A program made the translations under genes and the position numbers. From contig CAILEP010000021.1 of assembly GCA_903833275.1 (NCBI GenBank), positions 1 through 64,000 of the forward strand: a stretch of DNA of 64,000 bases, given 5' to 3'. The first letter of the stretch is position 1, and each line of letters starts with the position of its first letter. The notes below the pieces were generated by a model, which saw nothing but the letters and a program-made list of their open reading frames with translations, searched no databases and had not been told where the DNA came from. This document shows, piece after piece, positions 1 through 64,000 of the stretch. Source of the stretch: an uncultured Bdellovibrionales bacterium (lineage in GTDB: Bacteria > Bdellovibrionota > Bdellovibrionia > Bdellovibrionales > UBA1609).

Positions 1-19
1 AGCCCGACCCCTTCGGGCT
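1..19. other. Perfect 7-bp hairpin at the window edge
   Basis: AGCCCGA (1-7) pairs perfectly with TCGGGCT (13-19) around a 5-base loop. No T-run follows, so a classical rho-independent terminator is not supported; it may be the stem of an upstream terminator or a structured repeat. The window starts here, so its upstream context is unknown. Confidence 0.4.
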
Positions 20-66
20 GCGCAGCAGGGGCTAGAAAATAAATTTCTTAAAAGGAGAAAACCAAA

Positions 67-366
67 GTGAAAAACTTCAGATGTTACCAAATAGCGAAAG
101 ACCTCTACAAACAAGTCCAACTTGTACCGCTAAAGGGTGAACCAAAAGATCAGCTCATAAGGGCTACATTAAGTGTTTGTTTAAACCTGGTAGAAGGTTC
201 GGCGAGGCCAACACAAAAAGATCGTCGAAGATTTTTCTATACGGCTTTGTCGTCATTGCGAGAGGTGCAAGCACTAATTGATTTACACGAACTCGATGGT
301 TTGGATTTCGCGGCCGATATGCTAGGGGCCCATGTTTACAAATTGATTAAGGCGGTAAAGACGTGA
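67..366 (+). CDS. Four-helix-bundle protein (23S rRNA IVS-type family)
   Basis: This is a 99-residue, all-helical basic protein. It resembles the small four-helix-bundle family first noticed as ORFs in intervening sequences of bacterial 23S rRNA genes, with a conserved core around LVEGSARPTQKDRRRFFYTA (residues 41-60). The start is GTG at 67, supported by AGGAG at 53-57. No rRNA is visible, so this is a free-standing copy. Family members have no settled biochemical role. It stands alone, followed by a short gap and a glpK fragment on the other strand. Confidence 0.75.
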   Translation: MKNFRCYQIAKDLYKQVQLVPLKGEPKDQLIRATLSVCLNLVEGSARPTQKDRRRFFYTALSSLREVQALIDLHELDGLDFAADMLGAHVYKLIKAVKT

Positions 367-481
367 TGCCGCCAGGTTTCGGCCTCTGTGGCTGGTTTCA
401 GCAACTGTCCCGCTACCGTGGGCTGCCGTCTGCGTACAGAAACTGTAATTCAACTAACTGCGCCCTTAGTTTATAGCGCGC

Positions 482-788
482 TCAGCTCGTGGCGCGCTCG
501 ATGGCGGCATGCCAAGCGCCGATGCGCTCATTACGAGATTTTTTCGAAAGTCGCGGCTCAAATTTGTGATCGAGGTGCCAAATCTTTTTAAGCTCATTTT
601 GATCGCGCCAAAGACCAACACCTAATCCTGCCAAAAAGGCGGCGCCCAACGAAGTGCTCTCGGTCATGCGGGGGCGCTCGATCGCCTGCCCGAGATAATC
701 GGCCTGCAGTTGCATCAGCAAATTATCGGCGGTAGCGCCGCCGTCCACTCTCAGTGAACGCAATTTCTTACCCAGATCTTTTTGCATC
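482..788 (-). pseudogene. Displaced 3' fragment of glycerol kinase (glpK)
   Basis: About 101 codons here reproduce the last 101 codons of the intact glpK at 2376-3866, from MQKDLGKKLRSL to the stop. The match is nearly residue for residue except over the last 20 or so residues (for example AWHAAIERATS against AWHSAIERATN). Similarity stops abruptly near 788-790, inside the codons before the shared Met. The fragment lacks the whole ATP- and glycerol-binding N-terminal part, so it cannot be a kinase. It looks like the original glpK tail displaced by insertion of the DNA at about 790-2375, or a partial duplication. Confidence 0.88.
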
Positions 789-864
789 GCACTTCAAAAA
801 ACTCAGGCTTCTCGCTTCATGCAGGTGTTGCAACTGAGCCCATAGCGATGGTGATGAGAAAAAT

Positions 865-1410
865 ATGTTTCGCATGGGCACAAAGGGCCGAGTCATACGC
901 GGCGAAAAAGTATTGCCCGATGGCCAAAAAGAGATTGTCGAACTTGTCTACCCAACCGCAGAAGGCTCAACACTTCTCAACAACAATGAGTTTGGCCAAT
1001 GGATGAGTGAGCGCGCTTCAAAAAGCAAACAAGATCTAGTTTATTTTAATTCTAGTTGCTGGAGTGACCACAAAGCCACTTACGAGATCGCCGCCGCCAA
1101 TACCGCCCGCTTTGTGAATATACCGACCACCACCATGATGCTCACTTTCAGCACTCGAGATACCAACGCCATGCGCTTAACCCTCGACGCTTTTCGAAAT
1201 AAAAAAGATTATTCAACTATGCGCAGTGAACTGCAGAAAAATGAGGGCTATCAGTCTGGCAAAATGAATCATTTTATTTTTCCGGATGAACAAGAGTATG
1301 TTGATAAAATAACCTCTGTCGTCGGCCACCCTATTTCGATCAATACTCAAATCACCGTTGACGACGGCAAGGGCCACGTTTTGCCCTATTCGCTTGAATC
1401 TGCGCACTAG
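865..1410 (+). CDS. Hypothetical protein, possibly N-terminally truncated
   Basis: A 181-residue soluble protein that I do not recognise. It has no signal peptide or membrane segment. The frame is open back to 838, where a stop interrupts it. A different frame just upstream (783-842) reads ASRFMQVLQLSP, so an older start may have been lost by a frameshift or by the rearrangement that ends the glpK fragment at about 788. The ATG at 865 has no clear ribosome binding site. It sits on the small island between the two glpK tails, ahead of a toxin-antitoxin pair. It could be a remnant of a longer gene. Confidence 0.5.
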   Translation: MFRMGTKGRVIRGEKVLPDGQKEIVELVYPTAEGSTLLNNNEFGQWMSERASKSKQDLVYFNSSCWSDHKATYEIAAANTARFVNIPTTTMMLTFSTRDTNAMRLTLDAFRNKKDYSTMRSELQKNEGYQSGKMNHFIFPDEQEYVDKITSVVGHPISINTQITVDDGKGHVLPYSLESAH

Positions 1411-1576
1411 TAGAAACAAATTATAATCCGTCGGCCGGACATTTATATAAATGAATCATCAAGTTTGATCTGATCCGGACAACTCAAAATTTCAAAAATG
1501 CGCTTTTGCCATTTTTAATATTGGTGATATTCAAAATCACTAAGCTAGCTTACACACCTGCAATCGTGGGGGCATT

Positions 1577-1669
1577 ATGCAATTTAAGTTTAAAAAGACA
1601 CAAATCGAAAACATTTCTTTAGTTTTATACTTGTATTTTGGCACAAGTATGATAGGATTGAATCTATGA
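1577..1669 (+). CDS. Possible 30-residue leader peptide coupled to the toxin start
   Basis: The ATG at 1577 has a strong Shine-Dalgarno stretch (GGGGG, 1568-1572). The frame runs 30 codons, basic at the start (MQFKFKKTQ) and hydrophobic later (LVLYLYFGTSMIGLNL). Its TGA (1667-1669) overlaps the toxin ATG (1666-1668) as ATGA, the usual sign of translational coupling. The toxin itself has only a weak ribosome binding site, so translation of this leader could control it. A 30-codon frame can arise by chance, so confidence is low. Confidence 0.35.
   Translation: MQFKFKKTQIENISLVLYLYFGTSMIGLNL
1627..1650. promoter_or_regulatory. Inverted repeat upstream of the TumE/TumA-like operon
   Basis: ATACTTGT (1627-1634) and ACAAGTAT (1643-1650) are perfect 8-bp inverted repeats with 8 bp between them, ending 15 bp before the toxin ATG. 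The position fits an operator for the HTH antitoxin encoded downstream. Autoregulation is inferred from the family, not shown. Confidence 0.5.
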
Positions 1670-1989
1670 AAGCACAACTCGTCTTTGCTACAAAACGAGT
1701 TGTGTACCTTAGGTTCGGTGGTCAGATTACCGTTTATATGGATTGTTACGAAATAGGCGACGCCAAACTTGGTTTTGCAAAGGCTTTCACCTTTAGCTGG
1801 ATCGCGTTTGATTCATCTGATCCAAAGCGAATGGTTCTGATGGATCAACATACTGGGCGACCTTGCCACCTGCATGTTGGCGAAAAAGATATAGTGCTAA
1901 GCGAATTGCCTGAAACGATTGATGCCGCAATTAACCTTTTTTGGTTCGAAGTCAAAAAACACTTCGGCGAAATACTGGAGGCCCCTTGA
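1666..1989 (+). CDS. TumE-like toxin of a type II toxin-antitoxin system
   Basis: A 107-residue protein opening MKAQLVFATKRVVYL, as TumE (formerly DUF6516) toxins do. It has a His-containing central motif (HTGRPCHLHV, residues 66-75) and a helical C-terminus. The gene stops in an overlap (TTGA, 1986-1989) with an HTH protein that matches the usual TumA partner. TumE toxins belong to the two-gene TumE-TumA systems, whose cellular target is poorly known. Both inverted repeats found here (1627-1650 and 1673-1704) bear on its expression. The family call rests on the partner and the termini, since the sequence is divergent. Confidence 0.6.
   Translation: MKAQLVFATKRVVYLRFGGQITVYMDCYEIGDAKLGFAKAFTFSWIAFDSSDPKRMVLMDQHTGRPCHLHVGEKDIVLSELPETIDAAINLFWFEVKKHFGEILEAP
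1673..1704 (+). promoter_or_regulatory. Perfect 10-bp stem-loop inside the first toxin codons
   Basis: CACAACTCGT (1673-1682) and ACGAGTTGTG (1695-1704) are perfect inverted repeats around a 12-base loop, in codons 3-13 of the toxin gene. In mRNA this would form a strong hairpin just after the start codon and could hold down initiation unless the leader ribosome melts it. It could also be a second DNA operator. Confidence 0.5.
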
Positions 1990-2372
1990 AAACATTTACC
2001 GTGCGCCGTAGCCCTAAAAACTCTTTGAGAAAATCTATGGAGGCCCTAAAAAGGGCAGTTAGAACCGGAATACCAGACGTTCATCCCGACGAACTATTTT
2101 GCGATTCGGTTGAGTCAATGCTTGAGACTATTTCTCGCTCAAAATTTGAAGCATTTGCGATGATTGTGGAACATAAGCCAAAAAGCCTTAGAGAACTCGC
2201 AGAAATTTTGGGTAAAGACCTGGGCAATGTATCACGAGATGTTAAGGTCCTTGAACTTCTCGGCCTCGTTGAACTTCGCAAAGAGAATAAGCAAGATCCC
2301 CGAGCGCTTTGCCCGGTGGCAATGTATGATCAGATTACTTTTGATTTTACCCCAGCGCGTAAAAGGGCCTAA
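1986..2372 (+). CDS. TumA-like antitoxin, winged HTH regulator
   Basis: The start is best placed at TTG 1986, because GGAGG sits at 1977-1981 and TTG overlaps the toxin stop (TTGA). This gives 128 residues. The C-terminal half is a helix-turn-helix of the MarR/ArsR-like winged type (LRELAEILGKDLGNVSRDVK), followed by a short strand region ending TFDFTP, typical of TumA-like antitoxins. It should bind the toxin and the operon's own operator. It ends 3 bp before the convergent glpK stop. An upstream in-frame ATG at 1941 is less likely because it lies deep in the toxin gene. Confidence 0.65.
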   Translation: MKTFTVRRSPKNSLRKSMEALKRAVRTGIPDVHPDELFCDSVESMLETISRSKFEAFAMIVEHKPKSLRELAEILGKDLGNVSRDVKVLELLGLVELRKENKQDPRALCPVAMYDQITFDFTPARKRA

Positions 2373-2375
2373 ATT

Positions 2376-3866
2376 TTAATTTGTCGCCCGCTCAATCGCC
2401 GAATGCCAAGCGGCCACCCGAGTATCGCGCATCTTTTTCGGTAAGCGTGGCTCAAATTTATGATCGAGGTGCCAAATCTTTTTAAGCTCATTTTGATCGC
2501 GCCAAAGACCAACACCTAATCCTGCCAAAAAGGCGGCGCCAAGTGAGGTGCTCTCTGTCATGCGTGGGCGTTCGATGGCTTGGCCGAGGTAATCGGCTTG
2601 AAGCTGCATCAGTAAATTATCGGCCGTGGCCCCGCCATCAACTTTGAGAGAACGTAATTTTTTGCCGAGATCTTTTTGCATAGCGAGCAAGATATCAAGG
2701 TTTTGCAAAGCCATGGCATCAAGTGTCGCTCGTGCGATGTGAGCTGCCGTTGAGCCACGAGTGAGACCACAAATTAAACCGCGCGCGTCGGGCTGCCAGT
2801 GCGGGGCGCCTAAGCCCGTGAGCGCCGGCACAAATTCAACCCCGCCAGCATCTGGCACTTCACTCGCCAAGGCTTCAACCTCGGCACTGGTTTTGATAAT
2901 TTTTAAACCATCGCGAAGCCACTGAACGGCAGCCCCGCAAATAAAGGCGCCACCTTCGAGAGCGTAAGTTAATCGTTTGTCGCCCTTAAGGCGCCAGGCC
3001 ACGGTGGTGAGAAGACCTGACTTTGAGGCCACGCGTTTTTCACCTGTGTTCATCAGCAAAAAGCTGCCGGTGCCGAAGGTGCATTTTGCATCCCCGGCTG
3101 AAAAACACATCTGACCGAATAGCGCCGCTTGCTGATCGCCGGCCATACCGGCAATCGGTATTCCGTCGGGTAAGCCTGGAACATTTTTGGTGCGACCAAC
3201 TTCGCCGCTAGATGAAACGATTGCAGGCAAAATGGCTTGAGGTACGCTGAAAAGTTTTAGAAGCTCGGCATCCCATTCGCCTTTTTCGATATTCATTAAC
3301 ATTGTTCGCGAGGCATTTGAAACATCAGTGACGTGGGCTTCGCCGCCGGTTAATCGCCACGTTAAAAAACTATCGATGGTGCCCACCGCAAGTTCACCAC
3401 GAACAGCGCGAGCCCGAGCGCCCGAAACATTTTCAAGAATCCAGCGAATTTTTGAGCCTGAAAAATAGGGGTCGATCACAAGACCGGTTTTTTTCGCAAT
3501 CATTTTCGATAGACCCTTGGCGCGCAATTTCTCGCAAAACTCTGTGGTGCGCCGACACTGCCAGACGATGGCATTATAAACAGGGCGATGGGTTTGACGC
3601 TCCCACAACACAACAGTCTCGCGTTGATTGGTGATGCCGATGCCGGCGATATCTTGAGGCTTAACGCCAGTTTTCGCTAGCAGGGCCTTGATTGTCGCGA
3701 CGACAGAGGCCCAAATATCTTCAGGGTCATGCTCAACCCAGCCTGGTCTCGGAAAAATTTGCCGGTACTCTTTATTGACCTTACCAACGACCATACCGCC
3801 GGAGTCGATCAATAGCGCCGTCGTGCCGGTTGTACCTTGATCAATAGAAAGTATATACTGGGGCAT
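2376..3866 (-). CDS. glpK: Glycerol kinase
   Basis: A full-length 496-residue FGGY-family kinase that phosphorylates glycerol to sn-glycerol 3-phosphate. The N-terminal phosphate-binding loop SIDQGTTGTTALL, the substrate region RPGWVEHDPEDIW, the ITNQRET segment, the central GMAGDQQAALFG and the C-terminal KVDGGATADNLLMQ block are all present. The start has GAGG 8 bases upstream. Its ATG complement overlaps the ATG of the divergent acyltransferase gene by two bases. A second copy of its last 101 codons lies at 482-788. Neighbouring acyltransferases fit a glycerolipid context. Confidence 0.96.
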   Translation of the reverse strand: MPQYILSIDQGTTGTTALLIDSGGMVVGKVNKEYRQIFPRPGWVEHDPEDIWASVVATIKALLAKTGVKPQDIAGIGITNQRETVVLWERQTHRPVYNAIVWQCRRTTEFCEKLRAKGLSKMIAKKTGLVIDPYFSGSKIRWILENVSGARARAVRGELAVGTIDSFLTWRLTGGEAHVTDVSNASRTMLMNIEKGEWDAELLKLFSVPQAILPAIVSSSGEVGRTKNVPGLPDGIPIAGMAGDQQAALFGQMCFSAGDAKCTFGTGSFLLMNTGEKRVASKSGLLTTVAWRLKGDKRLTYALEGGAFICGAAVQWLRDGLKIIKTSAEVEALASEVPDAGGVEFVPALTGLGAPHWQPDARGLICGLTRGSTAAHIARATLDAMALQNLDILLAMQKDLGKKLRSLKVDGGATADNLLMQLQADYLGQAIERPRMTESTSLGAAFLAGLGVGLWRDQNELKKIWHLDHKFEPRLPKKMRDTRVAAWHSAIERATN

Positions 3867-4587
3867 GGTCGACCTCGAAAAGTTGATGCTTCAAAAACTA
3901 CCGCAATTTCTACTCGAGATTATGCACAAATACTTTCGCGTGCAAGTCGAAGGCGTAGAGAACCTGCCCCGGCGCGGCGGCGCGATTATTGCTCCAAACC
4001 ACTCGGGCTTTTCGGGCTTCGATGCGATGGTTTTGATGCACGAAATTCGTAAAGCCAACGGTCGCCTGCCCAAGGTTTTAAGCCATCACTTTTGGTTTTT
4101 AACCAAAACAACGTCGATCCCGGCTCAAAAGCTAGGCTTCATCGAGGCAACCTATGCCAACGGCCTTGCCGAACTTAAGAAAAAACACATGCTCGTGCTC
4201 TTTCCGGAAGGCGAATTTGGCAACTTTAAGCCGACGTCCAAGGCCTACCAATTGCAAGAATTTAAGCGGGGCTTTGTGAGAATGGCCATCGAAACCGGCG
4301 CACCGATTGTGCCGACGATGATTATCGGCGCCGAAGAAACACATATTAATCTGAATCAAATTACACTGACGAAATTTTTGCGCGGGGCGATCTTGCCCTT
4401 GCCGCTTAATTTTCTACCGCTGCCGGCAAAATGGAAGATCAAATTTTTAAAACCGCTTTACTTGCCCTACAAGCCCTCGGCAATCAAAGACCGAGAGCTG
4501 ATGATGGATATTGCGAGTGACATTCGTGAGCAAATTCAAGACAGCCTTCGTCATGAATTGCGCGCCCGCGAAAGTGTATTCTTCTAG
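3865..4587 (+). CDS. PlsC-type phospholipid/glycerol acyltransferase
   Basis: A 240-residue 1-acylglycerol-3-phosphate acyltransferase-like protein. The HX4D-type motif appears as NHSGFSGFD (residues 51-59) and the acceptor loop as LFPEGEFG. There is no strong transmembrane helix, so it is probably a peripheral membrane enzyme. The start is uncertain: ATG 3865 overlaps the divergent glpK start and has no clear ribosome binding site, while ATG 3886 would remove seven residues. It is placed head-to-head with glpK, whose product glycerol 3-phosphate is the acceptor of the first acylation. The exact acceptor cannot be read from sequence. Confidence 0.85.
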   Translation: MVDLEKLMLQKLPQFLLEIMHKYFRVQVEGVENLPRRGGAIIAPNHSGFSGFDAMVLMHEIRKANGRLPKVLSHHFWFLTKTTSIPAQKLGFIEATYANGLAELKKKHMLVLFPEGEFGNFKPTSKAYQLQEFKRGFVRMAIETGAPIVPTMIIGAEETHINLNQITLTKFLRGAILPLPLNFLPLPAKWKIKFLKPLYLPYKPSAIKDRELMMDIASDIREQIQDSLRHELRARESVFF

Positions 4588-5045
4588 AGAGAATTTATCG
4601 AAACGGCGGCAAGCGACTCGATTAAATTTGCCAATACACCGGCTTCAAAACTGCCCTGAACTTCAAAATTATGGCACGACGCTTTTTTTGCAATTTCAAG
4701 ATCAGCCCCACCTTTTATGACTGCTACCACCATATAGGGCGCGTCACTGCACATCGGGCGACCCGCATCGAGATCACTCATTTTCGCGTCAGCACGCAGA
4801 GTCGCAATCATGACCTTAATGTTCTCTACAACCGGGGCCGAAAGCGCCGCCACTGTTGAAGTTTCAGTTCGGGCACCGCGAATATCTGTTTTGGCCAAGA
4901 TCACTTCACCTGAATCTAAAATACTCAAAACCGCGTGCACGGGGTGGGCCACAAAACCCTGATTATAATTGTAGCGAACCAGTGTGTTACTTGCGAAAGA
5001 CTGAACGCCGACCAGTGTGCAAAGTGCCAAGATTAAGTTTTTCAT
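4584..5045 (-). CDS. Secreted hypothetical protein
   Basis: The start at 5045 is chosen because AAGGAG precedes that ATG and a signal peptide follows (MKNLILALCTLVGVQSFAS). The mature part is about 134 residues, with two cysteines (PMCSD and ASCHNF) that could form a disulfide. It is unrecognised, and probably periplasmic or outer-membrane associated. It converges on the acyltransferase gene with a 4-bp overlap of the ends. Confidence 0.7.
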   Translation of the reverse strand: MKNLILALCTLVGVQSFASNTLVRYNYNQGFVAHPVHAVLSILDSGEVILAKTDIRGARTETSTVAALSAPVVENIKVMIATLRADAKMSDLDAGRPMCSDAPYMVVAVIKGGADLEIAKKASCHNFEVQGSFEAGVLANLIESLAAVSINSL

Positions 5046-5096
5046 TTGATACTCCTTTTTAAAAAGCCTGCGCCAACCTATCAATCGATTGGCCCT

Positions 5097-5126
5097 TTGA
5101 GTACCGCTGATTACAATGTGTATAAT
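5097..5126 (+). promoter_or_regulatory. Possible sigma-70-type promoter
   Basis: TATAAT at 5121-5126 has TTGAGT at 5097-5102, 18 bp upstream. It points rightward toward the thioredoxin-like gene at 5366, across the small minus-strand gene at 5132-5350. This is a consensus match only, and the long leader makes it uncertain. Confidence 0.25.
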
Positions 5127-5131
5127 TTCTA

Positions 5132-5350
5132 CTATTTCTCGATTTCGTCGCTACCAATAAACTGCAGGATCTGCTGCCATTTGTTGATCACCATGCCCGG
5201 CTTTTGGGGGTTGCGCGAGACAAGTTGGCTCACGAGCGTAATCCAAATAAATACACCAACCGCTAAAAGCAAAACGTACTCGACCGCCACTTGGCCGCGG
5301 TTATTTTCACATGCGCTTTGCCGGTTGGTTTTGACTTCATCAGAATTCAT
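5132..5350 (-). CDS. Small pilin-like protein with class III signal sequence
   Basis: A 72-residue protein: a polar N-terminus, then RGQVAVEYVLLLAVGVFIW. This matches the pattern of Flp/class III prepilin signals, with a Gln and a Glu (GQxxxE) just before one hydrophobic helix. Such proteins are cleaved by a prepilin peptidase and assemble into Tad/Flp-like fibres or act as minor pseudopilins. No other tad genes are in the window, so it may be an orphan. It is divergent from the adjacent thioredoxin-like gene, with 15 bp between starts. Confidence 0.6.
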   Translation of the reverse strand: MNSDEVKTNRQSACENNRGQVAVEYVLLLAVGVFIWITLVSQLVSRNPQKPGMVINKWQQILQFIGSDEIEK

Positions 5351-5365
5351 TCTTAAACTCGCTCG

Positions 5366-5941
5366 ATGAAAAACAGTTCACTCTACCTGAAGCTTGGGGC
5401 CGTCGCTGCCATGGCGATCTTGCTCGCCGTGCTCTTTTTTCATTCTAAACGACAAGACGACGCTTTTGAACAACCGGGTCGCACTTTAATCCCCGCCGTT
5501 GGTCCAATTTCGGCCCGCCCGAGGGCACCTGAGCTCATTTTTGAACTCGAAGACAGTTCGAAACTGCCGGTCGCCAGCCTGCATGGCAAAGTGGTTCACC
5601 TGGTTTTTTGGGCCGAGTGGTGCGAACCCTGCCGCCGCGAGTTCGCCGTGCTTCAAAAAATAGCCAACGAAAAAGGCCAAAATTATAAAATTATTCTTAT
5701 AAATCTGGATGAAGACGAAGATGGTCGCAACAGCGCGCGGGCTTTGTTAAAAGAAAAAGCCATTGCACTCACTGCGGTCTATCGTGACACGCGCAAGATT
5801 TCAGAACTTCTTAAGATTGAGGCCCTGCCCTATCATTCGATTCTAGACAAAGAAGGGCGTATCGCTGCCACGTTTATCTCGGGCATAGACGACGATCTAC
5901 CGGCTTTTAATAAATTGCTCGATGGCCTTTTGAAAGAGTAA
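5366..5941 (+). CDS. Membrane-anchored TlpA/ResA-like thiol-disulfide oxidoreductase
   Basis: 191 residues with an N-terminal membrane anchor (about 9-26) and a periplasmic thioredoxin fold. The active site is WCEPC (Cys86 and Cys89), and the expected cis-proline sits in EALPYH. ResA/TlpA proteins reduce disulfides in cytochrome c maturation or other periplasmic targets. No cytochrome genes adjoin it, so the substrate is unknown. Its length and layout are normal for the family. Confidence 0.85.
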   Translation: MKNSSLYLKLGAVAAMAILLAVLFFHSKRQDDAFEQPGRTLIPAVGPISARPRAPELIFELEDSSKLPVASLHGKVVHLVFWAEWCEPCRREFAVLQKIANEKGQNYKIILINLDEDEDGRNSARALLKEKAIALTAVYRDTRKISELLKIEALPYHSILDKEGRIAATFISGIDDDLPAFNKLLDGLLKE

Positions 5942-6034
5942 AGTCTATTTTCAAGAAACCGATGCTTTGGCCAATTCTTTTGTTGAACCTGTGTGCCTCG
6001 AACCTGTATTCAATCAAAACGCTATGAATATTTT

Positions 6035-6466
6035 TTAGGCCAAAACCTCAGGCTGGTTGGTATCAACAAGTGCGCGAGCAATCTCTTCGACCCGCTCATA
6101 CACCGTCTCAACGTCAGATTCGCTGATCGGCCCGCAGACGCCAACGACAAAATCAGTGCCGAGACGCTCAACCACCACCGGGCCGGTGGTCATCTGACCG
6201 CCGTTCGCTGTTTGATCGAACGACATTTTAAACGCTTCAGAGGATGGATATAACATTACAAAAATATTGATTCCGGTTCGGCGAAACACTTCGCGCACAC
6301 GAGCGTAAATCTCAACCAGACGCTGTTGTGCTGTGAAATAAATTTTTAGCGCAAGCGGCTCTTGGTACTGTGCAAAATAGATTCTGAGCGGGCCGTCGAA
6401 AATCGCGGCATTAAATGCCGGTGAATAAAACCGCGACTGGGTCAGAAAAGAAATATGTGAACTCAT
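6035..6466 (-). CDS. Conserved-looking hypothetical protein
   Basis: The start is set at ATG 6466 because GGAG lies 9 bases before it (6476-6479); the frame itself opens at 6481. The 143-residue protein is soluble with mixed helix and strand and no signal peptide. I do not recognise it. It lies downstream of nothing obvious and is separated from hutI by 109 bp. Codon use is like its neighbours, so it is probably a real gene. Confidence 0.6.
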   Translation of the reverse strand: MSSHISFLTQSRFYSPAFNAAIFDGPLRIYFAQYQEPLALKIYFTAQQRLVEIYARVREVFRRTGINIFVMLYPSSEAFKMSFDQTANGGQMTTGPVVVERLGTDFVVGVCGPISESDVETVYERVEEIARALVDTNQPEVLA

Positions 6467-6575
6467 TTTGTGTTGCTCCAAAGAAGTAAAATATTAAGTT
6501 CAACTTTAGACTAGTAAGCCGCACAAACTGTTTGCAACAAAAAACTGCACTATTTTGTAAGATAATTTAAGATTT

Positions 6576-7943
6576 CTAAAGTTGACTGGCGAAAGGGGTG
6601 ACGTCGCAACCCCCGCGAAAGACACCGCGAACCGGATGATAACCGACATCATAAAACAATGATTCGAGTGGTTGATCGAGACAAATAAAATCGCTGATAA
6701 AGCCGGGCACTAGAGCCCCGATATCTTTCTCCAAACCCAAAGCCCGTGAGGCGTTGAAGGTAAGAGCGGCAATGACTTCTGGCAGACTTAAACGCATCTC
6801 AAGCCGGGCCAAAATACCGACGAGAGAAATATCCAAAGACGGCGACGTGCCGGGGTTAAAATCAGTGGCCAAAGCAACTCGAGCACCAGAGTCGATGAGG
6901 GCCCGAGCTGGCGGGTACTTCATCTTCAGGTAGAAATCGGAGGTCGGCAAACAAACACAAGTTGTGCCAGAAGACAGTCGAGCCAGTTCTTGAATGTCAG
7001 GTTCAGAAATTTGCACGCAATGATCAACCGACGTCGCCTTCATTCGCGCGAGCTCGACACTTGCACCTGTTCTCGTCATTTGATCAGCATGCCCGGTGAT
7101 TTGAAAACCCAGCGCCCGGGCGGCCTCAAAATATCTTCGCGCTTGAGAAATAGAAAAATAACCGCTCTCGATAAACATATCGGCCCGATCGGCAAACTTT
7201 CGGGCCTTCGGCAACATGACCCTGATCACTTCTTCAAGATAGCTGTCAGCTGTTTTACCTTCAGGCACGGCATGCGGCCCTAAAAAGGTCGTAATTACCC
7301 GCGGGCCTTTGATTTTGCGCGCGGTCTGTAAAATTTTAAGCTCATCTACTTCAGTCAGGCCATAGCCGCTTTTGATTTCGACCGTCGTCACACCCTGTCG
7401 CAACAAACGGTTGGCGCGCTCTTGCCCGAGATCGAGCAATTGGCGGCTGGTGGCGGCGCGGGTTTGTCTCACCGTCGAACGAATGCCCCCACCCTTGCTT
7501 GCGATTTCTTGATAGGTCGCACCGGCATTTCGCATCTCGAATTCGTTTCGGCGATCACCAGCAAATATCAAATGAGTGTGGGGGTCGATAAACCCAGGCA
7601 AAACAGTTTCGGCGTTTAACTGCACGTCTTGGTATTTTATTTTCTGGTTGGATTTTTGGCTATTTTTTTGGCTATATTTTTGGTTATATTTACCGACACG
7701 AGCATCGCTGAGACCTTTAAGTGCGCTCTTCAATTTGCGCTCTTCGCCGACCCAAAGAATCTTGCCGTCTTCAACGACGATAGCGGCTTTTTCAATCAAA
7801 CCAAGGTCTTCAGGTGTCGGGCGTAGGCCGTCTTTCTGATGCACTCCGCTTAAAGTGTAGAGTTTTTTTATCGACCGAAAGACAATTCGCGAGGCTGAAC
7901 TTCGCGAGGTTAAATTTCTAGGTGCGGATTTTTTTAGAGCCAC
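6576..7943 (-). CDS. hutI: Imidazolonepropionase
   Basis: An amidohydrolase of histidine degradation that opens 4-imidazolone-5-propionate to N-formimino-L-glutamate. The metal-binding HxH is in [14 protein letters not shown] (about residues 118-131), followed by the family blocks [25 protein letters not shown] and ATDFNPG. It is 455 residues, longer than usual, because of an N-terminal extension of about 20 residues and a low-complexity Asn/Ser-Gln-Lys insert (residues 87-102). It overlaps the end of hutU by 10 bp and is the last gene of the hut run. Confidence 0.95.
7638..7685 (-). repeat. Four imperfect 12-bp tandem repeats inside hutI
   Basis: On the coding strand four degenerate 12-mers follow one another, each encoding [N/S]QK plus one variable residue: [16 protein letters not shown]. 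The unit is A-rich (consensus A-R-C-C-A-A-A-A-A, then three variable bases). It is in frame, so enzyme function may be kept with a surface loop expansion between the first strands and the metal site. Confidence 0.75.
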
Positions 7944-9586
7944 AAAGACTGAACCTTGCGCTCGCGCGCGGTCTCGGCGGCGGTTTCATAACCGGCATCG
8001 ATATGGCGAAAAAGCCCCATTGCTGGGTCGGCGTTGAGCACGCGCTCAAGGCGAGCGTCCGCTTCGCGCGTTCCGTCGGCAACAATAACCTGGCCCGCGT
8101 GCAAGCTGTAACCCATGCCGACGCCACCGCCGTGGTGAAAGCTAACCCAGCTCGCGCCACATGCGGTGTTGACCAAAGCATTGAGAATCGGCCAATCGGC
8201 AACAGCGTCGCTGCCATCTTTCATCGCTTCAGTTTCGCGATAGGGTGACGCCACCGAACCACAATCAAGATGATCGCGGCCGATAACAATCGGCGCCTTC
8301 ACGCGGCCCGTGCGCACCAATTCGTTGAACTTGAGACCGGCCTTGGCGCGCTCGCCATATTCGAGCCAACAGATTCGCGCTGGCAGCCCTTGAAAGGCGA
8401 TTCGCTTTTGCGCGTTGTCGAGCCAATTGAGCAATGGTTTTTTATAAGAGAACAACTCGCGAATCGCATCATCGGTGACGCGAATGTCTTCGGGGTCACC
8501 CGAAAGGGCCACCCATCGAAAGGGGCCACTGCCAAGACAGAATAGCGGCCGAATATACTCCGGCACAAAACCGGGGATCTCAAAAGCATTGGCCACGCCT
8601 TCATCGCGAGCCACCGCGCGAATATTATTGCCGTAGTCAAAAGTGATGGCGCCACTTTTTTGCATCTTGAGCATGCCCTGAACGTGATGGGCAATGCTGG
8701 CGCGCGATCTTTTCAAATACTCTTCAGGCGCCTCGGTTCGAAGTTTGGCCGCCTCGGCCATGTCGTAGCCCTCTGGAATATACCCGCGTAACGGGTCGTG
8801 GGCTGAGGTTTGGTCGGTCAAAATATCGGGATGAAACCCTTTTTCAAGAAGTTGGTGAATCACCGTGGCCATATTGCCAAGCAAGGCCACCGACCGCGCT
8901 ACGCGCTCTTTTTTGTATTTCGCTATTCGCGCAATCGCATCATCAAGATTGTCGGCCACTTCGTCGACATACTTTGTTTCGAGACGGCGACGAATGCGCT
9001 CGGGGTCGACTTCAACGGCTAAAACTGCGGCTCCGGCAAAAACACCGGCCAGAGGTTGAGCGCCGCCCATCCCGCCTAAGCCGGCTGTCAAAATGGATCG
9101 GCCATAGAGGTCACCACCAAAATGTTTGCGACCAGCTTCGGCAAAAGTTTCGTAAGTGCCTTGCACGATGCCTTGGGTGCCGATGTAGATCCACGATCCC
9201 GCAGTCATCTGACCGTACATCATGAGGCCTTTGCGATCGAGTTCGTCAAAATGCTCCCAGTTGGCCCACTTACCGACGAGATTCGAATTCGCAATCAGCA
9301 CTCGCGGGGCATCTGGGTGAGTTCGCACCACCCCAATCGGCTTACCCGATTGCACGAGCAGAGTTTCATCATTGCCCAGAGTCGTTAAGGTCGAGAGAAT
9401 TTTTTCGAAAGCCGGCCAATTGCGTGCCGCTTTACCGCGGCCGCCATAGACAATTAATTCGTCTGGGTGCTCGGCCACAGCCGGGTCGAGATTATTTTGA
9501 ATCATGCGAAAGGCAGCCTCTTGCAGCCAGCCCTTGCAATGCAACTTTGAACCTGTCGGGGCGCGAACCACTCTTGACGTTACCAT
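7934..9586 (-). CDS. hutU: Urocanate hydratase
   Basis: A 550-residue NAD-dependent enzyme that converts urocanate to 4-imidazolone-5-propionate. The NAD-binding segment [14 protein letters not shown] and the block [17 protein letters not shown] match the family, as does [13 protein letters not shown] near the C-terminus. Length is normal. It overlaps hutH by 7 bp and hutI by 10 bp, so the three are almost certainly translated from one message. Confidence 0.97.
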
Positions 9587-11139
9587 TCTAAACTCACTTC
9601 TTTTTTCGAAGACGAAAGATTCTTACGCGCGACTTCGACCAGGGCGCCCGAATCGATATGTTTTTTAATTCGACGAATATCTTCAGCAAAAACTCGATCG
9701 GTTTTCGCCAACGGAATTTCTTTTTCTAAAAATTCAAAAACGGCCTTAACGGCGGCCGTAGGCTTCAACGGTTTTAATAGATGCAACGCCTGCATTGCAC
9801 ACAAAATCTCCATCGCCAGTACATGGCTCGCATTTTCGACCACACGCTGAAGTTTACGAGCAGCAATGGTGCCCATGCTCACATGATCTTCTTTGTCGAC
9901 TGAGGTCGGGATGCTATCAACCGACGCCGGATGCGCGTGGATTTTATTTTCACTCACTAGCGATGCCGCCGCCACCTGCACGATCATCATACCTGAATTC
10001 AAACCACCATCCGGAGCCAAAAAGGCCGGAAGTTCGCTAAAACTTGGATTGATCAACTTCGCAATTCGGCGCTCTGAAATATTGGCGAGCGAAGACATGG
10101 CGATGGCGAGAAAGTCGAGCTGAAAGGCCACCGGTTCGCCGTGAAAATTACCGCACGACAAAATCTTTTCGGCGTCGGCAAAAACCAGGGGGTTATCGGT
10201 ACTCGAGTTGGCTTCAATTTCGAGAGTTTCGACGGCGTTGCGAATTGCATCTTTCACAGCCCCATGAACGGCTGGCATGCATCTCAGCGAATAGGCGTCT
10301 TGCACCCGGCCGCAATCCTCATGACTTTTTGAAATCGCCGACTCTATACCCATGATTTTCAAAAGATTGGCCGCTGTTTTAATCTCACCTTTGTGCGGGC
10401 GAGTGGCCGAAATCAACGGGTCAAAGGCATCGCGCCCGCCGCGCAGGGCCTCGAAACTCATCGCCCCCGCAATATCCGCAAGCAGTGCCAAATCTCGCGA
10501 GCGTCGCGCCGTCAGCAACCCAACCGCCGTCATCACCTGACAGCCATTGATCAAAGCCAGGCCTTCTTTGGCGCCCAAAAGGTACGCCGTAACTTTTTTC
10601 CGTTTAAGAACTTTACCGGTTTCTTCGGGGCCGTCTTTGCCCCAAACGTGCCCCTCGCCGATCAGAGCCAGCGCGAGGTGAGCAAGAGGCGCGAGGTCGC
10701 CACTGGCGCCGACACTCCCCTGCGACGGGATATACGGCAAAATATCAGCGTTTAAATATTCGAGGATTTTTTCAACGACGGCCGCGCGAATGCCGCTATG
10801 CCCGCGCGCTAGAGCGTTGGCGCGCAAATACATGATCGCGCGCGTTTCTTGCCGCGAAAATGGTTCGCCGACCCCGACTGAATGTGAGCGGATCAGATTT
10901 TTTTGCAACTCGACAATGTCTTTATCTGAAATACGAACCGAACTGAAGGCGCCAAAGCCGGTGTTTACACCATAAATCACTTGGCCATCGCGCACGGCAC
11001 CCTCAATGAAATCACGAGAGACTTTCATAGCCCCGCGCGCTTTCTTATCAAGCTCGAGTGTCGAAATGGCCTGCGCCACGCCCCAAACATTATCGAGATT
11101 TGCGCTCTCACCGTTGATCATTATCTTCGTCGTCTTCAT
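9580..11139 (-). CDS. hutH: Histidine ammonia-lyase
   Basis: A 519-residue lyase that deaminates L-histidine to urocanate. The MIO cofactor is formed from Ala-Ser-Gly in [14 protein letters not shown], and the early block YGVNTGFG and the late EDHVSMG are present. It follows rpe by 33 bp and overlaps hutU. Downstream hut functions (formiminoglutamate breakdown) and a HutC-type regulator are not in the window. Confidence 0.97.
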
Positions 11140-11172
11140 TGATGCACCTATCTCGACTGTTTGGTCGCGTCT

Positions 11173-11880
11173 TTACTCATCGCCGCCTTCAAATTTAGCG
11201 GCTTTCAAACTGCGAATTGCTTTTTTATAGTCATTTCGAAAAACATAATTGCCCGCCACCAACACATCGGCCAGCCGACATTCGCCTGCTGTTTCGGGGT
11301 TAATGCCGCCGTCGACTTCGATCAGAGCCTTAGCGCCCACGCGCTCGAGCTCTTTGCGAACGCGAATAATTTTTGCGGCTTGCTCGGGCATAAACGATTG
11401 GCCGCCGAAACCGGGGTTAACCGTCATGATCAAAACCAAATCGACGAGCTTCAAAAACGGAAAAATCTCTTCGATTGCCGTGGCTGGTCGCAAGGTGATA
11501 CCCGGGTGTCGACCCGCCTCACGAATCTTCTTAAGAACCCCGGCGACCTCTTTCGACGACTCAACATGAATTGTGATGTAGTCGCTGCCGGCCGAAATAA
11601 AATCGTCGACATATTTCTCGGGGTTTTCGATCATAAGATGAACATCGAGCGTCTTCTCTGTGCACTTACGCAGACTTTTTACAACCGGTGCCCCGATCGT
11701 CAGATTCGGTACAAAGTGCCCATCCATGACATCTATATGGTGCCAATCGGCCCCCGCCGCCTCAACATCGCGCATCTCTTCAGCCAGTCGCGAAAAATCA
11801 GCCGATAGTAAACTGGGAGCAATTAAAAACGGTTTCACTGGCGATGTCATTTCGCGATCGCCGGCCGTACTTTTAGTCAT
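11173..11880 (-). CDS. rpe: Ribulose-phosphate 3-epimerase
   Basis: A 235-residue TIM-barrel enzyme that interconverts ribulose 5-phosphate and xylulose 5-phosphate. The motifs PSLLSADF, HIDVMDGHFVPN, HLMIENPEKY, MTVNPGFGGQ and EVDGGI are present, including the metal ligands in MDGH and VDGG. The ATG at 11880 overlaps the fmt stop as ATGA. A second Met at residue 11 could be the start (MTSPVKPFLIAPSLL). Confidence 0.95.
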   Translation of the reverse strand: MTKSTAGDREMTSPVKPFLIAPSLLSADFSRLAEEMRDVEAAGADWHHIDVMDGHFVPNLTIGAPVVKSLRKCTEKTLDVHLMIENPEKYVDDFISAGSDYITIHVESSKEVAGVLKKIREAGRHPGITLRPATAIEEIFPFLKLVDLVLIMTVNPGFGGQSFMPEQAAKIIRVRKELERVGAKALIEVDGGINPETAGECRLADVLVAGNYVFRNDYKKAIRSLKAAKFEGGDE

Positions 11881-12812
11881 GTTAAATGCTCTCCCGTTTT
11901 CAATTTATGGCCCAATAGAAAATCATGAGCCGACATCTTTGGTCGAGAGGCTGGTTGAACCTCATGAATCTTTAGACCGCCTTCTCCGCAAGCAACTGTA
12001 AATGAATCTGGCGTTACTTCAACAATTAGGCCAGCCGGGCCTCGCTCTACAACTGCTTCAGCCGACCAAATTTTTAGCGGCCGATCTGAAAGCAAACAAA
12101 AACTGCCGGGGCCCAAAACAAACGCGCGAATCTGATTTACAATATCGGCGGCTTTGTGAGTGAGATTAATTTTCGATTCAGCTTTGTCTATCAGCGCCGC
12201 ATAGGTCACCAAGGCTTCATCCTGCTGCTGAGGAGTCACCTTGCCGTTCAAATATTGCAGAAAATCATTCTGCAAAAGTTTGACCCCAAGAGGCTTCAAC
12301 TCGTCATGCAACCGCAGCGCATCCCAAGCCGGGTCAATCTTCAATGAATACGAACCAATCACCGGCCCCGCATCGAGTTTTTTAACCATTACCTGCAGCG
12401 ACACTCCGGTGGTCTGATCGCCATGCTGAATGGCTCGCTGAATGGGGGCGGCCCCTCGCCAACGCGGCAAAAGACTGCCGTGCACATTCACAACTTTTGA
12501 TGGAAATAAATCGAGAAATTTTTGCGGCACGATTTGCCCATAGGCCACAACGATTGCGGCATCCGCTTTCAGGTCGGCGATCTCTTTCAATGCTTCGTCT
12601 GTTTTAATAGATTCAGGAGTAAGAACTTTTAGCCCTCTCTCGAGCGCCAACTTTTTCACCGGGCTTGCCGCCAAGTGCATGTGGCGCCCGCTCGGCCGAT
12701 CTGGCTGAGACACGACACCGACGACCTCGAAGTGAGAGTCATTTAATAAGGCTTCAAGGTGAAAGCGGGCAAACTCAGGAGTGCCCAAAAATGCAATTCG
12801 CACCACACTCAT
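11877..12812 (-). CDS. fmt: Methionyl-tRNA formyltransferase
   Basis: It transfers a formyl group from 10-formyl-THF to initiator Met-tRNA. The N-terminal domain shows FLGTPEFA, VVSQPDRPSGR, NVHGSLLPRWRGAAPIQRAI and LDAGPVI, followed by the C-terminal OB-like domain. The first candidate start at 12821 is TTG; the ATG at 12812 (MSVVRIAFLG) fits the family better and gives 311 residues. It lies close behind def and overlaps rpe, the common def-fmt arrangement. Confidence 0.96.
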   Translation of the reverse strand: MSVVRIAFLGTPEFARFHLEALLNDSHFEVVGVVSQPDRPSGRHMHLAASPVKKLALERGLKVLTPESIKTDEALKEIADLKADAAIVVAYGQIVPQKFLDLFPSKVVNVHGSLLPRWRGAAPIQRAIQHGDQTTGVSLQVMVKKLDAGPVIGSYSLKIDPAWDALRLHDELKPLGVKLLQNDFLQYLNGKVTPQQQDEALVTYAALIDKAESKINLTHKAADIVNQIRAFVLGPGSFCLLSDRPLKIWSAEAVVERGPAGLIVEVTPDSFTVACGEGGLKIHEVQPASRPKMSAHDFLLGHKLKTGEHLT

Positions 12813-12823
12813 ATGCGGCAAGC

Positions 12824-13462
12824 CTACAATCGATGTTGGCTGTCTGTCATCTCGTCATTATCGTCATCGCCCTGCTCGTCATCGTCTTCGCGCTCTTCAC
12901 CCTTTTCGGGGTAACCAAACTTCTTGATTTTGGCTTTTACGCGGGCGGATTTAATCGGGCTGAGCCGATCAATAAACAACTTACCATCTAAATGGTCGAT
13001 TTCGTGCTGAATGCAAATGGCCAGAAGGCCGTCGGTCTTAATAAGAATTTTCTCGCCCTTTTCGTTGAGGGCTTCAACTTCGATATACTTAGAGCGCTCA
13101 ACCACTTCGAAATACGAGGGCACGCTCAGGCAGCCTTCGTTGTAGGTCGTCTTACCAACTCTTTTCTTAATCACGGGATTTATAATTTTTAGCGGCTGCT
13201 GAATGGCCCGCTCGAGGTCAGATTCGCCGCCAAGCTCATCTTGTGCGTCTTTGTCGTCACCTTCGGGCCGTCGGGTGTCGAGAACGATAAGGCGCACCTG
13301 CTCGTTCACTTGCGCGGCCGCCAAACCGATGCCGCGAAAGTCATACATGGTCTCAAGCATGTCATCAGCGAGCTTTTGAATCGCCGGGGTCACCTTATCG
13401 ACGGTCTTGCACTTTTTGCGAAGCCTTGTGTCTGGAAATTTTAGAATTTCAAGTTTTGCCAT
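12824..13462 (-). CDS. def: Peptide deformylase
   Basis: A metalloenzyme that removes the formyl group from nascent proteins. The three motifs are [13 protein letters not shown] and QHEIDH, with Cys, His and His as metal ligands and Glu as catalytic base. At 212 residues it is longer than usual, with an insert (about 67-85: [13 protein letters not shown]) and a highly acidic tail ([14 protein letters not shown]). It is the first gene of the def-fmt-rpe-hut run. Confidence 0.95.
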
Positions 13463-13541
13463 GCCGCCAACCTATATCACAACATTAATGACGCCAGTAT
13501 AGCAAAACTGGGCTTAAAAAGCGAGAATCTCTGGGGTTAGC

Positions 13542-14621
13542 TTAGCGCTTCAAGCGCATCAACATGACGGTGGCAAACAAGCCGCAGATCAAATTGGGCC
13601 CCCAAGCGGCTATCATTGGCGGAACCGACCCATGTTTACCCAACGTCAGCGACGCGCTGTACATCACCCAATAGACAAAGGCGATACCAATTGAAAGGCC
13701 AATACTCAGCATATTGCCGCCCGCTCGGCTCTGTTGAACGGTGAACGGTATGCCCATTAGCGATAAAACCAAGGCCGCGAAAGCAAATGACATTTTGGCG
13801 TAAAGATCGACCTCGTAGCTAAGAGTATCAAGCCCCGCTTCTTTGTTTTTCTGAACGTACCGACGCAATTCTGAGACCGAAAGCGTCTCACTCGACGGGG
13901 CCGCCGATCGAATATCTGAAAGCTCATCGCTCATCATTAAGGTCTTTTTGGCAAAGGGCTTGGTCAGCGGAAAGCTCGATTCTTCGGCGAAAAGTGTCAC
14001 GGTTCCGTCTTCTAAGCCCCAGGCTCGGTCTTGCATCTTGACCGACTTGGCTTTTATGAGCTGCACGAGAGTCCAGGCCTCATCGAAGTAATAAAGTGTG
14101 ATCCCTTGAGCGGTGCCCTGTGCCGCATTGAGGGCTTGAATATTGAAAATGGTATTTTCAGAGCGGTACCAAATTTTATTTTCACGCACTGTCGAATAGA
14201 GACTGGGGCGGTTTCGCATTTCGACGTAATAAACATAATTCATTTTACGCGCCATAGCTGGGGTCACATGGTCGCCCATCCAAAAAGTGAAAACACAAAC
14301 GAGGCCGAGCGAAACCAGAATCGGCAAACTCACCCGCGCCAAACTTAAACCCATGCTAAATAGCGCCACAAGCTCGTTATTGCGATTGAGCATCGAGAGC
14401 GTAAACATAGTGCCGACCATGCCCCCCACCGGTATCAATTGGTAGACAATCAAAGGTAGATAATAGCGATAATAACGCAGCATAATTTCGGTTGGGGCGT
14501 GAAAGCGCATTGAAGTCGACATGTAGTCGATGGCCAGAAAAATGGTAACAAAGACCACCAGCCCCATTAAGAAATTGAGCGCAAAGTTTTTTACGATGTA
14601 GCGATCAATAATTGTTAACAC
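13542..14621 (-). CDS. lptG: LptF/LptG-family LPS export permease
   Basis: A 359-residue inner-membrane protein with the LptG pattern: DRYIVKNFALNFLMGLVVFV at the N-terminus, two or three helices, a large periplasmic beta-rich domain (about 120-265) and three C-terminal helices. With LptB, LptF and LptC it extracts lipopolysaccharide from the inner membrane. The start is GTG with no strong ribosome binding site. The partner lptF is not adjacent, so G rather than F is a preference. Confidence 0.82.
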   Translation of the reverse strand: MLTIIDRYIVKNFALNFLMGLVVFVTIFLAIDYMSTSMRFHAPTEIMLRYYRYYLPLIVYQLIPVGGMVGTMFTLSMLNRNNELVALFSMGLSLARVSLPILVSLGLVCVFTFWMGDHVTPAMARKMNYVYYVEMRNRPSLYSTVRENKIWYRSENTIFNIQALNAAQGTAQGITLYYFDEAWTLVQLIKAKSVKMQDRAWGLEDGTVTLFAEESSFPLTKPFAKKTLMMSDELSDIRSAAPSSETLSVSELRRYVQKNKEAGLDTLSYEVDLYAKMSFAFAALVLSLMGIPFTVQQSRAGGNMLSIGLSIGIAFVYWVMYSASLTLGKHGSVPPMIAAWGPNLICGLFATVMLMRLKR

Positions 14622-14694
14622 GCTAAGTTATAGTAGAAACCTGCACTCCGAGAGTCAACTTGACTGGACTGGCGATTCGCGGTTGACTCGACTC

Positions 14695-15996
14695 ATGGCT
14701 TTGCGCGTCTTGCTCGCTGACGAGAGCGTCACAATAAAAAAGGTATTTCAATTGGCCCTGCAAGACTTTGCAGTCGAGGTCAATTCGGTCACCGTTGGTG
14801 TTGACGTGCTTAACGTCGCGCTCAAATACAAACCCGATATCGTTTTCGCCGATGTTTTATTACAGAAAAAAAATGGCTACGACGTCTGTCACGAAATAAA
14901 AACCAACCCCGAGCTTAGTTCGACCCCGGTCGTGCTTATTTGGAGTGGCTTTATGGAGCTCGACGACGCCAAATACAAATCATCTGGGGCCAATGCTCAC
15001 CTTGAAAAACCATTCGACACTCAACGTTTGCGCCAAATTATTCAAACTTTGGTGGCAAAGACGAAGTCGCAGAAACTTTCAAGCTATTTAACCTTTCCGA
15101 AATTGCCAGATTTTGATGATTCTCCGACGACCAATCATATTCCACCCCCGCCCAAAAGCGCGATACCAAATCTCGGGGGCGGCTTTGAACCAACTTTCAA
15201 TCCTGACTTAGGCCATTCTAGCCAAAATATGGCGACGCCCAATGATGAACCCGGTTCACATGAACCCAGCGGCTGGTCGATGGATCAATTTGCAGAACCC
15301 TTGCCTGAAATTCCAGAGGTTGAGCTTAGCTTGGTCGAACCGACGCTGACTCCGACCGAAGATGAAGAAGACTTTATGCCCCTAAACTTGGTGAGCGAAC
15401 CGCCAAAACGGCCGACCCCAGCAGCGCCGTTAAAACCCGCGACACGACAAGCTGCGCCCCCTCAAGAATCGACCAACGAAGACCCGGTCGAAGAAGATGC
15501 CCAGTGGGTTCAGAAAACACTCTCGCGATACAAATTAGATCCGGCGAAACGCTCGGATGCCCCGGCCAAAGTTTCTTACAAAATACCGGAAGAAAAAATC
15601 GACCCCGATACCTTTATTTCAAACACTTGGTCGCGCCCCCTCGCCGATAAAAAAGCGGTCGAAAAGCAAGAGCCCCGCAGTGGCCGTACAGCAAAGTTGA
15701 CGCCACCACCTTTGCCCCCCGAGGCAGATCAGAATGAAGAAGTTTTTGAGCTTGAACTTCATAACGAACCGGCTACGCACACCGGCATCAATAGCGCCAT
15801 GCCCTCAACTTCGTCTCGGCCCGCAGCCGCGATCGAAGGGGTTCCGCAACTTTCAGAGCAACAGCTAGAAGCTTTAATTCGCGCTCAATCAAAAGAAGTA
15901 ATTGAAAAAGTCGTATGGCAGATCGTACCTGAGATCGCCACCCGAATTATCGAGCGTGAACTCGAAAGACTCTTGAGCGAACGCAATCAAAAGTGA
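14695..15996 (+). CDS. Response regulator with REC domain, long acidic linker and C-terminal helix
   Basis: The ATG at 14695 is preferred over TTG 14683. REC spans about residues 1-120 (LLADESV, phospho-acceptor Asp in IVFADVLLQKKNGYD, Lys in EKPF). A long Pro/Glu-rich disordered linker (about 130-380) follows, then a helical end ALIRAQSKEVIEKVVWQIVP. That REC-linker-'VVWQIVPxxA' layout recurs in deltaproteobacterial regulators such as RomR-like polarity proteins. There is no DNA-binding domain, so output is likely by protein contact. The first acidic pocket is DE rather than DD. It is followed at 11 bp by nadC. Confidence 0.8.
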   Translation: MALRVLLADESVTIKKVFQLALQDFAVEVNSVTVGVDVLNVALKYKPDIVFADVLLQKKNGYDVCHEIKTNPELSSTPVVLIWSGFMELDDAKYKSSGANAHLEKPFDTQRLRQIIQTLVAKTKSQKLSSYLTFPKLPDFDDSPTTNHIPPPPKSAIPNLGGGFEPTFNPDLGHSSQNMATPNDEPGSHEPSGWSMDQFAEPLPEIPEVELSLVEPTLTPTEDEEDFMPLNLVSEPPKRPTPAAPLKPATRQAAPPQESTNEDPVEEDAQWVQKTLSRYKLDPAKRSDAPAKVSYKIPEEKIDPDTFISNTWSRPLADKKAVEKQEPRSGRTAKLTPPPLPPEADQNEEVFELELHNEPATHTGINSAMPSTSSRPAAAIEGVPQLSEQQLEALIRAQSKEVIEKVVWQIVPEIATRIIERELERLLSERNQK

Positions 15997-16006
15997 ATTT
16001 CAAAAA

Positions 16007-16825
16007 ATGAATCTCGATAAGCTTATTGAAGTTGCCCTAAACGAAGATATGCCCGAGGGCGACATCACCACCGACAGCCTGCAGCTTCAAGATCGCGTCG
16101 GTCGCGCGCGCCTTATCGCCAAAGAAGACCAAGTGCTTTCAGGCGCCGATGTGTTTGCCAAGGTTTTTGCCGCAGTCGACAGTTCAGTGCAAATTCAGTG
16201 GCAGTTCGAAAATGGCCAATTGATCCTGAAAGGCCAGACCGTAGCGGCGATTCAGGGCCGGCTGTCTTCAATTCTAAAAGCCGAGCGTGTCGCCCTCAAT
16301 TTTCTCGGCCATTTGTCGGGGGTCGCCACTTTCACCCGCTGCTTCACCGAGCAGATTCGCCATACAAAAACCAAAATTCTCGACACCCGAAAGACGACCC
16401 CTTGTATGCGCGAACTCGAAAAGGCCGCCGTTCGTGACGGCGGCGGCGAAAACCATCGAATGAATTTAAGCGATGGCATTTTAATCAAAGAAAATCACAT
16501 TCGTTTCGCCGGCGGCATCGCCAATGCCATTAAGGCGGTTCGCGTGTACTCCTCAAAACGGGTTGAGGTCGAAACTCGTAATCTTGAAGAGGTTCGCCAG
16601 GCCGTGGCCGGCCAAGTGGGCCAAATTATGTTCGATAATATGTCGACGGAACAGATGCGCGAAGCTCTTCGCCTCGTGCCCGCAAGTATACAAACCGAAG
16701 CCTCTGGCAATATGACTCTCGAGCGCGTACGCGAAGTGGCTGAACTCGGCGTTAATTTTATCAGCGTCGGAGCGATCACTCATTCGGCGCCAAGCGCCGA
16801 CTTTAGCCTAATGGTTGAGTCGTGA
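16007..16825 (+). CDS. nadC: Nicotinate-nucleotide pyrophosphorylase (quinolinate phosphoribosyltransferase)
   Basis: A 272-residue NAD-biosynthesis enzyme that makes nicotinate mononucleotide from quinolinate and PRPP. Signature blocks are EDMPEGDITTD, ERVALNFLGHLSGVAT, DTRKTTPCMRELEKAAVRDG, HRMNLSDGILIKENH and MFDNMS. The stop overlaps the birA GTG as GTGA. The pairing with biotin ligase is a common genomic neighbourhood. Confidence 0.97.
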   Translation: MNLDKLIEVALNEDMPEGDITTDSLQLQDRVGRARLIAKEDQVLSGADVFAKVFAAVDSSVQIQWQFENGQLILKGQTVAAIQGRLSSILKAERVALNFLGHLSGVATFTRCFTEQIRHTKTKILDTRKTTPCMRELEKAAVRDGGGENHRMNLSDGILIKENHIRFAGGIANAIKAVRVYSSKRVEVETRNLEEVRQAVAGQVGQIMFDNMSTEQMREALRLVPASIQTEASGNMTLERVREVAELGVNFISVGAITHSAPSADFSLMVES

Positions 16826-17541
16826 GCTTTTCAGTTTTTACCGCGACCCAAGAATGGCTCAACGAACATAAAATTAAATTTTCAGCTTTCGAAACCACCA
16901 CCAGCACCAACGACCTCGCCAAAAAAGAAATTTTTGGCATGCCCATGGACGCCGTTCGAGTCTATTTGGCCGATCAACAAACTCTTGGGCGTGGGCGCGG
17001 TCAAAACACTTGGCTCAACCCAGAGCCCGGCACCGCACTTCTGGTCAGCTGGTCTTTCACTCTTGCTGAATCACCACAGAGCCTCACCGGGCCCCTGTTT
17101 GGTCTTGCTGTCTATCGGTCGCTCAAAGCCGCGTTTTCTAGAACTGAGTTTAGCATTAAAGCCCCCAACGATATTTACGTGGCCGACAAGAAAATCTTGG
17201 GCATTCTGGTTGAGACCGTAAAACAAGGTGGCGCTTACGGGTTGGTGGTCGGCCTTGGCCTTAATGTCTTTTCGAACCCCGCCAATATTAGCAATTCTGA
17301 AAATCTCGCTCGTCACGCCAAAATTGACACTCAGAATTGGCCGGTATTTTTGAAGCACCTTCAACGAAACCTCGAGGCCGCAGCCCTTGCAGCCCAGGGG
17401 TCACACCTCACAGACCAAGACCGAACCGAATTGCTGGTGGCTCTAAATAAATACGTCGGCCTCAAAGCGCCCTATCAGTCGGTGAGCCCCTTCGGCGATT
17501 TGGTCACCGAATCGCAAACCATTTCGTGGAGGCAATTGTAG
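16822..17541 (+). CDS. birA: Biotin--protein ligase (BirA, catalytic domain only)
   Basis: It adenylates biotin and transfers it to the carboxyl carrier protein. The biotin-binding loop is GRGRGQNTW, and STNDLAK, IKAPNDIYV (usually KWPND) and KILGILVET mark the catalytic domain; GLGLNV follows. At 239 residues it lacks the N-terminal HTH of E. coli BirA, so it should not be a repressor. The start is GTG, overlapping nadC by four bases. Confidence 0.92.
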   Translation: MSFSVFTATQEWLNEHKIKFSAFETTTSTNDLAKKEIFGMPMDAVRVYLADQQTLGRGRGQNTWLNPEPGTALLVSWSFTLAESPQSLTGPLFGLAVYRSLKAAFSRTEFSIKAPNDIYVADKKILGILVETVKQGGAYGLVVGLGLNVFSNPANISNSENLARHAKIDTQNWPVFLKHLQRNLEAAALAAQGSHLTDQDRTELLVALNKYVGLKAPYQSVSPFGDLVTESQTISWRQL

Positions 17542-17544
17542 CTC

Positions 17545-18111
17545 ATGGCACTTACCTATACTCCCACTGGTGAGCTTGGCAGCCTAATGCCCGCATTCAA
17601 TCTCAAGACCGTTGATGGCCAGACGTGGAGTTCGACCTCAATCCGCGGCGCCAAAGCCAAAGTGGTGGTTTTTATGTGCAACCATTGCCCCTATGTGAAG
17701 GCCATCGAAGACCGACTGATTCAATTGGCCAAAGATCTAGCAAAAGACAACGTACCGTTTGTCGGAATCTGCTCCAACGACCCCGATGAATACGCTGAAG
17801 ATCACCCAAAGCAGCTATTGGCCCGTTGGCGCGAAAAAAATTTTGGCTTCACCTATCTGGTGGACGACGGCCAGGCTGTGGCGCGTTCTTTTGGTGCGGT
17901 TTGCACACCCGATTTTTTTGTATATGATGACCAAGAGCGTTTGGTCTACCGCGGGCGGCTCGACGACTCGTGGCGCGACGAGAAAAAGGTCACGCGCCGA
18001 GAGCTGAAAGCTGCCGTCAGTCGTATTTTGAGCGAACCGCGTACTACCGAGAAAATGATTGTGATTGAGCAAACCCCTTCGATGGGCTGCTCGATAAAAT
18101 GGAAAGTTTAA
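17545..18111 (+). CDS. Thioredoxin/peroxiredoxin-like redox protein
   Basis: 188 residues of the AhpC/TSA-like, thioredoxin-fold family with the active-site segment CNHCPYVKA (Cys at about 50 and 53). A cis-Pro-like CTPDFFVYD and the typical tail SMGCSIKWK are present, the last with a third Cys. It is cytosolic, with no signal peptide. Family members are common but their partners are largely unknown. GGAGG lies 13 bases before the ATG, inside the end of birA. Confidence 0.82.
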   Translation: MALTYTPTGELGSLMPAFNLKTVDGQTWSSTSIRGAKAKVVVFMCNHCPYVKAIEDRLIQLAKDLAKDNVPFVGICSNDPDEYAEDHPKQLLARWREKNFGFTYLVDDGQAVARSFGAVCTPDFFVYDDQERLVYRGRLDDSWRDEKKVTRRELKAAVSRILSEPRTTEKMIVIEQTPSMGCSIKWKV

Positions 18112-18133
18112 AAAATAAGGATGACAACCTACC

Positions 18134-18736
18134 ATGAGTGACGAAAAAAATAATTCGACCAAAAAATTAAATACCTTGATGATTTCGCTCGGCGTTCTCG
18201 GGCTTGTTTGCGTTCTCTACGTCGTGATTACCAGCATCATGAAAGCACGAGACCGCGCCCAATTCGGCAACTTCGATTGCGTAACAGCCACCACTAAATA
18301 TTCGGTCGATGACGAGTATATGGCTAGCGTTTTGCACAAGGGCGAAACGGTGTCGGCGCTCGATAATTTTTATGCCTGCAACGAGGTGAAGAGAAATGAC
18401 CTCGTCTTGTTTCGTTTCTCAGACCAAATTGCGCCCGTAGTTAGAATCGTGCGCGGATTGCCAGGTGACAAATACACCGTCGAGAAATCGACGGAAGCAA
18501 AAACCAAATGGACACTCGCGATAAATGGCCAAAAAGTTTTGGGCCCGAGCGGTAAGCCATTTTTGATCGAATCGAATAGCGTCCCGCCGTTGAGAACTTA
18601 TGAACTTTCGCGAAATGGGTTGCTACTAGCTGACGAATATATTGTCCTTTCGACCGAACCCCCTGGTCTGTCTGATTCGACCAATCTTGGCTTGATTCAC
18701 AAACAAGCGCTGGTCGGTCGAGTTCGGCAAAAATAG
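18134..18736 (+). CDS. Degenerate signal peptidase I (S26)-like membrane protein
   Basis: One N-terminal helix (about 12-34) precedes an extracytoplasmic domain with the S26 landmarks: RIVRGLPGDKYTV (box with GLPGD) and EYIVLSTEPPGLSDSTNLG (equivalent of the GDNRxxSxDSR box), ending ALVGRV. Where active enzymes have SM with the nucleophilic Ser, this protein has EYMAS (Tyr62). Where they have the catalytic Lys, it has Arg (Arg104). It is therefore probably not a peptidase. It is followed at 3 bp by another single-helix periplasmic protein. Confidence 0.75.
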   Translation: MSDEKNNSTKKLNTLMISLGVLGLVCVLYVVITSIMKARDRAQFGNFDCVTATTKYSVDDEYMASVLHKGETVSALDNFYACNEVKRNDLVLFRFSDQIAPVVRIVRGLPGDKYTVEKSTEAKTKWTLAINGQKVLGPSGKPFLIESNSVPPLRTYELSRNGLLLADEYIVLSTEPPGLSDSTNLGLIHKQALVGRVRQK

Positions 18737-18739
18737 AAA

Positions 18740-19285
18740 ATGAAAAAGCTTCTGTTTCTCGTTGTCTCGAGCGCCGTCGTTTTTGCCACCACCGTGTTTT
18801 TTCGCCTCGGTGGGCACAAAACAATTGAAGTGAAATTAAAAAAATACCCGGCGCTCTATCTCGTTTATCAAGAGAAACTTGGGCCCTATCACGAAATCGA
18901 AACCTCGATTGAGCAAGTTGAAAATTGGGCGCGCGAACATCATTTCGCCTGCGATCGCACTTATGGTGAATTTCTTGATGACCCTCGCACCACCGAAGAA
19001 CGGCGATTGCGCAGCCACGTCGGCTGTGTGCTGACGTCTCCGCTCGGTGAAAGTGCGGAGGCCGCGGCTAAACTCGCAGCACCTTTTGTTTACGAAGTAA
19101 GGCCCGAACGAGATTATGTTTGGGCTGAATTTGATGGGGCGCCGTCGATCGGCCCGCTTAAGGTGTACCCTAAAATTCGAGACTTTCTGGCCGCTCATGG
19201 GGCTGGCCAATTTCTACCAAGTATCGAAATCTACACCATCAATGGCAGTGTGGTGCTCACTGAATATCTGACCGCGCTTCCATAA
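18740..19285 (+). CDS. Membrane-anchored GyrI-like small-molecule-binding domain protein
   Basis: 181 residues: an N-terminal helix (3-21) and then a GyrI/AraC-effector-binding-like domain. Landmarks are YQEKLGPYHEIE and FLDDPRTTEERRLRSHVGCVL, the latter equivalent to the DNPxxTxxExxRxDxG segment of the family, and a C-terminal EIYTINGSVVLTEYL. Most GyrI-like proteins are cytosolic; here the domain would face the periplasm. It is probably co-transcribed with the S26-like gene. The ligand is unknown. Confidence 0.75.
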   Translation: MKKLLFLVVSSAVVFATTVFFRLGGHKTIEVKLKKYPALYLVYQEKLGPYHEIETSIEQVENWAREHHFACDRTYGEFLDDPRTTEERRLRSHVGCVLTSPLGESAEAAAKLAAPFVYEVRPERDYVWAEFDGAPSIGPLKVYPKIRDFLAAHGAGQFLPSIEIYTINGSVVLTEYLTALP

Positions 19286-19805
19286 CTCTTGTGCAAACAT
19301 TGACCACCGAGGTTCCAGTCGAAGTGATTCGCAAATTGTTATTGTCGGTCATTGTGGTCAGGGTTTTGCCCGCATATGAGCGCGCAATTCTGTGATGGAC
19401 GTAATCAGCCTTCGAAGCATACATGTAGGTGATGGCTTCGCTTATCAACCGTTGATTCTCGCACGAATAACGTCTGTTTACGTCATAGATACCGCCGATA
19501 CCGACTTGCGCGCCATGCTTCTCTAACCGCCAGGTATTATCTAAGGGCATTTCGAATGCGGTCTTGGGGCCATACTCGGCGTCGATCAAATAGCTGACCA
19601 ATTCTTTTTTTGCGTTAAGTTTCGAGGTGTAGGATTGCGGAAACGTGGTCTCATCTGAACCATCGCCGGGCATGCCTTCTTCGTGGCAAAACCATTTACC
19701 GTCAAGATTGGCAGGGCAATCGGTTGCGACGGCAGCAAAACCAAGCGCGCTACCAAACAACAGACCAAACGAAATGAGTGCAGCAGTGGCAAATTTGAGC
19801 GACAT
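19257..19805 (-). CDS. Secreted hypothetical protein
   Basis: 182 residues with a signal peptide (MSLKFATAALISFGLLFGSALGFA at 1-24) and AAGGAG upstream. The mature part has four Cys, starting DCPANLDGKWFCHEEG, which resembles small lipocalin-like 'xLxGxW' folds. It is unrecognised. Its 3' end overlaps the convergent gene by 29 bp. Confidence 0.7.
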   Translation of the reverse strand: MSLKFATAALISFGLLFGSALGFAAVATDCPANLDGKWFCHEEGMPGDGSDETTFPQSYTSKLNAKKELVSYLIDAEYGPKTAFEMPLDNTWRLEKHGAQVGIGGIYDVNRRYSCENQRLISEAITYMYASKADYVHHRIARSYAGKTLTTMTDNNNLRITSTGTSVVNVCTRVMEARSDIQ

Positions 19806-19980
19806 AGAGACTCCTTGAGAATTATTCGGTTGGCTGCTTATACCTCAAGCGCCGGCATTCTTGATAAATAATTTGATAGGTTTTTGTGAGAACGGCCCTC
19901 GAGCGACAATTTTTGCCCTCATATTGTCGAATTTTCAGAGGTATTCTAAGTCAGCGGCACTTCGATTAGAATAGAGTTCG

Positions 19981-20895
19981 ATGGATTTTCACGCGTTCGA
20001 TCTAGTTATTGGCTATATCTCAGGGTTTGTCGGCCTCACCCTCGCGGTGTCGCTTTTTGCTTGGCCTTCACGCGATCGTTCGGCCTTTTGGCTTGCCTTC
20101 ATTGTATTGGCTCTTTCTGCCACCCTCGGCCTACGCGCCTGGGCTATCGAGACCTCTTCACCCAAACTTCTCGCATTGTCTTATACGCTTAGTGCCCTTT
20201 TGCCCGCCCTTATGGTTCTGCTTTATGAAGAGCGCTTTCTGATTTCACTCCCCGGGCTTTTTAAAGCTGAGGTGCTTGGCTTTACCTTTCTATTTTTTGC
20301 CACGAGTGATCTCGCCGTATCACCAATTGGGCCCTGGTGGCAGCTCGGGCTCTTGGTCTTTTTAATGAGCACTTCAATTTATTTTTTAATAATTTTACGC
20401 GAAGAGAATGCCCCTCATATTAGCCGAGCCATGGTCGCATTTTCATTTGCTTGCCTCGTGCTTATCTTGGCTAACGCCGGCCAGTTTATCTATCTTTTTG
20501 GCACGCTTCGCCCAGAGGGCCCGCTGGCGGGTTACGCCCTGTTAATTCTGGCTCACGCCCTAACCCAGAACTTCTTTGCTGATCGACCGTTTCGTATCAT
20601 TCACGAGCTCAAGTATTTGGCGGGATATGCTATTTTCGCCGCAATCGCCACCGGGCTGCTCTCGGTTGGCGGGGTCACCATTATCACTGACACCCAGTTC
20701 TACTCGGCGGCGTCTTTGCTTTTTGCGTTTATTTTGGCCTTTACAACGGTCTTCACACAGATCGTTGCGGCCTCTGACATCGGTCAGACGTTTAGCACAA
20801 CCGACGGGCGCGAACCCAGTGTCGGTTTTATGCGTTCAATCAGTCGAAGATTTTACCGGGGTTCAAAATTCGATCCGGATCAAAAACACGTTTAA
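19981..20895 (+). CDS. Multi-pass membrane protein of unknown function
   Basis: 304 residues with about eight hydrophobic helices spread from residue 10 to 260, then a polar tail of about 40 residues. The layout recalls the 7TM sensor part of some histidine kinases, but no kinase or HAMP follows. The last 56 bp overlap the convergent FAD dehydrogenase gene, so the tail may not be ancestral. No close family is recognised. Confidence 0.65.
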   Translation: MDFHAFDLVIGYISGFVGLTLAVSLFAWPSRDRSAFWLAFIVLALSATLGLRAWAIETSSPKLLALSYTLSALLPALMVLLYEERFLISLPGLFKAEVLGFTFLFFATSDLAVSPIGPWWQLGLLVFLMSTSIYFLIILREENAPHISRAMVAFSFACLVLILANAGQFIYLFGTLRPEGPLAGYALLILAHALTQNFFADRPFRIIHELKYLAGYAIFAAIATGLLSVGGVTIITDTQFYSAASLLFAFILAFTTVFTQIVAASDIGQTFSTTDGREPSVGFMRSISRRFYRGSKFDPDQKHV

Positions 20896-22240
20896 TATCT
20901 CGCATAATTTCAATCTCGGCCTTGTCGCGGGTGTGATGTAAAAAGGCCTTCTTGACCAAGCCAACCCCGTGCTCGGCAGAAATACTGCCCTCAAATTTCT
21001 CGATCATCTTAAACATCACTTCATCGACCTTTTTGCACTTTTCAACAAATTGCGGGCCGGCAATGTCATCGGGTTTTAATATATTAATGTGCAAATTACC
21101 ATCGCCGACGTGCCCAAACCAAACCACTTCAAAGCTCGGATGTTCACGCTTCAAAGTCGCCGACATTTCGCTTAGAAATTCTGGCACCCGAGAGACCCGA
21201 ACAGAAACATCATTTTTATAGGGTTGCTTGTGGCTGGTGGCCTCGGTGATATTCTCGCGCAACTTCCACAGTTCAGCGGCCTGCTTTGGCGACTGGCTTA
21301 TGGTGCCATCGATCACAACCCCTGCCTCGAGCAACTCTGAGAATATTTCAGTGGCGCGCTCGAGATAGGCATCAGACTCATGCTCGAGTTCAAGCAATAC
21401 ATAGTACTTACAGTCTGTCGCGAAAGGCCTTGCGACATTTTGTGCCGAAACATATTTGAGAGCAATGTCGGTAAACATTTCGTAAGCAATCAGCGTCATC
21501 TCGCTTTTGAAACGCTTGTAAATTTGCATAATCGAATCAAGTTCGTTGGTGCCCATCACAAACACCACAAGTTCTTTTGGTTTTTTCGCAAGCGAGAGCG
21601 TGACCTCGGTAATTATACCGAGAGTGCCTTCGCTACCGATAAAAAGTTGGCGAAGATCGTAGCCCGTGGCGTTTTTCACTAATGACTTATTCAGATTCAG
21701 CACATCGCCTCGACCGGTCACGACTTTAAGCCCGGCCACCCATTGGCGGGTCAGCCCGTAACGAATCACCTTGATACCGCCGGCGTTGGTGGCCACATTG
21801 CCGCCAATTTGACTCGAGCCGCGAGCCGCGAAATCTACCGGGTAGAAAAAGCCATTTTCGAGGGCGTACTTCTGCAAGTGCTCAGTGACAACCCCAGACT
21901 CACAACGAACGGTCTGATCAAAGGCATCTAATTCTAAAATGCGATTCATCTTTTGAAGACTCACCACGACTTCATTATTTGTGGCATAGGCCGCCGCACT
22001 CAAGCCGGTGCGCCCACCCGACGGAACAAGCGCCGTTTTGGTTTGGCGCGCCCACTTTACAATTTCAACAACCTGTTCGGTGGTTTTGGGCAAAAAAACC
22101 GCACTCGCCTTTGGAGTGTAGTGTTTGGTCCAGTCTTTGCCGTAGGTTTTTAAACTGTCGGCATCGGTCAGAATTTCAACATTTGCAGACTTGCTTAATG
22201 ATTCGAATTTTTTTGAATTTTCAATGTCTTGATTTGCCAT
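20840..22240 (-). CDS. FAD-linked D-2-hydroxyacid dehydrogenase (GlcD/D2HGDH family)
   Basis: A PCMH-type FAD domain (about 30-210; VPSGGRTGLSAAA, GGNVATNAGGIKVIRYG, GSEGTLGIITE) is followed by an FAD-oxidase C domain with the metal site GHVGDGNLHIN and the terminal SAEHGVG. The ATG at 22240 is preferred to GTG 22282, giving 466 residues. Substrates in the family include D-lactate, glycolate and D-2-hydroxyglutarate, and sequence alone does not choose. A SerA enzyme, which can make D-2-hydroxyglutarate, is at 36.5 kb. No iron-sulfur subunit gene adjoins. Confidence 0.9.
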   Translation of the reverse strand: MANQDIENSKKFESLSKSANVEILTDADSLKTYGKDWTKHYTPKASAVFLPKTTEQVVEIVKWARQTKTALVPSGGRTGLSAAAYATNNEVVVSLQKMNRILELDAFDQTVRCESGVVTEHLQKYALENGFFYPVDFAARGSSQIGGNVATNAGGIKVIRYGLTRQWVAGLKVVTGRGDVLNLNKSLVKNATGYDLRQLFIGSEGTLGIITEVTLSLAKKPKELVVFVMGTNELDSIMQIYKRFKSEMTLIAYEMFTDIALKYVSAQNVARPFATDCKYYVLLELEHESDAYLERATEIFSELLEAGVVIDGTISQSPKQAAELWKLRENITEATSHKQPYKNDVSVRVSRVPEFLSEMSATLKREHPSFEVVWFGHVGDGNLHINILKPDDIAGPQFVEKCKKVDEVMFKMIEKFEGSISAEHGVGLVKKAFLHHTRDKAEIEIMRDIKRVFDPDRILNPGKIFD

Positions 22241-22304
22241 TTGGGCATGGTAGCTAATATCTGCTAAAAAAACCAGACTCACCGCAACTCAAACCGCAGC
22301 TTTT

Positions 22305-22658
22305 TTAAGCTTTTTCTAATATTTTTTTAAGCTCAAGAAAATCGGGTAAGCCGCTCACCTCAAAAGGCTTTTTTTCGAGGCGTGACCGATGAATTTGACC
22401 CAAAAGCTTCAGGGCGATTGGCACCGCTGTGAGCGCCGCCGCGACGGGGCCCATGCATATCTTTTCAACAACTTCACAGAGCTCAGAGATTTCAGGCAGA
22501 CCATAAGTTTTGCCGGTGCCCTTAAACTTGTGAAAATCATCCCGCAGTAGAGCCTGGTTTCGGGCCCTTAGATGGGCCTCTATTTCGTCCAATTTTTGCG
22601 GCATCGAGGCTAGATATTCAACCTGCAGTTCGGCCATCATTTGGGCAAAGTCGCTCAC
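22305..22658 (-). CDS. Histidine phosphotransfer (Hpt) protein
   Basis: The GTG at 22658 overlaps the kinase stop as GTGA, giving a 117-residue all-helical protein. The phospho-acceptor is His43 in DDFHKFKGTGKTYG, the expected HxxKG pattern. It would pass phosphate between the upstream kinase or a hybrid and one of the two REC proteins of the same operon. It is the last gene of the four-gene module. Confidence 0.85.
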   Translation of the reverse strand: MSDFAQMMAELQVEYLASMPQKLDEIEAHLRARNQALLRDDFHKFKGTGKTYGLPEISELCEVVEKICMGPVAAALTAVPIALKLLGQIHRSRLEKKPFEVSGLPDFLELKKILEKA

Positions 22659-23986
22659 GAAACCGACCTCTCGCGCTCGCGGTGTTGGCGCCACTTGGGC
22701 AATGTGAAGTAGAACGTCGAGCCTTCACCCGGCAGCGAGTGAACGCCGATTGTGCCACCGTGTTGTTCGACGAGAGCCTTGGCGATGGCAAGCCCCAAGC
22801 CCGTGCCTTTTACCAACGGATTTTGTGGGCTCGCGGCCTGACGAAATTTTTCGAAAATAATCTCTTGGTCTTCGGGCGCGATACCTCGGCCCTTGTCTGT
22901 GACCTCAACGCGAATCGCTTGTTTATCATCAATAATGTACCGCACTCGCACGGTCTCGCCCCGGGGGCTGTATTTCACAGCATTCGAAACAAGGTTGGTC
23001 AGCACCTGCTGCAAACGATCGCGATCGACGTAGAGGTCGAGGTCTGCGCAATCGTCGACAGCGAGCATGACCTCAGTCCCCTGACAAAACCCACGGAGAC
23101 CCTGAAAGGTTTTTTCGGTGAAGTCTTGAGCCCAGGTCCATTCCATATTGAGCGGAAACTGTTTAGCCTCGATCTTTGCCAAATCAAGAATCTCATTTAT
23201 GAGCCGAATCAAACGGTCAGTTTCGTCGAGGGCAATCGACATCAACTGCCCGGCTTTGTCGGTCACGGCCCCCATAATCCCCGAATTGAGTAGCCCCAGC
23301 GAGCCTTTAATCGACGTCAGCGGAGTGCGAAGTTCGTGCGAGGCAATGCTTAAAAACTCAGACTTCGCGCGATCAAGCGATTTGAGGTCTTCGATTTGCG
23401 ACAAAACCTTTTGCGCGAGCGTATTGAAGGTTGCCTGCAATTCTCCGATCTCGGTGGGTTGCGGAGTCGAAAACTCGTAAGTGTAACGATTGTTAAGAAA
23501 CTCAATCATCTTGCGCGAAAGCTCGCGCAAGGGTGCAAAAAGATACTGCAGCACATAGATGAGAACACCAAAGGTAAATAAAATCGAGGCCACCACTAGC
23601 AAGGCACCGAAAAAGTGCACCCGCTGTTCAAAATACGAAATAAGTGGAGCTAAATATTTGCGATATTCGTTTTCAGTTTTCAATAGAAAAGAAAGGTTCT
23701 CATGGCTCGGATTTTTAAAAACATTTTTAAATGCTTCAAAACGAAAACTTGGCTGAATCAATTCGGGCGAACCGGCAATTCGTTTTTGCCACTCATCGAA
23801 CTCTTCGGGGTCTATCGTTTTTCGATTGAGCGCGATGGCAACATCGACCAACTCATAGCTTTCAGCCAGGTGCGCCTGCAGCCCGATGTATTGCCGAAAC
23901 GAAGTAAAGCCCACAAACCCGAGCCCGACAATCAAGCTCAGGCAAAGCGCCGATAAAAGTAGAAGTCTCGACCGTATTGCGTTCAT
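22655..23986 (-). CDS. Membrane sensor histidine kinase
   Basis: 443 residues: a membrane helix (6-30), a periplasmic helical region (about 31-120), a second helix (123-148) and a HAMP-like linker. The HisKA domain has its H-box His217 in ASHELRTPLTS, and the HATPase has an N-box in QVLTNLVSNAVKYSPRG, DKGRGIAPEDQE and GTGLGLAIAK. Both ends overlap neighbours by four bases. The signal is unknown; the small periplasmic four-helix-like region suggests a membrane-proximal cue. Confidence 0.94.
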   Translation of the reverse strand: MNAIRSRLLLLSALCLSLIVGLGFVGFTSFRQYIGLQAHLAESYELVDVAIALNRKTIDPEEFDEWQKRIAGSPELIQPSFRFEAFKNVFKNPSHENLSFLLKTENEYRKYLAPLISYFEQRVHFFGALLVVASILFTFGVLIYVLQYLFAPLRELSRKMIEFLNNRYTYEFSTPQPTEIGELQATFNTLAQKVLSQIEDLKSLDRAKSEFLSIASHELRTPLTSIKGSLGLLNSGIMGAVTDKAGQLMSIALDETDRLIRLINEILDLAKIEAKQFPLNMEWTWAQDFTEKTFQGLRGFCQGTEVMLAVDDCADLDLYVDRDRLQQVLTNLVSNAVKYSPRGETVRVRYIIDDKQAIRVEVTDKGRGIAPEDQEIIFEKFRQAASPQNPLVKGTGLGLAIAKALVEQHGGTIGVHSLPGEGSTFYFTLPKWRQHRERERSVS

Positions 23987-24372
23987 ACTGCCTTTTTACC
24001 ACCTGCACTTGAGCGCGCCTGGTAAATCGATTCAATTTGCGCGCAGAGCCTCATCGGGTCGAACGGTTTGGCAATGTATCCGATGGCCACGGGGCTGAAC
24101 TCTGCCACTCTTGCGTCTTGAGGGTTCGCACTTAAAAAGATAACCGGCCCAGTGGCCCGCCCCGACTTTTTGTACGCGGCACAGACGTCACCGCCACTCA
24201 TCTTGGGCATCATATCATCGATTAAAATGAGATCGAAGTTCTCGGCCGTACCCTTGGCGAGCGCTTGCTCTCCGTCGGTGACCCAGGTCACTTGGTGCCC
24301 GCCCACTTGTTCGAGCGCCAAGCGGGCGATGATGGCGATATTAGAATCATCTTCACACAATAGTATTTTCAT
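23983..24372 (-). CDS. Single-domain response regulator
   Basis: A 129-residue REC-only protein with the acidic pair in CEDDSN, phospho-acceptor Asp in LILIDDMMPKMSGG, and switch residues in IFLSANP and IAKPFDP. Without an output domain it probably acts as a phosphorelay intermediate or a CheY-like contact regulator for the kinase downstream. Start and stop overlap neighbours as ATGA on both sides. Confidence 0.92.
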   Translation of the reverse strand: MKILLCEDDSNIAIIARLALEQVGGHQVTWVTDGEQALAKGTAENFDLILIDDMMPKMSGGDVCAAYKKSGRATGPVIFLSANPQDARVAEFSPVAIGYIAKPFDPMRLCAQIESIYQARSSAGGKKAV

Positions 24373-25076
24373 GCAATTTTTCGCATTTTCGAATTAGATT
24401 GAGCAAATATCCAAGCGCGCACCTTTTGATAAAACGCATCATTGGCCCCAACGAACCCCACTCTAACTTCAAATTCGAATTCAGCCAGTTTACGGCAAGA
24501 AATAACCTTCAAGGCCGGCGGCTGCCGCATGTCCATTTTTTTAAAAATTTCTGTGCCCACTTCTAAATTCATACCCGCGAGCACCTCGATCGGCGATCGC
24601 AAGACAAGACCCAGCTCGGTCACACTCGTCAGCCGAACCGGGCAAACCATGGTCGCCGCGCCGAGCTTTGTGCTTTCTGGCAAATTGTATTCAACCCGTT
24701 CTGATGGAGGGTTTTTTTCAAAAATAGTTTCGACCTTTTGAATGAGCAACATTGGGTCGATCGGCTTAACAATATAATCGTCAACACCCGCGCGAATGGC
24801 CTTATCAATGTCTTTTTTCTCGCGCAACCCGGTGAGCATCGCAATCGCCATTCTCGAGAACTTTTTATTATTTTTTACGGTACGAACAAGTTCGAAACCC
24901 GAAAATTTCGGCATATTGGCGTCGGTTATCATCAGATCAAATAGTGATGAGTTAAGTTTATCCATTGCCTTCATGGCGTCCATCGCCGTGAACACCTCGT
25001 GCCCCGCATGGCGCAGCACTTTCTCAACTACGCGAACAACATCTGGGTCATCGTCTACAACCAAAATTCGGCTCAT
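24369..25076 (-). CDS. Response regulator with REC and PilZ-like output
   Basis: The ATG at 25076 is chosen (AGAGG upstream), giving 235 residues. REC is about 1-120 (VVDDDPD, Asp in LMITDANMPKFSG, Lys in VKPIDP). The second half has a PilZ-like pattern (CPVRLTSVTELGLVLRSP and GMNLEVGTE), but the usual RxxxR c-di-GMP contact is not clear, so binding is uncertain. It is the first gene of the four-gene signalling operon. Confidence 0.82.
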   Translation of the reverse strand: MSRILVVDDDPDVVRVVEKVLRHAGHEVFTAMDAMKAMDKLNSSLFDLMITDANMPKFSGFELVRTVKNNKKFSRMAIAMLTGLREKKDIDKAIRAGVDDYIVKPIDPMLLIQKVETIFEKNPPSERVEYNLPESTKLGAATMVCPVRLTSVTELGLVLRSPIEVLAGMNLEVGTEIFKKMDMRQPPALKVISCRKLAEFEFEVRVGFVGANDAFYQKVRAWIFAQSNSKMRKIA

Positions 25077-25136
25077 AAAAAACCTCTTCAATCGAATGAC
25101 GGCCAGTACTAGCCACCACTAATTAAAATCGGTTTT

Positions 25137-25316
25137 TTAGGCTCGAGAATTGATACGAAGGGCCCAATAAATTGCACATCGGCCAAAGCTAGCCGTAATT
25201 AAGAGATAGGCCCCGACGTAAGTCCAGGTTGGGCCGCCGGCGAGCGCCCAGGTGAGCAAAAGAATGCCCAATATGTAACGAAAGGTGCGATCCCAAATGC
25301 GAATGTTTGTCGTCAT
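25137..25316 (-). CDS. DUF2892 (YgaP-like) small membrane protein
   Basis: Reading the minus strand gives 59 residues beginning MTTNIRIWDRTFRYILGILL and ending RCAIYWALRINSRA. That pattern (N-terminal TNxxxxDRxxR, two short helices, then xGRCxxYxxLxINS) is typical of the DUF2892 family, membrane proteins often linked to rhodanese domains. It lies 6 bp behind the lytic transglycosylase stop, so the two may share a message. Function is not established. Confidence 0.75.
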   Translation of the reverse strand: MTTNIRIWDRTFRYILGILLLTWALAGGPTWTYVGAYLLITASFGRCAIYWALRINSRA

Positions 25317-25322
25317 CTAAGA

Positions 25323-26102
25323 CTAGTTTTTATCAGTGGGCGGGGTCGACGGCAATGCCGTTTCTCTGTTCTGGGCCATATAATTCGCCGAATGGTGATC
25401 GCCGCTGGCCAAAATATGATTTTGGGCTTCAGCATAGATACTTAAATAGTTTTTCAGGATTTTAGAATAGTAAATTTGTGGCCGCCGTTTTTCATTGAGC
25501 GCGGTTCGTAGATTTTTCGGGCCCATATTGTAAGCCGAAGCCAAGTCTTTGGTTTTCGGAAACTTCTGTCGCAGCCAAGAAATGTAGCTAACACCCATTC
25601 GAATATTCATCACTGGGTCAAAGAGTTCGCTCTTCTCGTGGTAAGGGATGCCATACTCTTCGCTCAACCACTCGGCCGTTGCCGGCATAACCTGCATAAG
25701 GCCAATTTCGCCGCTGGTGCCGATGGTGTTATTGCGAAAACGACTTTCATGTTGAATCACGGAAAGAACAAAAAGCGGGTCGACGCCAGCGTCGTTTGAT
25801 TCTTCAACAATGGTATTGGCTAGCTCTTGATAGTCGGCCCCAATAACCCCTCTGAGTGATTTTCTAATTTTAACTAAAATAAATTTTTCGAGAGCGCCTT
25901 TTTCAGGCTTTATATTAGCTAATTGGCCAAATTTCTTGTGGCCCAATGTTCTTGAGGCAAAAGCAATACGACCGGGTTCATCGACTTGCCCGATGATACC
26001 TATTTTGGCTTCTTGTTTTGCGCTCAAACAAAACGGCACGGTCGCGAACATCAACAACCAAAAAATACTCTTAATGAATGTCGGTACTTTGATCAATCTC
26101 AT
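25323..26102 (-). CDS. Lytic transglycosylase, SLT family
   Basis: The ATG at 26102 gives a signal peptide (FIKSIFWLLMFATVPFCLSA) and 259 residues; ATG 26123 is the alternative. The SLT domain (about 105-225) has the catalytic Glu in SVIQHESRFRNN, then GEIGLMQVMPATA, DPVMNIRMGVSYI and ASAYNMGP. It cleaves peptidoglycan glycan strands in the periplasm. A His/Ser-rich tail follows the domain. Confidence 0.92.
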   Translation of the reverse strand: MRLIKVPTFIKSIFWLLMFATVPFCLSAKQEAKIGIIGQVDEPGRIAFASRTLGHKKFGQLANIKPEKGALEKFILVKIRKSLRGVIGADYQELANTIVEESNDAGVDPLFVLSVIQHESRFRNNTIGTSGEIGLMQVMPATAEWLSEEYGIPYHEKSELFDPVMNIRMGVSYISWLRQKFPKTKDLASAYNMGPKNLRTALNEKRRPQIYYSKILKNYLSIYAEAQNHILASGDHHSANYMAQNRETALPSTPPTDKN

Positions 26103-26388
26103 ACCTCTTGTTAAGGCAAACATCGGGCCAATAGCTAAGACGCTGTTTTTATTGTGGTCTCAAGATGAGATATTCTCTGGTGGAGCTTAATGAGACTCGC
26201 GGCAGGCGAGTGTCTAATACATCGGCACTTTGGTCTAAGAACTTGAAAATACGGCTCATTAGGTTCGACACTGTCTCATTGTGAAACGGTTAATCAGGCG
26301 CAATCAGCACCTGTCTAAGTTTTTCAATAGTCTAGGTCAGCACCCTTAAAAAATAAAAAAATCACCCCGCAATGCCGATCTATCTTGA
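26103..26388. other. Intergenic region with one hairpin
   Basis: This is the region between two divergent genes for exported proteins. GAGACTCGC (26192-26200) pairs with GCGAGTGTC (26206-26214) with one mismatch around a 5-base loop. No T-run follows and no small gene is convincing. Promoters for both flanking genes are expected here but I cannot place them. Confidence 0.35.
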
Positions 26389-28350
26389 GTGAAGCGCGCA
26401 TTTTTTATTTCAACCTTTTTCTTATTTTCGATTTCAGCCGCCAGGGCCGACGTTGCCCAATGCCCCGAATGGGTCGAAAACCCGCTCACCACGCGCGCCG
26501 GCGCCACGGTTGCAACGGTTGCAGATCAGCGGGTCAGCGCCTGCAAAAGATTGGCGGCCTCACCCCGATGCAAAGAGGCTTACGGCCGAATCGAAGCCGG
26601 CGGGCACGATTCAGAAGAGTATAAGAGAACGTGCTCCAGCGCCGAACTGAAATCTAATGATGAAAATTTCTTTCTATCAGGGCAAAAAATCTACGGGTGC
26701 GCGATCGGGGTTGGCGATGCCGTGATTGGCGATTTTGCGCGCTCGCTCGGCGAAGGCGCGGCAAAGATTGTGACCGATTTTCAAATCGACAGTTATTGCA
26801 ATAAGCACCTCGACTACAAAAAGATGCTTTATCTTTCACACAACGCCACTATGCCACCCGACCTGCAGGTTAAAATCCCGCCCGATAATATACTGAACGC
26901 TTACAGCTGCTCTGACTTGCGTGGCAATATTTACGAAGAGAATCGCTACCTCTGGGTGAAAAAACAGCGAACCGCCCCGGCAAAGCCCTCAACTTCGAGT
27001 GACGGCCTTGGCCTGGTCACTCTCTCGAAACGAAAACTGAAAGAGCTCGGCATCGATGTTGAATGCTACAACCCGAAGAAAGCCGTCGAACTGATTTGCA
27101 GCACCACGAGCTATGTCGCAATGGCGGCCGCCATACCCATTTCGGCCGTTTACAAACTCAAAACGGCGGCTGGGCTTGCCTCAGAACTTTCTAAAGCGGC
27201 CGAAATCACTCGAGTTGGCGAAGCCGAAAGTGCCGCTGTCGAAACCGCAAAAACCGCAGCTAACGTTTCGAAAAGCCAAGCCGCCCCGAACGCCTCTGTT
27301 CGAAGCGCCATCGCCGATTGGTCGAAAAAATTCTTTACGCCGGTCGAAGTCCCCAAAGAAGTTAGAGTTGAATCTGTCATAAAAAAGACAGAGGCCGATT
27401 TAGATTATCTCGACAGACTGGGCGTCGAGGGCCACGTAACCAAAGACCCAACTTACCTACGCACCAACGTTGAAACCTTCAAAAAAACAAAGCTCACCAC
27501 CAAAGCTGGCGAAGCTAAAAATTATGGAGTGGTCTTTGAAGTGGATCGCTTGCCACCGGCCGGGTCAGCCACCGGCCCGGGCGCAAATGCATTTCGCCAC
27601 CCGCTCATGGCGGAATATAAAAAAAAGCTAGAAGCCATGGGCTACCGACTCGTGGTCGACACCTCGATAGACTATACCGGCGCCGGGGCTTACCATTGGA
27701 GCCACAATCATGTGATCGCCCTAAGGCCCAATTCGAGCTGGCAAACATTCTTGCACGAATTTCAGCACGCCGAGTTTGCCCACTACCTTGAACGCAACTT
27801 CTATTCTATGCAAATTAACGTCATGGATTTAGGCAAACCGCTTGCGACCGTGCTAAAACCCGAAACCCTGCAGGCTCTCGGCACCGAGCGCGTGCAGCGA
27901 CTTGAAACCTTAATAAAGAAAGGCCTTCCAGAACTCGCGGTGAACGAAACTTTATCTGTTGACGCCGAGTTAAAAGTTATGGGGTTTCGGCGCTATGTGC
28001 CGATATTGGGTTCGGGTACAGAGAAGTACGCGCTCCGACACCAAATTAACGAATTAACCGATGTGGCCGCTCGCCGAGCGCTTCAGCCGATCGAAGCTAA
28101 AACGATGAACGAGGCCAAATTGCGCTACGCAAAGCTGATTGCTTACGACTCAGCCGGGGTCGCTGTGGGCTTTGTTGGCGCCTCAGTTGGCGAATATGCC
28201 GCAATTAGAGCCGTTCTAAACGATGCGCGCGCGCCAGATTTAACAGGCAGTCATGATCCAAATTCTTATGCGCAGATTATATATAATGAAAAGGGCGACA
28301 CCTTGGCCCAGAAACCCGACGGCACCTGGGTGACGTTGTCTCGCAAATAA
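26389..28350 (+). CDS. Large secreted protein with HExxH zinc-protease motif
   Basis: The GTG start opens a signal peptide (MKRAFFISTFFLFSISAARA). The mature protein of about 630 residues has a Cys-containing N-terminal part (21-240), an Ala-rich helical stretch (about 242-300) and a C-terminal domain with FLHEFQHAEFAHYLE, an HExxH motif at 456-460. The motif is preceded by a strand (HNHVIALRP), as in zincins. A third ligand is not certain; Glu520 or Glu527 are candidates. I do not recognise the family. It could be a cell-wall or prey/host-directed protease. Confidence 0.72.
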   Translation: MKRAFFISTFFLFSISAARADVAQCPEWVENPLTTRAGATVATVADQRVSACKRLAASPRCKEAYGRIEAGGHDSEEYKRTCSSAELKSNDENFFLSGQKIYGCAIGVGDAVIGDFARSLGEGAAKIVTDFQIDSYCNKHLDYKKMLYLSHNATMPPDLQVKIPPDNILNAYSCSDLRGNIYEENRYLWVKKQRTAPAKPSTSSDGLGLVTLSKRKLKELGIDVECYNPKKAVELICSTTSYVAMAAAIPISAVYKLKTAAGLASELSKAAEITRVGEAESAAVETAKTAANVSKSQAAPNASVRSAIADWSKKFFTPVEVPKEVRVESVIKKTEADLDYLDRLGVEGHVTKDPTYLRTNVETFKKTKLTTKAGEAKNYGVVFEVDRLPPAGSATGPGANAFRHPLMAEYKKKLEAMGYRLVVDTSIDYTGAGAYHWSHNHVIALRPNSSWQTFLHEFQHAEFAHYLERNFYSMQINVMDLGKPLATVLKPETLQALGTERVQRLETLIKKGLPELAVNETLSVDAELKVMGFRRYVPILGSGTEKYALRHQINELTDVAARRALQPIEAKTMNEAKLRYAKLIAYDSAGVAVGFVGASVGEYAAIRAVLNDARAPDLTGSHDPNSYAQIIYNEKGDTLAQKPDGTWVTLSRK

Positions 28351-28361
28351 CTATTTGCCGG

Positions 28362-28676
28362 TTACTCTTTTACTACGACGTCTTTCAACTCACCCGATTG
28401 GTACATTTCGAGCATAATGTCGCTGCCGCCGATTAACTCTTTATTTACATAAAGTTGTGGGATTGTCGGCCAATTGCCGTATTCTTTAATGCCCTGACGA
28501 ATATCTTCGTCATCGAGCACATCAACCGATTCAAATTGAACACCAAGCTCGCGCAAGATAGCCACGGCGCGGGCCGAGAACCCACACTGCGGAAAGCTCG
28601 GGTTGCCTTTCATAAAAAGCACGATCTTATTACCCGACAAAACTTTTTCGATGCGCTCTTTAACAGTTGGCTCCAT
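28362..28676 (-). CDS. grxD: Monothiol glutaredoxin, Grx4 family
   Basis: 104 residues with the CGFS active site in FPQCGFSARAV and the glutathione-binding blocks WPTIPQLYVN and GGSDI. Grx4 proteins carry a shared [2Fe-2S] cluster and work with BolA proteins in iron-sulfur trafficking and iron sensing. GAGG precedes the ATG. It follows a bolA gene at 11 bp, the classical functional pair. Confidence 0.95.
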   Translation of the reverse strand: MEPTVKERIEKVLSGNKIVLFMKGNPSFPQCGFSARAVAILRELGVQFESVDVLDDEDIRQGIKEYGNWPTIPQLYVNKELIGGSDIMLEMYQSGELKDVVVKE

Positions 28677-28687
28677 ATATAAGACCT

Positions 28688-28915
28688 CTATTTAATGAAT
28701 GTTTTAATTTCTAGGGCGTGCAATTCGCCGCTTTTAAATTCAATATCAAATAAACTCAAAACCGAACGATGCCGCTGAATTGGCAACTGCCCCTTAAATT
28801 GAGGGGCCATTACGCGCACCTCAAAGTGGTCGGCGGTGCCTGTCGTGTCGATCACAGCGACGTCGCAACCGACAAAGGCCGCACGAATTCTCTCTTCTAT
28901 TGTTTCTGGCTTCAT
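28688..28915 (-). CDS. bolA: BolA family protein
   Basis: 75 residues with the BolA fold: DHFEVRVMAPQFKGQLPIQRHRSVLSLF and the C-terminal ELHALEIKTF. The conserved cluster-ligand His is in LHALEIKT, and the RHR motif is intact. It is the upstream partner of the CGFS glutaredoxin. Its short length resembles the YrbA/IbaG-like subgroup. Confidence 0.92.
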   Translation of the reverse strand: MKPETIEERIRAAFVGCDVAVIDTTGTADHFEVRVMAPQFKGQLPIQRHRSVLSLFDIEFKSGELHALEIKTFIK

Positions 28916-28993
28916 AAGCCCTGCCTTTTAGCTAATCACAGCAAAAGTAAAAACCCTTTTCTTTTTGACGTAATGTGTTATAACGGTTTTTCT

Positions 28994-29287
28994 ATGGATT
29001 TGAACTGTTTTATCCCAGCCGATAACGAACACGTTGGCCGTGAAAAGGCCAAGGCCCGCGAGCTTCGCGCCTCGCAGTGGTGGCGCAATCAGTTAGGTTC
29101 CGGCGTATGCCACTACTGCTCTCAAAAATTCGCAAAACAAGATCTAACGATGGACCACGTCATACCCGTAATTCGTGGCGGTAAAAGTACGAAGTCAAAC
29201 GTGGTGGTGAGTTGCAAGAAATGTAACTCAGAAAAAAAATATCTGACGCCCTATGAAATGGCAGCCCAGAAGCTCGTTGAGGGCTAA
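28994..29287 (+). CDS. HNH endonuclease family protein
   Basis: 97 residues from ATG 28994. Two zinc-binding pairs (CHYCSQKF and SCKKCNSEKKYL) flank the HNH core TMDHVIPVIRGGKSTKSNVVV. Small stand-alone HNH proteins of this type are widespread, with mostly unknown targets. There is no obvious ribosome binding site, and an alternative ATG lies at 28973. It is divergent from bolA and upstream of the topoisomerase VI genes. Confidence 0.85.
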   Translation: MDLNCFIPADNEHVGREKAKARELRASQWWRNQLGSGVCHYCSQKFAKQDLTMDHVIPVIRGGKSTKSNVVVSCKKCNSEKKYLTPYEMAAQKLVEG

Positions 29288-29364
29288 AAAATATTGAACC
29301 TTGAAATTTTTTAAGTTGTAGGTGAATGTTGAAGGGCTAAGAAAAAACATTCAAGAGGACGCTC

Positions 29365-31143
29365 GTGGCCAAATCAACACAAAAAATTACGCAGCATAGT
29401 ACTGCCGAATATTTTGCAAAGAATCTTCAGCAGGTTGGTTTTTCGTCGCCGGTAAAGGCTGTGCTTACGACTTTAAAAGAAGCGGTCGACAACTCGCTCG
29501 ACGCCTGCGAAGAAGCCGAAATATTACCAGAACTCGAAATTATCGTTAAACGCGCCGGCAACGGAGCATCGAAAAATAGCGAACTTGTCGAAATTATCGT
29601 CGATGACAATGGGCCCGGGATTGAAGGCGACGATCTACCCAAAGTTTTTGGTGAGTATCTTTCATCTTCAAAATTCGGTCGCGGCCGCTGTTCGCGCGGC
29701 CAACAAGGTATAGGTATCTCGGCCGCCACCACTTGGGCGCAGCTGACAAATGCTGCCGGCGTAAAAGTAACGAGCAAAACCTCTGGAATGCGCAAAGCCG
29801 TGCGCTGCCAAATTGATGTAGATATTAAGGCCAACAAAGGCCTCGCAAAAAGCAAAGAGACCATCGAATGGGATCGCCCTCATGGCACCCGCGTCGAATT
29901 TAAAATTGACGGTCGAGTACAACTCAATGGCGACGGCGGAATCATTACCTATTTAGAAGGTACGACCCTTGTTAACCCGCACCTAACCCTAAGATATAAA
30001 TTGCTCGACCAACCTGAAGTTGAAGTCAAACGCGTGACTGATACTGTGCCTGAGATCCCGCCGCCAACGCTGCCACACCCGCATACGTTGAAGCTGGGCG
30101 AATTTATGACCCACGCTCACCTTTACGGCAAAGTTTCGTTGGATAACTTTCTACGCAAAGGCTTTTCGCGCGTTAGCGATGAAGCGATCAAAGGCTTTAT
30201 TGGCCAAAAAATGCCGAAAGCCTTTTTAAAAGAGTCGATCAATTCTTTTTCTGAAGAGCAGTTTAAGACCGTGTTTCAAGCGATTCAGGGCACCGAGCTG
30301 GTGAACCCATCGACTCGTTCTGTAATGACGATCGGCGAAGAAAGTTTATCAAAAAGTATTCAGCGTCTTGGCCAAATTGATTTCTTTTCAGTCGTGGCTC
30401 GTAAGCCGCGCATTTGCGACTACAAGCCGGTAGCGGTTGAAGTGGCTATTGCGCGTTTTGTAAATAAAGTAAACCTCAGCGAAGAAAATGAACCCGTACA
30501 ATTGCTTCGTTTCGCCAATCGCGTGCCGCTGCAATTTGATAAAGCCGCCTGCGCGATCACCAATGCTGTTGAATCTGTGAACTGGCGCTCTTACGGGCTC
30601 GCGCAATCAAAAGACAGTTTGCCCATGGGCCCCTATGTTTTTGCGGTGAGCGTGGTCTCGCCCTTTATTAAGTTTAAGAATGCCTCGAAAGAAACGATTG
30701 ATGCTTCAGAAGACCTGGTCGAAGAAATTCGCCGTGCTCTTATGCAAGCCGGCCAGAAACTTTCTCGCCACATTAAACGTGAATTTCGTGCCGCCGACCT
30801 CGAAAGAAAGCTTCAGCACATTGAAAAATTTGGCCCCATTCTCGTTCAATGCTTGGGTAAAATTGTGAGCGCCCCCCCTGCTCGGTTAAAAAGAGCCGAA
30901 GAGGGCCTTGCAAAACTTCTGGGCCGAGACGGACGCGATGCTGAGAAAGAGCTCGCCGAAGCTGAAACCCAACTTAAAAAAGTAAAAGAACGCCAAAAAG
31001 GCGGTAATTCAGGCGACGGTGGCGAATCCGCTGCTGAAGTTTCAGACGACAACGTCGAAGCAGATGAACAACTCGAGATGGCTGAGCTACGCGCTTCGGC
31101 ATCTGATGAGGATTCATCTTCGGGCGCACGCAAAAAAAAATAA
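29365..31143 (+). CDS. top6B: DNA topoisomerase VI subunit B
   Basis: A 592-residue GHKL ATPase subunit of the type IIB topoisomerase, which clamps DNA and drives ATP-dependent strand passage. The Bergerat fold shows LKEAVDNSLDACEEA, DDNGPGIEGDDLPKVFGEYL, KFGRGRCSRGQQGIGISAA and WDRPHGTRVEF; the H2TH and transducer regions follow. The tail (about 530-592) is a charged low-complexity extension. GTG start with AGAGG. It is 19 bp ahead of the A subunit. Confidence 0.94.
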   Translation: MAKSTQKITQHSTAEYFAKNLQQVGFSSPVKAVLTTLKEAVDNSLDACEEAEILPELEIIVKRAGNGASKNSELVEIIVDDNGPGIEGDDLPKVFGEYLSSSKFGRGRCSRGQQGIGISAATTWAQLTNAAGVKVTSKTSGMRKAVRCQIDVDIKANKGLAKSKETIEWDRPHGTRVEFKIDGRVQLNGDGGIITYLEGTTLVNPHLTLRYKLLDQPEVEVKRVTDTVPEIPPPTLPHPHTLKLGEFMTHAHLYGKVSLDNFLRKGFSRVSDEAIKGFIGQKMPKAFLKESINSFSEEQFKTVFQAIQGTELVNPSTRSVMTIGEESLSKSIQRLGQIDFFSVVARKPRICDYKPVAVEVAIARFVNKVNLSEENEPVQLLRFANRVPLQFDKAACAITNAVESVNWRSYGLAQSKDSLPMGPYVFAVSVVSPFIKFKNASKETIDASEDLVEEIRRALMQAGQKLSRHIKREFRAADLERKLQHIEKFGPILVQCLGKIVSAPPARLKRAEEGLAKLLGRDGRDAEKELAEAETQLKKVKERQKGGNSGDGGESAAEVSDDNVEADEQLEMAELRASASDEDSSSGARKKK

Positions 31144-31162
31144 ACCTACATAAAAGGTGAAT

Positions 31163-32326
31163 ATGGCCAATCCAGAAACGCTGCGAAAGTCAGACAAAGA
31201 TATTCCGAAAATGGCAGAGAAGATTTGCAACGAGATGCTCAAAGATCTTGAGCATGCAAAGCGCCCAATTCTCGAAGCCGTAAAATGTTCGCTCGATAAT
31301 AGCATTTATGACCACAAGGTCGGCTACCTGACCCCGGGTAAAAAGATGGTTGCCACCGAGCTCAACGTTTCGTCTGTGCAGAAGATGGCCCGAACGGTGT
31401 TTTTTCTCGAAATTCTTCTCAATAATATCAAAACCGGCGCGGTCAACACGAAGCGTGAGCTTTATTATATCGCCAAAGGTTTCGTAAAATCTGACCCACA
31501 CTACCGACCGCTTGATTTTGACGATCAAGATGAAAGCGACTCGATCATCCAGTTTATTTGCGACATGCTCACGGTTTATCGCGAAGAGATGAATTGCTTC
31601 GCCAACGATCGCGGCGGTCAAACCTACTCGAAGCAATTGATCGTAACCGAGCATCTAACAGATGGTACCAAAGCTGAGGTCGACCTTGGCTCTCTCGGTA
31701 CGACGCCTTTTCAACCTAAAAACAAACCGCAGAACTTTAAGCTTAAAACCCGCGGTAAAGTTGATTTTTGTTTGGTGATCGAGTCAGAAGGTACGGCGAA
31801 CACTCTTGTATCGAATGGGTTCACAAAGCGACACAAATGCATCATGGTCGGTGCGCAGGGTGTGCCCAGTAACGGCGTGCGTGGCTGGGTTAACATGATT
31901 CAAAATCAACTTAAAGTGCCGGTGTATTTCTACGGCGATCTCGATGCGTACACGCTTCAAAACATCTATCGAACGCTAAAGGCCGGCTCGGCGGCGTCAT
32001 TGATTCGAAATCAAGATTTCTCGGCCCCTCATGTACACTTTCTCGGGGTTTTGCCAGAAGACGTTAAAAAGTACGATCTCCATTGCTATCCGGTTAATGA
32101 GAAAAACATCGCCGACGCCCGTTCGCTTAAAAAGGCCCGCGATACTCTGCAAAACGACCCTTTCTTTCAAGACAAAAAGAATCGAAAACTATCAGATATC
32201 CTGCACTGGCTCTTGAAGAATAAAGTTCGTTGCGAGCAGCAGTCGATCTTCTCGGTTGACCCGAAAGACCCGACGACACCAGAGCGAATTATTATTGAGA
32301 AGATTAAAAACGGGTCTTACGTTTAA
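31163..32326 (+). CDS. top6A: DNA topoisomerase VI subunit A (Spo11-like)
   Basis: The ATG at 31163 follows AAAAGG and gives 387 residues. The winged-helix catalytic Tyr is in KRELYYIAK (Tyr101 or Tyr102), and the Toprim metal site is in LVIESEGTAN and YFYGDLDAYTLQ, with Asp-x-Asp retained. With subunit B it makes two-strand breaks with 5' tyrosyl links. Topoisomerase VI is mainly archaeal and plant; bacterial copies are patchy. Confidence 0.94.
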   Translation: MANPETLRKSDKDIPKMAEKICNEMLKDLEHAKRPILEAVKCSLDNSIYDHKVGYLTPGKKMVATELNVSSVQKMARTVFFLEILLNNIKTGAVNTKRELYYIAKGFVKSDPHYRPLDFDDQDESDSIIQFICDMLTVYREEMNCFANDRGGQTYSKQLIVTEHLTDGTKAEVDLGSLGTTPFQPKNKPQNFKLKTRGKVDFCLVIESEGTANTLVSNGFTKRHKCIMVGAQGVPSNGVRGWVNMIQNQLKVPVYFYGDLDAYTLQNIYRTLKAGSAASLIRNQDFSAPHVHFLGVLPEDVKKYDLHCYPVNEKNIADARSLKKARDTLQNDPFFQDKKNRKLSDILHWLLKNKVRCEQQSIFSVDPKDPTTPERIIIEKIKNGSYV

Positions 32327-32372
32327 TAAAGACATTTAATAGAGACGCTTAAGACCGCGTGCCGTTGAAGGC

Positions 32373-32410
32373 AAAAAAAAAGGCCCGAACCAATCCTAGG
32401 TAGCGGGCCT
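32373..32410 (-). terminator. Rho-independent terminator (minus strand)
   Basis: On the minus strand AGGCCCG (from 32410) pairs with CGGGCCT around a 16-base loop and is followed directly by eight or nine T residues (complement of the A-run 32373-32381). It should end transcripts of the outer-membrane protein gene at 32628-33218. It does not have a T-run for the plus strand. Confidence 0.7.
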
Positions 32411-32627
32411 AATGAAACAATTAGAAACGTAAATTAAAGACTCGTAAAGAAGTTTCGCAAAAGAAATCAGATTTCTCTTGTTCAAGATTCTTGTTTTATA
32501 TCTTGTTTAGATAATGGCGAGTGATTTCAAGCAAATAAAAATTTGGCGTTGCGCGAAGAGATTCGAAGGTCGCTGCGTGTAGGCCCCTGTCGGGGCCCAC
32601 TTCACTAGATGCGGTTAACCGCAAATT
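32411..32627. other. Gene-free stretch, possibly a long 3' UTR or small RNA
   Basis: No ORF is convincing. GGCCCC (32582-32587) and GGGGCC (32592-32597) form a tight hairpin with a 4-base loop, and the minus-strand terminator lies at the far end. The stretch would be a 220-base 3' UTR of the outer-membrane protein message, or could carry a small RNA. Confidence 0.35.
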
Positions 32628-33218
32628 TTAGGGCAGCGGCAAACTGATGTTAACGCAAACCGAAGTGTTCTTAAGGTCGCCGCCAGAAATAGCATTGCCC
32701 GAATATTTATTGTAATCGCGGCCGATCGCCTCAACGTTGATAACGACAAACGGCAAACCGGTGAATCCGACCCCGGCGCGATAGCCCGAGCCAGAGAAAT
32801 CGCCAACATAGGTGTCGACGGTCGCTGACGAACTGACGAAGTAAGTCGCGTAAACGCGAAGTAGCATTGGGAAGTTAAAACCAACGAACACTCCGCCATC
32901 TGTCGACTTCTGACTTAGGCTTGAACCACTCGACGGCTTCTCGCTTAAACCGGCATAGCTATATTCGCCGCCCACCATAAAGCCTAAAAACTTGAAACCG
33001 AGCCGACCACCGAAATTGCTGCCCGTTATAGTGCCACTTGTGGGCGGAGTGGTGCTTGAGCTCATTGCGGTTGAAGCGCCGTCGAATTTGAACGTGCCCC
33101 CCTCATAACCGACCCATGGTTCGATAAAAATGTCAGCGCTTGCCACAATCGAGAAAAATAAGACCGACGATACGAAGAAAGATAAGACCAAAAATAGCCG
33201 CGACATCATATGTTTCAT
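32628..33218 (-). CDS. Outer-membrane beta-barrel protein, small
   Basis: The ATG at 33218 follows AGGGGGC. A signal peptide (about 1-28, LFFSIVASA) is followed by alternating amphipathic strands rich in Gly and aromatics (GFKFLGFMVGGEYSYAGL, GVFVGFNFPMLLRVYATYF). It ends in a strand, VCVNISLPLP. This is the pattern of an eight-stranded OmpA/OmpW-type barrel. Ligand or partner is unknown. A rho-independent terminator lies 220 bp downstream. Confidence 0.75.
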   Translation of the reverse strand: MKHMMSRLFLVLSFFVSSVLFFSIVASADIFIEPWVGYEGGTFKFDGASTAMSSSTTPPTSGTITGSNFGGRLGFKFLGFMVGGEYSYAGLSEKPSSGSSLSQKSTDGGVFVGFNFPMLLRVYATYFVSSSATVDTYVGDFSGSGYRAGVGFTGLPFVVINVEAIGRDYNKYSGNAISGGDLKNTSVCVNISLPLP

Positions 33219-33404
33219 TAAAGCCCCCTGGGTTTGCATTCCAAAATCAGTTTACCCCACGTAGAGGTTTGCGACCAACAATGCTGGGTCGATGCGGCGC
33301 ACATTCTGGATGGGCGTCTAGGTACGGGGCGCGACCCTATACAGGCTTAAACTTGGGGTGTAGGCTAGTCGAGTTAATATTATCTATTTTGAAAGGTGCG
33401 TCAC

Positions 33405-35867
33405 ATGGCTAAAAAGAAAAGACCTGCAAAGAAAACAACAAGAAAAACAAAAACAAAGTCGGCAAAGAAAAAGGCCGCGAAAAAGTCGATTAAAAAAATC
33501 AGCGCAAAAAAAATCAACACTAAGAAAATCAGTGCTAAAAAATTAGTTAAGGTCAGCGCACAAAGCCCGGCGAAAGCGAACCCGGCCGGCAAGGGTCATA
33601 ACAGTTCGGCCATTGAGACCACTCCGGCTTTAGTTTCTAAAGTGTATGCCACAACTCGCGAGCGCCTCAAAATTATTCGTGAGCGCCTCAAGCGACCACT
33701 GACGCTTACTGAGAAAGTACTTTTTGGTCACCTTGAAGACCCCAAAGGCCAAGACCTCGCGCGCGGCAAAAGCTTTTTGCTTTTGAACCCCGATCGCGTG
33801 GCCATGCAAGATGCGACGGCGCAGATGGCGCTTTTGCAATTTATGTTAGCCGGTCGCGATGAAGCTGCCGTGCCCTCGACCGTGCATTGCGATCACTTAA
33901 TTCGGGCTCATGACGGCATGACCGAAGATATGAAAACCGCTATGGCTGAGAACAATGAAGTTTATGATTTTCTAGAAAGCGTTTCGAGCCGCTACAACCT
34001 CGGCTTTTGGCGCCCTGGCGCCGGCATTATTCATCAAGTTATTTTAGAGAATTACGCTTTTCCGGGCGGGTTGATGATCGGTACGGACTCGCATACTCCA
34101 AATGCCGGTGGCCTTGGCATGATCGCTTGCGGAGTCGGCGGCGCCGATGCCTCTGACGTAATGGCGGGCCTTGCTTGGGAAGTCAAAAACCCCAATATCG
34201 TCGGCGTTCACCTAAAAGGCCAACTCAAGGGTTGGACCTCGGCAAAAGACGTCATTCTTAAATTGCTTGGCATCATGACGGTTAAGGGCGGCACCAACAA
34301 AATCGTCGAATATTTTGGCGATGGTTGCGACTCGATCAGTTGTACTGGCAAAGGCACGATCACCAATATGGGCGCTGAGCTCGGTGCGACGTGCTCGCTA
34401 TTTCCGTACGACAAGCGAATGAAAGATTACCTCAAAATCACCAATCGTTCGAATCTCGCCGAACTCGCTGACCGCAATCGCGAACTGTTGATGGCCGATG
34501 AAGAAGTCTGGGCCAACCCACACAAATACTATGATGAAGTTATTGAAATTGATCTCTCGACGCTCGAACCGCATATTGTGGGGCCCCATTCGCCCGATAT
34601 CGCGCGCCCGCTTTCTCAAGTGCGAAAAGCCGCGCAAGAAAATAAGTGGCCAGTGAAACTTTCGGCGGCTCTCATTGGCTCGTGCACCAATTCTTCATAC
34701 GAAGACATTGGCCGCGCCACAAACGTTGCAAACCAAGCGCTTAAAGAAGGCATCAAAATGCCGCAGCAATTTTTGGTGTCACCGGGCTCGGCCCAAATTA
34801 AACGCACGATCGAGCGCGACGGGCAGATGAAGACTCTCGACGCCGTTGGCGCAACTGTTTTGGCGAATGCCTGCGGCCCCTGCATCGGTCAATGGCAGCG
34901 CAAAGACATGAAGAAAGGTGAAGTGAATACCATCGTTAATAGTTTTAATCGAAATTTTCGCGGCCGTAACGATGACAACCCCGAGACCCTTTCGTTTATT
35001 GCAAGCCCAGAGATCACCATGGCCCTCGGCCTCGCCGGCCGCCTCGACTTCAACCCTGCGACGGATACCCTTGATACTCCGTCAGGTAAGAAAATAAAGT
35101 TGGTTGCGCCCGTAGCGCCCGAGCTTCCAGAAAAAGGTTATGTCAGCGACCCTGAGGGTTATCTGGCACCAAAAGGTTCAGTCGCGAAGGTTAAAGTTGA
35201 CCCGAAATCGAAGCGCCTGCAAATTCTTGACCCTTTTGCGAAGTGGAATGGCGAAGACATTAAAAATGCCGTCATTCTTTGCAAAGCCAAGGGTAAGTGC
35301 ACGACAGATCACATTAGCCCCGCTGGCAAGTGGCTCACCTACCGCGGCCACCTTGATAATATTTCTGATAATATGCTTCTGGGCGCGACCAATGCGTTCA
35401 CCAGCGCTATTGGTAAAGGCACCAATGTTTTGAATAATCAGGGTGAACAAGAATTTGCTAAAATTGCCCGTGATTATAAAGCCAAGAAGCAGCCTTGGGT
35501 CATTATTGGCGACGAAAATTACGGCGAAGGCTCTAGCCGCGAGCACGCTGCGATGTCGCCGAGATTTCTCGGCAGTGTTGCCGTTATCGCGAAAAGCTTT
35601 GCCCGAATTCACGAAACCAATTTGAAAAAACAAGGCATGTTGGCTTTGACGTTCGCCTTCCCGGCTGATTACGACAAAGTTCAAGCCGATGACCGCGTGA
35701 CCGTCGAAGGGTTAAAAAACTTTGCCCCCGGCAAGTCGTTGACCCTTGTATTGAAGCACGCCGATGGTTCTGAGAATCGTTTGCAGCTCAATCACACTTT
35801 CAACGCAGAACAGATCAAATGGTTTAAAGCCGGTTCGGCGCTGAATTTGTTGCGCAGCAAAAAGTAA
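33405..35867 (+). CDS. acn: Aconitate hydratase with a histone-H1-like N-terminal tail
   Basis: 820 residues from ATG 33405 (AAAGG at 33392-33396). The mitochondrial-type aconitase body shows [17 protein letters not shown], the cluster cysteines in [11 protein letters not shown] and [25 protein letters not shown] and [13 protein letters not shown]. The first 50 or so residues are an added Lys/Ala-rich tail with repeats such as KKISAKK and KKINTKK, like histone H1 or bacterial Hc1-type tails. The enzyme isomerises citrate to isocitrate; the tail may bind nucleic acid or polyanions. It stands alone, ended by a bidirectional terminator. Confidence 0.95.
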
Positions 35868-35902
35868 TTGCGCTAAAAACTGTTTCAAAATCATAAACGA
35901 CG

Positions 35903-35934
35903 AAAAAAAGGCCACTCGAAAGAGCGGCCTTTTT
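35903..35934. terminator. Bidirectional rho-independent terminator
   Basis: A-run, GGCC-A-CTC, GAAA loop, GAG-C-GGCC, then TTTTT. The stem tolerates one mismatch and the flanking A and T runs serve both strands. It separates the convergent aconitase gene and the secreted protein gene at 35957-36445. Confidence 0.85.
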
Positions 35935-35956
35935 CATTTTTAAATCCCAACAAAAG

Positions 35957-36445
35957 CTATTTGCAAACAGATTCAGCTGCGGCTCGCGCCACCGTTTCAA
36001 CATCAACAAGAACGCTTGAAACTCGACCGTCAATCAAAACAATAGGGTCGGAAATCGCGATCGCTTTTGGGGCGGCATCGCCACCCGATGACATCTGAAC
36101 ATTCAGCGTTAGCCACGTGCCGGTGGGCATCGGGCGCAAAGTCACCAAACTCGCCAAAGCGACGCCACTATTGTTGCGAAAAATTTTACGAGTGGCCACC
36201 TCGGTGGCTCCAGTTAGCTTAACTACAGTTTTAGCCTGATCTTCAGCATTCAATTTTTTAAAATTGCAGGATTGGGTAAGGACGCTAAGCACTCCATTGC
36301 CCGGGTCGGATGATACCAGCATGTTCGCCGAACCACCGCCAGAACGAGTCAGCGTCAAGGCCGCCACAGGGTTCGGTGGCACGGTTGCGAATGCCGCACA
36401 GGTCAAAAATGTTGCAAGAGCTATGACAGAAATAAATCTTTTCAT
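35957..36445 (-). CDS. Secreted hypothetical protein
   Basis: 162 residues with a signal peptide (MKRFISVIALATFLTCAAFA) and a strong AAAGGGGG ribosome binding site. The mature part is beta-rich with a Gly/Ser turn (RSGGGSANML) and a Cys near each end. Not recognised. It ends against the bidirectional terminator at 35903-35934. Confidence 0.7.
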   Translation of the reverse strand: MKRFISVIALATFLTCAAFATVPPNPVAALTLTRSGGGSANMLVSSDPGNGVLSVLTQSCNFKKLNAEDQAKTVVKLTGATEVATRKIFRNNSGVALASLVTLRPMPTGTWLTLNVQMSSGGDAAPKAIAISDPIVLIDGRVSSVLVDVETVARAAAESVCK

Positions 36446-36542
36446 TTTTAATCCCCCTTTGAAGGTTTAATGCTGGTAATTAAACCCGAGGGTAACGAAA
36501 GATCAATTCGATTACTGCGAATGTAAAACAACCAATACGCAA

Positions 36543-37799
36543 CTAACTGACGGCGCGGGTTCGAATTGAGGTTTTAAGCGCCGTGATTTTCTTTACGACT
36601 TCGGCCATATCGTTTGGTTTTGGCAAGCCAAGATCCATAATTAAATAGCCAATTTGAGAGTCGGTCGCGAGATGCTGGGCGACGATATTGCCGCCGAACT
36701 CAGTCACGATGCTGTTGGTGGCACTTAAAACCCCAGGTACGTTTCTGTGTATATTGAGCAGGCGCGGATAGTCGCGCGGGTCAGCCACATCGAGCCGCGG
36801 AAAGTTCACCGACCCCGTCGTTGCGCCAGCGTAAAAATAGCGCGTAAAACTCTCGGCCACTTCTTGCCCAATCGCTTCTTGCGCCTCTTCGGTGCTGCCA
36901 CCGATGTGAGGGGTCATGATTACGTTGTCGAGTTCTTGAATTTCAGTTGTGAACTTTTCGTTGTTTGAGGCTGGTTCTTTCGGAAAGACGTCAATCGCCG
37001 CCCCAGCCAATTGCTTCGACTTTAACGCCGCCGCGAGATCAGGGATCTCAACCACGTTGCCTCGACTTGCGTTGATCAGATACGAACCTTTTTTCATCAA
37101 CGAAATTTCTCGCGCCTTCATCATTTTATTTGTCAAATCGGTGTCGGGCACGTGCAGCGTTACAAAATCAGAACGCTTCAAAAGTTCACCGAGAGATTCG
37201 CAACCCCGGGCATTGCCCATCGGCAATTTTTTCACGATGTCGTAAAAAATAACCTGCATCCCGAAAGCTTCGGCCAAAACACTCACTTGACTGCCGATGT
37301 GCCCATAACCCACGATGCCGAGAGTTTTACCTCGCACCTCATTGGCGCCGGCGGCCGACTTTTGCCAAACACCTTTGTGCATTTGCATCGTACGATCGGC
37401 GAGGCGACGAGACAGCGCGACCATTTCGGCGAGCACAAGTTCAGCTACGCTTCGCGTATTGCTGTAAGGGGCATTGAAAACCGGCACACCGGCCTCGTTC
37501 GCCGAAGCCAAATGAACTTGATCGGTGCCAATGCAAAAGGCCCCAATCACTTCGACGTCAGGGAGCGCTCGAATGATCTCGGCCGTCAGTTGTGTTTTCG
37601 ACCGAATGCCGATGGCGTTATAACCCTTTGCTCGCTTAATCAGCTCTTCGCCGCCGATGCTGGCTGGCTCTAGATCAGCATGAAAACCGTTGGTTTCAAG
37701 ACGAGACTTTGCGCCGGGGTGAATGCCCTCGAGAAGTAAGATGCGCTTCTTGGTTTTACTTGAAGAACTATTGGCTGATTTTTCAGATTGGGCGGTCAT
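36543..37799 (-). CDS. serA: D-3-phosphoglycerate dehydrogenase
   Basis: 418 residues, first enzyme of serine synthesis. The NAD-binding segment is LGIVGYGHIGSQVS, with catalytic blocks GAFCIGTDQV, NASRGNVVEI, AIDVFPKEP and MTPHIGGSTEEAQ (His with Glu relay). The C-terminal ACT domain (about 345-415) would allow serine feedback, as in the E. coli-length enzymes. GGAG precedes the ATG. This enzyme type can also reduce 2-oxoglutarate, which links it to the FAD dehydrogenase at 20.8-22.2 kb. Confidence 0.95.
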   Translation of the reverse strand: MTAQSEKSANSSSSKTKKRILLLEGIHPGAKSRLETNGFHADLEPASIGGEELIKRAKGYNAIGIRSKTQLTAEIIRALPDVEVIGAFCIGTDQVHLASANEAGVPVFNAPYSNTRSVAELVLAEMVALSRRLADRTMQMHKGVWQKSAAGANEVRGKTLGIVGYGHIGSQVSVLAEAFGMQVIFYDIVKKLPMGNARGCESLGELLKRSDFVTLHVPDTDLTNKMMKAREISLMKKGSYLINASRGNVVEIPDLAAALKSKQLAGAAIDVFPKEPASNNEKFTTEIQELDNVIMTPHIGGSTEEAQEAIGQEVAESFTRYFYAGATTGSVNFPRLDVADPRDYPRLLNIHRNVPGVLSATNSIVTEFGGNIVAQHLATDSQIGYLIMDLGLPKPNDMAEVVKKITALKTSIRTRAVS

Positions 37800-37892
37800 G
37801 AGAATGCTCCATTAAATAAGCTTGGCCTTGATTAACCAACGGCCTTTAGTTTAAATGAAGTTGGATCATTAGACTAGAAAACTGTGGGGACT

Positions 37893-39227
37893 ATGAAAGC
37901 TCTAACACTTCTTGCCATCGACGACGACGACCTCATTCTTCAGACGTTGAAAATTGGGTTACCTAAACACTGGAAGTTGGTCTCAGTTAGCGACTATCGT
38001 AAAGCCCCAACGCAGGGCGAATTTTCTGCCGCCTTTGTCGATATGCATCTCACCGGCAATACCGCCCACGCCGAAGGGCCAGACGTTATCAGTAAATTGA
38101 AAACCCATATGCCGCATCTCGAGATTGTCGCCATGTCGGGCGATCTCGATCGCGATCTTATGGAGAGTTGTATTCGCGCCGGGGCCTCACGTTATATCGC
38201 GAAGCCGCTTAATATCGACGAGGTTTCTCTCTTGCTTGATAAAATTGAAGCGCTCTTGCTTTTAAAAGACGCCAGCTTTCGCCACCCCGATCAAAACGTT
38301 GTCTGGATTGGCAAATCTGAAGCCTCGGTAAAAGTGCAGCGCCAGGTCGCCAATTTGCGCGGTGAAAGCGGCCCCATTCTGATCGAGGGCGAATCAGGCA
38401 CCGGTAAAGAAGTCGTGGCCCAATTGATTCGTGGTCAATCACCCGATCTACCGTTTATCGCTGTCAACGTCGCGGCCATACCTGAAAACTTATTTGAATC
38501 TGAAATTTTTGGCCATGTTCGCGGATCGTTTACCGGGGCCGACCAAAATAAGATTGGCTTGGCCGAAGCGGCTCACGGCGGCTTTTTATTTCTCGACGAA
38601 ATCGAAGCACTCTCAATGCCCTTGCAGGCCAAAATTTTACGTTTTCTCGAGTCGGGTGAAATTCGCCGCATCGGCGCCAAAGATTCAATATTGCTAAATG
38701 TGACCGTGATCGCGGCGACCAATCGCAATCTTGAGCAAATGGTTAAAGACGGCCAATTTCGTGAAGATTTACTCTGGCGCTTGAATAGCAAAAAAATAGT
38801 TTTACCTCCGCTGCGCGAGCGCAAAACCGATATCCCCGAATTGGCAAAATGGTTTCTCTCACGCGATCGTTTTCGCAAGAAAGAACTTTCAGCTGATGGC
38901 ATCGCATCTATGATCGATTACAATTGGCCCGGCAATGTTCGCGAACTGCGCCGTGTGTGCGAACAATTGGCGGTTATTGCTCCGCTGCCGATCATTCGAA
39001 GCGAAGAGATTTTGCAAATCGTGCGACCTAATTTTACCGAAGCCAATGCTCAAACGATGGATTTTTCTGCTGGCCTTGAAAGCATTGTGAATGCTTACGA
39101 ATCTAAATTGGTCACTCAAGCTCTTAAATCGTACAATGACATCGATGAGGTTTCGCGCGTGTTAAAAATTTCACGCTCGAGCCTCTATAAGAAAATCAAA
39201 GACTACAATATCGATTGGAAGCCCTAG
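37893..39227 (+). CDS. Sigma-54-dependent response regulator (NtrC family)
   Basis: 444 residues from ATG 37893: REC (about 1-125; IDDDD, Asp in AAFVDMHLTGN), AAA+ domain (about 145-375) with Walker A GESGTGKEVV, sigma-54 contact loop GSFTGAD, Walker B FLFLDEIEAL and the arginine finger region. A Fis-type HTH follows (VSRVLKISRSSLYKKIKDYN). It should activate sigma-54 promoters on phosphorylation. There is no kinase next to it. The next gene starts 1 bp after its stop. Confidence 0.94.
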   Translation: MKALTLLAIDDDDLILQTLKIGLPKHWKLVSVSDYRKAPTQGEFSAAFVDMHLTGNTAHAEGPDVISKLKTHMPHLEIVAMSGDLDRDLMESCIRAGASRYIAKPLNIDEVSLLLDKIEALLLLKDASFRHPDQNVVWIGKSEASVKVQRQVANLRGESGPILIEGESGTGKEVVAQLIRGQSPDLPFIAVNVAAIPENLFESEIFGHVRGSFTGADQNKIGLAEAAHGGFLFLDEIEALSMPLQAKILRFLESGEIRRIGAKDSILLNVTVIAATNRNLEQMVKDGQFREDLLWRLNSKKIVLPPLRERKTDIPELAKWFLSRDRFRKKELSADGIASMIDYNWPGNVRELRRVCEQLAVIAPLPIIRSEEILQIVRPNFTEANAQTMDFSAGLESIVNAYESKLVTQALKSYNDIDEVSRVLKISRSSLYKKIKDYNIDWKP

Positions 39228-39228
39228 T

Positions 39229-40158
39229 ATGAGCGAAGTCGCCCTTTGGCATAACCACCAATATGTTAGCATCGTGACCTCGCTCGTGGCTTTTTTCTTG
39301 GTGGTCGGCGCACTCGTCTACTTTATGCAAATGCGCGACCCTAAGTGGATCGGCGTCTGGGCCGCATTAAAAAGCTGGGTAATCACTTCGCCGTTTGCCG
39401 TGTTTTTCGCGGCACTGCCGATGCCCTGGCCTCTCGCGTTTACTGTTCTTATTGCTATTGTCGGCGCCAAAACTTTCTTTCAGATGACGGGCATGTACCA
39501 CCGAAGCTGGTTTGTTTGGGCGACCTACTTTTTTATTATCGTACAAGGCTATTCGATTTACCGCGCCTACGATCGCTTTTTTAACATAATGCCCATGGTT
39601 TATTTCGTCGCTGTCGGGCTGATACCGATTTTGCGAAATTCGACCGCTCAGATGATTCAGTACATCGCATTAAGTCTTATGAACTTTATTCTTTTCGGCT
39701 GGGGCTTTATGCACATCGGCCGAATCGTGCTCTGGAGTGGCGGCCCGCTCATCATTCTCTACATCGTCATCTTATGCGAATTCTGTGAGTCGACCAATTA
39801 CGTCCTGACACGATTGATCGGCAGGCACAAACCTCTTCAAAATATCACGACTCGGTTTTCGCTAGAAGGCTTTGCCGGCTCTCTGATTCTCACCCTGCTC
39901 TTGGCCTGGGGCATTCGCCACATGATGCCTTTGTACACTGAGCGCTATTGGATCATGGCCGGGCTCGCCGTGGCGGTCGCCGGTCGAATTGGCGGCTTGC
40001 TACTTTCGGTCATTCGTCGTGATTTAGGCATTAAAGAATCTGGTATTTTCATTATCGGCCGCGATGATATTTTAGCACGAATTGACAAGCCGCTTTTCGC
40101 CGCCCCGGTCTTCTACTTTGCCTACCTCATACTCGACGGTACGATTCGGATTATATGA
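39229..40158 (+). CDS. CdsA-like phosphatidate cytidylyltransferase family membrane protein
   Basis: 309 residues with about eight helices. The C-terminal segment SVIRRDLGIKESG-(8)-GRDDILARID lies where CdsA enzymes carry their signature (SxxKR..KD..PGHGG..DRxD), but several key residues differ: K to R, D to E and HGG to RDD. It either acts on a related substrate or is a diverged paralogue. The stop overlaps the acyltransferase start as ATGA, so the two belong together in phospholipid metabolism. Confidence 0.7.
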   Translation: MSEVALWHNHQYVSIVTSLVAFFLVVGALVYFMQMRDPKWIGVWAALKSWVITSPFAVFFAALPMPWPLAFTVLIAIVGAKTFFQMTGMYHRSWFVWATYFFIIVQGYSIYRAYDRFFNIMPMVYFVAVGLIPILRNSTAQMIQYIALSLMNFILFGWGFMHIGRIVLWSGGPLIILYIVILCEFCESTNYVLTRLIGRHKPLQNITTRFSLEGFAGSLILTLLLAWGIRHMMPLYTERYWIMAGLAVAVAGRIGGLLLSVIRRDLGIKESGIFIIGRDDILARIDKPLFAAPVFYFAYLILDGTIRII

Positions 40159-40952
40159 AAGACTGGAGTTACGAAAACGAACAGTGGACCGAACTGCCGG
40201 GCCACCTTAAACATCTGCCGTTATTCACTCGCCATTTTGATATGATGAGCTGGTTTTTCAGACTACTCTGGGGCGTATTTTTAAAGTTCACTTTTCGTTT
40301 CTATATTTTCTTAAGAGTGAAAGGCGACTTTCATTCGCTCTACAAACAGTATCCCCGCTTGCTGGTGATATCGAACCACGCCAGTCACTTAGACGCCGTT
40401 TCGATCACCGCGTCGATACCCTTTCGTTATTGGACAAATCTCTACATTTCAGCAGCAAAAGACTATTGGTTCAAAAATGCCCTCTTTACTTTTTTTTCAA
40501 AGCATTGCTTGGGCGCAATACCCATTGATCGCGGTGATAAAAAAGGCGAGGCCATTAAGCTTTGCTTACAACTTCTTAGTAAGCTTGATCGAATCTGGCT
40601 CATAATCTTTCCGGAAGGCACACGCTCGCCGGATGGTTATGTGCGCGAATTTAAACGCGGGGTTATGTTATTTTCTGAGCGCACTGAGACTCCGGTGTTG
40701 TTTTTATACCTTGAGGGCAATGCCGAATTGTTTCCGAAAGGCGCGTGGCTGCCAAAGCCAGGCTTTCTAACGATTCACATCGGGCCCGTGTTGCCACCGT
40801 CTGACGTACAGAATATTAACGAGCGCTATAAAGAGTGGGCCTTAACGATAAACCCAAATGCCTACCCGCCCGAGGTCGCTTCTCGAGAACCAGAGATGCC
40901 AGAGCCCGAGACCACCGAACCAGAACCGAACGAACCAGAGGCAGTTGATTAG
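40155..40952 (+). CDS. 1-acylglycerol-3-phosphate acyltransferase (PlsC-like)
   Basis: 265 residues with two hydrophobic stretches at the N-terminus, the catalytic NHASHLDAVS (HX4D) and the acceptor-binding FPEGTRSPDG. It should make phosphatidate, the substrate of the CdsA-like partner just upstream. The last 20 or so residues are a Pro-Glu repeat (EPEMPEPETTEPEPNEPE), an unusual tail. The 3' end overlaps the convergent gene by four bases. Confidence 0.88.
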   Translation: MKDWSYENEQWTELPGHLKHLPLFTRHFDMMSWFFRLLWGVFLKFTFRFYIFLRVKGDFHSLYKQYPRLLVISNHASHLDAVSITASIPFRYWTNLYISAAKDYWFKNALFTFFSKHCLGAIPIDRGDKKGEAIKLCLQLLSKLDRIWLIIFPEGTRSPDGYVREFKRGVMLFSERTETPVLFLYLEGNAELFPKGAWLPKPGFLTIHIGPVLPPSDVQNINERYKEWALTINPNAYPPEVASREPEMPEPETTEPEPNEPEAVD

Positions 40953-42157
40953 TCGAGAGCACTTCGAATCGAGCGTAGTTTTTTCTCTATTCGAATTTTA
41001 CTCTCGAGATTACCGGTGGCTGATCGGCCAAGAATGTGGTTTCGGCCTAGAAAGTCTTGATATCGCCTGCACAAATAGTCGACTAGTTTTCTTTTTTTAT
41101 TGAGATCACCATCAGCGAAAACATTTGTGTGGGTTAAAAAGTTGCCCAACGAAATGGCCGGGTCACCTGAGCCGACAAGAAACGCATTCGCCTCAAATCT
41201 GAGAGTATCATCTTCACTCATTTTATTTTTCGCAGCGTTGTGCTGCCGACCTGTGTAAGACATCTGTACGATTCGCGCCGTGCCAATATCAATCAAATTT
41301 ACTCGCCTGGCCTCGAGATCACTAATAACAGGTTCGATTGCCTCTCCGGCCTTTTCAATCGACCATGGCTCTAAACGCAAGTGCTCGATAAACCTTTGAA
41401 GCAAATGGGTCTGTTCTACTGCTGAATCCAACATATCATTTGGAATAATTATGGCCCCTAAATGAAATGAAAGATCATGAACCCCGATAAACCTATCCGT
41501 TGAGAGCGGCAGCGCCTTGAGCCTTACAAACTGGTTCAAGTAATCATGATCGTTTAGTAGCTCGGTCTCGTTATAGAAAGAGATTCCGATTTTTTCTTCG
41601 CCCCTGGCTTCGAGAATTTTATTAAGCTCTCGAATAGCCCCGTTCGCCTCGTCAGAGTTTGGCGCAGTCATTTGCCAATCAGAAATTTTGTGGTAGCCGA
41701 AAAATTCAGCAATTTTGACCCCGAATACATGAATAAAAATTCGCGGATCGCCCTGAACGGCGGCCGGTATTTGACTGAAGTTTGAATTCCAGCGGCCCTT
41801 CAAAGCCTCAAGAATTCGCAGCTGACCACCCCACTGCCCTGCAATCGGCTTTGCTGAAGGCAAGATCTGAACGGTCGACTTCGGTTTAAAAATTAAGTTG
41901 ATGGGCGACAAGTCGCCATTCTTGCGGGCCGCCATAATTTCGGCGTCGGTGAAGGGCTGAAATTGAAAATCGGCCTGAGATTGAGCTTCAACCGGGCTGC
42001 CCTTGAGCCAGTCCGCGCATTCAATCTCGGGATGGCTTGCGACCGGTGCAGCCGCCGCAACTGTCAAAAAAGTAGACAAGAGGGCGATAGATAGGTTTAC
42101 GCCGGCGGCGCCAAATATTGTCCTTGGCATTGTTTTTTGAGTGCGCAGATTGAACAT
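40949..42157 (-). CDS. Secreted hypothetical protein
   Basis: 402 residues; AGGAG precedes the ATG and a signal region (about 12-36) ends near AAAAPVASH. The mature part is mixed helix/strand with no recognised domain; SPINLIFKPKSTVQIL and a helical C-terminus with many Arg/Lys are notable. Asp-rich or kinase-like motifs are not clear. Probably periplasmic or secreted. Confidence 0.65.
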   Translation of the reverse strand: MFNLRTQKTMPRTIFGAAGVNLSIALLSTFLTVAAAAPVASHPEIECADWLKGSPVEAQSQADFQFQPFTDAEIMAARKNGDLSPINLIFKPKSTVQILPSAKPIAGQWGGQLRILEALKGRWNSNFSQIPAAVQGDPRIFIHVFGVKIAEFFGYHKISDWQMTAPNSDEANGAIRELNKILEARGEEKIGISFYNETELLNDHDYLNQFVRLKALPLSTDRFIGVHDLSFHLGAIIIPNDMLDSAVEQTHLLQRFIEHLRLEPWSIEKAGEAIEPVISDLEARRVNLIDIGTARIVQMSYTGRQHNAAKNKMSEDDTLRFEANAFLVGSGDPAISLGNFLTHTNVFADGDLNKKRKLVDYLCRRYQDFLGRNHILGRSATGNLESKIRIEKKLRSIRSALD

Positions 42158-42224
42158 AGCAGCTCCTGCTGATGCTATTCAGGCATAGGCCGAACACATA
42201 GATCAGTAGAGCAAGACTCGTGCC

Positions 42225-43004
42225 TTAATTTGAGCTGCCGGAGGCGTTTTTGGCGGGTGGGCTTGCGACCTTAAAAAACATATTTAGCCACACCAAATTG
42301 GGCTGAATTTGTTCATAACCCTTGGTCTTAAAGTTCTGAGAGTTAACGCCGACTTTGGCGGCATTTAAATTCACCAACCCAAAATGCAAACACATCGAAT
42401 CTGTGCAACCCGAAACTTTAATTTGATTGTAATTCGGGCACAACATCATGGTGGCGGTGTTGCGAGCCGTTTTCGCAGTCGACGTGATTTCGCCTGACGG
42501 GGCTGCGGTGGCCACCGCCGACCAACAGTACCATGACACTTCAGTCGACAACCCATGGGGTACATAACCATCGAGCACCACTAATTTAATTTTCGTTTTA
42601 TCAGCAATGCGTTTTGCAATTTGATTGCTAATGGCCGCCCCTGACGAATGCCCGACCAGCACAAACTGTGTGCCTCGAGATGCGCGGTCAATTTTTGCCA
42701 CCCACTCGTTGATCACGGCTTCGCCATCAGCAACCACGGCGGCTTGCTCTGAATGGCCGGAGGGCAAAGTCACTGCCTCAAAGTCAAAATTGTCAGCGTA
42801 ACGAAAGCGGCCTTGGGCACCCTTTTCGGTTGGGCCATAGGCCACTTCTGCCGCCGCATGCGCCCACTGCTTCATCTGTGCATCGGTTGTGCCGTAGCCG
42901 CCAAAGAAAACAACATGCGCCAATTCGTTGGCAAGGGCCGTTGCCGAGGCGAAATAAAGGGCCGAAATAAGAATAAAATAGCGGACCAGTCTCATAGCCT
43001 TCAT
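42225..43004 (-). CDS. Secreted alpha/beta-hydrolase-like protein
   Basis: The ATG at 43004 (GGAG upstream) gives 259 residues with a signal peptide ending near ATALA. The nucleophile elbow is FVLVGHSSGAAISNQ (GxSxG), preceded by a lipase-like first strand VVFFGGYG and followed by LVVLDGYVP. It has several Cys in the later part (WYCWS, LCPNYN, SGCTDSMC), suggesting disulfides. It is probably a periplasmic or secreted esterase or lipase; the acid and His of the triad are not certain. Confidence 0.7.
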   Translation of the reverse strand: MKAMRLVRYFILISALYFASATALANELAHVVFFGGYGTTDAQMKQWAHAAAEVAYGPTEKGAQGRFRYADNFDFEAVTLPSGHSEQAAVVADGEAVINEWVAKIDRASRGTQFVLVGHSSGAAISNQIAKRIADKTKIKLVVLDGYVPHGLSTEVSWYCWSAVATAAPSGEITSTAKTARNTATMMLCPNYNQIKVSGCTDSMCLHFGLVNLNAAKVGVNSQNFKTKGYEQIQPNLVWLNMFFKVASPPAKNASGSSN

Positions 43005-43068
43005 TGTCACAAGGCTCCGCCAAATTGTCTAGGATGGAGGTTAAAATTCTGCTATCTTGGTGGCCAAT

Positions 43069-44892
43069 ATGAATCGCATAAACGACTTTTCGCTCGCTAT
43101 TGCTACGGTCAACGGCAGCGGCAGTATGAGCGCCAACCAAATTCTATCGAAGGCGCTATTTAGAATGAATTTGCCGGTTTCGGCAAAGAATGTCTTCCCG
43201 TCAAATATTTCTGGCCTACCAACTTGGTATAATATTCGTGTCAATCCGCAAGGCTTTCTCGGTCGCACGGTGCAGTTTGACATCGTGGTTGCTAAAAATC
43301 CTGAAACGGCTGCTAAAGATCTCGCGACCGTTCGCCCCGGCGGCTATTTTATTTTTGATCGAGATATGAAGTTTTCTCCTGAGCGTTCAGATGTGACGAT
43401 CTGGCCCCTGCCGTTTCGAGAGATTTCTGAAAAAGTGACTGAGACCGTAAAAATTCGCAAACTTTTGACCAATACAATTTATCTCGGCGCCCTGGCGCAC
43501 TTGCTTAAAATAGATCGCACGCTACTTACTAAAGTGATTGCCGATCAGTTTGAAGACAAAAATACAGTGGTGGAACTTAATGTGAAGGCCCTAGATGCCG
43601 GCATCGAATTCGCCGCCAAAGAAAATTGGTCATGGCCCTTCGTGACCCAAGCATTGCAAGCACCGAGCGCAGCACCTGGTGTTGCAGAGGTCGCAACGGC
43701 TCCGCAGGCGCTTTTTATAAATGGCAATAGTGCGGCGGCTCTCGGCGCGGTCGCCGGTGGCTGCACGTTTATGTCTTGGTATCCGATTACCCCGTCGACT
43801 TCATTGGCTGAGAGCTTTCAGCATTATTGCGAACAGACTCGCGTCGACATTAAAGATAATTCGAAAAAATTTGCCGTGGTGCAAGCCGAAGATGAACTCA
43901 GCGCGGTCAATATGATGATCGGCGCTGGTTGGGCGGGCGCGCGGGCGATGACGGCCACAAGCGGCCCGGGCCTCTCGCTGATGGCTGAGGCCGCAGGCCT
44001 CAGTTACTTTGCTGAAATCCCGGCTGTGATATGGTGTGTGCAACGCGCGGGGCCCTCGACGGGTTTGCCGACACGCACCATGCAGGGCGATTTAGAATTT
44101 GCCTCGACGCTTTCTCACGGCGACACCGAGCATGTCGTTTTGTTGCCAGCCAATGTCGCAGAATGTTTTGAGTTTGCACAAACGGCCTTTGACCTTGCTG
44201 AACGTCTTCAAACTCTGGTGATTGTTTTAAGTGACCTTGATTTGGGCATGAATTTTCACCCCTGCCCCGAGCTAAAACTTTCAGCCAGCGAATACAATCG
44301 CGGTAAAGTTTTGAGCGCTGAAGATTTAAATAAAGTCGACGACTTCGCGCGCTACCGCGATGTCGATGGTGATGGCATTGGGTATCGTACGTTGCCCGGC
44401 ACTCTGCATGCGAAAGCGGCCTATTTCACTCGTGGCACCGGCCACACCGAGAAAGCGACTTACTCTGAAGAGGGCGATAACTACGCCAAGGGCCTATTGC
44501 GCTTAAAGAAAAAATTCGAGCTCAATCGCAAAATGATGCCAAGCCCAGTCGTTAAGTCGACAAGCGGTGCCAATATCGGTTTGGTTTATTACGGCAGCTC
44601 TTCGCAAGTGATCGCTGAGGTGCAAAGCCTGTTGAAAGCGCAAGGCCACAACACGAACACTCTGGGCATTCGCGCGCTGCCCTTAAGCGATGAAGTGGGC
44701 GAATTCTTAGACTCCCAAAAACAAGTTTTTATTATTGAACAAAATCGCGACGCGCAAATGCGCAACAAACTCACCACACGCTTTACGAATCAGGCCGGCA
44801 AATTTTCAAGTGCCTTGTCTTATGACGGCCAGCCCATAGCGGCTGAAGTAATCGCGCAACAGATTTTGCAACAATTGCGGGGTCAGCCGTGA
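43069..44892 (+). CDS. korA: 2-oxoglutarate (2-oxoacid):ferredoxin oxidoreductase, fused gamma-alpha subunit
   Basis: 607 residues from ATG 43069. The N-terminal gamma-like domain (about 1-185; INDFSLAIATVNGSGSMSANQIL) is fused to the alpha domain (about 205-600; GCTFMSWYPITPSTSLAE, QAEDELSAVNMMIGAGWAGARAMTATSGPG), the arrangement typical of KorA. It works with the KorB subunit immediately downstream, oxidising a 2-oxoacid to an acyl-CoA with reduction of ferredoxin. Substrate choice between 2-oxoglutarate and others is inferred. Confidence 0.92.
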   Translation: MNRINDFSLAIATVNGSGSMSANQILSKALFRMNLPVSAKNVFPSNISGLPTWYNIRVNPQGFLGRTVQFDIVVAKNPETAAKDLATVRPGGYFIFDRDMKFSPERSDVTIWPLPFREISEKVTETVKIRKLLTNTIYLGALAHLLKIDRTLLTKVIADQFEDKNTVVELNVKALDAGIEFAAKENWSWPFVTQALQAPSAAPGVAEVATAPQALFINGNSAAALGAVAGGCTFMSWYPITPSTSLAESFQHYCEQTRVDIKDNSKKFAVVQAEDELSAVNMMIGAGWAGARAMTATSGPGLSLMAEAAGLSYFAEIPAVIWCVQRAGPSTGLPTRTMQGDLEFASTLSHGDTEHVVLLPANVAECFEFAQTAFDLAERLQTLVIVLSDLDLGMNFHPCPELKLSASEYNRGKVLSAEDLNKVDDFARYRDVDGDGIGYRTLPGTLHAKAAYFTRGTGHTEKATYSEEGDNYAKGLLRLKKKFELNRKMMPSPVVKSTSGANIGLVYYGSSSQVIAEVQSLLKAQGHNTNTLGIRALPLSDEVGEFLDSQKQVFIIEQNRDAQMRNKLTTRFTNQAGKFSSALSYDGQPIAAEVIAQQILQQLRGQP

Positions 44893-45902
44893 GCGATACA
44901 AAACTCGAGCTTTCGCAATACCAAGGCGGCAAATCAACTCTTTGCACCGGTTGCGGGCACGACAGTGTGACCACACAAATTATCAAAGCCTATTTTGAAT
45001 CAGGAGTTCACCCCTTTCGCGTCGCTAAACTTTCAGGCATCGGTTGCTCGTCGAAAACCCCGGCTTATTTTATGAACACCGCGCATGGGTTTAACTCGAT
45101 ACATGGGCGCATGGCGGCGGTGGCCGTCGGCGCAAAACTAGCGAACGCCGGCCTGCACGTCATTGGGGTTTCAGGCGACGGCGACACCGCGAGTATCGGC
45201 CTCGGTGGCTTTTTACATTTGATGCGGCGAAATCTGCCGATGGTTTACATCGTAGAGAATAACGGCGTCTACGGCCTCACCAAAGGTCAATTCTCGGCCA
45301 CGGCCGACGAAGATATGATGACCAAGTCGGGCGAACACAACCTCTTTCACGGCCTCGATCTTTGCGCCCTCGCGATCAATGCGGGCTGCGAGTTTGTGGC
45401 TCGTGCCTTTTCAGGCGACGCAAAACAATTGATCGCAATTATTCGCGCCGCCATTGAACACAAAGGCACGGCCTTTATCGATGTGATTTCACCCTGCATC
45501 ACCTACGCCAACCACGAAGGCTCGACTTTGAGTTATGATTACGTAAAAGAGCATAAGGTGAGCTTACAAGAGCTCGGGTTTACTCTCGACGCAAAGACCC
45601 CGACCGCCGCCCCCGAAGCAGGTGAATCGGTTGAAATCACCCTCACCAGCGGCAAAATTTTGCGTCTAAAAAAACTCGCCCACCTTGAGCACGATGTGCG
45701 CGACCCGATCGCCGGGCAGCGAGTTTTGGCTGAAGCCCATGGTAAGCATGAAATTTTAACGGGCCTGATCTACCACAATACCCAGAGCCAACCCCTAACC
45801 GCCGCTTTAGGGCTTTCTGAGACCCCCTTAGCCGGCCTCGGCCGAGCCGATCTTTGCCCCACCCCTAGCCAATTTCAAAAGTTACTGCAGGGTTTTAGGT
45901 AG
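44889..45902 (+). CDS. korB: 2-oxoglutarate (2-oxoacid):ferredoxin oxidoreductase, beta subunit
   Basis: 337 residues; the GTG start overlaps the korA stop as GTGA. The Cys motif CTGCGHD, the TPP/metal site SGDGDTASIGLGG and NNGVYGLTKGQ mark the KorB family. The C-terminal third (about 235-337) is an extension with EITLTSGKILRLKKL. With KorA it would supply succinyl-CoA and reduced ferredoxin to central metabolism, next in line after aconitase. Confidence 0.93.
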   Translation: MSDTKLELSQYQGGKSTLCTGCGHDSVTTQIIKAYFESGVHPFRVAKLSGIGCSSKTPAYFMNTAHGFNSIHGRMAAVAVGAKLANAGLHVIGVSGDGDTASIGLGGFLHLMRRNLPMVYIVENNGVYGLTKGQFSATADEDMMTKSGEHNLFHGLDLCALAINAGCEFVARAFSGDAKQLIAIIRAAIEHKGTAFIDVISPCITYANHEGSTLSYDYVKEHKVSLQELGFTLDAKTPTAAPEAGESVEITLTSGKILRLKKLAHLEHDVRDPIAGQRVLAEAHGKHEILTGLIYHNTQSQPLTAALGLSETPLAGLGRADLCPTPSQFQKLLQGFR

Positions 45903-45967
45903 TACTCGCCAGCTCAAAATCACTGTGTTATGAAAATATCGGTAAATTATCCGTTACTTTTCGATAT

Positions 45968-46044
<77 letters not shown>

Positions 46045-46054
46045 TCATAATACC

Positions 46055-46094
46055 GGATATCAAGTATACCCGCATACCGGTATACCCGATATCC
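46055..46094. repeat. 16-bp imperfect inverted repeat behind the tRNA
   Basis: GGATATCAAGTATACC (46055-46070) and GGTATACCCGATATCC (46079-46094) are inverted repeats with two mismatches in the centre of each arm and 8 bp between. It starts 10 bp after the tRNA 3' end and is a possible transcript-end hairpin or recombination site. Confidence 0.6.
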
Positions 46095-46171
46095 AGAATA
46101 ACTAAATTTTTGATTCATTAATTTCAGGCCCTACGGCTCTGGAGCGCCAGCGAACCCACAGCGAAGCGAAG

Positions 46172-46191
46172 GACGAGGGTCAGGATGACCC
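46172..46191. repeat. REP-like hairpin, copy A
   Basis: GACGA then GGGTC-AGGAT-GACCC (46177-46191). The same layout with paired substitutions occurs at 58106-58125 (GGGCC-AGGAT-GGCCC). Conserved loop and compensated stem point to a structured interspersed repeat. Confidence 0.5.
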
Positions 46192-46318
46192 AAGCAGTCT
46201 TGCCGATTCGTCATGGCGGGGCCGCCGTTTTTGGTAATGTCCGAACAAAAAATACTCGACCTTTAGCCAGTACCATTTTTATCTCAAATTTTATTTTGTA
46301 TGCCTTGGGAATACAGTT

Positions 46319-46335
46319 GTATGCTATAAGCATAC
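46319..46335. promoter_or_regulatory. Short palindrome abutting the MNT start codon
   Basis: GTATGC (46319-46324) and GCATAC (46330-46335) flank TATAA and end 2 bp before the ATG at 46338. A further GTATGC half-site lies at 46298-46303. No Shine-Dalgarno sequence precedes the ATG, so this may be promoter plus operator of a leaderless message. Confidence 0.45.
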
Positions 46336-46337
46336 AT

Positions 46338-46916
46338 ATGAATTTATTAGCCGAGATCCTATCCAGCCAAGTTCGCGCCGAAATTTTTCGACTGCTATTT
46401 GGCGGCGACAAAGTTTCGATTCATTTGCGTGATTTACAACGCAAATCTGATCTGTCGATCGGAACAATTCAAAAAGAAATCGCTCATCTCAAAGAACTAG
46501 ATCTTGTTACTTCCGAACGCGATGGCAATCGGCTTTACTATACTGCAAATAGCGATCACCCGCTTTACAAAGAAATTTGTGGGCTCGTCGAAAAAACATC
46601 GGGCATCCCCGAACGGCTAAGAACAGCTTTGGCCCCAATAAAGGGCATCGAATGTGCGTTTATTTTTGGGTCGATTGCAAAGAGCGAAGAAAAAGCACAT
46701 AGTGATATTGATTTAATTGTGATTGGAAATGTCGGTCTTCGCGCGCTCTCTTCGATTTTTAAAAGCTTAACTGAACAGACAGGGCGCGAAATTAATCCCC
46801 ATATTTACTCGATGAAATCCTTGAAAGACAAGCTAAAGAAAAGAGACCACTTCATCAGAAGCGTTCTGAACGAAAAAAAGATTTTTTTAATTGGAGACGA
46901 AAATGTCCTTAGCTGA
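46338..46916 (+). CDS. Winged-HTH/nucleotidyltransferase (MNT-type) antitoxin-like protein
   Basis: 192 residues from ATG 46338. The N-terminal winged HTH (about 10-75; IGTIQKEIAHLKELDLVTSE) precedes a minimal nucleotidyltransferase domain with FIFGSIAKSEEKAHSDIDLIVIG, the GSx(10)DxD metal site. In MNT/HEPN systems the MNT protein modifies and neutralises its HEPN partner, which here overlaps by 14 bp downstream. The HTH fusion suggests it also regulates the operon. Confidence 0.82.
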   Translation: MNLLAEILSSQVRAEIFRLLFGGDKVSIHLRDLQRKSDLSIGTIQKEIAHLKELDLVTSERDGNRLYYTANSDHPLYKEICGLVEKTSGIPERLRTALAPIKGIECAFIFGSIAKSEEKAHSDIDLIVIGNVGLRALSSIFKSLTEQTGREINPHIYSMKSLKDKLKKRDHFIRSVLNEKKIFLIGDENVLS

Positions 46917-47340
46917 TTGGGCCAAGAACGCTTGGCTTCGTCCCCATAAATCAAGCAAAGAAGAAATCAAAAATCTTTTCGAAATCGTTGAGCGTGATCT
47001 CAAAGATGCGTCTGCCAAAGGCCTCTCCGACGACTGGCGCTTTGGGATTGCTTACAATGCAGCTTTAAAACTATGTACCATTCTTCTGCACACATCTGGA
47101 TATAGGCCCGAAAAAAACTTAGCCCATTATAGAACGCTTCAATCCTTACCGCTCATCTTGGGCGATAAGCACAAATCGAATGCCGATTACCTCGATGCCT
47201 GTCGCAAAAAACGCAATGAAACCGAATATGATTTCGCAGGAAATATCAGCGAAGGCGAAGCTCAAGAGCTACTCGAATTCTGCCGTGAACTAAAAACCGA
47301 AGTGTTAGCCTGGCTAAATAAAAATCAACCTGGTATGTAA
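46903..47340 (+). CDS. HEPN-domain protein, partner of the MNT gene
   Basis: 145 residues from ATG 46903, with GGAG at 46893-46896. It is all-helical, with a conserved-looking RKKRNETEYDF near residue 105, the position of the RNase motif Rx4-6[H/N] in HEPN toxins. The RNETEY form matches HEPN proteins next to MNT genes. Toxicity is inferred from the family. Ends at 47340, before a gene-free stretch. Confidence 0.72.
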   Translation: MSLADWAKNAWLRPHKSSKEEIKNLFEIVERDLKDASAKGLSDDWRFGIAYNAALKLCTILLHTSGYRPEKNLAHYRTLQSLPLILGDKHKSNADYLDACRKKRNETEYDFAGNISEGEAQELLEFCRELKTEVLAWLNKNQPGM

Positions 47341-47672
47341 AAGTGAAAGTAGAATTAGGTTGAAAGTGCTGGCACTTAATTCCGCAAAACCCGTTGCTAA
47401 TGCTTCCAGAACCGTATTGAAGCGAAGCTCCTGCTGTTTAATCAAAGGTAGCGTCACCGGCAAAAAGATAAGTGACTCCTCCATCATTGATAACGAGTCC
47501 TGAGTGTCCTGGAGTGTGCCCGAAATCCAGCTTACAAAATTATTGTTGTACCATCCGTTTTGTCCGGGCTCAGTACCCATTTTGCCGGACCAAAAAGCTT
47601 CATGCTGTCGAGCGTACAACATTCTGAGCCTGGCCGAAATTTTGATCCAGCTGAACTTTCTCTCGTCCAGCG
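47341..47672. other. Gene-free stretch before the IS3-like remnant
   Basis: Open frames exist on the minus strand but their composition is not protein-like. I see no repeat, RNA gene or clear IS end here. It could hold the degraded right flank of the transposase remnant. Confidence 0.3.
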
Positions 47673-48416
47673 TCAGGTTTGTTGATCGAACTCTTTCTCA
47701 AACTGACTTGGCGTTTTCATCTTGAGAGATGTGTGCGGTCGTTTTTCATTATAATACCGTCGCCACTTCTCAATCTTACTCTTGCCGTCAGCCAAGTCTA
47801 AAAATACTTCTTCATTCAGGCATTCGTCTCTGATGCGGCCATTGAAAGATTCGATGTACGCATTTTGAATTGGTTTGCCTGGTTCGATATATTCTATGCT
47901 GATGTTTCTGCGTCGTGCCCAGTCCAGAAAGTGAATTGATGTCATTTCTGTGCCATTGTCGCAGCGAAGTTTTTTTGGCAGGCACGGCAAGCTGTCGAAA
48001 AAGTCAGTCACGTTTTTTGAAGTGATTGAGTAATCGACGAGAAGCCCAGGGCATTTTTTTGAAAAGTCATCGACGATTGAAAGTGTTTTGAGCGTTCGCT
48101 TTGTCTCAGTTCTGTCAGAGACAAAATCAAACGACCAAATCTCATTGGGGCCAGATGCTTTTTTAAATGGTACTCGAGTTACTTTTAACATTTTCTTTCT
48201 CCGACGGTTTTTAATTTGTAAATTGTTGGCTCGATACACTCGCTGAGTTCGAGAGCGCGCACGAACCGCGCCCTCCGTTTTTAAAAGATAGTGGATGCGC
48301 GGCACACCGAATCTGCGGTGCTTGGTCACGAGCTCTTTCATCCGCTCGGTGAGTGCCGCGTCGTCTCTGGGGTGTGCTTCGTAGCGCATCGTCGAACGAT
48401 GAAACTTTTTGAAGAC
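47673..48416 (-). pseudogene. IS3-family transposase (orfB) remnant, N-terminally truncated
   Basis: From [15 protein letters not shown] on, the frame reads as an IS3-family OrfB with HTH_21 and rve domains. The DDE residues are in [19 protein letters not shown] and [16 protein letters not shown], and the end is [16 protein letters not shown]. The region upstream (48417-48506) does not match OrfB, and no orfA is seen, so the element is incomplete. It is immediately upstream of repeat copy 1 and may have helped to build the array. Confidence 0.85.
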
Positions 48417-48674
48417 CCCATCATCGCTGAAGCCATTGTCAGTCGGCTTGAACACCCAAGTCAGCGCATCAATCTGAAGGGTGGAAATTACAGAGAAAAA
48501 TTGCAATCGACGCTCCCAAGTGGAAAAAAGCTTGAAGGAGATAAGTTGCTCAATTAATAATCACGTCGCTGACGCTCCGGTGGTACCGATTGATGAAATC
48601 ACCCGGCTCCGTTCGATGAAATCGGCCAAAGCTGACACTCTGCCATTTTAGGCCGCAAAACCCTGGCGGTTTTA

Positions 48675-48862
48675 TTGCTGCGCAAGTCGCCCAAGTAGAC
48701 GAACCGCGAACTGCGTTTATATTCGAGTTAGAAGCATATCCAGAAGCCAAATCACTGTCACCCGCAGAATTAAGGGCGCTATATCGATCTCTCAAGAGCT
48801 TTTATAGGGTCGCAGACCTTATCGGGGCCTCTGAAGCTTTTATGCGGCAGAATACCCGTTAG
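48675..48862 (+). repeat. Array repeat copy 1 (longest, truncated gene copy)
   Basis: TTG-CTG-CGC-AAG-TCG-CCC-AAG-TAG opens at 48675. The conserved coding frame, one base back, starts at 48680 and runs 60 codons to TAG at 48860-48862 (VDEPRTAFIFELEAYPEAKS ... SLKSFYRVADLIGASEAF). Against copy 5 the differences are mostly synonymous. It ends 3 bp before the ParE-type toxin stop. Confidence 0.85.
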
Positions 48863-48865
48863 ATA

Positions 48866-49162
48866 TTACGATCTACCCCGCCAGATCATCGGATTTCTAC
48901 TGGCGTGAAAAACGGCGATCACAGTAATGGTCGATTTCGAGCTCGTGTAAAACACGCCGTAAGGAAAGCGCTTCACAAGAGCACGCCGCACATTTTTATA
49001 TATCAACTGAAAACCTTCAGGATTTCTTTCAACTTGATGTAGGGCCGCTTCAACGCATAACAGAAAGTCGGCTCCTAAACCGGCACTTTGCGCCTCGTAC
49101 CAGAGATAACTCTCAGCTAGCTCGGCCTCCGCTTCAGCGCGGATCAGAATTTCAAATTTCAT
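48866..49162 (-). CDS. RelE/ParE-type toxin
   Basis: 98 residues with the ParE fold pattern: RAEAEAELAESYLWYEAQ, FLLCVEAALHQVERNPEGFQ, ALVKRFPYGVFY and a final strand ITVIAVFHASRNP. ParE-like toxins act on gyrase, RelE-like ones on mRNA at the ribosome; the RFPY...V..VFH form favours ParE-type. The start overlaps the antitoxin stop as ATGA. It is the first gene pair of cassette 1 in the repeat array. Confidence 0.88.
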   Translation of the reverse strand: MKFEILIRAEAEAELAESYLWYEAQSAGLGADFLLCVEAALHQVERNPEGFQLIYKNVRRALVKRFPYGVFYTSSKSTITVIAVFHASRNPMIWRGRS

Positions 49163-49386
49163 CTCTTAGATTTTGCTTGAATACGTTTTTTAACTTGAGT
49201 CCACGAGCCGGCGACGGGCGAGGGATTTTCGAGCCTGTTGGCTAACTCAGCTTTTTGGGCTTGAGTAAGCGGGACGCTTTCAGGGTGAGACGCAATGCTA
49301 TCCCAAATTGCCTCAACGGCTAAAATTCTCTCAGGAATACTTAGCTGCAGGACTTTTTGAATTGAATCTTTTTTTCTAGCACCCAT
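49159..49386 (-). CDS. Addiction-module antitoxin (TIGR02574-type)
   Basis: The ATG at 49386 gives 75 residues. The helical sequence LSIPERILAVEAIWDSIASH and the Pro-rich ESVPLTQAQKAELANRL match the short addiction-module antitoxins that pair with ParE/RelE toxins. It precedes and overlaps the toxin by four bases, the normal order. The long open frame upstream of the ATG is non-coding. Confidence 0.82.
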   Translation of the reverse strand: MGARKKDSIQKVLQLSIPERILAVEAIWDSIASHPESVPLTQAQKAELANRLENPSPVAGSWTQVKKRIQAKSKR

Positions 49387-49503
49387 ATTTTTAAAATATA
49401 ACAGGTGTTGGACCCATCTGCCAGCCAAGAATTTTGGGGGCCGTAACTTGCGGAAAACGACATGCAGCAGAGGCCAGTTTACAACCGACGATGTCGAGGT
49501 CAA

Positions 49504-49815
49504 TTCTCATTCTGACGCGCCCCAATTTGAAACGACGATGCATTAGACAATGCAAAAACGATTGCCACCGAAATCAGCTCAATTTGATAAAAACTGTTCA
49601 TAACTGACTGATAGTAACCTCGTTGGCGGACTCGGTGATGGTTCCGCATGGCGGACAAAGCCAGTAAATGTACTATTAAAATAACAGGCGCCTGAAAAAC
49701 GCATAATTTCTTTCAGATCAGACTTGCGCTTTCCGTGAGACCAAAGATCATGGCCCGCGCCGTTGGCTTTAGACCCCCTATCTGAGTTTAACGTCTGGCG
49801 GAGAGAGCTCAATCA
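49504..49815. other. Gene-free stretch in cassette 1
   Basis: No recognisable gene. A minus-strand frame is open for 77 codons, but it has no good start or family. The stretch separates the ParE-type pair from repeat copy 2. Confidence 0.3.
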
Positions 49816-49944
49816 ATGGTGCGCAAGTCGCCCAAGTAGACGAACCGCATACCCTGTTTATATTCGAGTTAGAAGCATATCCAGAAGCCAAATCCCTGTC
49901 ATCTGCGGAATTAAGGGCGCTATATCGATCACTCAAGAGCTTTA
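49816..49944 (+). repeat. Array repeat copy 2
   Basis: ATG-GTG-CGC-AAG-TCG-CCC-AAG-TAG opens at 49816. The conserved -1 frame from 49821 matches copies 1 and 5 up to SLKSF, where identity stops at about 49944 in the last codons of the HigA-like gene. The continued frame ends at TAA 49962-49964. Confidence 0.85.
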
Positions 49945-50274
49945 GGCGCAGAGCTGATGAATAATCTTCCCAAGATTTTCTAAAGTAGGATTACCCTTAG
50001 GTGTAAGCATTCTAAATAATGTCCGCCTAGGGATACCCGCTTTTTGTGCGAGCTTATCTTTATTCGTAACTTCTAAATGACTTCGTAAAATTTCTTTAAA
50101 TGCTGCAATGTCATTTTCAACAAGGCACTGCCATAAGGCTTGAGCAACAACTTCCCGCTTTTGAAGACGCACGTCTGGGTTAAATGCTGCGATGCCTTTG
50201 CGGTTTTTTAAATTAACCGTTGGCAAATCGTTCAAGGAGAAGCCGCGCTTTTTGGATGTCTTTTTTCTGGGCAT
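49942..50274 (-). CDS. HigA-type antitoxin (XRE-like HTH)
   Basis: 110 residues: a basic start (MPRKKTSKKRG), then a helical domain with AFNPDVRLQKREVVAQALWQ and an HTH KLAQKAGIPRRTLFRMLTPKGNPTLENLGKII. This is the usual antitoxin of Gp49-like HigB toxins. It overlaps the toxin gene by 62 bp. The C-terminal codons abut repeat copy 2. Confidence 0.86.
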   Translation of the reverse strand: MPRKKTSKKRGFSLNDLPTVNLKNRKGIAAFNPDVRLQKREVVAQALWQCLVENDIAAFKEILRSHLEVTNKDKLAQKAGIPRRTLFRMLTPKGNPTLENLGKIIHQLCA

Positions 50275-50509
50275 TTTTAAGTCCTCCGTTTAAAAGTAAA
50301 ATGACAACTGGGCCGGTTTTTGAAAAGTAAACTCTTCGGCCATTCTTCCATCTTAATTCAGCTAAACCATCACCGAGATTTTTTGCGTCACCAAAATGGG
50401 CATGATCTCTGATTCGTTGAATTCGTGAGTCAATTTGCATCTGATCTTTCAGGTTCAGACTCTCAAACCATTCCATAAATTCAGATGTTCGCTCAATTTG
50501 AAGTTGCAT
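50213..50509 (-). CDS. HigB/Gp49-like toxin (RelE/ParE superfamily)
   Basis: 98 residues. The pattern FMEWFESLNLKDQMQIDSRI, then GDGLAELRWKNGRRVYFSKTG and VVILLLNGGLKNAQKKDIQKA is that of phage-derived Gp49/HigB toxins, mRNA interferases in the studied cases. A perfect 26-bp palindrome lies 7 bp upstream of the ATG. Toxin-first order is typical of higBA. Confidence 0.9.
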   Translation of the reverse strand: MQLQIERTSEFMEWFESLNLKDQMQIDSRIQRIRDHAHFGDAKNLGDGLAELRWKNGRRVYFSKTGPVVILLLNGGLKNAQKKDIQKARLLLERFANG

Positions 50510-50515
50510 CTACAA

Positions 50516-50541
50516 CTATAGTGCCATATATGGCACTATAG
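50516..50541. promoter_or_regulatory. Perfect 26-bp palindrome, operator of the HigB/HigA-like operon
   Basis: CTATAGTGCCATA (50516-50528) followed by its exact complement to 50541. It lies 7-32 bp upstream of the toxin ATG (50509), where HigA-like antitoxins bind their operators. Confidence 0.75.
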
Positions 50542-50581
50542 GGTCAATTGGAATTCTTGATACGGCTTCGGTTCGCCTATG

Positions 50582-50720
50582 TCGATCGGTGAATATTGTA
50601 TCATATTGATATTTTTAAAGAAAATTTGGTGCGCAAGCCGCCCAAGTAGACGAACCGCGTACACTGTTTATATTCGAGTTAGAAGCATATCCAGAAGCAA
50701 AATCTCTGTCATCTGCTGAT
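50582..50720 (+). repeat. Array repeat copy 3 (with upstream extension)
   Basis: TTG-GTG-CGC-AAG-CCG-CCC-AAG-TAG opens at 50626, and the -1 frame begins at 50631. It matches the other copies to about 50720 (KSLSSAD). The 45-50 bp before it (TCGATCGGTGAATATTG ...) resemble the same stretch before copy 5 (53390-53437), so copies 3 and 5 share a longer left side. Confidence 0.82.
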
Positions 50721-50883
50721 ATGCAGCTGCGATATTAATAATCGGATCGGCAATGTCGTCTTTTGAAAGGCTCACAAATGGCGGCTTTAATTCAATGTAA
50801 CCGTCGGCATTTGGAGTACCAGACATTATTCTTCTAGCTTGGTTCGTAATCTGCATCAGACCAAACGCTGAACTCTTATCATT
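50719..50883 (-). pseudogene. Fragment of a lytic transglycosylase
   Basis: The minus-strand frame reads NDKSSAFGLMQITNQARRIM and then DDIADPIINIAAAYQ. These are the SxAxGLMQIxxxxA and DPxxNIxxxxxYL blocks of SLT-type lytic transglycosylases. The catalytic Glu region and the C-terminal half are missing. It continues in frame right after the stop of the ribbon-helix-helix antitoxin and is cut on its other side by repeat copy 3. Confidence 0.7.
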
Positions 50884-51141
50884 TTATTCACCACTTGCTT
50901 TTTTATAGACCTTCCACAAACGGTCGATGTCTTCGCGAATAAGACCGCCCAAAAAAGTAGTGAAGGGCACGCCTTGTGCTCTAGCCAAAACTTTTATGCG
51001 ACTGAGCAGTTCGTTGTTAACTCTCATATTCACTTGCTTTGAAGTCACTACTGGAATGTCGTCGCGCTTTTCAGCGTGTCTGGTGACGCTTTCAATTTGC
51101 TTTTTCGTCAAACTTTCAAGTTTACTTTTTTTAGGTTTCAT
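50884..51141 (-). CDS. Ribbon-helix-helix (CopG/BrnA-like) antitoxin
   Basis: 85 residues with a basic start, then VVTSKQVNMRVNNELLSRIKVLARAQGVPFTTFLGGLIRE, an RHH DNA-binding fold with C-terminal helix as in BrnA/CopG antitoxins. AAGGAGG precedes the ATG. No intact toxin is next to it; a remnant with an ATGA-type overlap lies upstream (51138-51251). It may protect against a toxin lost from the cassette. Confidence 0.8.
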   Translation of the reverse strand: MKPKKSKLESLTKKQIESVTRHAEKRDDIPVVTSKQVNMRVNNELLSRIKVLARAQGVPFTTFLGGLIREDIDRLWKVYKKASGE

Positions 51142-51251
51142 AATTTTGAACCTCCTTTTTTCTTCTTTCTATAGGCATTGATCACACCTAAAACTTCCAG
51201 AAAATCACCTTCGAACAGCCAAATAACTATATTGTTTTGGCTGGCTTGCCA
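51138..51251 (-). pseudogene. Possible remnant of the cognate toxin C-terminus
   Basis: A 37-codon frame without a start reads NNIVIWLFEGDFLEVLGVIN and ends KKKKGGSKL, its TGA overlapping the antitoxin ATG as ATGA. That overlap is usual for toxin-first pairs. The antitoxin Shine-Dalgarno lies inside the Lys-Gly codons. Family not identified; low confidence. Confidence 0.3.
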
Positions 51252-51338
51252 TTATCGAGCTCCGCAATCACGCTATACGTTTTCAATCGTAACTATACGT
51301 AATCATACCAAATATAATTGCAAATGTATAGGATTTTA

Positions 51339-51442
51339 ATGGCGCGCAAGTCGCCCAAGTAGACGAACCGCGTAGTACGTTTATATTTGAACTTGCGGCC
51401 GATCCTGGGGCTAAAGCGTTGTCTCCTTCAATCGAATTGTGA
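51339..51442 (+). repeat. Array repeat copy 4 (most diverged)
   Basis: ATG-GCG-CGC-AAG-TCG-CCC-AAG-TAG opens at 51339. The -1 frame (from 51344) reads VDEPRSTFIFELAADPGAKA, then LSPSIEL and TGA at 51440-51442. The first 30 bases are identical to other copies, while the rest has diverged at DNA level but kept the protein pattern. The rest of the 511-base gap 51142-51652 shows no intact gene. Confidence 0.78.
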
Positions 51443-51652
51443 GCTCTGACAATGCCTTGGGTAGTTTTGCTCGCGTAGCTCGGCACATTAGCTCAGCTGA
51501 AGCGACTGTCCGGCAGAATGCGCGAGCTAGTGGTTCTTAACGACCTAGGCGTTAGCTATTGCCTTTCGGTTTGCAATTATTCATTATTGATTCGATGATT
51601 GCAAAAATGGTGAGCGACAAAGTTCGTCTGATTCGAATGAGAGTTTGAACTT

Positions 51653-52069
51653 ATGCTTCAATTCATTTTTATTTTCTTTATCAATATGTCGTCTGCTTTC
51701 GCGAGCGACGCTGAGTGTTCGATTTATGCCAAAAATTGCGCTTTCAGCGGAACATTAGAGACACACACGTATCCTGGTGAACCAAACTATAAAGATATTA
51801 ATAAGGGGGATGAGGCCGAGACCCATCTCTACCTTAAATTAGATTCTCCACTAGTGATTCACTATAAAGATTGGGACAAAGATCAAGCCCCCATCACAGA
51901 AAAAGCCTCATTGCTCCAAATTAGTGGGGATTTTAGTCGCCGACTTTTTAAAGTGGCTAGGAAACCCAATCATTTTGTCATAAATGGCACTTTATTTGAA
52001 TCATTTAGCGGGCACCACCATACCCATTTTTTAATCGATCCAGTAAAAATCACTCAAGGCAATAAATGA
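51653..52069 (+). CDS. DUF4431-like exported protein, possible immunity protein
   Basis: 138 residues with a signal peptide (MLQFIFIFFINMSSAFA). The mature part shows AKNCAFSGTLETHTYPGEPN and ends with GTLFESFSGHHHTHFLI; the GHHHT block and PGEPNYxxIxxGD are features of the DUF4431 family. Its stop overlaps the next gene as ATGA. An exported small protein coupled to a cell-wall-hydrolase-like protein without a signal peptide fits an immunity-effector pair, which is inference only. Confidence 0.72.
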   Translation: MLQFIFIFFINMSSAFASDAECSIYAKNCAFSGTLETHTYPGEPNYKDINKGDEAETHLYLKLDSPLVIHYKDWDKDQAPITEKASLLQISGDFSRRLFKVARKPNHFVINGTLFESFSGHHHTHFLIDPVKITQGNK

Positions 52070-52743
52070 AGTCGTTTAAATTTGTAAAGGCAACCGAAGG
52101 TGAAAACAGTAGTACATTTTACTATGCGCTCGATGGAACCAAAACTATCAAGTCCGGCGGCAGTTGGGCCTGGCGAAACAACAATCCGGGCAACCTGAGA
52201 AAAGGCAAATATTCTAGAAATAATGGTTGCATCGGTTACTCTGGCGGATTTGCCGTATTCCCCACTCCAGAACAAGGTGAGGCGGCACTCGTTGATTTAA
52301 TTAAAAATGGTTACAGAAATTCCAGTCTTGAAAGCATGATTAAGCACTACGCCCCGCCGAAAGATCGAAATAAAACAGCTCGTTATTTGAAATTTATCTT
52401 ATCTCAGTTACGAATCAAAAATCCCAAAGCTATGATCAGAGACTTGACGGCAGCACAACTTGAAAAACTTGTGAAAGCAATCGAACAATTTGAGGGATGG
52501 AAACCGGGGAAAACGGAAGTAATCCCGGCGCCTCTTCAAATCACAATGGTCATGAAAAATAAAAAGCAGACGATTGTCGCCTATTTTGTGAAAACATTAG
52601 GTTGGATACAAAAACCTGAAGCTCTGCAATTAGCCCGACAAGGTAAAATTGACGCAGTGGTCGCTCATTCGCGAGATGGAAATCCGTATTTAAAGACGAG
52701 GCCAGATACAACTGTGGTCAATAATTTAAAAAATCTTGGCTAA
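52066..52743 (+). CDS. Phage/effector-type hydrolase-like protein (NNPGNLR domain)
   Basis: 225 residues without a signal peptide. The N-terminal domain reads SWAWRNNNPGNLRKGKYSRN, then GGFAVFPTPEQGEAALVDLI and MIKHYAPPKDRNKTARYLKF. This is a recurring lysozyme-like domain in phage tail, Rhs and secretion effector proteins. The C-terminal half (about 155-225) ends in a KTLGWIQKPEALQLARQGKI segment. The exact enzyme activity is not established. Coupled to the exported DUF4431 protein upstream. Confidence 0.68.
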   Translation: MKSFKFVKATEGENSSTFYYALDGTKTIKSGGSWAWRNNNPGNLRKGKYSRNNGCIGYSGGFAVFPTPEQGEAALVDLIKNGYRNSSLESMIKHYAPPKDRNKTARYLKFILSQLRIKNPKAMIRDLTAAQLEKLVKAIEQFEGWKPGKTEVIPAPLQITMVMKNKKQTIVAYFVKTLGWIQKPEALQLARQGKIDAVVAHSRDGNPYLKTRPDTTVVNNLKNLG

Positions 52744-52780
52744 GTGCAAAGTGAATTCATTTGGTGCAGGCCGATAAGGC

Positions 52781-53059
52781 CTAGAGGGCCTTCTTCTTAA
52801 AAACAGCCTTTTCTAGCTTCTCAACTCGATCAGCAAGGCCCTCTTCGCCAAGAACTATGCCTCTGAGTTTTCTATTTAGCCAAGTCAGGTAACCAACGCC
52901 TTCTTCGTGCGCCTTCTTTTTGGCGACCTCGATAATCTCGTTATCAAGCCGGATCGAAGTAAGAGTCTTTTGTTCACGCAAAGCCGCGTCGACTTGCGAC
53001 TTTGACTTGATTTGCCCTTTAATTACTGCCGCTTTCGTAAAGTCATAATTGCGCTTCAT
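52781..53059 (-). CDS. brnA: BrnA-type antitoxin
   Basis: The ATG at 53059 gives 92 residues: AAVIKGQIKSKSQVDAALRE, then the RHH strand TLTSIRLDNEIIEVAKKKAH and a helix GYLTWLNRKLRGIV, and a Lys-rich end. This is the BrnA pattern (partner of BrnT). It overlaps the toxin gene by 17 bp. BrnA binds BrnT and represses the operon in the studied case. Confidence 0.86.
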   Translation of the reverse strand: MKRNYDFTKAAVIKGQIKSKSQVDAALREQKTLTSIRLDNEIIEVAKKKAHEEGVGYLTWLNRKLRGIVLGEEGLADRVEKLEKAVFKKKAL

Positions 53060-53318
53060 AAAATTTTCTCTCCGCCTTATTGGCCTTTCGAGCTGAAATG
53101 ATTCTTGTGGTTTCATCTTCTGGATAGGCGACTACGACCACAAGCACATTTAGCTTCTTGCACATGCCAAGATATACATATCGCTCTTCGCCAGAATCAG
53201 TATCTTCTTTCAGCACGATCACGAGGCCACAATTAAGCGCCTCTTTTGCATCGTCAAAAGAAACGCCATGCTTCTTGATGTTTGATTTCTCTTTAGTTGA
53301 ATCCCATTCATAGTGCAT
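53043..53318 (-). CDS. brnT: BrnT-type toxin
   Basis: 91 residues opening MHYEWDSTKEKSNIKKHGVS, the BrnT signature (xFEWDxxKxxxNxxKHGVxF), with SGEERYVYLGMCKKLNVLVV and a final RIISARKANKAERKFYE. BrnT is a RelE-fold RNase. Two tandem 10-bp repeats lie just upstream and may be the operator. Confidence 0.93.
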   Translation of the reverse strand: MHYEWDSTKEKSNIKKHGVSFDDAKEALNCGLVIVLKEDTDSGEERYVYLGMCKKLNVLVVVVAYPEDETTRIISARKANKAERKFYEAQL

Positions 53319-53328
53319 CGATTAATAT

Positions 53329-53348
53329 TGTAGTACGTTGTAGTACGT
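53329..53348. promoter_or_regulatory. Tandem 10-bp direct repeat upstream of brnT
   Basis: TGTAGTACGT occurs twice in a row (53329-53338 and 53339-53348), 11 bp upstream of the toxin ATG at 53318. GTAC is itself a palindrome, so each unit could bind one RHH dimer of BrnA. Confidence 0.55.
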
Positions 53349-53389
53349 TTGTAAATAGTGTTTATGGGACAGGGGGCGGTTCACCCCAA

Positions 53390-53651
53390 TCAATCGGTCA
53401 AATCTGTATCGTTTTGATATTACTAGCAATTTTATTTTGGTGCGCAAGTCGCCCAAGTAGACGAACCGCGAACTACGTTTGTATTCGAGCTAGAAGCATA
53501 TCCGGAAGCCAAATCCCTGTCATCTGCTGAATTAAGGGCGCTATATCGATCTCTCAAGAGCTTTTATAAGGTCGCCGACCTTATCGGGGCCTCTGAAGCC
53601 TTCGCCCGCCAAAATGCCAACAAAACCAAAAAACAAAGGGGTTCTAAATGA
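53390..53651 (+). repeat. Array repeat copy 5: gene fragment coupled to the recombinase
   Basis: TTG-GTG-CGC-AAG-TCG-CCC-AAG-TAG opens at 53437. The -1 frame from 53442 runs 69 codons (FVFELEAYPEAKSLSSAELR, then SLKSFYKVADLIGASEAFAR and a basic tail) to TGA 53649-53651. This TGA overlaps the recombinase ATG as ATGA. The frame has no ordinary start codon of its own. The last helices (VADLIGASEAFARQN) look like an HTH. This is the most complete copy and probably the parent gene. Confidence 0.85.
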
Positions 53652-54319
53652 GTAAAGTAGCTTTATATGCACGTGTTTCAACAGACCAACAAGCGACAGG
53701 CCTCGAATCTCAGGTTCGAATCTTGAGAGATTACTGCACGAAAAACGATATTTCTAACTATGAGCTCTTCACCGATGAAGGCATCAGCGGAACAAAGTCA
53801 TCGAGGCCTGCGCTGGATCGAATGATCGCAGCTGTAAATAATGGCGAGATAAGCTCGGTCATCGTTTATTCGTTTTCGCGGTTCGCTAGAAGTACTACGC
53901 ATCTTCTAAATGCTTTAAATATCTTCAAAGCTAAAAACGTGGCGTTCGTTTCGATCACAGAAAAAATTGATACGAGTACACCTGTTGGACTTGCGGTTTT
54001 TAGTATTCTGGCGGCCATCAGCCAGCTAGAACGAGATTTGATCGCTGAAAGGGTCAAGGCCGGATTAGCTAACGCGCGGGCGAAGGGCAAACTTATTGGT
54101 AGAAAGAAAATGCGGGACTCAGACTTAATTCGCAAACTTTTAAAAGCCGGAATGACGTTTCGGCAGATTGCTTCAATCGCTCGTTGCTCACATGGCTCGG
54201 TTTGGGCGGAAAAGTCGGCAATGATGAAAGAAGACGCGGCAAAAGCATTGGCTGCATCACTACCGGAAGCAGCGCCACAAGTAATTTTTCCGGAAGTGAC
54301 TGCACAACCTGCGGCATGA
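53648..54319 (+). CDS. Small serine recombinase (resolvase/invertase family)
   Basis: 223 residues. The catalytic Ser11 is in LYARVSTDQQ, with the resolvase blocks VYSFSRFARSTTHL, STPVGLAVFSILAAISQLERDLIAERV and the linker GKLIGRKK. A C-terminal HTH (KAGMTFRQIASIARCSHGSV) and an Ala/Pro tail follow. AAAGGGG precedes the ATG, which overlaps repeat copy 5. It would resolve or invert DNA between specific sites. A strong hairpin ends the gene at 54371-54404. Confidence 0.94.
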   Translation: MSKVALYARVSTDQQATGLESQVRILRDYCTKNDISNYELFTDEGISGTKSSRPALDRMIAAVNNGEISSVIVYSFSRFARSTTHLLNALNIFKAKNVAFVSITEKIDTSTPVGLAVFSILAAISQLERDLIAERVKAGLANARAKGKLIGRKKMRDSDLIRKLLKAGMTFRQIASIARCSHGSVWAEKSAMMKEDAAKALAASLPEAAPQVIFPEVTAQPAA

Positions 54320-54370
54320 CGTGTTGTTAGAACTTCCCCTTGATGATCGACTGAATTTTTCTATTTGATC

Positions 54371-54404
54371 GCCTGGGCTTGCTCTAACTTGGGCGAGCTC
54401 AGGC
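54371..54404 (+). terminator. Probable terminator hairpin behind the recombinase
   Basis: GCCTGGGCTTGCTC (54371-54384) can pair with GGGCGAGCTCAGGC (54391-54404) over 14 bp, three of them G-U, around a 6-base loop. TAGTTTTG follows, a short T tract. Confidence 0.5.
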
Positions 54405-54431
54405 TAGTTTTGAAGTGTCATCCGGGCGCAG

Positions 54432-55051
54432 CTACTTACACGTCGGAAAGTTCTTCGGAGCAATCGCATTTGCGATGGCGCCATCTTTTTCTTTCATGTT
54501 CCAAAGGTACGGCTGCTGATCCGTGTCCCAAGTCCAATAAAGCCAACCTACCAGATGATGTTGGCAGACTTGTGAAATAAACGAACGTGCAATTGCAATC
54601 GCACCTTCAATGTCTTTAAAGTCTTTTTTGTAAGCGCCGAATTCTCCTACGAAAATAGGTTTTGTTTTTTCAAACTGCGTGTATTCAAGAGTTCGCAAAT
54701 CTGAGGATAGGTCATAATTGGCTAAATGCGGATACGGGTGGATCTCGAGAAAATCCAGTTTGGACTTATTCAAAGTTCGTAGCCTAAACGGCTGTCTCGG
54801 ATCACTGTCCTTCGAATCGTTTGTATAAACGCCGTCGTAACCACCACGTTGGACCTCAAGAGGGGTGAATACGCTCGAAGTTAGAAGAAGATCGGGGTCG
54901 ACCTTTTTGATCTTTGAAGCTACACCATTGACCCAGTTGAGGGCGGCATCGTCCGCGAGCGCCTGGCGAGAGTTCTTATTCTTTAGATCGTACGACGTGC
55001 CAAGATCAGAATGAAAAACGCCTTCTTTTTCGGAGAACGGCTTTTCGTTTC
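54432..55051 (-). pseudogene. Cellulase-like glycoside hydrolase fragment, cut by IS21-like element
   Basis: The minus-strand frame is open from the insertion element to the stop at 54432. It reads SRQALADDAALNWVNGVASK and KKVDPDLLLTSSVFTP, then FLEIHPYPHLANYD, IFVGEFGAYKK with a candidate nucleophile Glu, and WLYWTWDTDQQPYLWNM. These are features of the C-terminal half of GH5-like enzymes. The N-terminal half is missing and the frame runs into the left end of the IS21-like element at 55052. No start codon supports a separate short gene. Confidence 0.75.
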
Positions 55052-55161
55052 TGCAGGCGCCGATTTTCTGAGGGACCGGTTCAGCCGATTTGCCGGTCCC
55101 ATGGTCCAGTGTTGAGCGCCGAAGTTTGAGGGACCGGGCTTTTTTGAATTAAAATATTTAA

Positions 55162-55416
55162 GTGAATACTTCTTCAAGTCAAAGCGTTGAGCCGAAAGCC
55201 GCAGTTGAGTTCAAGTGCGAACATTGTTCGAAATTAATTTCGATATGTCGTTCGTGTTGGCGCAATCAAAGATATTGCTCGGACGTTTGCGCACGTGCTG
55301 CTGGGCTTGAGAAGCATCGAAGAAGTCAAAAGGCTTACAGCCTGACTGAGGCCGGTCGAGAAAGCCAACGGGAGCGGCAAAAGCTGTACCGTCTTCGGCT
55401 TAACAAGCGTTACTGA
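55162..55416 (+). CDS. Small Cys-rich IS21-accessory protein
   Basis: 84 residues from GTG 55162. FKCEHCSKLISICRSCWRNQ and RYCSDVCARAAGLEKHRRSQ give three CxxC-type pairs, a small zinc-binding fold, followed by a basic helical end with repeated Arg/Tyr (RERQKLYRLRLNKRY). Similar short genes occur beside istA in a number of IS21-like elements. Role unknown; perhaps a DNA-binding regulator of transposition. Confidence 0.65.
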   Translation: MNTSSSQSVEPKAAVEFKCEHCSKLISICRSCWRNQRYCSDVCARAAGLEKHRRSQKAYSLTEAGRESQRERQKLYRLRLNKRY

Positions 55417-55553
55417 TGACTCTACAAAAGTAAATCGAAGTTATGAGATACCGCCTTCTGAGGGCAATTGTTGCGGCATTTGTGGTGCTGCAATTTTTAT
55501 TTTGATCGTTTGGCAGACGGGCCAGCGGTTTTTATCACTCAGGAGATGCGAAG

Positions 55554-57305
55554 ATGTTACTGTCGACGGAAGTTCAGGCCGAAATTTTGAATCTTCACTT
55601 CAACGATCGCCGTTCGGTGAGGTCGATTTCCCGCCAGATGGGGGTTGACCGAAAAACTGTGCGGCGATTAATTGAGCGGCGAAAAGTTGAAACTAAGGCG
55701 AAGGTGGGCCCTCGTCGGTCAATTTTAGACCCATACACCGAGCAGATTCGAGATTTACTGCGCAAAGATCCAAAAATAACAGCGACGGCGATTTTAAATC
55801 AACTTCGACGGCAAGGTTATGCCGGCGGCATCAGCGTTTTAAAAAGCCTCGTGCAATATGAGCGGGCGCGATTTTTAAGGCCACGTGAAGCTTTTTTGCG
55901 ACTTGAGTTTCAGCCGGCTGAAGTGGCTCAAGTTGACTGGAGTGAGTTCGGCGACGTGTTTGGCGATGGCGTTAAAATCCACTGCTTTGCCATGGTACTT
56001 GCGTACTCTCGCTACATGTATATTGAATTTACGCGCTCTGAAAAGTTCGAAGAGTTTATCCGTTGCCACGAGAATGCGTTTAAATTTTTTAGCGGCGCGC
56101 CGAAAGAATGTTGGTATGACAATTTAGCTTCGGCCGTGAGTGACCGTATTGGTTCGCTTGTTCGATTTAACTCTCGTTTTTTGGCATACATGGCCCACCA
56201 TAGTGTGCGGCCACACGCCTGCAATGTGGCCAGCGGCAACGAAAAGGGGCGCGTTGAAGATTTAATTAAATATATTCGAATGAATTTTTGGCCCGGCCGA
56301 GAATTTAAAGATTTTGACGATTTAACGACTCAAGCCATTGTCTGGCGCAACCAAATCGCAAATGACCGTGAACATCGCTCTACCCGCAGGGTTGTGAGTC
56401 TTTTATTTGAATCTGAAGAGAAAAAAGAATTAATGCCATTAAACCCAACACCATATGGCACTGACGAGGTGTTCTCGCGGTCTGTGCCGCCAGACTTTCA
56501 CATACAATATGAAACCAATCGTTACTCTGTGCCGTGGACTCTTGTCGGCATGGTCGTCACGATCAGAGTGAATAATCTCGCGATTAAAGTTTATTACAAC
56601 GAAAAATACATCACCTCGCACCCACGAAGTTTTTTAAAAAATAAAGTTTTTACCCAAGAGACCCATCGGGCAGGCCTTTTAGAGAAAAAGCCTGGTGCCA
56701 CTCGCGAAACATGGCAGCTCAGCTACGTTAAAGAGCTTGGCGCTGAGATGTCAAAATACGTTGAGCTTATACGTCAGGGCCCTCGTTCGCTAAAACACGA
56801 ACTGAAACGTCTTGTCGCGCTTGTCACGATTTACGGCAAAGATATTGTAATCGAATCGTGCAAAGCTTGCATGGGTTCAGGTGTCGTCGGCGTTGACTCG
56901 ATTGAATTATACATCAAAAGGCAAAACCACCCGAGAGACACAAAAAGCAAACCAGAGCCGATTCAATTTACAAACGAGCGACTGAACCGGGTTGTGCCGG
57001 TGGTTGACCTGAGAAAGTACAACGCACTCTACTTCGAGGGGCAGTCAATGAGTGCGTCGGAGGATTTAAAAAATGAACGAAACGAACAACCCACTGATCG
57101 AGGGGCTATCGGAGCTGAGGCTCAAATACTGGGGCCAAACGATGCAAGAAGACCTTGCGACGATGAAAGAGCCCGATCGAGATGCGATAACAAAATACCT
57201 GAGCCGGTGGATCGAGAAAGAGAAAGCCGAGCGCAAAACACAGATGATACAGAGCAAAGTACGCTCAGCGAAGTTCCGCCGCCTTCAGACGGTCGAGAGT
57301 TTTGA
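55554..57305 (+). CDS. istA: IS21-family transposase IstA
   Basis: 583 residues: an N-terminal HTH (SVRSISRQMGVDRKTVRRLI), an rve integrase core with DDE residues in AQVDWSEFGD, CWYDNLASAV and ASGNEKGRVED, and a C-terminal beta-barrel-like domain. The last 77 residues (KNERNEQPTDRGAIG onward) overlap the istB start in another frame for 233 bp; they look like an unselected tail. AGGAG precedes the ATG. Confidence 0.95.
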   Translation: MLLSTEVQAEILNLHFNDRRSVRSISRQMGVDRKTVRRLIERRKVETKAKVGPRRSILDPYTEQIRDLLRKDPKITATAILNQLRRQGYAGGISVLKSLVQYERARFLRPREAFLRLEFQPAEVAQVDWSEFGDVFGDGVKIHCFAMVLAYSRYMYIEFTRSEKFEEFIRCHENAFKFFSGAPKECWYDNLASAVSDRIGSLVRFNSRFLAYMAHHSVRPHACNVASGNEKGRVEDLIKYIRMNFWPGREFKDFDDLTTQAIVWRNQIANDREHRSTRRVVSLLFESEEKKELMPLNPTPYGTDEVFSRSVPPDFHIQYETNRYSVPWTLVGMVVTIRVNNLAIKVYYNEKYITSHPRSFLKNKVFTQETHRAGLLEKKPGATRETWQLSYVKELGAEMSKYVELIRQGPRSLKHELKRLVALVTIYGKDIVIESCKACMGSGVVGVDSIELYIKRQNHPRDTKSKPEPIQFTNERLNRVVPVVDLRKYNALYFEGQSMSASEDLKNERNEQPTDRGAIGAEAQILGPNDARRPCDDERARSRCDNKIPEPVDRERESRAQNTDDTEQSTLSEVPPPSDGREF

Positions 57306-57852
57306 CTTTAGACACTCAAAAATGACCGAGAAAGTTGAAAAGCAATATCTCACTTTGCACCAGAGTATTAGTCGAGAAAACTTACCATCGGCCGTGTTCA
57401 CCGGCAATGCGGGCGCTGGCAAAACCCATCTTGCGCGAGCCCTTGGCTATGCCGCCTGCCAAAAAGGTCTAACCGTTTTATTTTTAACGGCAGCCGAAAT
57501 GGTGAACCAACTTCAGCACGCGCAAAAAACGTACAGCTTAGAAACAGAATTAAATAAATATCGGAGACCTCAGGTCTTAATCATTGATGAGTTGGGCTAC
57601 GTGGCTCTGGATACGCAGGCGAGCAACTTGTTCTTCCAGGTGATCTCGAGCCGACACGATGCAGAGCTTGGTACTATAGCTACTACCAATCTACCGTTCG
57701 GCCAGTTCAACCAGATCTTTGCAAACGACGCCATTGCCCATGCCATAGTAGATCGGCTCGTCAATGAGGCTGAGGTCTTTTTTATGGAGGGCGACTCTTA
57801 TAGGCCGCATCAGAGACAAGAAAAACTAAAGCGAAAAAAACAAAACGCTTAA
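57073..57852 (+). CDS. istB: IS21-family helper ATPase IstB
   Basis: 259 residues of the AAA+/DnaC-like family that selects target DNA for IstA. An N-terminal LRLKYWGQTMQED helix, Walker A TGNAGAGKTHLARAL, Walker B VLIIDELGYVAL, sensor IATTNLPFGQF and the closing FFMEGDSYRPHQ are all normal. It begins 233 bp before the istA stop. Confidence 0.95.
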   Translation: MNETNNPLIEGLSELRLKYWGQTMQEDLATMKEPDRDAITKYLSRWIEKEKAERKTQMIQSKVRSAKFRRLQTVESFDFRHSKMTEKVEKQYLTLHQSISRENLPSAVFTGNAGAGKTHLARALGYAACQKGLTVLFLTAAEMVNQLQHAQKTYSLETELNKYRRPQVLIIDELGYVALDTQASNLFFQVISSRHDAELGTIATTNLPFGQFNQIFANDAIAHAIVDRLVNEAEVFFMEGDSYRPHQRQEKLKRKKQNA

Positions 57853-58021
57853 TCGCTCACGAAAAAAACGCGAGACGAAATCGGTTCGATTGTGTAAAGT
57901 AATTGAATCCGAGGCCGTCTCGCGTCTATGCGCTCAAGTGGCCCCATTGAGACCGGCAACTGTGGCCCCCATGGGCTCGGCTAACCGGCGGAAATGGCCC
58001 CTCTGGAGATCGGCGCCTGCA

Positions 58022-58209
58022 CCATATAGGCATGTTATGCCGCTCAGCGCGGTTCACCGAAAGGCCACGAGGGCCATTCGGAGCGAGCGAAGCGAGTCGC
58101 GCAGCGACGAGGGCCAGGATGGCCCGAGCCAATCCTGTCTTTGGCGTAAAACCCAAGTGCGGCCCGAAGCCAATCCTGCCTATATAGTGCTCTCACCTGC
58201 CATGAATCT
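58022..58209. other. Gene-free stretch with a REP-like hairpin
   Basis: GACGA then GGGCC-AGGAT-GGCCC (58106-58125) matches the hairpin at 46172-46191 with compensating stem changes. GCCAATCCTG occurs twice nearby (58129-58138 and 58170-58179). No gene is apparent. Confidence 0.45.
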
Positions 58210-61200
58210 TTACTTTATATTAGGTACTAAACTTTCTGTATTCGCCAGAATTTCAAAGTATCGGTTTAATAGATCTTCTGGGTCGAACGAACCGAAGGTT
58301 TTACTGTCACAGCTAAGCGTGCAAACGTACGTGTCATTTGACCTTTCCATTAACACGACGACATCGCAATCCCATCCCCAGCCGCGGGCCCCATCAGTTG
58401 AATAAGGCAAATCTATATTAATTGCTGGCAAATTATTAAAGCTAAGCGATTCAAAATCCAAAAAATTAAAATACAACTGCGGCCGATAAGCATCACAGAA
58501 AACCTCACTCTCTTTCGTCAATGGAAACAACTTGAAGAACGATACAATTTCATTTGAGAGTGTTTTTAAAAACCTCGCCTGCACAGTTCGAACGTGAGAA
58601 TTAAAATTCGAATTCGATGCTACCTCACACTTTTGAAGCGAAAGGTCAATGATGGGCCCCAAAACGCCATTCAGCTCGGGCTCGGTTCGGGCCATTTTCT
58701 GAATCAAAGTCAAAAATTTGTGGCGCCGCGTGGCTTCTGCGAAGGCCAGCTCAATTGCCGCCAAAAAAATTGAGTTTAATGAGTACCCCCCTGAGACCCT
58801 AAATTCTCGTAATGCATCACATGTTTTGCGACCCAATCGCCGCACATGAAAGCTACGCTCTACAACATTTTTCTGCGCTTTGACCTTTTGAGAGTATTGC
58901 CACTGAAATTGTTTTGAGTTTGTTTCTATACGCTTAAGCGTCTGTTCTAAATCGACCTTCTTCGCGTTTTCACGCTCCCATGTCGCAAAGTCGGCAAACT
59001 GAACCGGTTGCTCGAGCGACTTGCGCTTACTTTCAGACGATAATGTCTCATAGTTTTTAGAGATCTCACGCAAAACAATCTCAAATGAAACACCGTCAAA
59101 AATCAAGTGGTGAGCCCAAATCAAAATTGTGTGCCTTGTCTTACTGTGCTGCCAAAGATCACATCCGAACAATCTATCTCTGCCTAGGTCGCAAATTCGT
59201 TGCTCAAGCTCACCAATTCTTTTTTTTAGAAACTTATTTTGCTTTGCGCCACTAAGAGATGAAAGATTCACAAAACGAAAATAATTTGCAAAGCTCTTTT
59301 TAGCCTTCAACTTGTATTTTCCTGATTTTTTTGTAAATGCCGCCCGTAAGATTTCATGTCGTGACACAGTTAGCTCAACAGACTTCTTAAATCTTTTTAA
59401 ATAAATCGAACTCGTCACGTCATAGGCCCGCATTATTAAATATCCCCGCGGATCGCGATCGACCATTTCAAGAACTGTCTCTTGAAAATAAGAAGGGCTT
59501 ACTAAATTGCCACGACTGACTTTTCTTAACCTTGATTTTTTAGTCGTGCTCAATTTAATCGATTCGCCTGCCAAAAGCCTTAACTTGTCAATTTCTGAAA
59601 CAATCGCAGCTAAATTCTTTGAGCTAAAAATATCACTCACTTCTAACGATACATTGAAGGTTCGCTCAATTAGTGACCTTAACTGCATAGCCTGAATAGA
59701 ATTTCCGCCAAGCGCCAAAAAGTTATCTGAGAAATTGATTTTCTCTTCGCCGAATAAGGTCTGAAAAACTTTTAATAACTTAACCTCTGTCGCCGTCTTC
59801 GCCTCTATTGTTGTTGCTTTTTCAGTTCGTACCACCCCCGCTTTATTTGGGGGCAATTCATTTTTGGACAAAAGCGCCATTCGGGCGATTTTTCCGTTCG
59901 GAAGGCGAGGCAGTTTGGCAATTGCAATAAGCTTTTGTGGAATGGCTTGGCGGGGCAGGTAAGACGTCAAAAATTTTTGCAAGTCACCTGGCGAAATGCC
60001 ACCAACATAATGGGCAGATAGAATTTTTTGCCCATTATCTAGGGCATGGTAGATAACCGCGACCTCACGCACTTCATTGCACTTTAAAATTGCATTCTCA
60101 ATCTCGCCAATTTCGACCCGAACACCATTAATTTTGATCTGATTGTCTTTTCTGCCCAAAACTTGAATTTTGCCATTTGGCAATCGGCGGGCTACATCGC
60201 CCGTTTTGTAAAGACTCAGCTTTTCACCGTTTAATAAAATATCTTTCAAGAACAACTTTTTATTTAAATCTGGAGCATTTAAGTAGCCAAGGCTCTGATA
60301 GGGCGTGTGAATATATAAATCACCGATTGCATTTTTCTCGACGACCTTCAATTTGCCATCGAGCACAAAGCCCTTAGCGAAATCTATGGGGTAACCAACT
60401 GGTATTACCGGCAACAGTAAATCATTTTTGTCTATGATATTATAGAATTTAGCCAAGGTGGTTTCTGTTGGGCCGTATAGATTTACTAATCTAACTTTGA
60501 ACCCTGGCCTTTTGTATAGCGGCGCGACATCTTGCGAACGAAGAACTTCGCCAGCCAAAAAGATAACCTTTAAGTTTGAGTTTTTGAAATTAAACTCATT
60601 TTTTACAAAATACTCTCGAAAAAGAGTAGGCACTATGTGAACGTGACTTATTCGCTTCTCGTGCAACCATCTAGAAAACCTTTCTAGATTAAGTATCGTG
60701 TTTTCGTCGGGTATTACACATACCCCACCATTTACCAATGGCAAAAATATGTCGCGCAATGAAGGGTCGAATCCAATAGCGGTTAAGAAACTTACTCGAG
60801 TTTTCTGGTCGCAATTAAATGTTTTGCTTTGCCATTCTATAAACTGACAAAGGCCCTTATAGCTTCCCATAATTGCCTTTGGCTCGCCCGTTGAACCAGA
60901 AGTAAAGAAAATGTAAGATTCATCGCTTCTGCTCGCGTACCCTGACTTTTTATTTAGTGCCCGTTTATTTTTTAAATTCTCGATTGAAACGCCAAAATTT
61001 TTTTCACTCAATCCGATCTTAGTTAAAATTTCGGCATCAGAACAACGATCACATGTAAGAACCAAATCTGGATTGGCAATCTCAACAATACGTAATAAGC
61101 GCTGCTCTGGGCTATTAATCGCAATCGTTGAAAATGGAATGTTCGCTTTTAACGCGGCTAAAATGGCGATAATCATTTCTGGCGAGCGCGGCATTAAAAT

Positions 61201-61380
61201 CAAAACTCGTTTCGATTTCTTACAACGCCGTCTTAACGTCATGGCTAAATAATCACTCATGACCTTAAGCTCATTGTATGAAATTGAGCTTGCTTCACTC
61301 TCTATCGCCGCTGCCTCTGGTCTATTCTTAGCCCACCATTCAATTGAATCTATAACTGAAAGTAGCTTTTTTCGAGACAT
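58210..61380 (-). CDS. Nonribosomal peptide synthetase module, order A-PCP-C
   Basis: 1056 residues. Adenylation domain (about 10-510): FTSGSTGEPKA (159-169), IGFDPS (202-207, holds the amino-acid-binding Asp), LYGPTETT, YKTGDVARRL, GRKDNQIKINGVRVEIGEIE and PNGKI. Carrier domain with Ser561 in DNFLALGGNSIQ. C-terminal condensation-type domain (about 625-1045) with RHEILRAAF and the active-site HHLIFDGVS (757-765). A-PCP-C, with no thioesterase, is unusual for a single protein; it could load one residue and condense it with an acceptor supplied in trans. GGGGAG precedes the ATG. The region is A+T-richer than its neighbours. Confidence 0.92.
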   Translation of the reverse strand: MSRKKLLSVIDSIEWWAKNRPEAAAIESEASSISYNELKVMSDYLAMTLRRRCKKSKRVLILMPRSPEMIIAILAALKANIPFSTIAINSPEQRLLRIVEIANPDLVLTCDRCSDAEILTKIGLSEKNFGVSIENLKNKRALNKKSGYASRSDESYIFFTSGSTGEPKAIMGSYKGLCQFIEWQSKTFNCDQKTRVSFLTAIGFDPSLRDIFLPLVNGGVCVIPDENTILNLERFSRWLHEKRISHVHIVPTLFREYFVKNEFNFKNSNLKVIFLAGEVLRSQDVAPLYKRPGFKVRLVNLYGPTETTLAKFYNIIDKNDLLLPVIPVGYPIDFAKGFVLDGKLKVVEKNAIGDLYIHTPYQSLGYLNAPDLNKKLFLKDILLNGEKLSLYKTGDVARRLPNGKIQVLGRKDNQIKINGVRVEIGEIENAILKCNEVREVAVIYHALDNGQKILSAHYVGGISPGDLQKFLTSYLPRQAIPQKLIAIAKLPRLPNGKIARMALLSKNELPPNKAGVVRTEKATTIEAKTATEVKLLKVFQTLFGEEKINFSDNFLALGGNSIQAMQLRSLIERTFNVSLEVSDIFSSKNLAAIVSEIDKLRLLAGESIKLSTTKKSRLRKVSRGNLVSPSYFQETVLEMVDRDPRGYLIMRAYDVTSSIYLKRFKKSVELTVSRHEILRAAFTKKSGKYKLKAKKSFANYFRFVNLSSLSGAKQNKFLKKRIGELEQRICDLGRDRLFGCDLWQHSKTRHTILIWAHHLIFDGVSFEIVLREISKNYETLSSESKRKSLEQPVQFADFATWERENAKKVDLEQTLKRIETNSKQFQWQYSQKVKAQKNVVERSFHVRRLGRKTCDALREFRVSGGYSLNSIFLAAIELAFAEATRRHKFLTLIQKMARTEPELNGVLGPIIDLSLQKCEVASNSNFNSHVRTVQARFLKTLSNEIVSFFKLFPLTKESEVFCDAYRPQLYFNFLDFESLSFNNLPAINIDLPYSTDGARGWGWDCDVVVLMERSNDTYVCTLSCDSKTFGSFDPEDLLNRYFEILANTESLVPNIK

Positions 61381-61532
61381 GGTGAAAGCTCCCCTATCGA
61401 CCAGCTTCGCATGTTAACAAGAGTAAATACCGATACATATATTCGGAATGGCCAGCATGCTTCTTTACTCACATTACCTGCCATTACATAATATCCAGAC
61501 CTGATGTAGAAATTCGGACTATTCTACAAAGC

Positions 61533-62828
61533 TCAAAGACTAGGCTTTTTGTCTAGACCTAGTCGCATGTTATAAAAATACAAAAAACTATTGTCTAAAA
61601 TGTGGGGCAATACCAATCCGATCGCGGCCCCGTAAGGGCCAAAGACTTTAGCTAAATAATATAGCGCAGGCATCCCCACCAAATAATCGAATACCAAGAT
61701 CCCAATTGTTCTTTGCGACATTTTACCGTCTAAACGAATCTTGCTTCTAATGCCTAGGGTTAATACGCTCGGAACCCCACCCAAAATAGTCGCTATGCCC
61801 ACGATAATGGCGTGCTCAGAATTTAAATTAAAAAACGAACTAAATAGAAAGCTGCAAGAAATTATTAATAAAATATATGGCAAACCATTTAGAAGCAAAG
61901 ACATGTTACGAATTGTTCGTAGACCACTAAACCACTCTCGTTCGCCTCTGAAACTCTTGAGTTCTATCAATAGACTTGTTGCAAAAATTGAAACCGCGAA
62001 AAACATATTTGCCCAGACGTCAAGTATGCGAAACGACAAGCTGTAGCCCGCTACGCTATCACTGTCTAATGTACGCTCTACCAAAAGTGTGATTATAAAT
62101 GGCAACGGGAATGTCCAGGCTTGCATTGTCAGCTCATTAACTAAATATTTTTTCGATTCAACAAGAAAACTTTTAATTCTCGCCAAGCTAATCATGAAAA
62201 ACTTCTTTAAAGTAAGACAGCTTACCGCAACACCGACACCCAAGCTAACTGCATAAGCCAAGCTATAAAATAAAAATTTTGACTTTTCACTGGTAAACAA
62301 AGGGCCCATAAGCACTACAATGATAATGTTCGTTACCAAAGGTGAGACGTTAGAGATAAATAGCATCTTGTTGTTATCAATTGAAGATAAGAAAAAGAAA
62401 TTAAGGTAGCAAAGGCCGTTTAAAAAAGTCAGCGCAAGCCATATAAATAGAAGCATTTTGCTGTCTGGCAACGTACTCAAACCTAAAATGTTTAAAACAT
62501 TTTGCGAGAATACTAATATCAGAACGGTAACCAAAAGGCTAAAAAGTATGTAAACCCCTAATGCCCCACTAAAATTATTTCTGATTCGACTTATTCGCAA
62601 GTCATGGCCGATTACAATCATGCAAGATTGCCCCAGTGCAAAGCTTGCAATATCAAAGAAAAGACCAACGAATATTAAGAGTGAAAATGCATTTAAATAA
62701 TTAAGAGATAGGCCTGAAGCCAACCACTGCCCGAACAAAAAATGACACTGTATAAATACGGCACTGCCGAAATTAGAGAATATTTGCCGCAAATAATTTA
62801 CATTCTTTCGCTCCACCTCTTGATGCAC
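61533..62828 (-). CDS. MATE-like multidrug/lipid exporter family protein
   Basis: 431 residues with 12 predicted helices and no long loops, in the MOP superfamily (MATE or flippase). GTG start with GGGAG. Blocks such as FGQWLASGLSLNYLNAFSLL and VAGYSLSFRILDVWANMFF fit MATE proteins; charged residues in helices are few. It sits between the synthetase and the SET gene in the same direction, so export of the product or an intermediate is the likely role. Confidence 0.78.
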   Translation of the reverse strand: MHQEVERKNVNYLRQIFSNFGSAVFIQCHFLFGQWLASGLSLNYLNAFSLLIFVGLFFDIASFALGQSCMIVIGHDLRISRIRNNFSGALGVYILFSLLVTVLILVFSQNVLNILGLSTLPDSKMLLFIWLALTFLNGLCYLNFFFLSSIDNNKMLFISNVSPLVTNIIIVVLMGPLFTSEKSKFLFYSLAYAVSLGVGVAVSCLTLKKFFMISLARIKSFLVESKKYLVNELTMQAWTFPLPFIITLLVERTLDSDSVAGYSLSFRILDVWANMFFAVSIFATSLLIELKSFRGEREWFSGLRTIRNMSLLLNGLPYILLIISCSFLFSSFFNLNSEHAIIVGIATILGGVPSVLTLGIRSKIRLDGKMSQRTIGILVFDYLVGMPALYYLAKVFGPYGAAIGLVLPHILDNSFLYFYNMRLGLDKKPSL

Positions 62829-62867
62829 TTAATTACTCCCTTATTTTTCATGAATCGAACTTACAAA

Positions 62868-63404
62868 CTAGCCATTCTTTTTTAATTTCGGTAAATTGAG
62901 CTGCACGACTATATAATCTAGAAGCAGATTATTCTCATAATAATACATCAATCTATGCTTTGGGATCGTGCCAACAGAACTTGCAATTTTTCGACAACTC
63001 GCTGCTAGGCAATTGCAATTCATCTTCCACCAGGTTTTCTCAATACCCACTGTGGCCGAGTAATCGTACGTAACTTCTTCGCCCGGCAGAATATCTCGTG
63101 CTGCGATCAAATCAGATTCGCTAACGACCGCCGCATTTGGTTCGCAACAGTGATTAAAGCTTTTGCCAAATGGCTCAAGCGAAATATAGGTGTCTGAATC
63201 TATTTGCAGACCGTCATCTACGGTAATTTTGCCAGCATCAATCAAGCTGTTCATGTAATCTAACGAGCCCTTATCGCCGGTAAGAGTATAGATTTGAGAC
63301 CCTTTTTGAATGAAATCTTCTGTAAATATACCATGCCCGCCAATTTTAGACGGAGCACTATAGAGGCGAAACCGAGCCGCTTTTAGCGGCGAATTACGAT
63401 TCAT
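62868..63404 (-). CDS. SET-domain protein-lysine methyltransferase-like
   Basis: 178 residues with the SET landmarks in order: GIFTEDFIQKGSQIYTL, FNHCCEPNAAV (NHxCxPN, 84-90), GEEVTYDY (108-115) and the post-SET zinc-type CNCLAASC (130-137). Catalytic Tyr is present in TYDY. In bacteria SET proteins are rare; some modify small molecules or carrier-bound residues in biosynthetic clusters. First gene of the SET-exporter-synthetase run, 39 bp before the exporter. Confidence 0.85.
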   Translation of the reverse strand: MNRNSPLKAARFRLYSAPSKIGGHGIFTEDFIQKGSQIYTLTGDKGSLDYMNSLIDAGKITVDDGLQIDSDTYISLEPFGKSFNHCCEPNAAVVSESDLIAARDILPGEEVTYDYSATVGIEKTWWKMNCNCLAASCRKIASSVGTIPKHRLMYYYENNLLLDYIVVQLNLPKLKKNG

Positions 63405-63471
63405 AACCTACCCATTCTGATAAGGTTATTTAACTATATTCTTAACATAATAGGTAGTCCATATCGCAATT

Positions 63472-63525
63472 TGAGACCGCAACCTGAATGTCAGTTTCGA
63501 AAATTTTGTTCTGTAACCGGTCTCA
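63472..63525. promoter_or_regulatory. Spaced inverted repeat between divergent genes
   Basis: TGAGACCG (63472-63479) and CGGTCTCA (63518-63525) are perfect 8-bp arms, 38 bp apart, in the intergenic region shared by the SET-led operon and the divergent desaturase. They may be operator half-sites for a regulator acting on both sides. No promoter could be placed. Confidence 0.4.
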
Positions 63526-63631
63526 CTTCAAGACATTCTTTAGTCAAGAATTGTTAGCTTTATACCGATGTTGGTACTGTAAAAAGCAGCTTATTCGCCA
63601 AAGAGCGATTAAGAACCGATCGGAATACCTT

Positions 63632-64000
63632 ATGAATAGTACTTCTCTCAAGAAACCAGCGATCCCAAAAGAATTATACGCAAAAACAAACTTCGAGCTT
63701 TTGCTCTTATCTTCAGGCCCATTACTTTGTATAATGATAGGCTCGACCTTGGCAGTTCTCGCCTATAAACACTTATTCTGCTCACCTAACTTACTTCTAG
63801 TTTTTGCGTCAATACCCATTCTGATGGTTATGCCAATACTGTCAGGCTTAGGTATGATTTCTATGGCCTACCTGGCACACGACGGTGGGCATGGGTCGCT
63901 TCACAAAAACTTTAAGATCAGCTTTTTACTGGGCGTACTCGGTTCTAGTATTGTGCCCGGGTATTTCGGTGGCACCGCCTTTAACTGTGGCCATTTCAGC
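63632..64000 (+). CDS. Fatty acid desaturase-like membrane protein (cut by window end)
   Basis: The frame from ATG 63632 is open to the window end (123 codons). Two hydrophobic stretches precede AHDGGHGSLHKN, the first histidine box (HDxxHxSLH) of membrane di-iron desaturases; GTAFNCGHFS closes the visible part. Later His boxes lie beyond the edge. It is divergent from the SET-led operon and may tailor a lipid part of its product. Confidence 0.8.
   Translation, partial: MNSTSLKKPAIPKELYAKTNFELLLLSSGPLLCIMIGSTLAVLAYKHLFCSPNLLLVFASIPILMVMPILSGLGMISMAYLAHDGGHGSLHKNFKISFLLGVLGSSIVPGYFGGTAFNCGHFS

Follow-up and report, generated by a model that had tools for sequence, protein, structure and literature searches.

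Superintegrons are composed of short cassettes, many of which carry toxin-antitoxin (TA) pairs, with a repeat at each cassette boundary. SCC elements, which are moved by the large serine recombinases (LSRs) of the Ccr group and target rlmH, lie in tandem at one chromosomal site and share a repeated edge; to our knowledge their recombinase gene is not split. In tRNA-targeted genomic islands, the integrase gene is likewise not known to be cut as a rule. This differs in the archaeal SSV-type (type I) integrases, for example those of SSV1, pTN3 and pT26-2, where attP is located within the integrase gene and integration splits the gene (PMC8371274). This 2021 review describes self-splitting ('suicidal') integrases as exclusive to archaea and of the tyrosine type, with insertion mostly at tRNA genes and with reported tandem integrations (PMC8371274).

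The locus discussed here, in a window of 64,000 nucleotides from an uncultured Bdellovibrionales bacterium related to predatory bacteria, appears to represent a bacterial, serine-type self-splitting integrase, beyond the archaea-only scope of that review. Four short, mostly TA cassettes are bordered by five direct repeats that share a sharp left edge. Judged from sequence comparison, it is very probable that these repeats are attL scars of integrative elements whose LSR gene contains attP, and that such elements form tandem arrays; the cassettes were most likely mobilised in trans.

The five copies proposed in the first-pass annotation proved to be real, as copy 5 matches the other four with E-values of 3.6e-66, 1.6e-47, 1.5e-31 and 2.3e-13. 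Its description of a constant left and a variably cut right part is also borne out: the invariant left edge lies between T and GG (copy 1 has GC), and the right ends differ, with local alignments to copy 5 of 162, 126, 93 and 53 columns at 88.7-93.2% identity. The edges, at 48677, 49818, 50628, 51341 and 53439, are located slightly to the right of the boundaries first drawn, which for copies 3 and 5 had taken in some 45 bp of flank on the left that is also alike in these two. Each repeat seems to consist of half an attachment site (P') followed by the start-less, helix-turn-helix-like C-terminal domain of an LSR, here termed intC, and all five are on the plus strand. Copy 1 (48677..48862) would retain a nearly complete intC of 61 codons plus stop, copy 2 (49818..49964) a truncated intC whose end enters the 3' end of a HigA-like gene, copy 3 (50628..50720) a short remnant and copy 4 (51341..51451) a short, diverged remnant. 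Copy 5 (53439..53651) has the full intC frame of 70 codons without a start codon (53439-53648); its stop (53649-53651) overlaps the ATG of a small serine recombinase at 53648, as had been noticed before. Repeat DNA was matched in five of 59 genomes, the own genome counted, and the array is thus not fixed across relatives, in line with the earlier expectation.

The predicted cassette genes were assigned by Pfam searches. Cassette 1 encodes a ParE-family toxin (48866..49162, minus strand; PF05016, E 8.3e-8) and a putative addiction module antitoxin (Unstab_antitox; 49159..49503, minus; PF09720, E 3.4e-11), and cassette 2 a HigA-like antitoxin (dnstrm_HI1420; 49942..50274, minus; PF21716, E 1.3e-5, below the curated cut-off) and a Gp49/HigB-like toxin (50213..50509, minus; PF05973, E 1.2e-4, just below the curated cut-off). 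The antitoxin of cassette 3, which has no recognised partner, is of the CopG type (50884..51141, minus; PF12441, E 1.8e-6). Cassette 4 comprises a small predicted protein without a Pfam family (51653..52069, plus), a protein with a terminal DUF3892 domain (52066..52743, plus; PF13031, E 2.1e-12), a BrnA-like antitoxin (52781..53116, minus; PF14384, E 8.5e-5, below cut-off) and a BrnT toxin (53043..53318, minus; PF04365, E 7.1e-23). The ParE-type pair, the HigB/HigA-type pair, the lone antitoxin and BrnT/BrnA named at first pass were therefore recovered, HigB/HigA and BrnA with sub-threshold matches, and the label 'DUF4431' did not come up in Pfam for the ORFs scanned.

The relation of the repeat to an LSR becomes apparent in relatives, in which complete elements have the order half-site plus LSR C-terminus, TA or cargo genes, LSR body and, often, a tRNA 3' end. 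The C-terminal piece lies to the left and the LSR to the right in L126, L131, L132, L134 and L145, and the same layout, with the LSR bordering a tRNA, is found in L127, L129, L130, L137 and L144. Of the first five, tRNA ends were recognised only in L126 and L131; L132 and L134 stop at a core that no tRNA follows, and the LSR end of L145 shows no recognisable core. In 13 of 15 LSR loci (at least 49% identity, two fragments excluded), the C-terminal piece shares a contig with the LSR, and in the remaining two the LSR is close to the contig start. An unsplit natural gene (L292, 9854-11764; 636 aa) combines Resolvase, Recombinase and Zn_ribbon_recom domains with the C-terminal domain in frame; the same three domains were found in the LSR of L134. 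L126 contains two further fusions, one (type B) with a C-terminal ORF of 376 aa and the N-terminal part in a separate overlapping ORF, the other (type A) of 165 aa with the N-terminal part deleted. No LSR with Resolvase, Recombinase and zinc-ribbon domains was found within the window array itself; the window's genome has an LSR of this kind at C5:4089-5714, which runs into a tRNA-Leu. A mini-ORF ending in AAGTAG, initially taken for the LSR end, was replaced by the other frame. Against a split gene speaks L047, where the site is out of frame with the LSR-like C-terminus to which it is joined. As to the wider distribution, 953 plasmid records contained only LSRs below 60% identity, and in the viral_contigs set a pattern scan gave no match and a profile scan 145 pattern matches, none of them confirmed.

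The LSR ends point to tRNA genes as targets. Within 10 kb to the right, an antiparallel tRNA gene was present at 19 of 52 edge sites, and at 15 of the 32 with at least 5 kb of sequence. The control orientations at the 52 sites gave one right-parallel, no left-antiparallel and five left-parallel tRNAs, the latter all being the single tRNA-Arg of the window. The other 33 sites show no tRNA; many contigs end early, but 17 of the 32 sites with at least 5 kb are among the 33, five of these being the window's own. At the 19 sites the first four letters equal those of the tRNA end (Leu GGTG, Ser GGCG, Val GGTA, Phe GGTG), and in most cases the agreement extends further; LSR ends were seen also at tRNA-Met, -Ala and -Pro. 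In 28 of 31 LSR/tRNA rows, which represent related rather than independent genes, the LSR reads into the antisense strand of the tRNA in phase with the repeat frame, the exceptions being a degraded gene (L289) and a gene facing two other tRNAs (L040). By manual count, 25 of the 31 rows show GTTCG at equal spacing. An empty site is also available: in G071 the flank is joined directly to tRNA-Ser, and G073 carries 6.2 kb extra at this position (flanks about 89% identical). A further 572 bp to the left of the G073 scar are likewise missing from G071, and therefore more than one insertion seems to have occurred at that locus. For the window array there is no tRNA to its right on its contig, and no syntenic empty site or original tRNA was found in the window's genus, for which G004 and G005 were compared: in both, the left flank is recognisable up to the tRNA-Arg, and the stretches compared contain nothing of the array region beyond it. 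Taken together, the element anatomy, the read-through phase, the unsplit genes with the domain and the empty tRNA site argue that attP lies inside the LSR gene, and splitting of this gene on integration is, at the level of sequence comparison, strongly supported. Earlier ideas prompted by the GTGCGC motif and the TGG (=CCA) edge, namely a hairpin/REP/HUH element, a retro-cassette or a group II intron, were dropped, as tRNA 3' ends and LSR frames account for the edge.

In the predicted attP, inverted arms (GGTTCG...CGAACC) flank a TGG core. The symmetry centre of the half-sites is identical in seven of seven non-cassette joins; the symmetry of single joins is modest (10-12 of 18 positions, against shuffle means of 7.0-7.6 and maxima of 11-13), and two mini-cassettes reach only 8-9 of 18. 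Among 25 intC sequences, pS is 0.78 and pN 0.43 past the first 10 codons, against 0.28 and 0.27 inside them. Such a constraint of the first codons as DNA would also be expected if the C-terminal piece were an independent small gene next to attP, outside the LSR protein and encoding a DNA-binding directionality factor. In favour of this idea, the piece and the LSR are separate at almost every locus seen, and some copies elsewhere have a start codon in frame ahead of the edge. It is nevertheless very unlikely, as the piece keeps the reading phase of the LSR, natural genes exist in which the two are fused, and all five window copies lack an in-frame start near the edge, for which reason a stand-alone small ORF was dropped here. 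The edge is fixed at related loci as well. The piece is better read as the LSR C-terminus. This domain had no significant match in Pfam or PDB and a weak one to a PHROG family of unknown function (E 0.005); in a fold search the best E-value was above 1, though many of the targets listed are DNA-binding proteins. A fold of the full-length LSR predicted without an alignment was discarded (mean pLDDT 38).

Directly behind copy 5 follows the small serine recombinase (53648..54319, plus; PF00239, E 1.1e-45). With this neighbour, the array might be viewed as integron-like, with the repeats as attC-like sites, the small recombinase as cassette integrase and copy 5 as primary site. The TA genes of the window indeed run against the direction of the repeats, an arrangement like that of gene-plus-attC cassettes; intC directly precedes a close recombinase homologue in L139 (84.8% identity, overlapping codons) and L201 (65.8%), and in L047 and L050 sites are located 614-624 bp upstream of a homologue. 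Most close homologues, however, lack a site: among 15 genes scanned, two of them with less than 300 bp of upstream sequence, only those of the window, L047 and L050 had one (L139 and L201 were found later), and the small recombinase was rejected as mobilising enzyme on this ground. Many site-bearing elements have an LSR instead, LSR genes continue into the repeat frame, and in other genomes TA genes lie beside the scar on either strand. No integron integrase (TIGR02249) exceeded the family cut-off in the genome; its seven sub-threshold matches have sub-threshold counterparts in 14 of 14 control genomes. An integron-like organisation is accordingly highly improbable. The attC-like reading was set aside, as the repeats would rather combine an LSR half-site with a coding fragment; Rfam gave no match within 46-58 kb. 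Of the initial proposal of a separate, non-integron cassette system with a serine recombinase, the system itself would remain, with an LSR half-site and gene piece at its boundaries, and the adjacent enzyme as cassette integrase would not.

How the window cassettes came to lie between the scars is less clear-cut. They might be debris of one or several tandem LSR islands decayed by deletion, and never have been mobile as small units; this account accepts the split integrase, and the TA genes would be left because they resist loss. In its favour, copies 2-4 are cut short, the cassettes vary irregularly in length, LSR fragments have decayed elsewhere (L118, L120 and at the tRNA-Leu of G005), and the conserved right-end sequence is not clearly present in cassettes 1 and 3. 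Cassettes 2 and 4, in contrast, close with one and the same right-end sequence (50570..50627 and 53378..53438, both plus), about 60 bp of which recur in other genomes at four sites, two of which are tRNA junctions. Cassette 2 moreover occurs singly in another family (L058) as an 875-bp unit with matching ends (84% identical over 693 columns), which agrees with the former view of cassettes delimited by a recombination site, and short elements of 0.8-2.1 kb are located at tRNA genes. Decay without mobility is in light of these units possible, though on the improbable side. Two findings at the right ends of the window cassettes fit the split-LSR explanation poorly: no LSR fragment was recognised there, and in the shared right end GGTTC is some 60 bp away from the core instead of about 20. 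The array would be a tandem pile of such LSR elements or of mini-cassettes mobilised in trans, and the cassettes themselves presumably non-autonomous, moved by a related LSR and retained by their addiction modules.

The following course of events would fit these observations. In the presumed free circular form, the LSR frame would cross an attP of about 50 bp into the C-terminal domain. Recombination of attP with a tRNA 3' end would cut the gene at the core. The C-terminal domain would remain with P' on the left, and the part with the catalytic, recombinase and zinc-ribbon domains would stay at the right edge and read on into the antisense strand of the tRNA. The lost C-terminal domain may thereby act as a switch, and genes downstream, such as the small recombinase, might also be cut off from the LSR promoter. 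New elements would insert beside old ones and build tandem arrays, in which the LSR part of one element could meet the C-terminal part of the next and restore a full-length, possibly chimeric integrase gene; L292 shows such a restored structure, as does L126 with an interruption. The window array would have lost its LSR bodies, with four mostly TA cassettes and a fifth scar with the small recombinase remaining. As a tentative generalisation, held with slightly less than even confidence, widespread LSRs of the Bdellovibrionota may switch themselves by integrating, and their arrays may rebuild full-length chimeras and allow swarms of non-autonomous TA cassettes to be captured and moved at tRNA 3' ends, as a cassette platform without relation to integrons.

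With the repeats read as scars of split LSR genes, a vaguely defined cassette array in the window would turn into a defined family of TA cassettes, with a sequence rule by which such elements can be located and with candidate tRNA-targeting serine integrases and their predicted sites. Furthermore, LSR genes that end in seemingly random peptides would do so because a tRNA is read backwards. A bacterial serine-type case also suggests an independent origin of the strategy in the other superfamily of recombinases, and may offer easier systems for studying how a self-cutting integrase persists, whether the split sets direction and whether arrays rebuild chimeric enzymes.

The likeness to superintegrons stressed at first pass extends to short, often TA cassettes with a repeat at each boundary; it ends with the lack of an IntI tyrosine integrase above cut-off and with repeats that appear to be coding fragments plus half an LSR site, and a closer analogy would be integrative elements that insert in tandem at tRNA genes and carry a self-splitting integrase. 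SCC elements share LSR-driven tandem elements with a repeated edge, but insert at the 3' end of rlmH, whereas the targets recognised here are tRNA 3' ends. Insertion at a tRNA 3' end that leaves the tRNA whole, together with TA genes and cargo, is common to tRNA-targeted genomic islands and integrative mobilizable elements; according to the Islander abstract, such islands usually have tyrosine integrases, unlike the LSR found here. With the archaeal SSV-type integrases, as portrayed in the review, the elements would share attP in the gene, two pieces after integration, tRNA sites and tandem arrays. Unlike these tyrosine enzymes, the integrase is an LSR (Resolvase, Recombinase and Zn_ribbon_recom) in a bacterial host, the split would remove a C-terminal DNA-binding-like domain while the catalytic part stays with the other piece, and small TA cassettes use the same edge.

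The cassette array that the first-pass annotation had proposed proved to be true; its five repeats are real and far above chance in a similarity search. All five share a sharp left edge, a T followed by GG (GC in copy 1), with the edges at 48677, 49818, 50628, 51341 and 53439. Their right-hand stops differ, copies 1 and 5 being nearly complete and copies 2 to 4 shortened. Copy 5 carries a 70-codon open frame that lacks a start codon and extends from the edge into the ATG of a small serine recombinase gene (223 aa; 53648-54319). The five window copies were searched for an in-frame ATG, GTG or TTG from the nearest stop upstream to codon 20 beyond the edge, and none was found; in loci outside the window, in-frame start codons are present at scattered positions. 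A single reading frame is preserved across the repeats although the window copies have no start. From codon 11 on, synonymous change is greater than nonsynonymous change (mean pS 0.78, pN 0.43; 25 near-complete sequences). In the ten codons before, both kinds of change are low and equal (pS 0.28, pN 0.27; same 25 sequences), the pattern to be expected of DNA whose sequence is held by its role as a binding site. The predicted model of the encoded peptide contains three helices (29-39, 42-49 and 53-60) with a pLDDT of about 86 there and a whole-model mean of 69.5. As a fold search with this model gave no significant match, 'helix-turn-helix-like' is our reading of model and sequence.

Outside the window, the peptide belongs to larger elements. 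In L131, L132, L134 and L145 the same edge and peptide stand on the left side of a stretch of 4.4-6.3 kb, which carries a large serine recombinase (LSR) gene in its right part on the same strand, and in L126 the LSR C-terminus and the peptide are fused in frame. Among these five loci a recognised tRNA stands at the end only in L126 and L131; L132 and L134 have the TGG core at the end without a recognised tRNA, and at the LSR end of L145 the core was not found. Peptide, LSR and tRNA occur together in L127, L129, L130, L137 and L144. The LSRs scanned contain the standard Resolvase, Recombinase and Zn_ribbon_recom domains. Leaving out fragments in G031:C212 and G117:C18, the peptide is on the same contig in 13 of 15 LSR loci (LSR identity at least 49%), and in the remaining two the LSR begins 4.1 kb (G000:C5) and 0.5 kb (G047:C47) into the contig. 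L126 (G101:C35:89001-109000) is a composite island with all parts in one orientation: a scar of the second sort (type B), a type A fusion, an RHH/PIN pair, an interrupted type B LSR with its own C-terminal domain, and a type A LSR ending in tRNA-Leu. Eleven further loci (L292-L302) have type B C-terminal pieces that stand alone at a T/GG edge, 13 sites in all.

By ARAGORN, many elements have a tRNA gene at their right end; it runs antiparallel to the peptide, and its 3′ end forms the right boundary. With low-scoring profile hits lacking an edge excluded, an antiparallel tRNA lies at most 10 kb to the right of 19 of 52 edge sites; among the 32 sites followed by 5 kb or more of sequence on that side, 15 have one. 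The controls on the 52 sites gave one parallel tRNA to the right, no antiparallel and five parallel ones to the left, all five being one tRNA-Arg left of the window array. The first four site letters equal the reversed tRNA end in 19/19 cases, usually with more agreement; thus, the left edge is the tRNA 3′ end read backwards. Sites start with TGGTGC for Leu (L126 departs at the last letter), TGGCGG for Ser, TGGTAGGG for Val and TGGTGG for Phe. In the single empty site examined, a flank in G071 is directly joined to tRNA-Ser(gga), where G073, of the same genus, has 6.2 kb between them; the flanks are 89-90% identical (1-1491 = 7247-8736; 1500-3799 = 14949-17249), and 572 bp of the 6.2 kb, left of the recognised scar, are not accounted for by the element. 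The window's genome has a further scar (L063, G000:C6:172001-192000) at tRNA-Val, with TGGTAGGG matching the tRNA's end and an HTH_37 protein adjoining. In a same-genus genome (L260 and L062, G005:C3), a tRNA-Leu(taa) end carries an LSR C-terminal remnant, with a bare half-site about 9.9 kb off; this is probably the decayed trace of an element at a hot spot of this type. In the window, TGGCGGAGAGAG at 49796-49807, just left of copy 2, equals the opening of the tRNA-Ser-type site; it precedes the Leu-type edge by 21 bp and is perhaps the trace of an element with the other specificity.

At the right element end the LSR frame continues across the core and terminates within the antisense tRNA. Among 31 LSR/tRNA rows (LSR end at most 400 bp from an antiparallel tRNA, duplicates removed), which are not independent because the genes are related, the frame crosses in the peptide's reading phase in 28, the exceptions being L040, one gene counted at two other tRNAs, and L289, a degraded gene. 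By our count, 25 of the 31 rows have GTTCG at a constant spacing to the left of the core. Read-through into the antisense tRNA was also seen at tRNA-Met, Ala, Phe and Pro (L034, L042, L171, L173, L175, L176, L270, L286, L290). Left and right half-sites, joined by script, make up a site roughly 50 bp long; its arms are GGTTCG and CGAACC, and its symmetry centre has the same offset in all seven non-cassette joins (six with an LSR at a tRNA, and L133) and is absent at that offset in two mini-cassettes, L061 and L125. The symmetry of single sites is modest (10-12 of 18 matches versus shuffle means of 7.0-7.6 and maxima of 11-13). L292 holds a natural unsplit LSR of 636 aa (9854-11764) that reads through the core and on into the C-terminal domain; 5.8 kb to the left of its start a second C-terminal piece stands by itself, and 4.1 kb to the right of its end lies a tRNA-Leu. 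L126 gives a second, type B example, its N part in a separate overlapping ORF. These unsplit genes settle the point for us, and we conclude that attP lies within the LSR gene, which integration cuts. An integron-like nature of the repeat is not borne out; it appears to be the tail end of a large serine integrase that splits itself.

Each window repeat is the left-edge scar of such an element. Cassette 2 (810 bp) recurs in L058, from another family (G044), as a single 875-bp unit with T/GGTGCGC at both ends and a full-length peptide (84% identity over 693 aligned columns, 82% over the first 74). For cassette 4, the BrnT/BrnA part is found again in L117 and, as an 874-bp cassette at tRNA-Leu, in L138. 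Cassettes 2 and 4 close on the right with a common sequence of about 60 bp that is also present at four sites elsewhere (two in L125, one each in L061 and L117), of which two lie at a tRNA junction; this end is not clearly present in cassettes 1 and 3. In the shared end (50570-50627 and 53378-53438; L125, L061, L117) GGTTC lies about 60 bp from the core, not about 20, and this end may be a half-site used by a further LSR subfamily that was not seen. In a scan of 43 scars and 89 neighbouring proteins (7 from the window, 82 out of 101 listed ORFs), the toxin-antitoxin families beside other scars are Gp49/HTH_3, RHH+PIN, HicB, Phd and BrnT/BrnA. The window cassettes are best read as mobile mini-cassettes without an integrase, which an LSR would move in trans. 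The window's genome has an LSR of the same kind (C5:4089-5714) that runs into tRNA-Leu(cag); its contig begins 4.1 kb away, and no left element end was seen.

The repeat occurs patchily, as is typical of mobile DNA. Its DNA was matched in 5 of 59 relatives (own genome counted); when up to 3 mismatches are allowed, 5 of the order's 140 genomes contain its 25-base left edge. A degenerate pattern had no match in viral contigs and eight in the genome_contigs collection, where every matching record was one of Bdellovibrio, Bdellovibrionaceae or Bdellovibrionales. A peptide profile built from alignment A1 (14 sequences) hit 28 of 140 genomes of the order (E ≤ 0.01). Across the phylum, at E ≤ 1e-4, it hit 32 of 290 genomes, and ten of these lie outside the order.

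The small recombinase directly follows a C-terminal piece in the window, in L139 (84.8% identity), where its start overlaps the C-terminal stop, and in L201 (65.8%), where it lies about 50 bp behind the stop. In L047 and L050 a distance of 614-624 bp separates it from the edge of a type B-like piece upstream, with a small hydrophobic ORF in between, and most other loci examined have it without a site. By eye, a small hydrophobic protein gene recurs near it (L044, L047, L050, L052, L139). We read the small recombinase as an optional gene of the elements and guess that it is a resolvase; in the circular form it would lie downstream of the LSR, and integration would cut it off from the LSR promoter. 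On its left the array is flanked by an IS3-like transposase with rve domains (47673-48506), and on its right by an IS21-like pair (rve/Mu-type transposase and IstB; 55554-57852). No tRNA was found right of the array on its contig, and these flanking elements may have displaced the array from its tRNA. Further left, at 46185-47340, a nucleotidyltransferase gene (Pfam Polbeta/NTP_transf_2) precedes a 149-aa ORF without a Pfam match, presumably HEPN; the two look like an MNT/HEPN toxin-antitoxin pair. A 1056-aa NRPS-like adenylation/carrier/condensation protein (58210-61380) lies a few kb from the array.

A review of archaeal tyrosine recombinases (PMC8371274) states that self-disrupting 'suicidal' integrases are exclusive to archaea, describes their int(N) and int(C) pieces and proposes that chimeric integrases arise by recombination between integrated elements. 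The elements studied here likewise split their own integrase, but they are bacterial, use a serine recombinase, lose the C-terminal domain and come with toxin-antitoxin mini-cassettes. Judged by listings, no bacterial or serine-type self-splitting integrase appeared in the openly licensed literature searched, and its absence from print holds for that literature alone. The self-splitting integrase is of a known kind, and the bacterial serine form with C-terminal loss and toxin-antitoxin mini-cassettes is, as far as searched, new.

Follow-up and report, generated by a model that had tools for sequence, protein, structure and literature searches.

The right end of the window (the whole stretch of DNA analysed, 64,000 nucleotides, C21:1-64000) and the contig sequence beyond it carry an orphan, unusual and small nonribosomal peptide synthetase (NRPS) island, which is with little doubt a laterally acquired biosynthetic block flanked by insertion sequences (IS), and which probably makes and exports a small amino-acid conjugate (Table 1). 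The source assembly comprises 3.08 Mb in 35 contigs and is 97% complete; the contig itself ends at 68830. A preliminary description of the window had proposed an A-PCP-C synthetase accompanied by a SET protein, an exporter and a desaturase facing away from them; the placement of the first three genes and the divergent orientation of the desaturase were confirmed. Following the cluster past position 64000 added an amidohydrolase with an apparent signal peptide, a free acyl carrier protein (ACP), an FkbH protein and the end of an IS3-family element. On the minus strand the membrane protein and SET genes lie upstream of the synthetase, the three same-strand genes being separated by gaps of 152 bp (synthetase to membrane protein) and 39 bp (membrane protein to SET), and the desaturase diverges from them. 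As the contig stops just past the FkbH gene, genes may be missing from the island as assembled.

Table 1. Genes of the NRPS island and its flanking insertion elements on contig C21
Feature	Position	Strand	Evidence and remarks
IS21-family istA + istB	55554..57852	+	Mu-transpos_C_2/rve, IstB_IS21 (Pfam); left flank of island
A-PCP-C nonribosomal peptide synthetase, 1056 aa	58210..61380	-	Pfam, pocket code, C-domain fold model
Polytopic membrane protein, putative exporter	61533..62828	-	10 hydrophobic segments
Small SET-domain methyltransferase, post-SET Cys motif	62868..63404	-	PF00856 3.8e-9, alignment, tree
Membrane fatty-acid-desaturase-type protein	63488..64639 (likelier start 63632)	+	FA_desaturase 4e-21
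Amidohydrolase, beyond window	64643-66655	-	Amidohydro_3 3e-55
Free carrier protein (ACP), 75 aa, beyond window	66733-66960	-	Profile match 5e-6
FkbH protein, beyond window	66957-68588	-	TIGR01686 245.9 bits
IS3-family end, right flank	about 68709-68830		C-terminus of transposase

The A+T richness from which the preliminary description had suspected acquisition is real by base composition: GC3 was 0.35-0.42 in all seven island genes, against a native value of 0.542 (sd 0.041; mean over 24 open reading frames in the first 46 kb that encode 250 aa or more). Acquisition is further supported by the IS21 element on the left, the IS3-family end on the right and the lack of close relatives in related genomes. 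The synthetase had no ortholog among 60 relatives, 144 genomes of the class or 369 of the phylum, in which the matches were ordinary adenylating enzymes and NRPSs only (22-35% identity); a contig scan with six exact peptides returned distant NRPSs only, and relatives may exist outside the phylum. Matches to FkbH within the class reached 27-32% identity, the desaturase had a single marginal homolog among the 60 relatives, and the membrane protein had one homolog, 21% identical, in 359 phylum genomes. Because the synthetase, FkbH, exporter and desaturase are without close relatives in the genomes searched, we regard the island as foreign. At its very end the contig encodes the C-terminal residues of an IS3-family transposase (DERPHSSIGMRTPSAFEREFEN*, from direct reading), and this piece is repeated on other contigs. 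Misassembly at the IS21 join was considered and a chimera found unlikely, since the assembly holds one full IS21 copy (the left flank) and one partial copy at 83%, and the right-end IS3 piece has a 100% match on other contigs of the same genome. Further to the left, a nucleotidyltransferase-like gene (with HTH) stands beside a HEPN-like small gene (46185-47340), by eye resembling an MNT-HEPN toxin-antitoxin pair, and further small genes (49159-50274) look like addiction-module and HTH antitoxin genes; transposase remnants and a resolvase (53648-54319) lie in the same region.

Pfam confirmed the A-PCP-C order without a release domain that had been read from the sequence: AMP-binding at residues 14-367 (E = 7e-55), PP-binding at 534-595 (6e-12) and Condensation at 636-952 (9e-36), and the roughly 100 residues between there and the stop make up the rest of the C domain. 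Core motifs are intact (FTSGSTGEPK, NLYGPTETT, YKTGD, GRKDNQIKINGVRVE and NGKIAR; the PCP has LGGNS and the C domain HHLIFDG). Neither the synthetase nor any Pfam match of the neighbouring proteins up to the contig end revealed a release domain, and the C domain of the synthetase is the sole condensation domain of the whole assembly. The three domains, each with its core motifs complete, together with a phosphopantetheinyl transferase (PPTase) encoded in the same genome for PCP activation (a 246-aa Sfp/AASDHPPT-type protein on contig C15), place the protein among NRPS modules. The C domain keeps the HHxxxDG catalytic motif plus the invariant Arg and Gly, is <19% identical to any C domain compared, and sits on a long branch in the tree; with the long branch and weak support (0.88), assignment to a subtype from the tree was dropped. 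A model built from 21 sequences (pLDDT 71.5, pTM 0.76) matched solved C domains in Foldseek, CmnI best, and shows a predicted C fold that is genuine and unusual, with no indication of the acceptor.

Using the GrsA sequence, verified against PDB 1AMU, as reference, the ten residues of the adenylation pocket, the specificity code that the preliminary description had called for, were read as DPRHFALLAK, with Asp235 and Arg239 both present. Asp235 marks an alpha-amino acid as the predicted substrate. Arg239 presumably points to an acidic side chain, judging from known pockets, and we take the code as a whole to resemble those for alpha-aminoadipate in Lys2 and ACV synthetase. A literature search for pocket-code strings returned nothing relevant, and so the predicted substrate is held to an alpha-amino acid, perhaps an acidic one. 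A maximum-likelihood tree grouped the A domain with the starter A domain of a large Burkholderiales NRPS (L073; code DVRNFALLAK; support 99/92) and placed it in a clade (100/97) with that of a free-standing A-PCP-C protein of Tenacibaculum larymnensis (1082 aa, L074:9485-12733) encoded between large NRPS genes. The architecture of the island synthetase thus has a precedent with the same three domains and an A domain in one supported clade; unlike the island, the T. larymnensis locus has a KamA-family gene and large NRPS genes alongside, and the two C domains do not group. The KamA-family radical SAM gene (2,3-aminomutase-like) adjoins the T. larymnensis A-PCP-C gene (L074:8140-12733) and suggests loading of a beta-amino acid there, so a beta-amino acid is worth considering for the island synthetase too.

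The FkbH protein, a putative glyceryl transferase/phosphatase, scored far above the curated cut-off of TIGR01686 (245.9 versus 146.65 bits), its gene overlaps that of the free ACP, and the pair probably loads glycerate. The preliminary description had envisaged a single amino acid joined to a lipid or amine; one residue joined to another moiety is reasonable from A-PCP-C, whereas the FkbH-ACP pair beyond position 64000 shifts the likeliest partner to glycerate. In NRPS lines FkbH replaces an A domain, and the glycerate of vioprolide is esterified by a C domain (PMC8949500); the loading modules of vioprolide and corramycin have the order FAAL-ACP-C-HAD-T (PMC10099666). By analogy with this logic in split form, it is quite possible, and is put forward tentatively, that an aminoacyl-PCP and a glyceryl-ACP are joined by the C domain of the synthetase. 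The domain identities are established, and on substrates, acceptor, SET role and release we infer the following. A single alpha-amino acid, its side chain probably acidic, would be activated by the A domain and loaded onto the PCP, and FkbH would convert 1,3-bisphosphoglycerate to dephosphorylated glycerate on the free ACP. The C-terminal C domain would then join aminoacyl-PCP and glyceryl-ACP as an ester, most likely via a glyceryl hydroxyl. Methylation by the SET protein may act on a small substrate or on a protein of the cluster. The product, which the desaturase and amidohydrolase may tailor, would leave the cell through the membrane protein.

Like the loading modules of vioprolide and corramycin, the island combines a loaded carrier and a further one with a C domain and an FkbH enzyme, and the proposed joining of glycerate through the C domain is likewise that of vioprolide (PMC8949500, PMC10099666). 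It differs in that the parts are split over three genes (A-PCP-C, FkbH and ACP), that it begins with an amino-acid A domain rather than FAAL, and that no downstream modules are known; C, FkbH and T do not stand in one module as in the vioprolide type, to which the island is likened in its working only. Against the glycerate reading, some 5.4 kb and the opposite-strand desaturase separate the FkbH-ACP pair from the start of the synthetase gene downstream of it, the combination did not turn up in another genome, and no release enzyme was identified in the island. In favour of it, FkbH with a nearby ACP recurs in the majority of seven class relatives that were inspected; the context of these pairs is nevertheless mostly that of an apparent surface-glycan locus lacking an NRPS, so the link to the synthetase is one that we infer with less than even confidence. 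Loci of the same class with FkbH and a nearby free carrier-protein gene include L105, L107, L108, L109 and L110, several of which have an apparent surface-glycan context (nonulosonic acid, acyltransferase).

Alternatively, the terminal C domain could transfer the amino acid from the PCP to a free amine such as putrescine, releasing it as an aminoacyl amide, with FkbH-ACP unrelated. An A-PCP-C protein without a release domain fits such a route, and the C domain of the terminal module condenses putrescine with the peptide in glidonin, the same being proposed for malleobactin and bicornutin (PMC10587159). These systems resemble the island in that the final condensation is by a C-terminal C domain (PMC10587159), but theirs ends long peptide lines while the island has one module; the island also holds no amine-forming decarboxylase, and the co-acquired FkbH and ACP would be left unexplained. 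We consider amine release rather unlikely, with about one chance in a few. Less likely again is that the synthetase is a loading module for further NRPS or polyketide synthase (PKS) parts, lost or unassembled past the contig end. The contig does terminate at an IS copy, and the A domain groups with the Burkholderiales starter A domain and with a T. larymnensis protein encoded amid large NRPS genes; against this, the 97%-complete assembly has no other condensation domain in a search confined to NRPS parts. The glycerate conjugate remains our preferred reading.

The SET protein can be aligned with other small SET proteins of bacteria, and both the NHxCxPN motif and an intact post-SET Cys motif are present. 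The earlier view of it as a rare bacterial SET protein was overstated, as 14 of 143 class genomes had a match and the same genome has a second SET gene. That gene (G000:C8:156539-156949) belongs to a clade common in related bacteria, is not beside an NRPS, and by eye adjoins coproporphyrinogen-oxidase-like radical SAM and HrpB-like helicase genes. Methylation of a free residue, as had been suggested, has a precedent in BurB, a small SET enzyme in biosynthesis that converts methionine to S-methylmethionine (PMC7496086, PMC12542666); on the other hand, the island protein is not of the BurB clade, and Asp235 with Arg239 in the pocket argues against a sulfonium or methyl-lysine as A-domain substrate. 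In the SET tree it paired with a standalone SET protein (0.955) and BurB with one from Sphingomonas (0.999); the nearest relative found (G088, 41% identity) stands alone beside a sigma factor gene. A PDB match had led us to consider a BurB ortholog making S-methylmethionine for the synthetase, which was rejected on the tree and the A pocket. The likeness to the bur cluster of Burkholderia thailandensis is a small SET protein within a thiotemplate gene cluster. The differences are the SET clade, the A domain (BurA-type, DMSP-activating A domains lack Asp235, which the island's A domain keeps) and the lack of a BurI-type PLP decarboxylase in the island (Pfam on its proteins). A clear BurB relative (2e-32) was observed among signalling genes on plasmid NZ_CP032828.1 of Sphingomonas paeninsulae, an Antarctic soil bacterium, directly followed by an Orn/DAP-type PLP decarboxylase (L068:11869-13607), a pair matching the first two BurB-route steps to DMSP.

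It is improbable that insertion elements placed SET, desaturase and FkbH-ACP beside the synthetase and exporter by chance, and that these two alone belong together: the 41%-identical SET protein stands alone, the genome's other SET gene is not beside an NRPS and FkbH-ACP pairs exist without one, but SET, exporter and synthetase genes are same-strand and closely spaced and low GC3 is common to all these genes. Synthetase, SET and exporter genes were not found together in another genome, nor was this synthetase found in a second one, in the class and phylum genomes searched, so the association of the genes rests on one locus. The proposed exporter is polytopic (a simple Kyte-Doolittle scan gave its hydrophobic segments) and matches no known family, with no hit in Pfam, NCBIfam, PDB or plasmids. 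With MATE/MOP exporters in view (family profile, 12-helix fold), the analysis gave no Pfam match, 10 segments by that simple scan and a single-sequence structure model (pLDDT 44) that was discarded as unusable.

The individual enzymes of the island are of known kinds, and the combination of A-PCP-C, split FkbH-ACP and SET was not found elsewhere in the genomes searched. At its fullest, the locus might be a split minimal NRPS line in which FkbH supplies glycerate on a carrier of its own, the C domain of the one-module synthetase joins it to an amino acid as an ester, and a SET protein outside the BurB clade methylates small molecules. SET enzymes would then have been drawn into natural-product chemistry a second time, independently; taken together, this is a long shot. 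The small size of the cluster makes full in vitro reconstitution feasible, and activity of the SET protein on the product, if it occurs, would add to BurB an independent example of small-molecule SET chemistry (PMC7496086).
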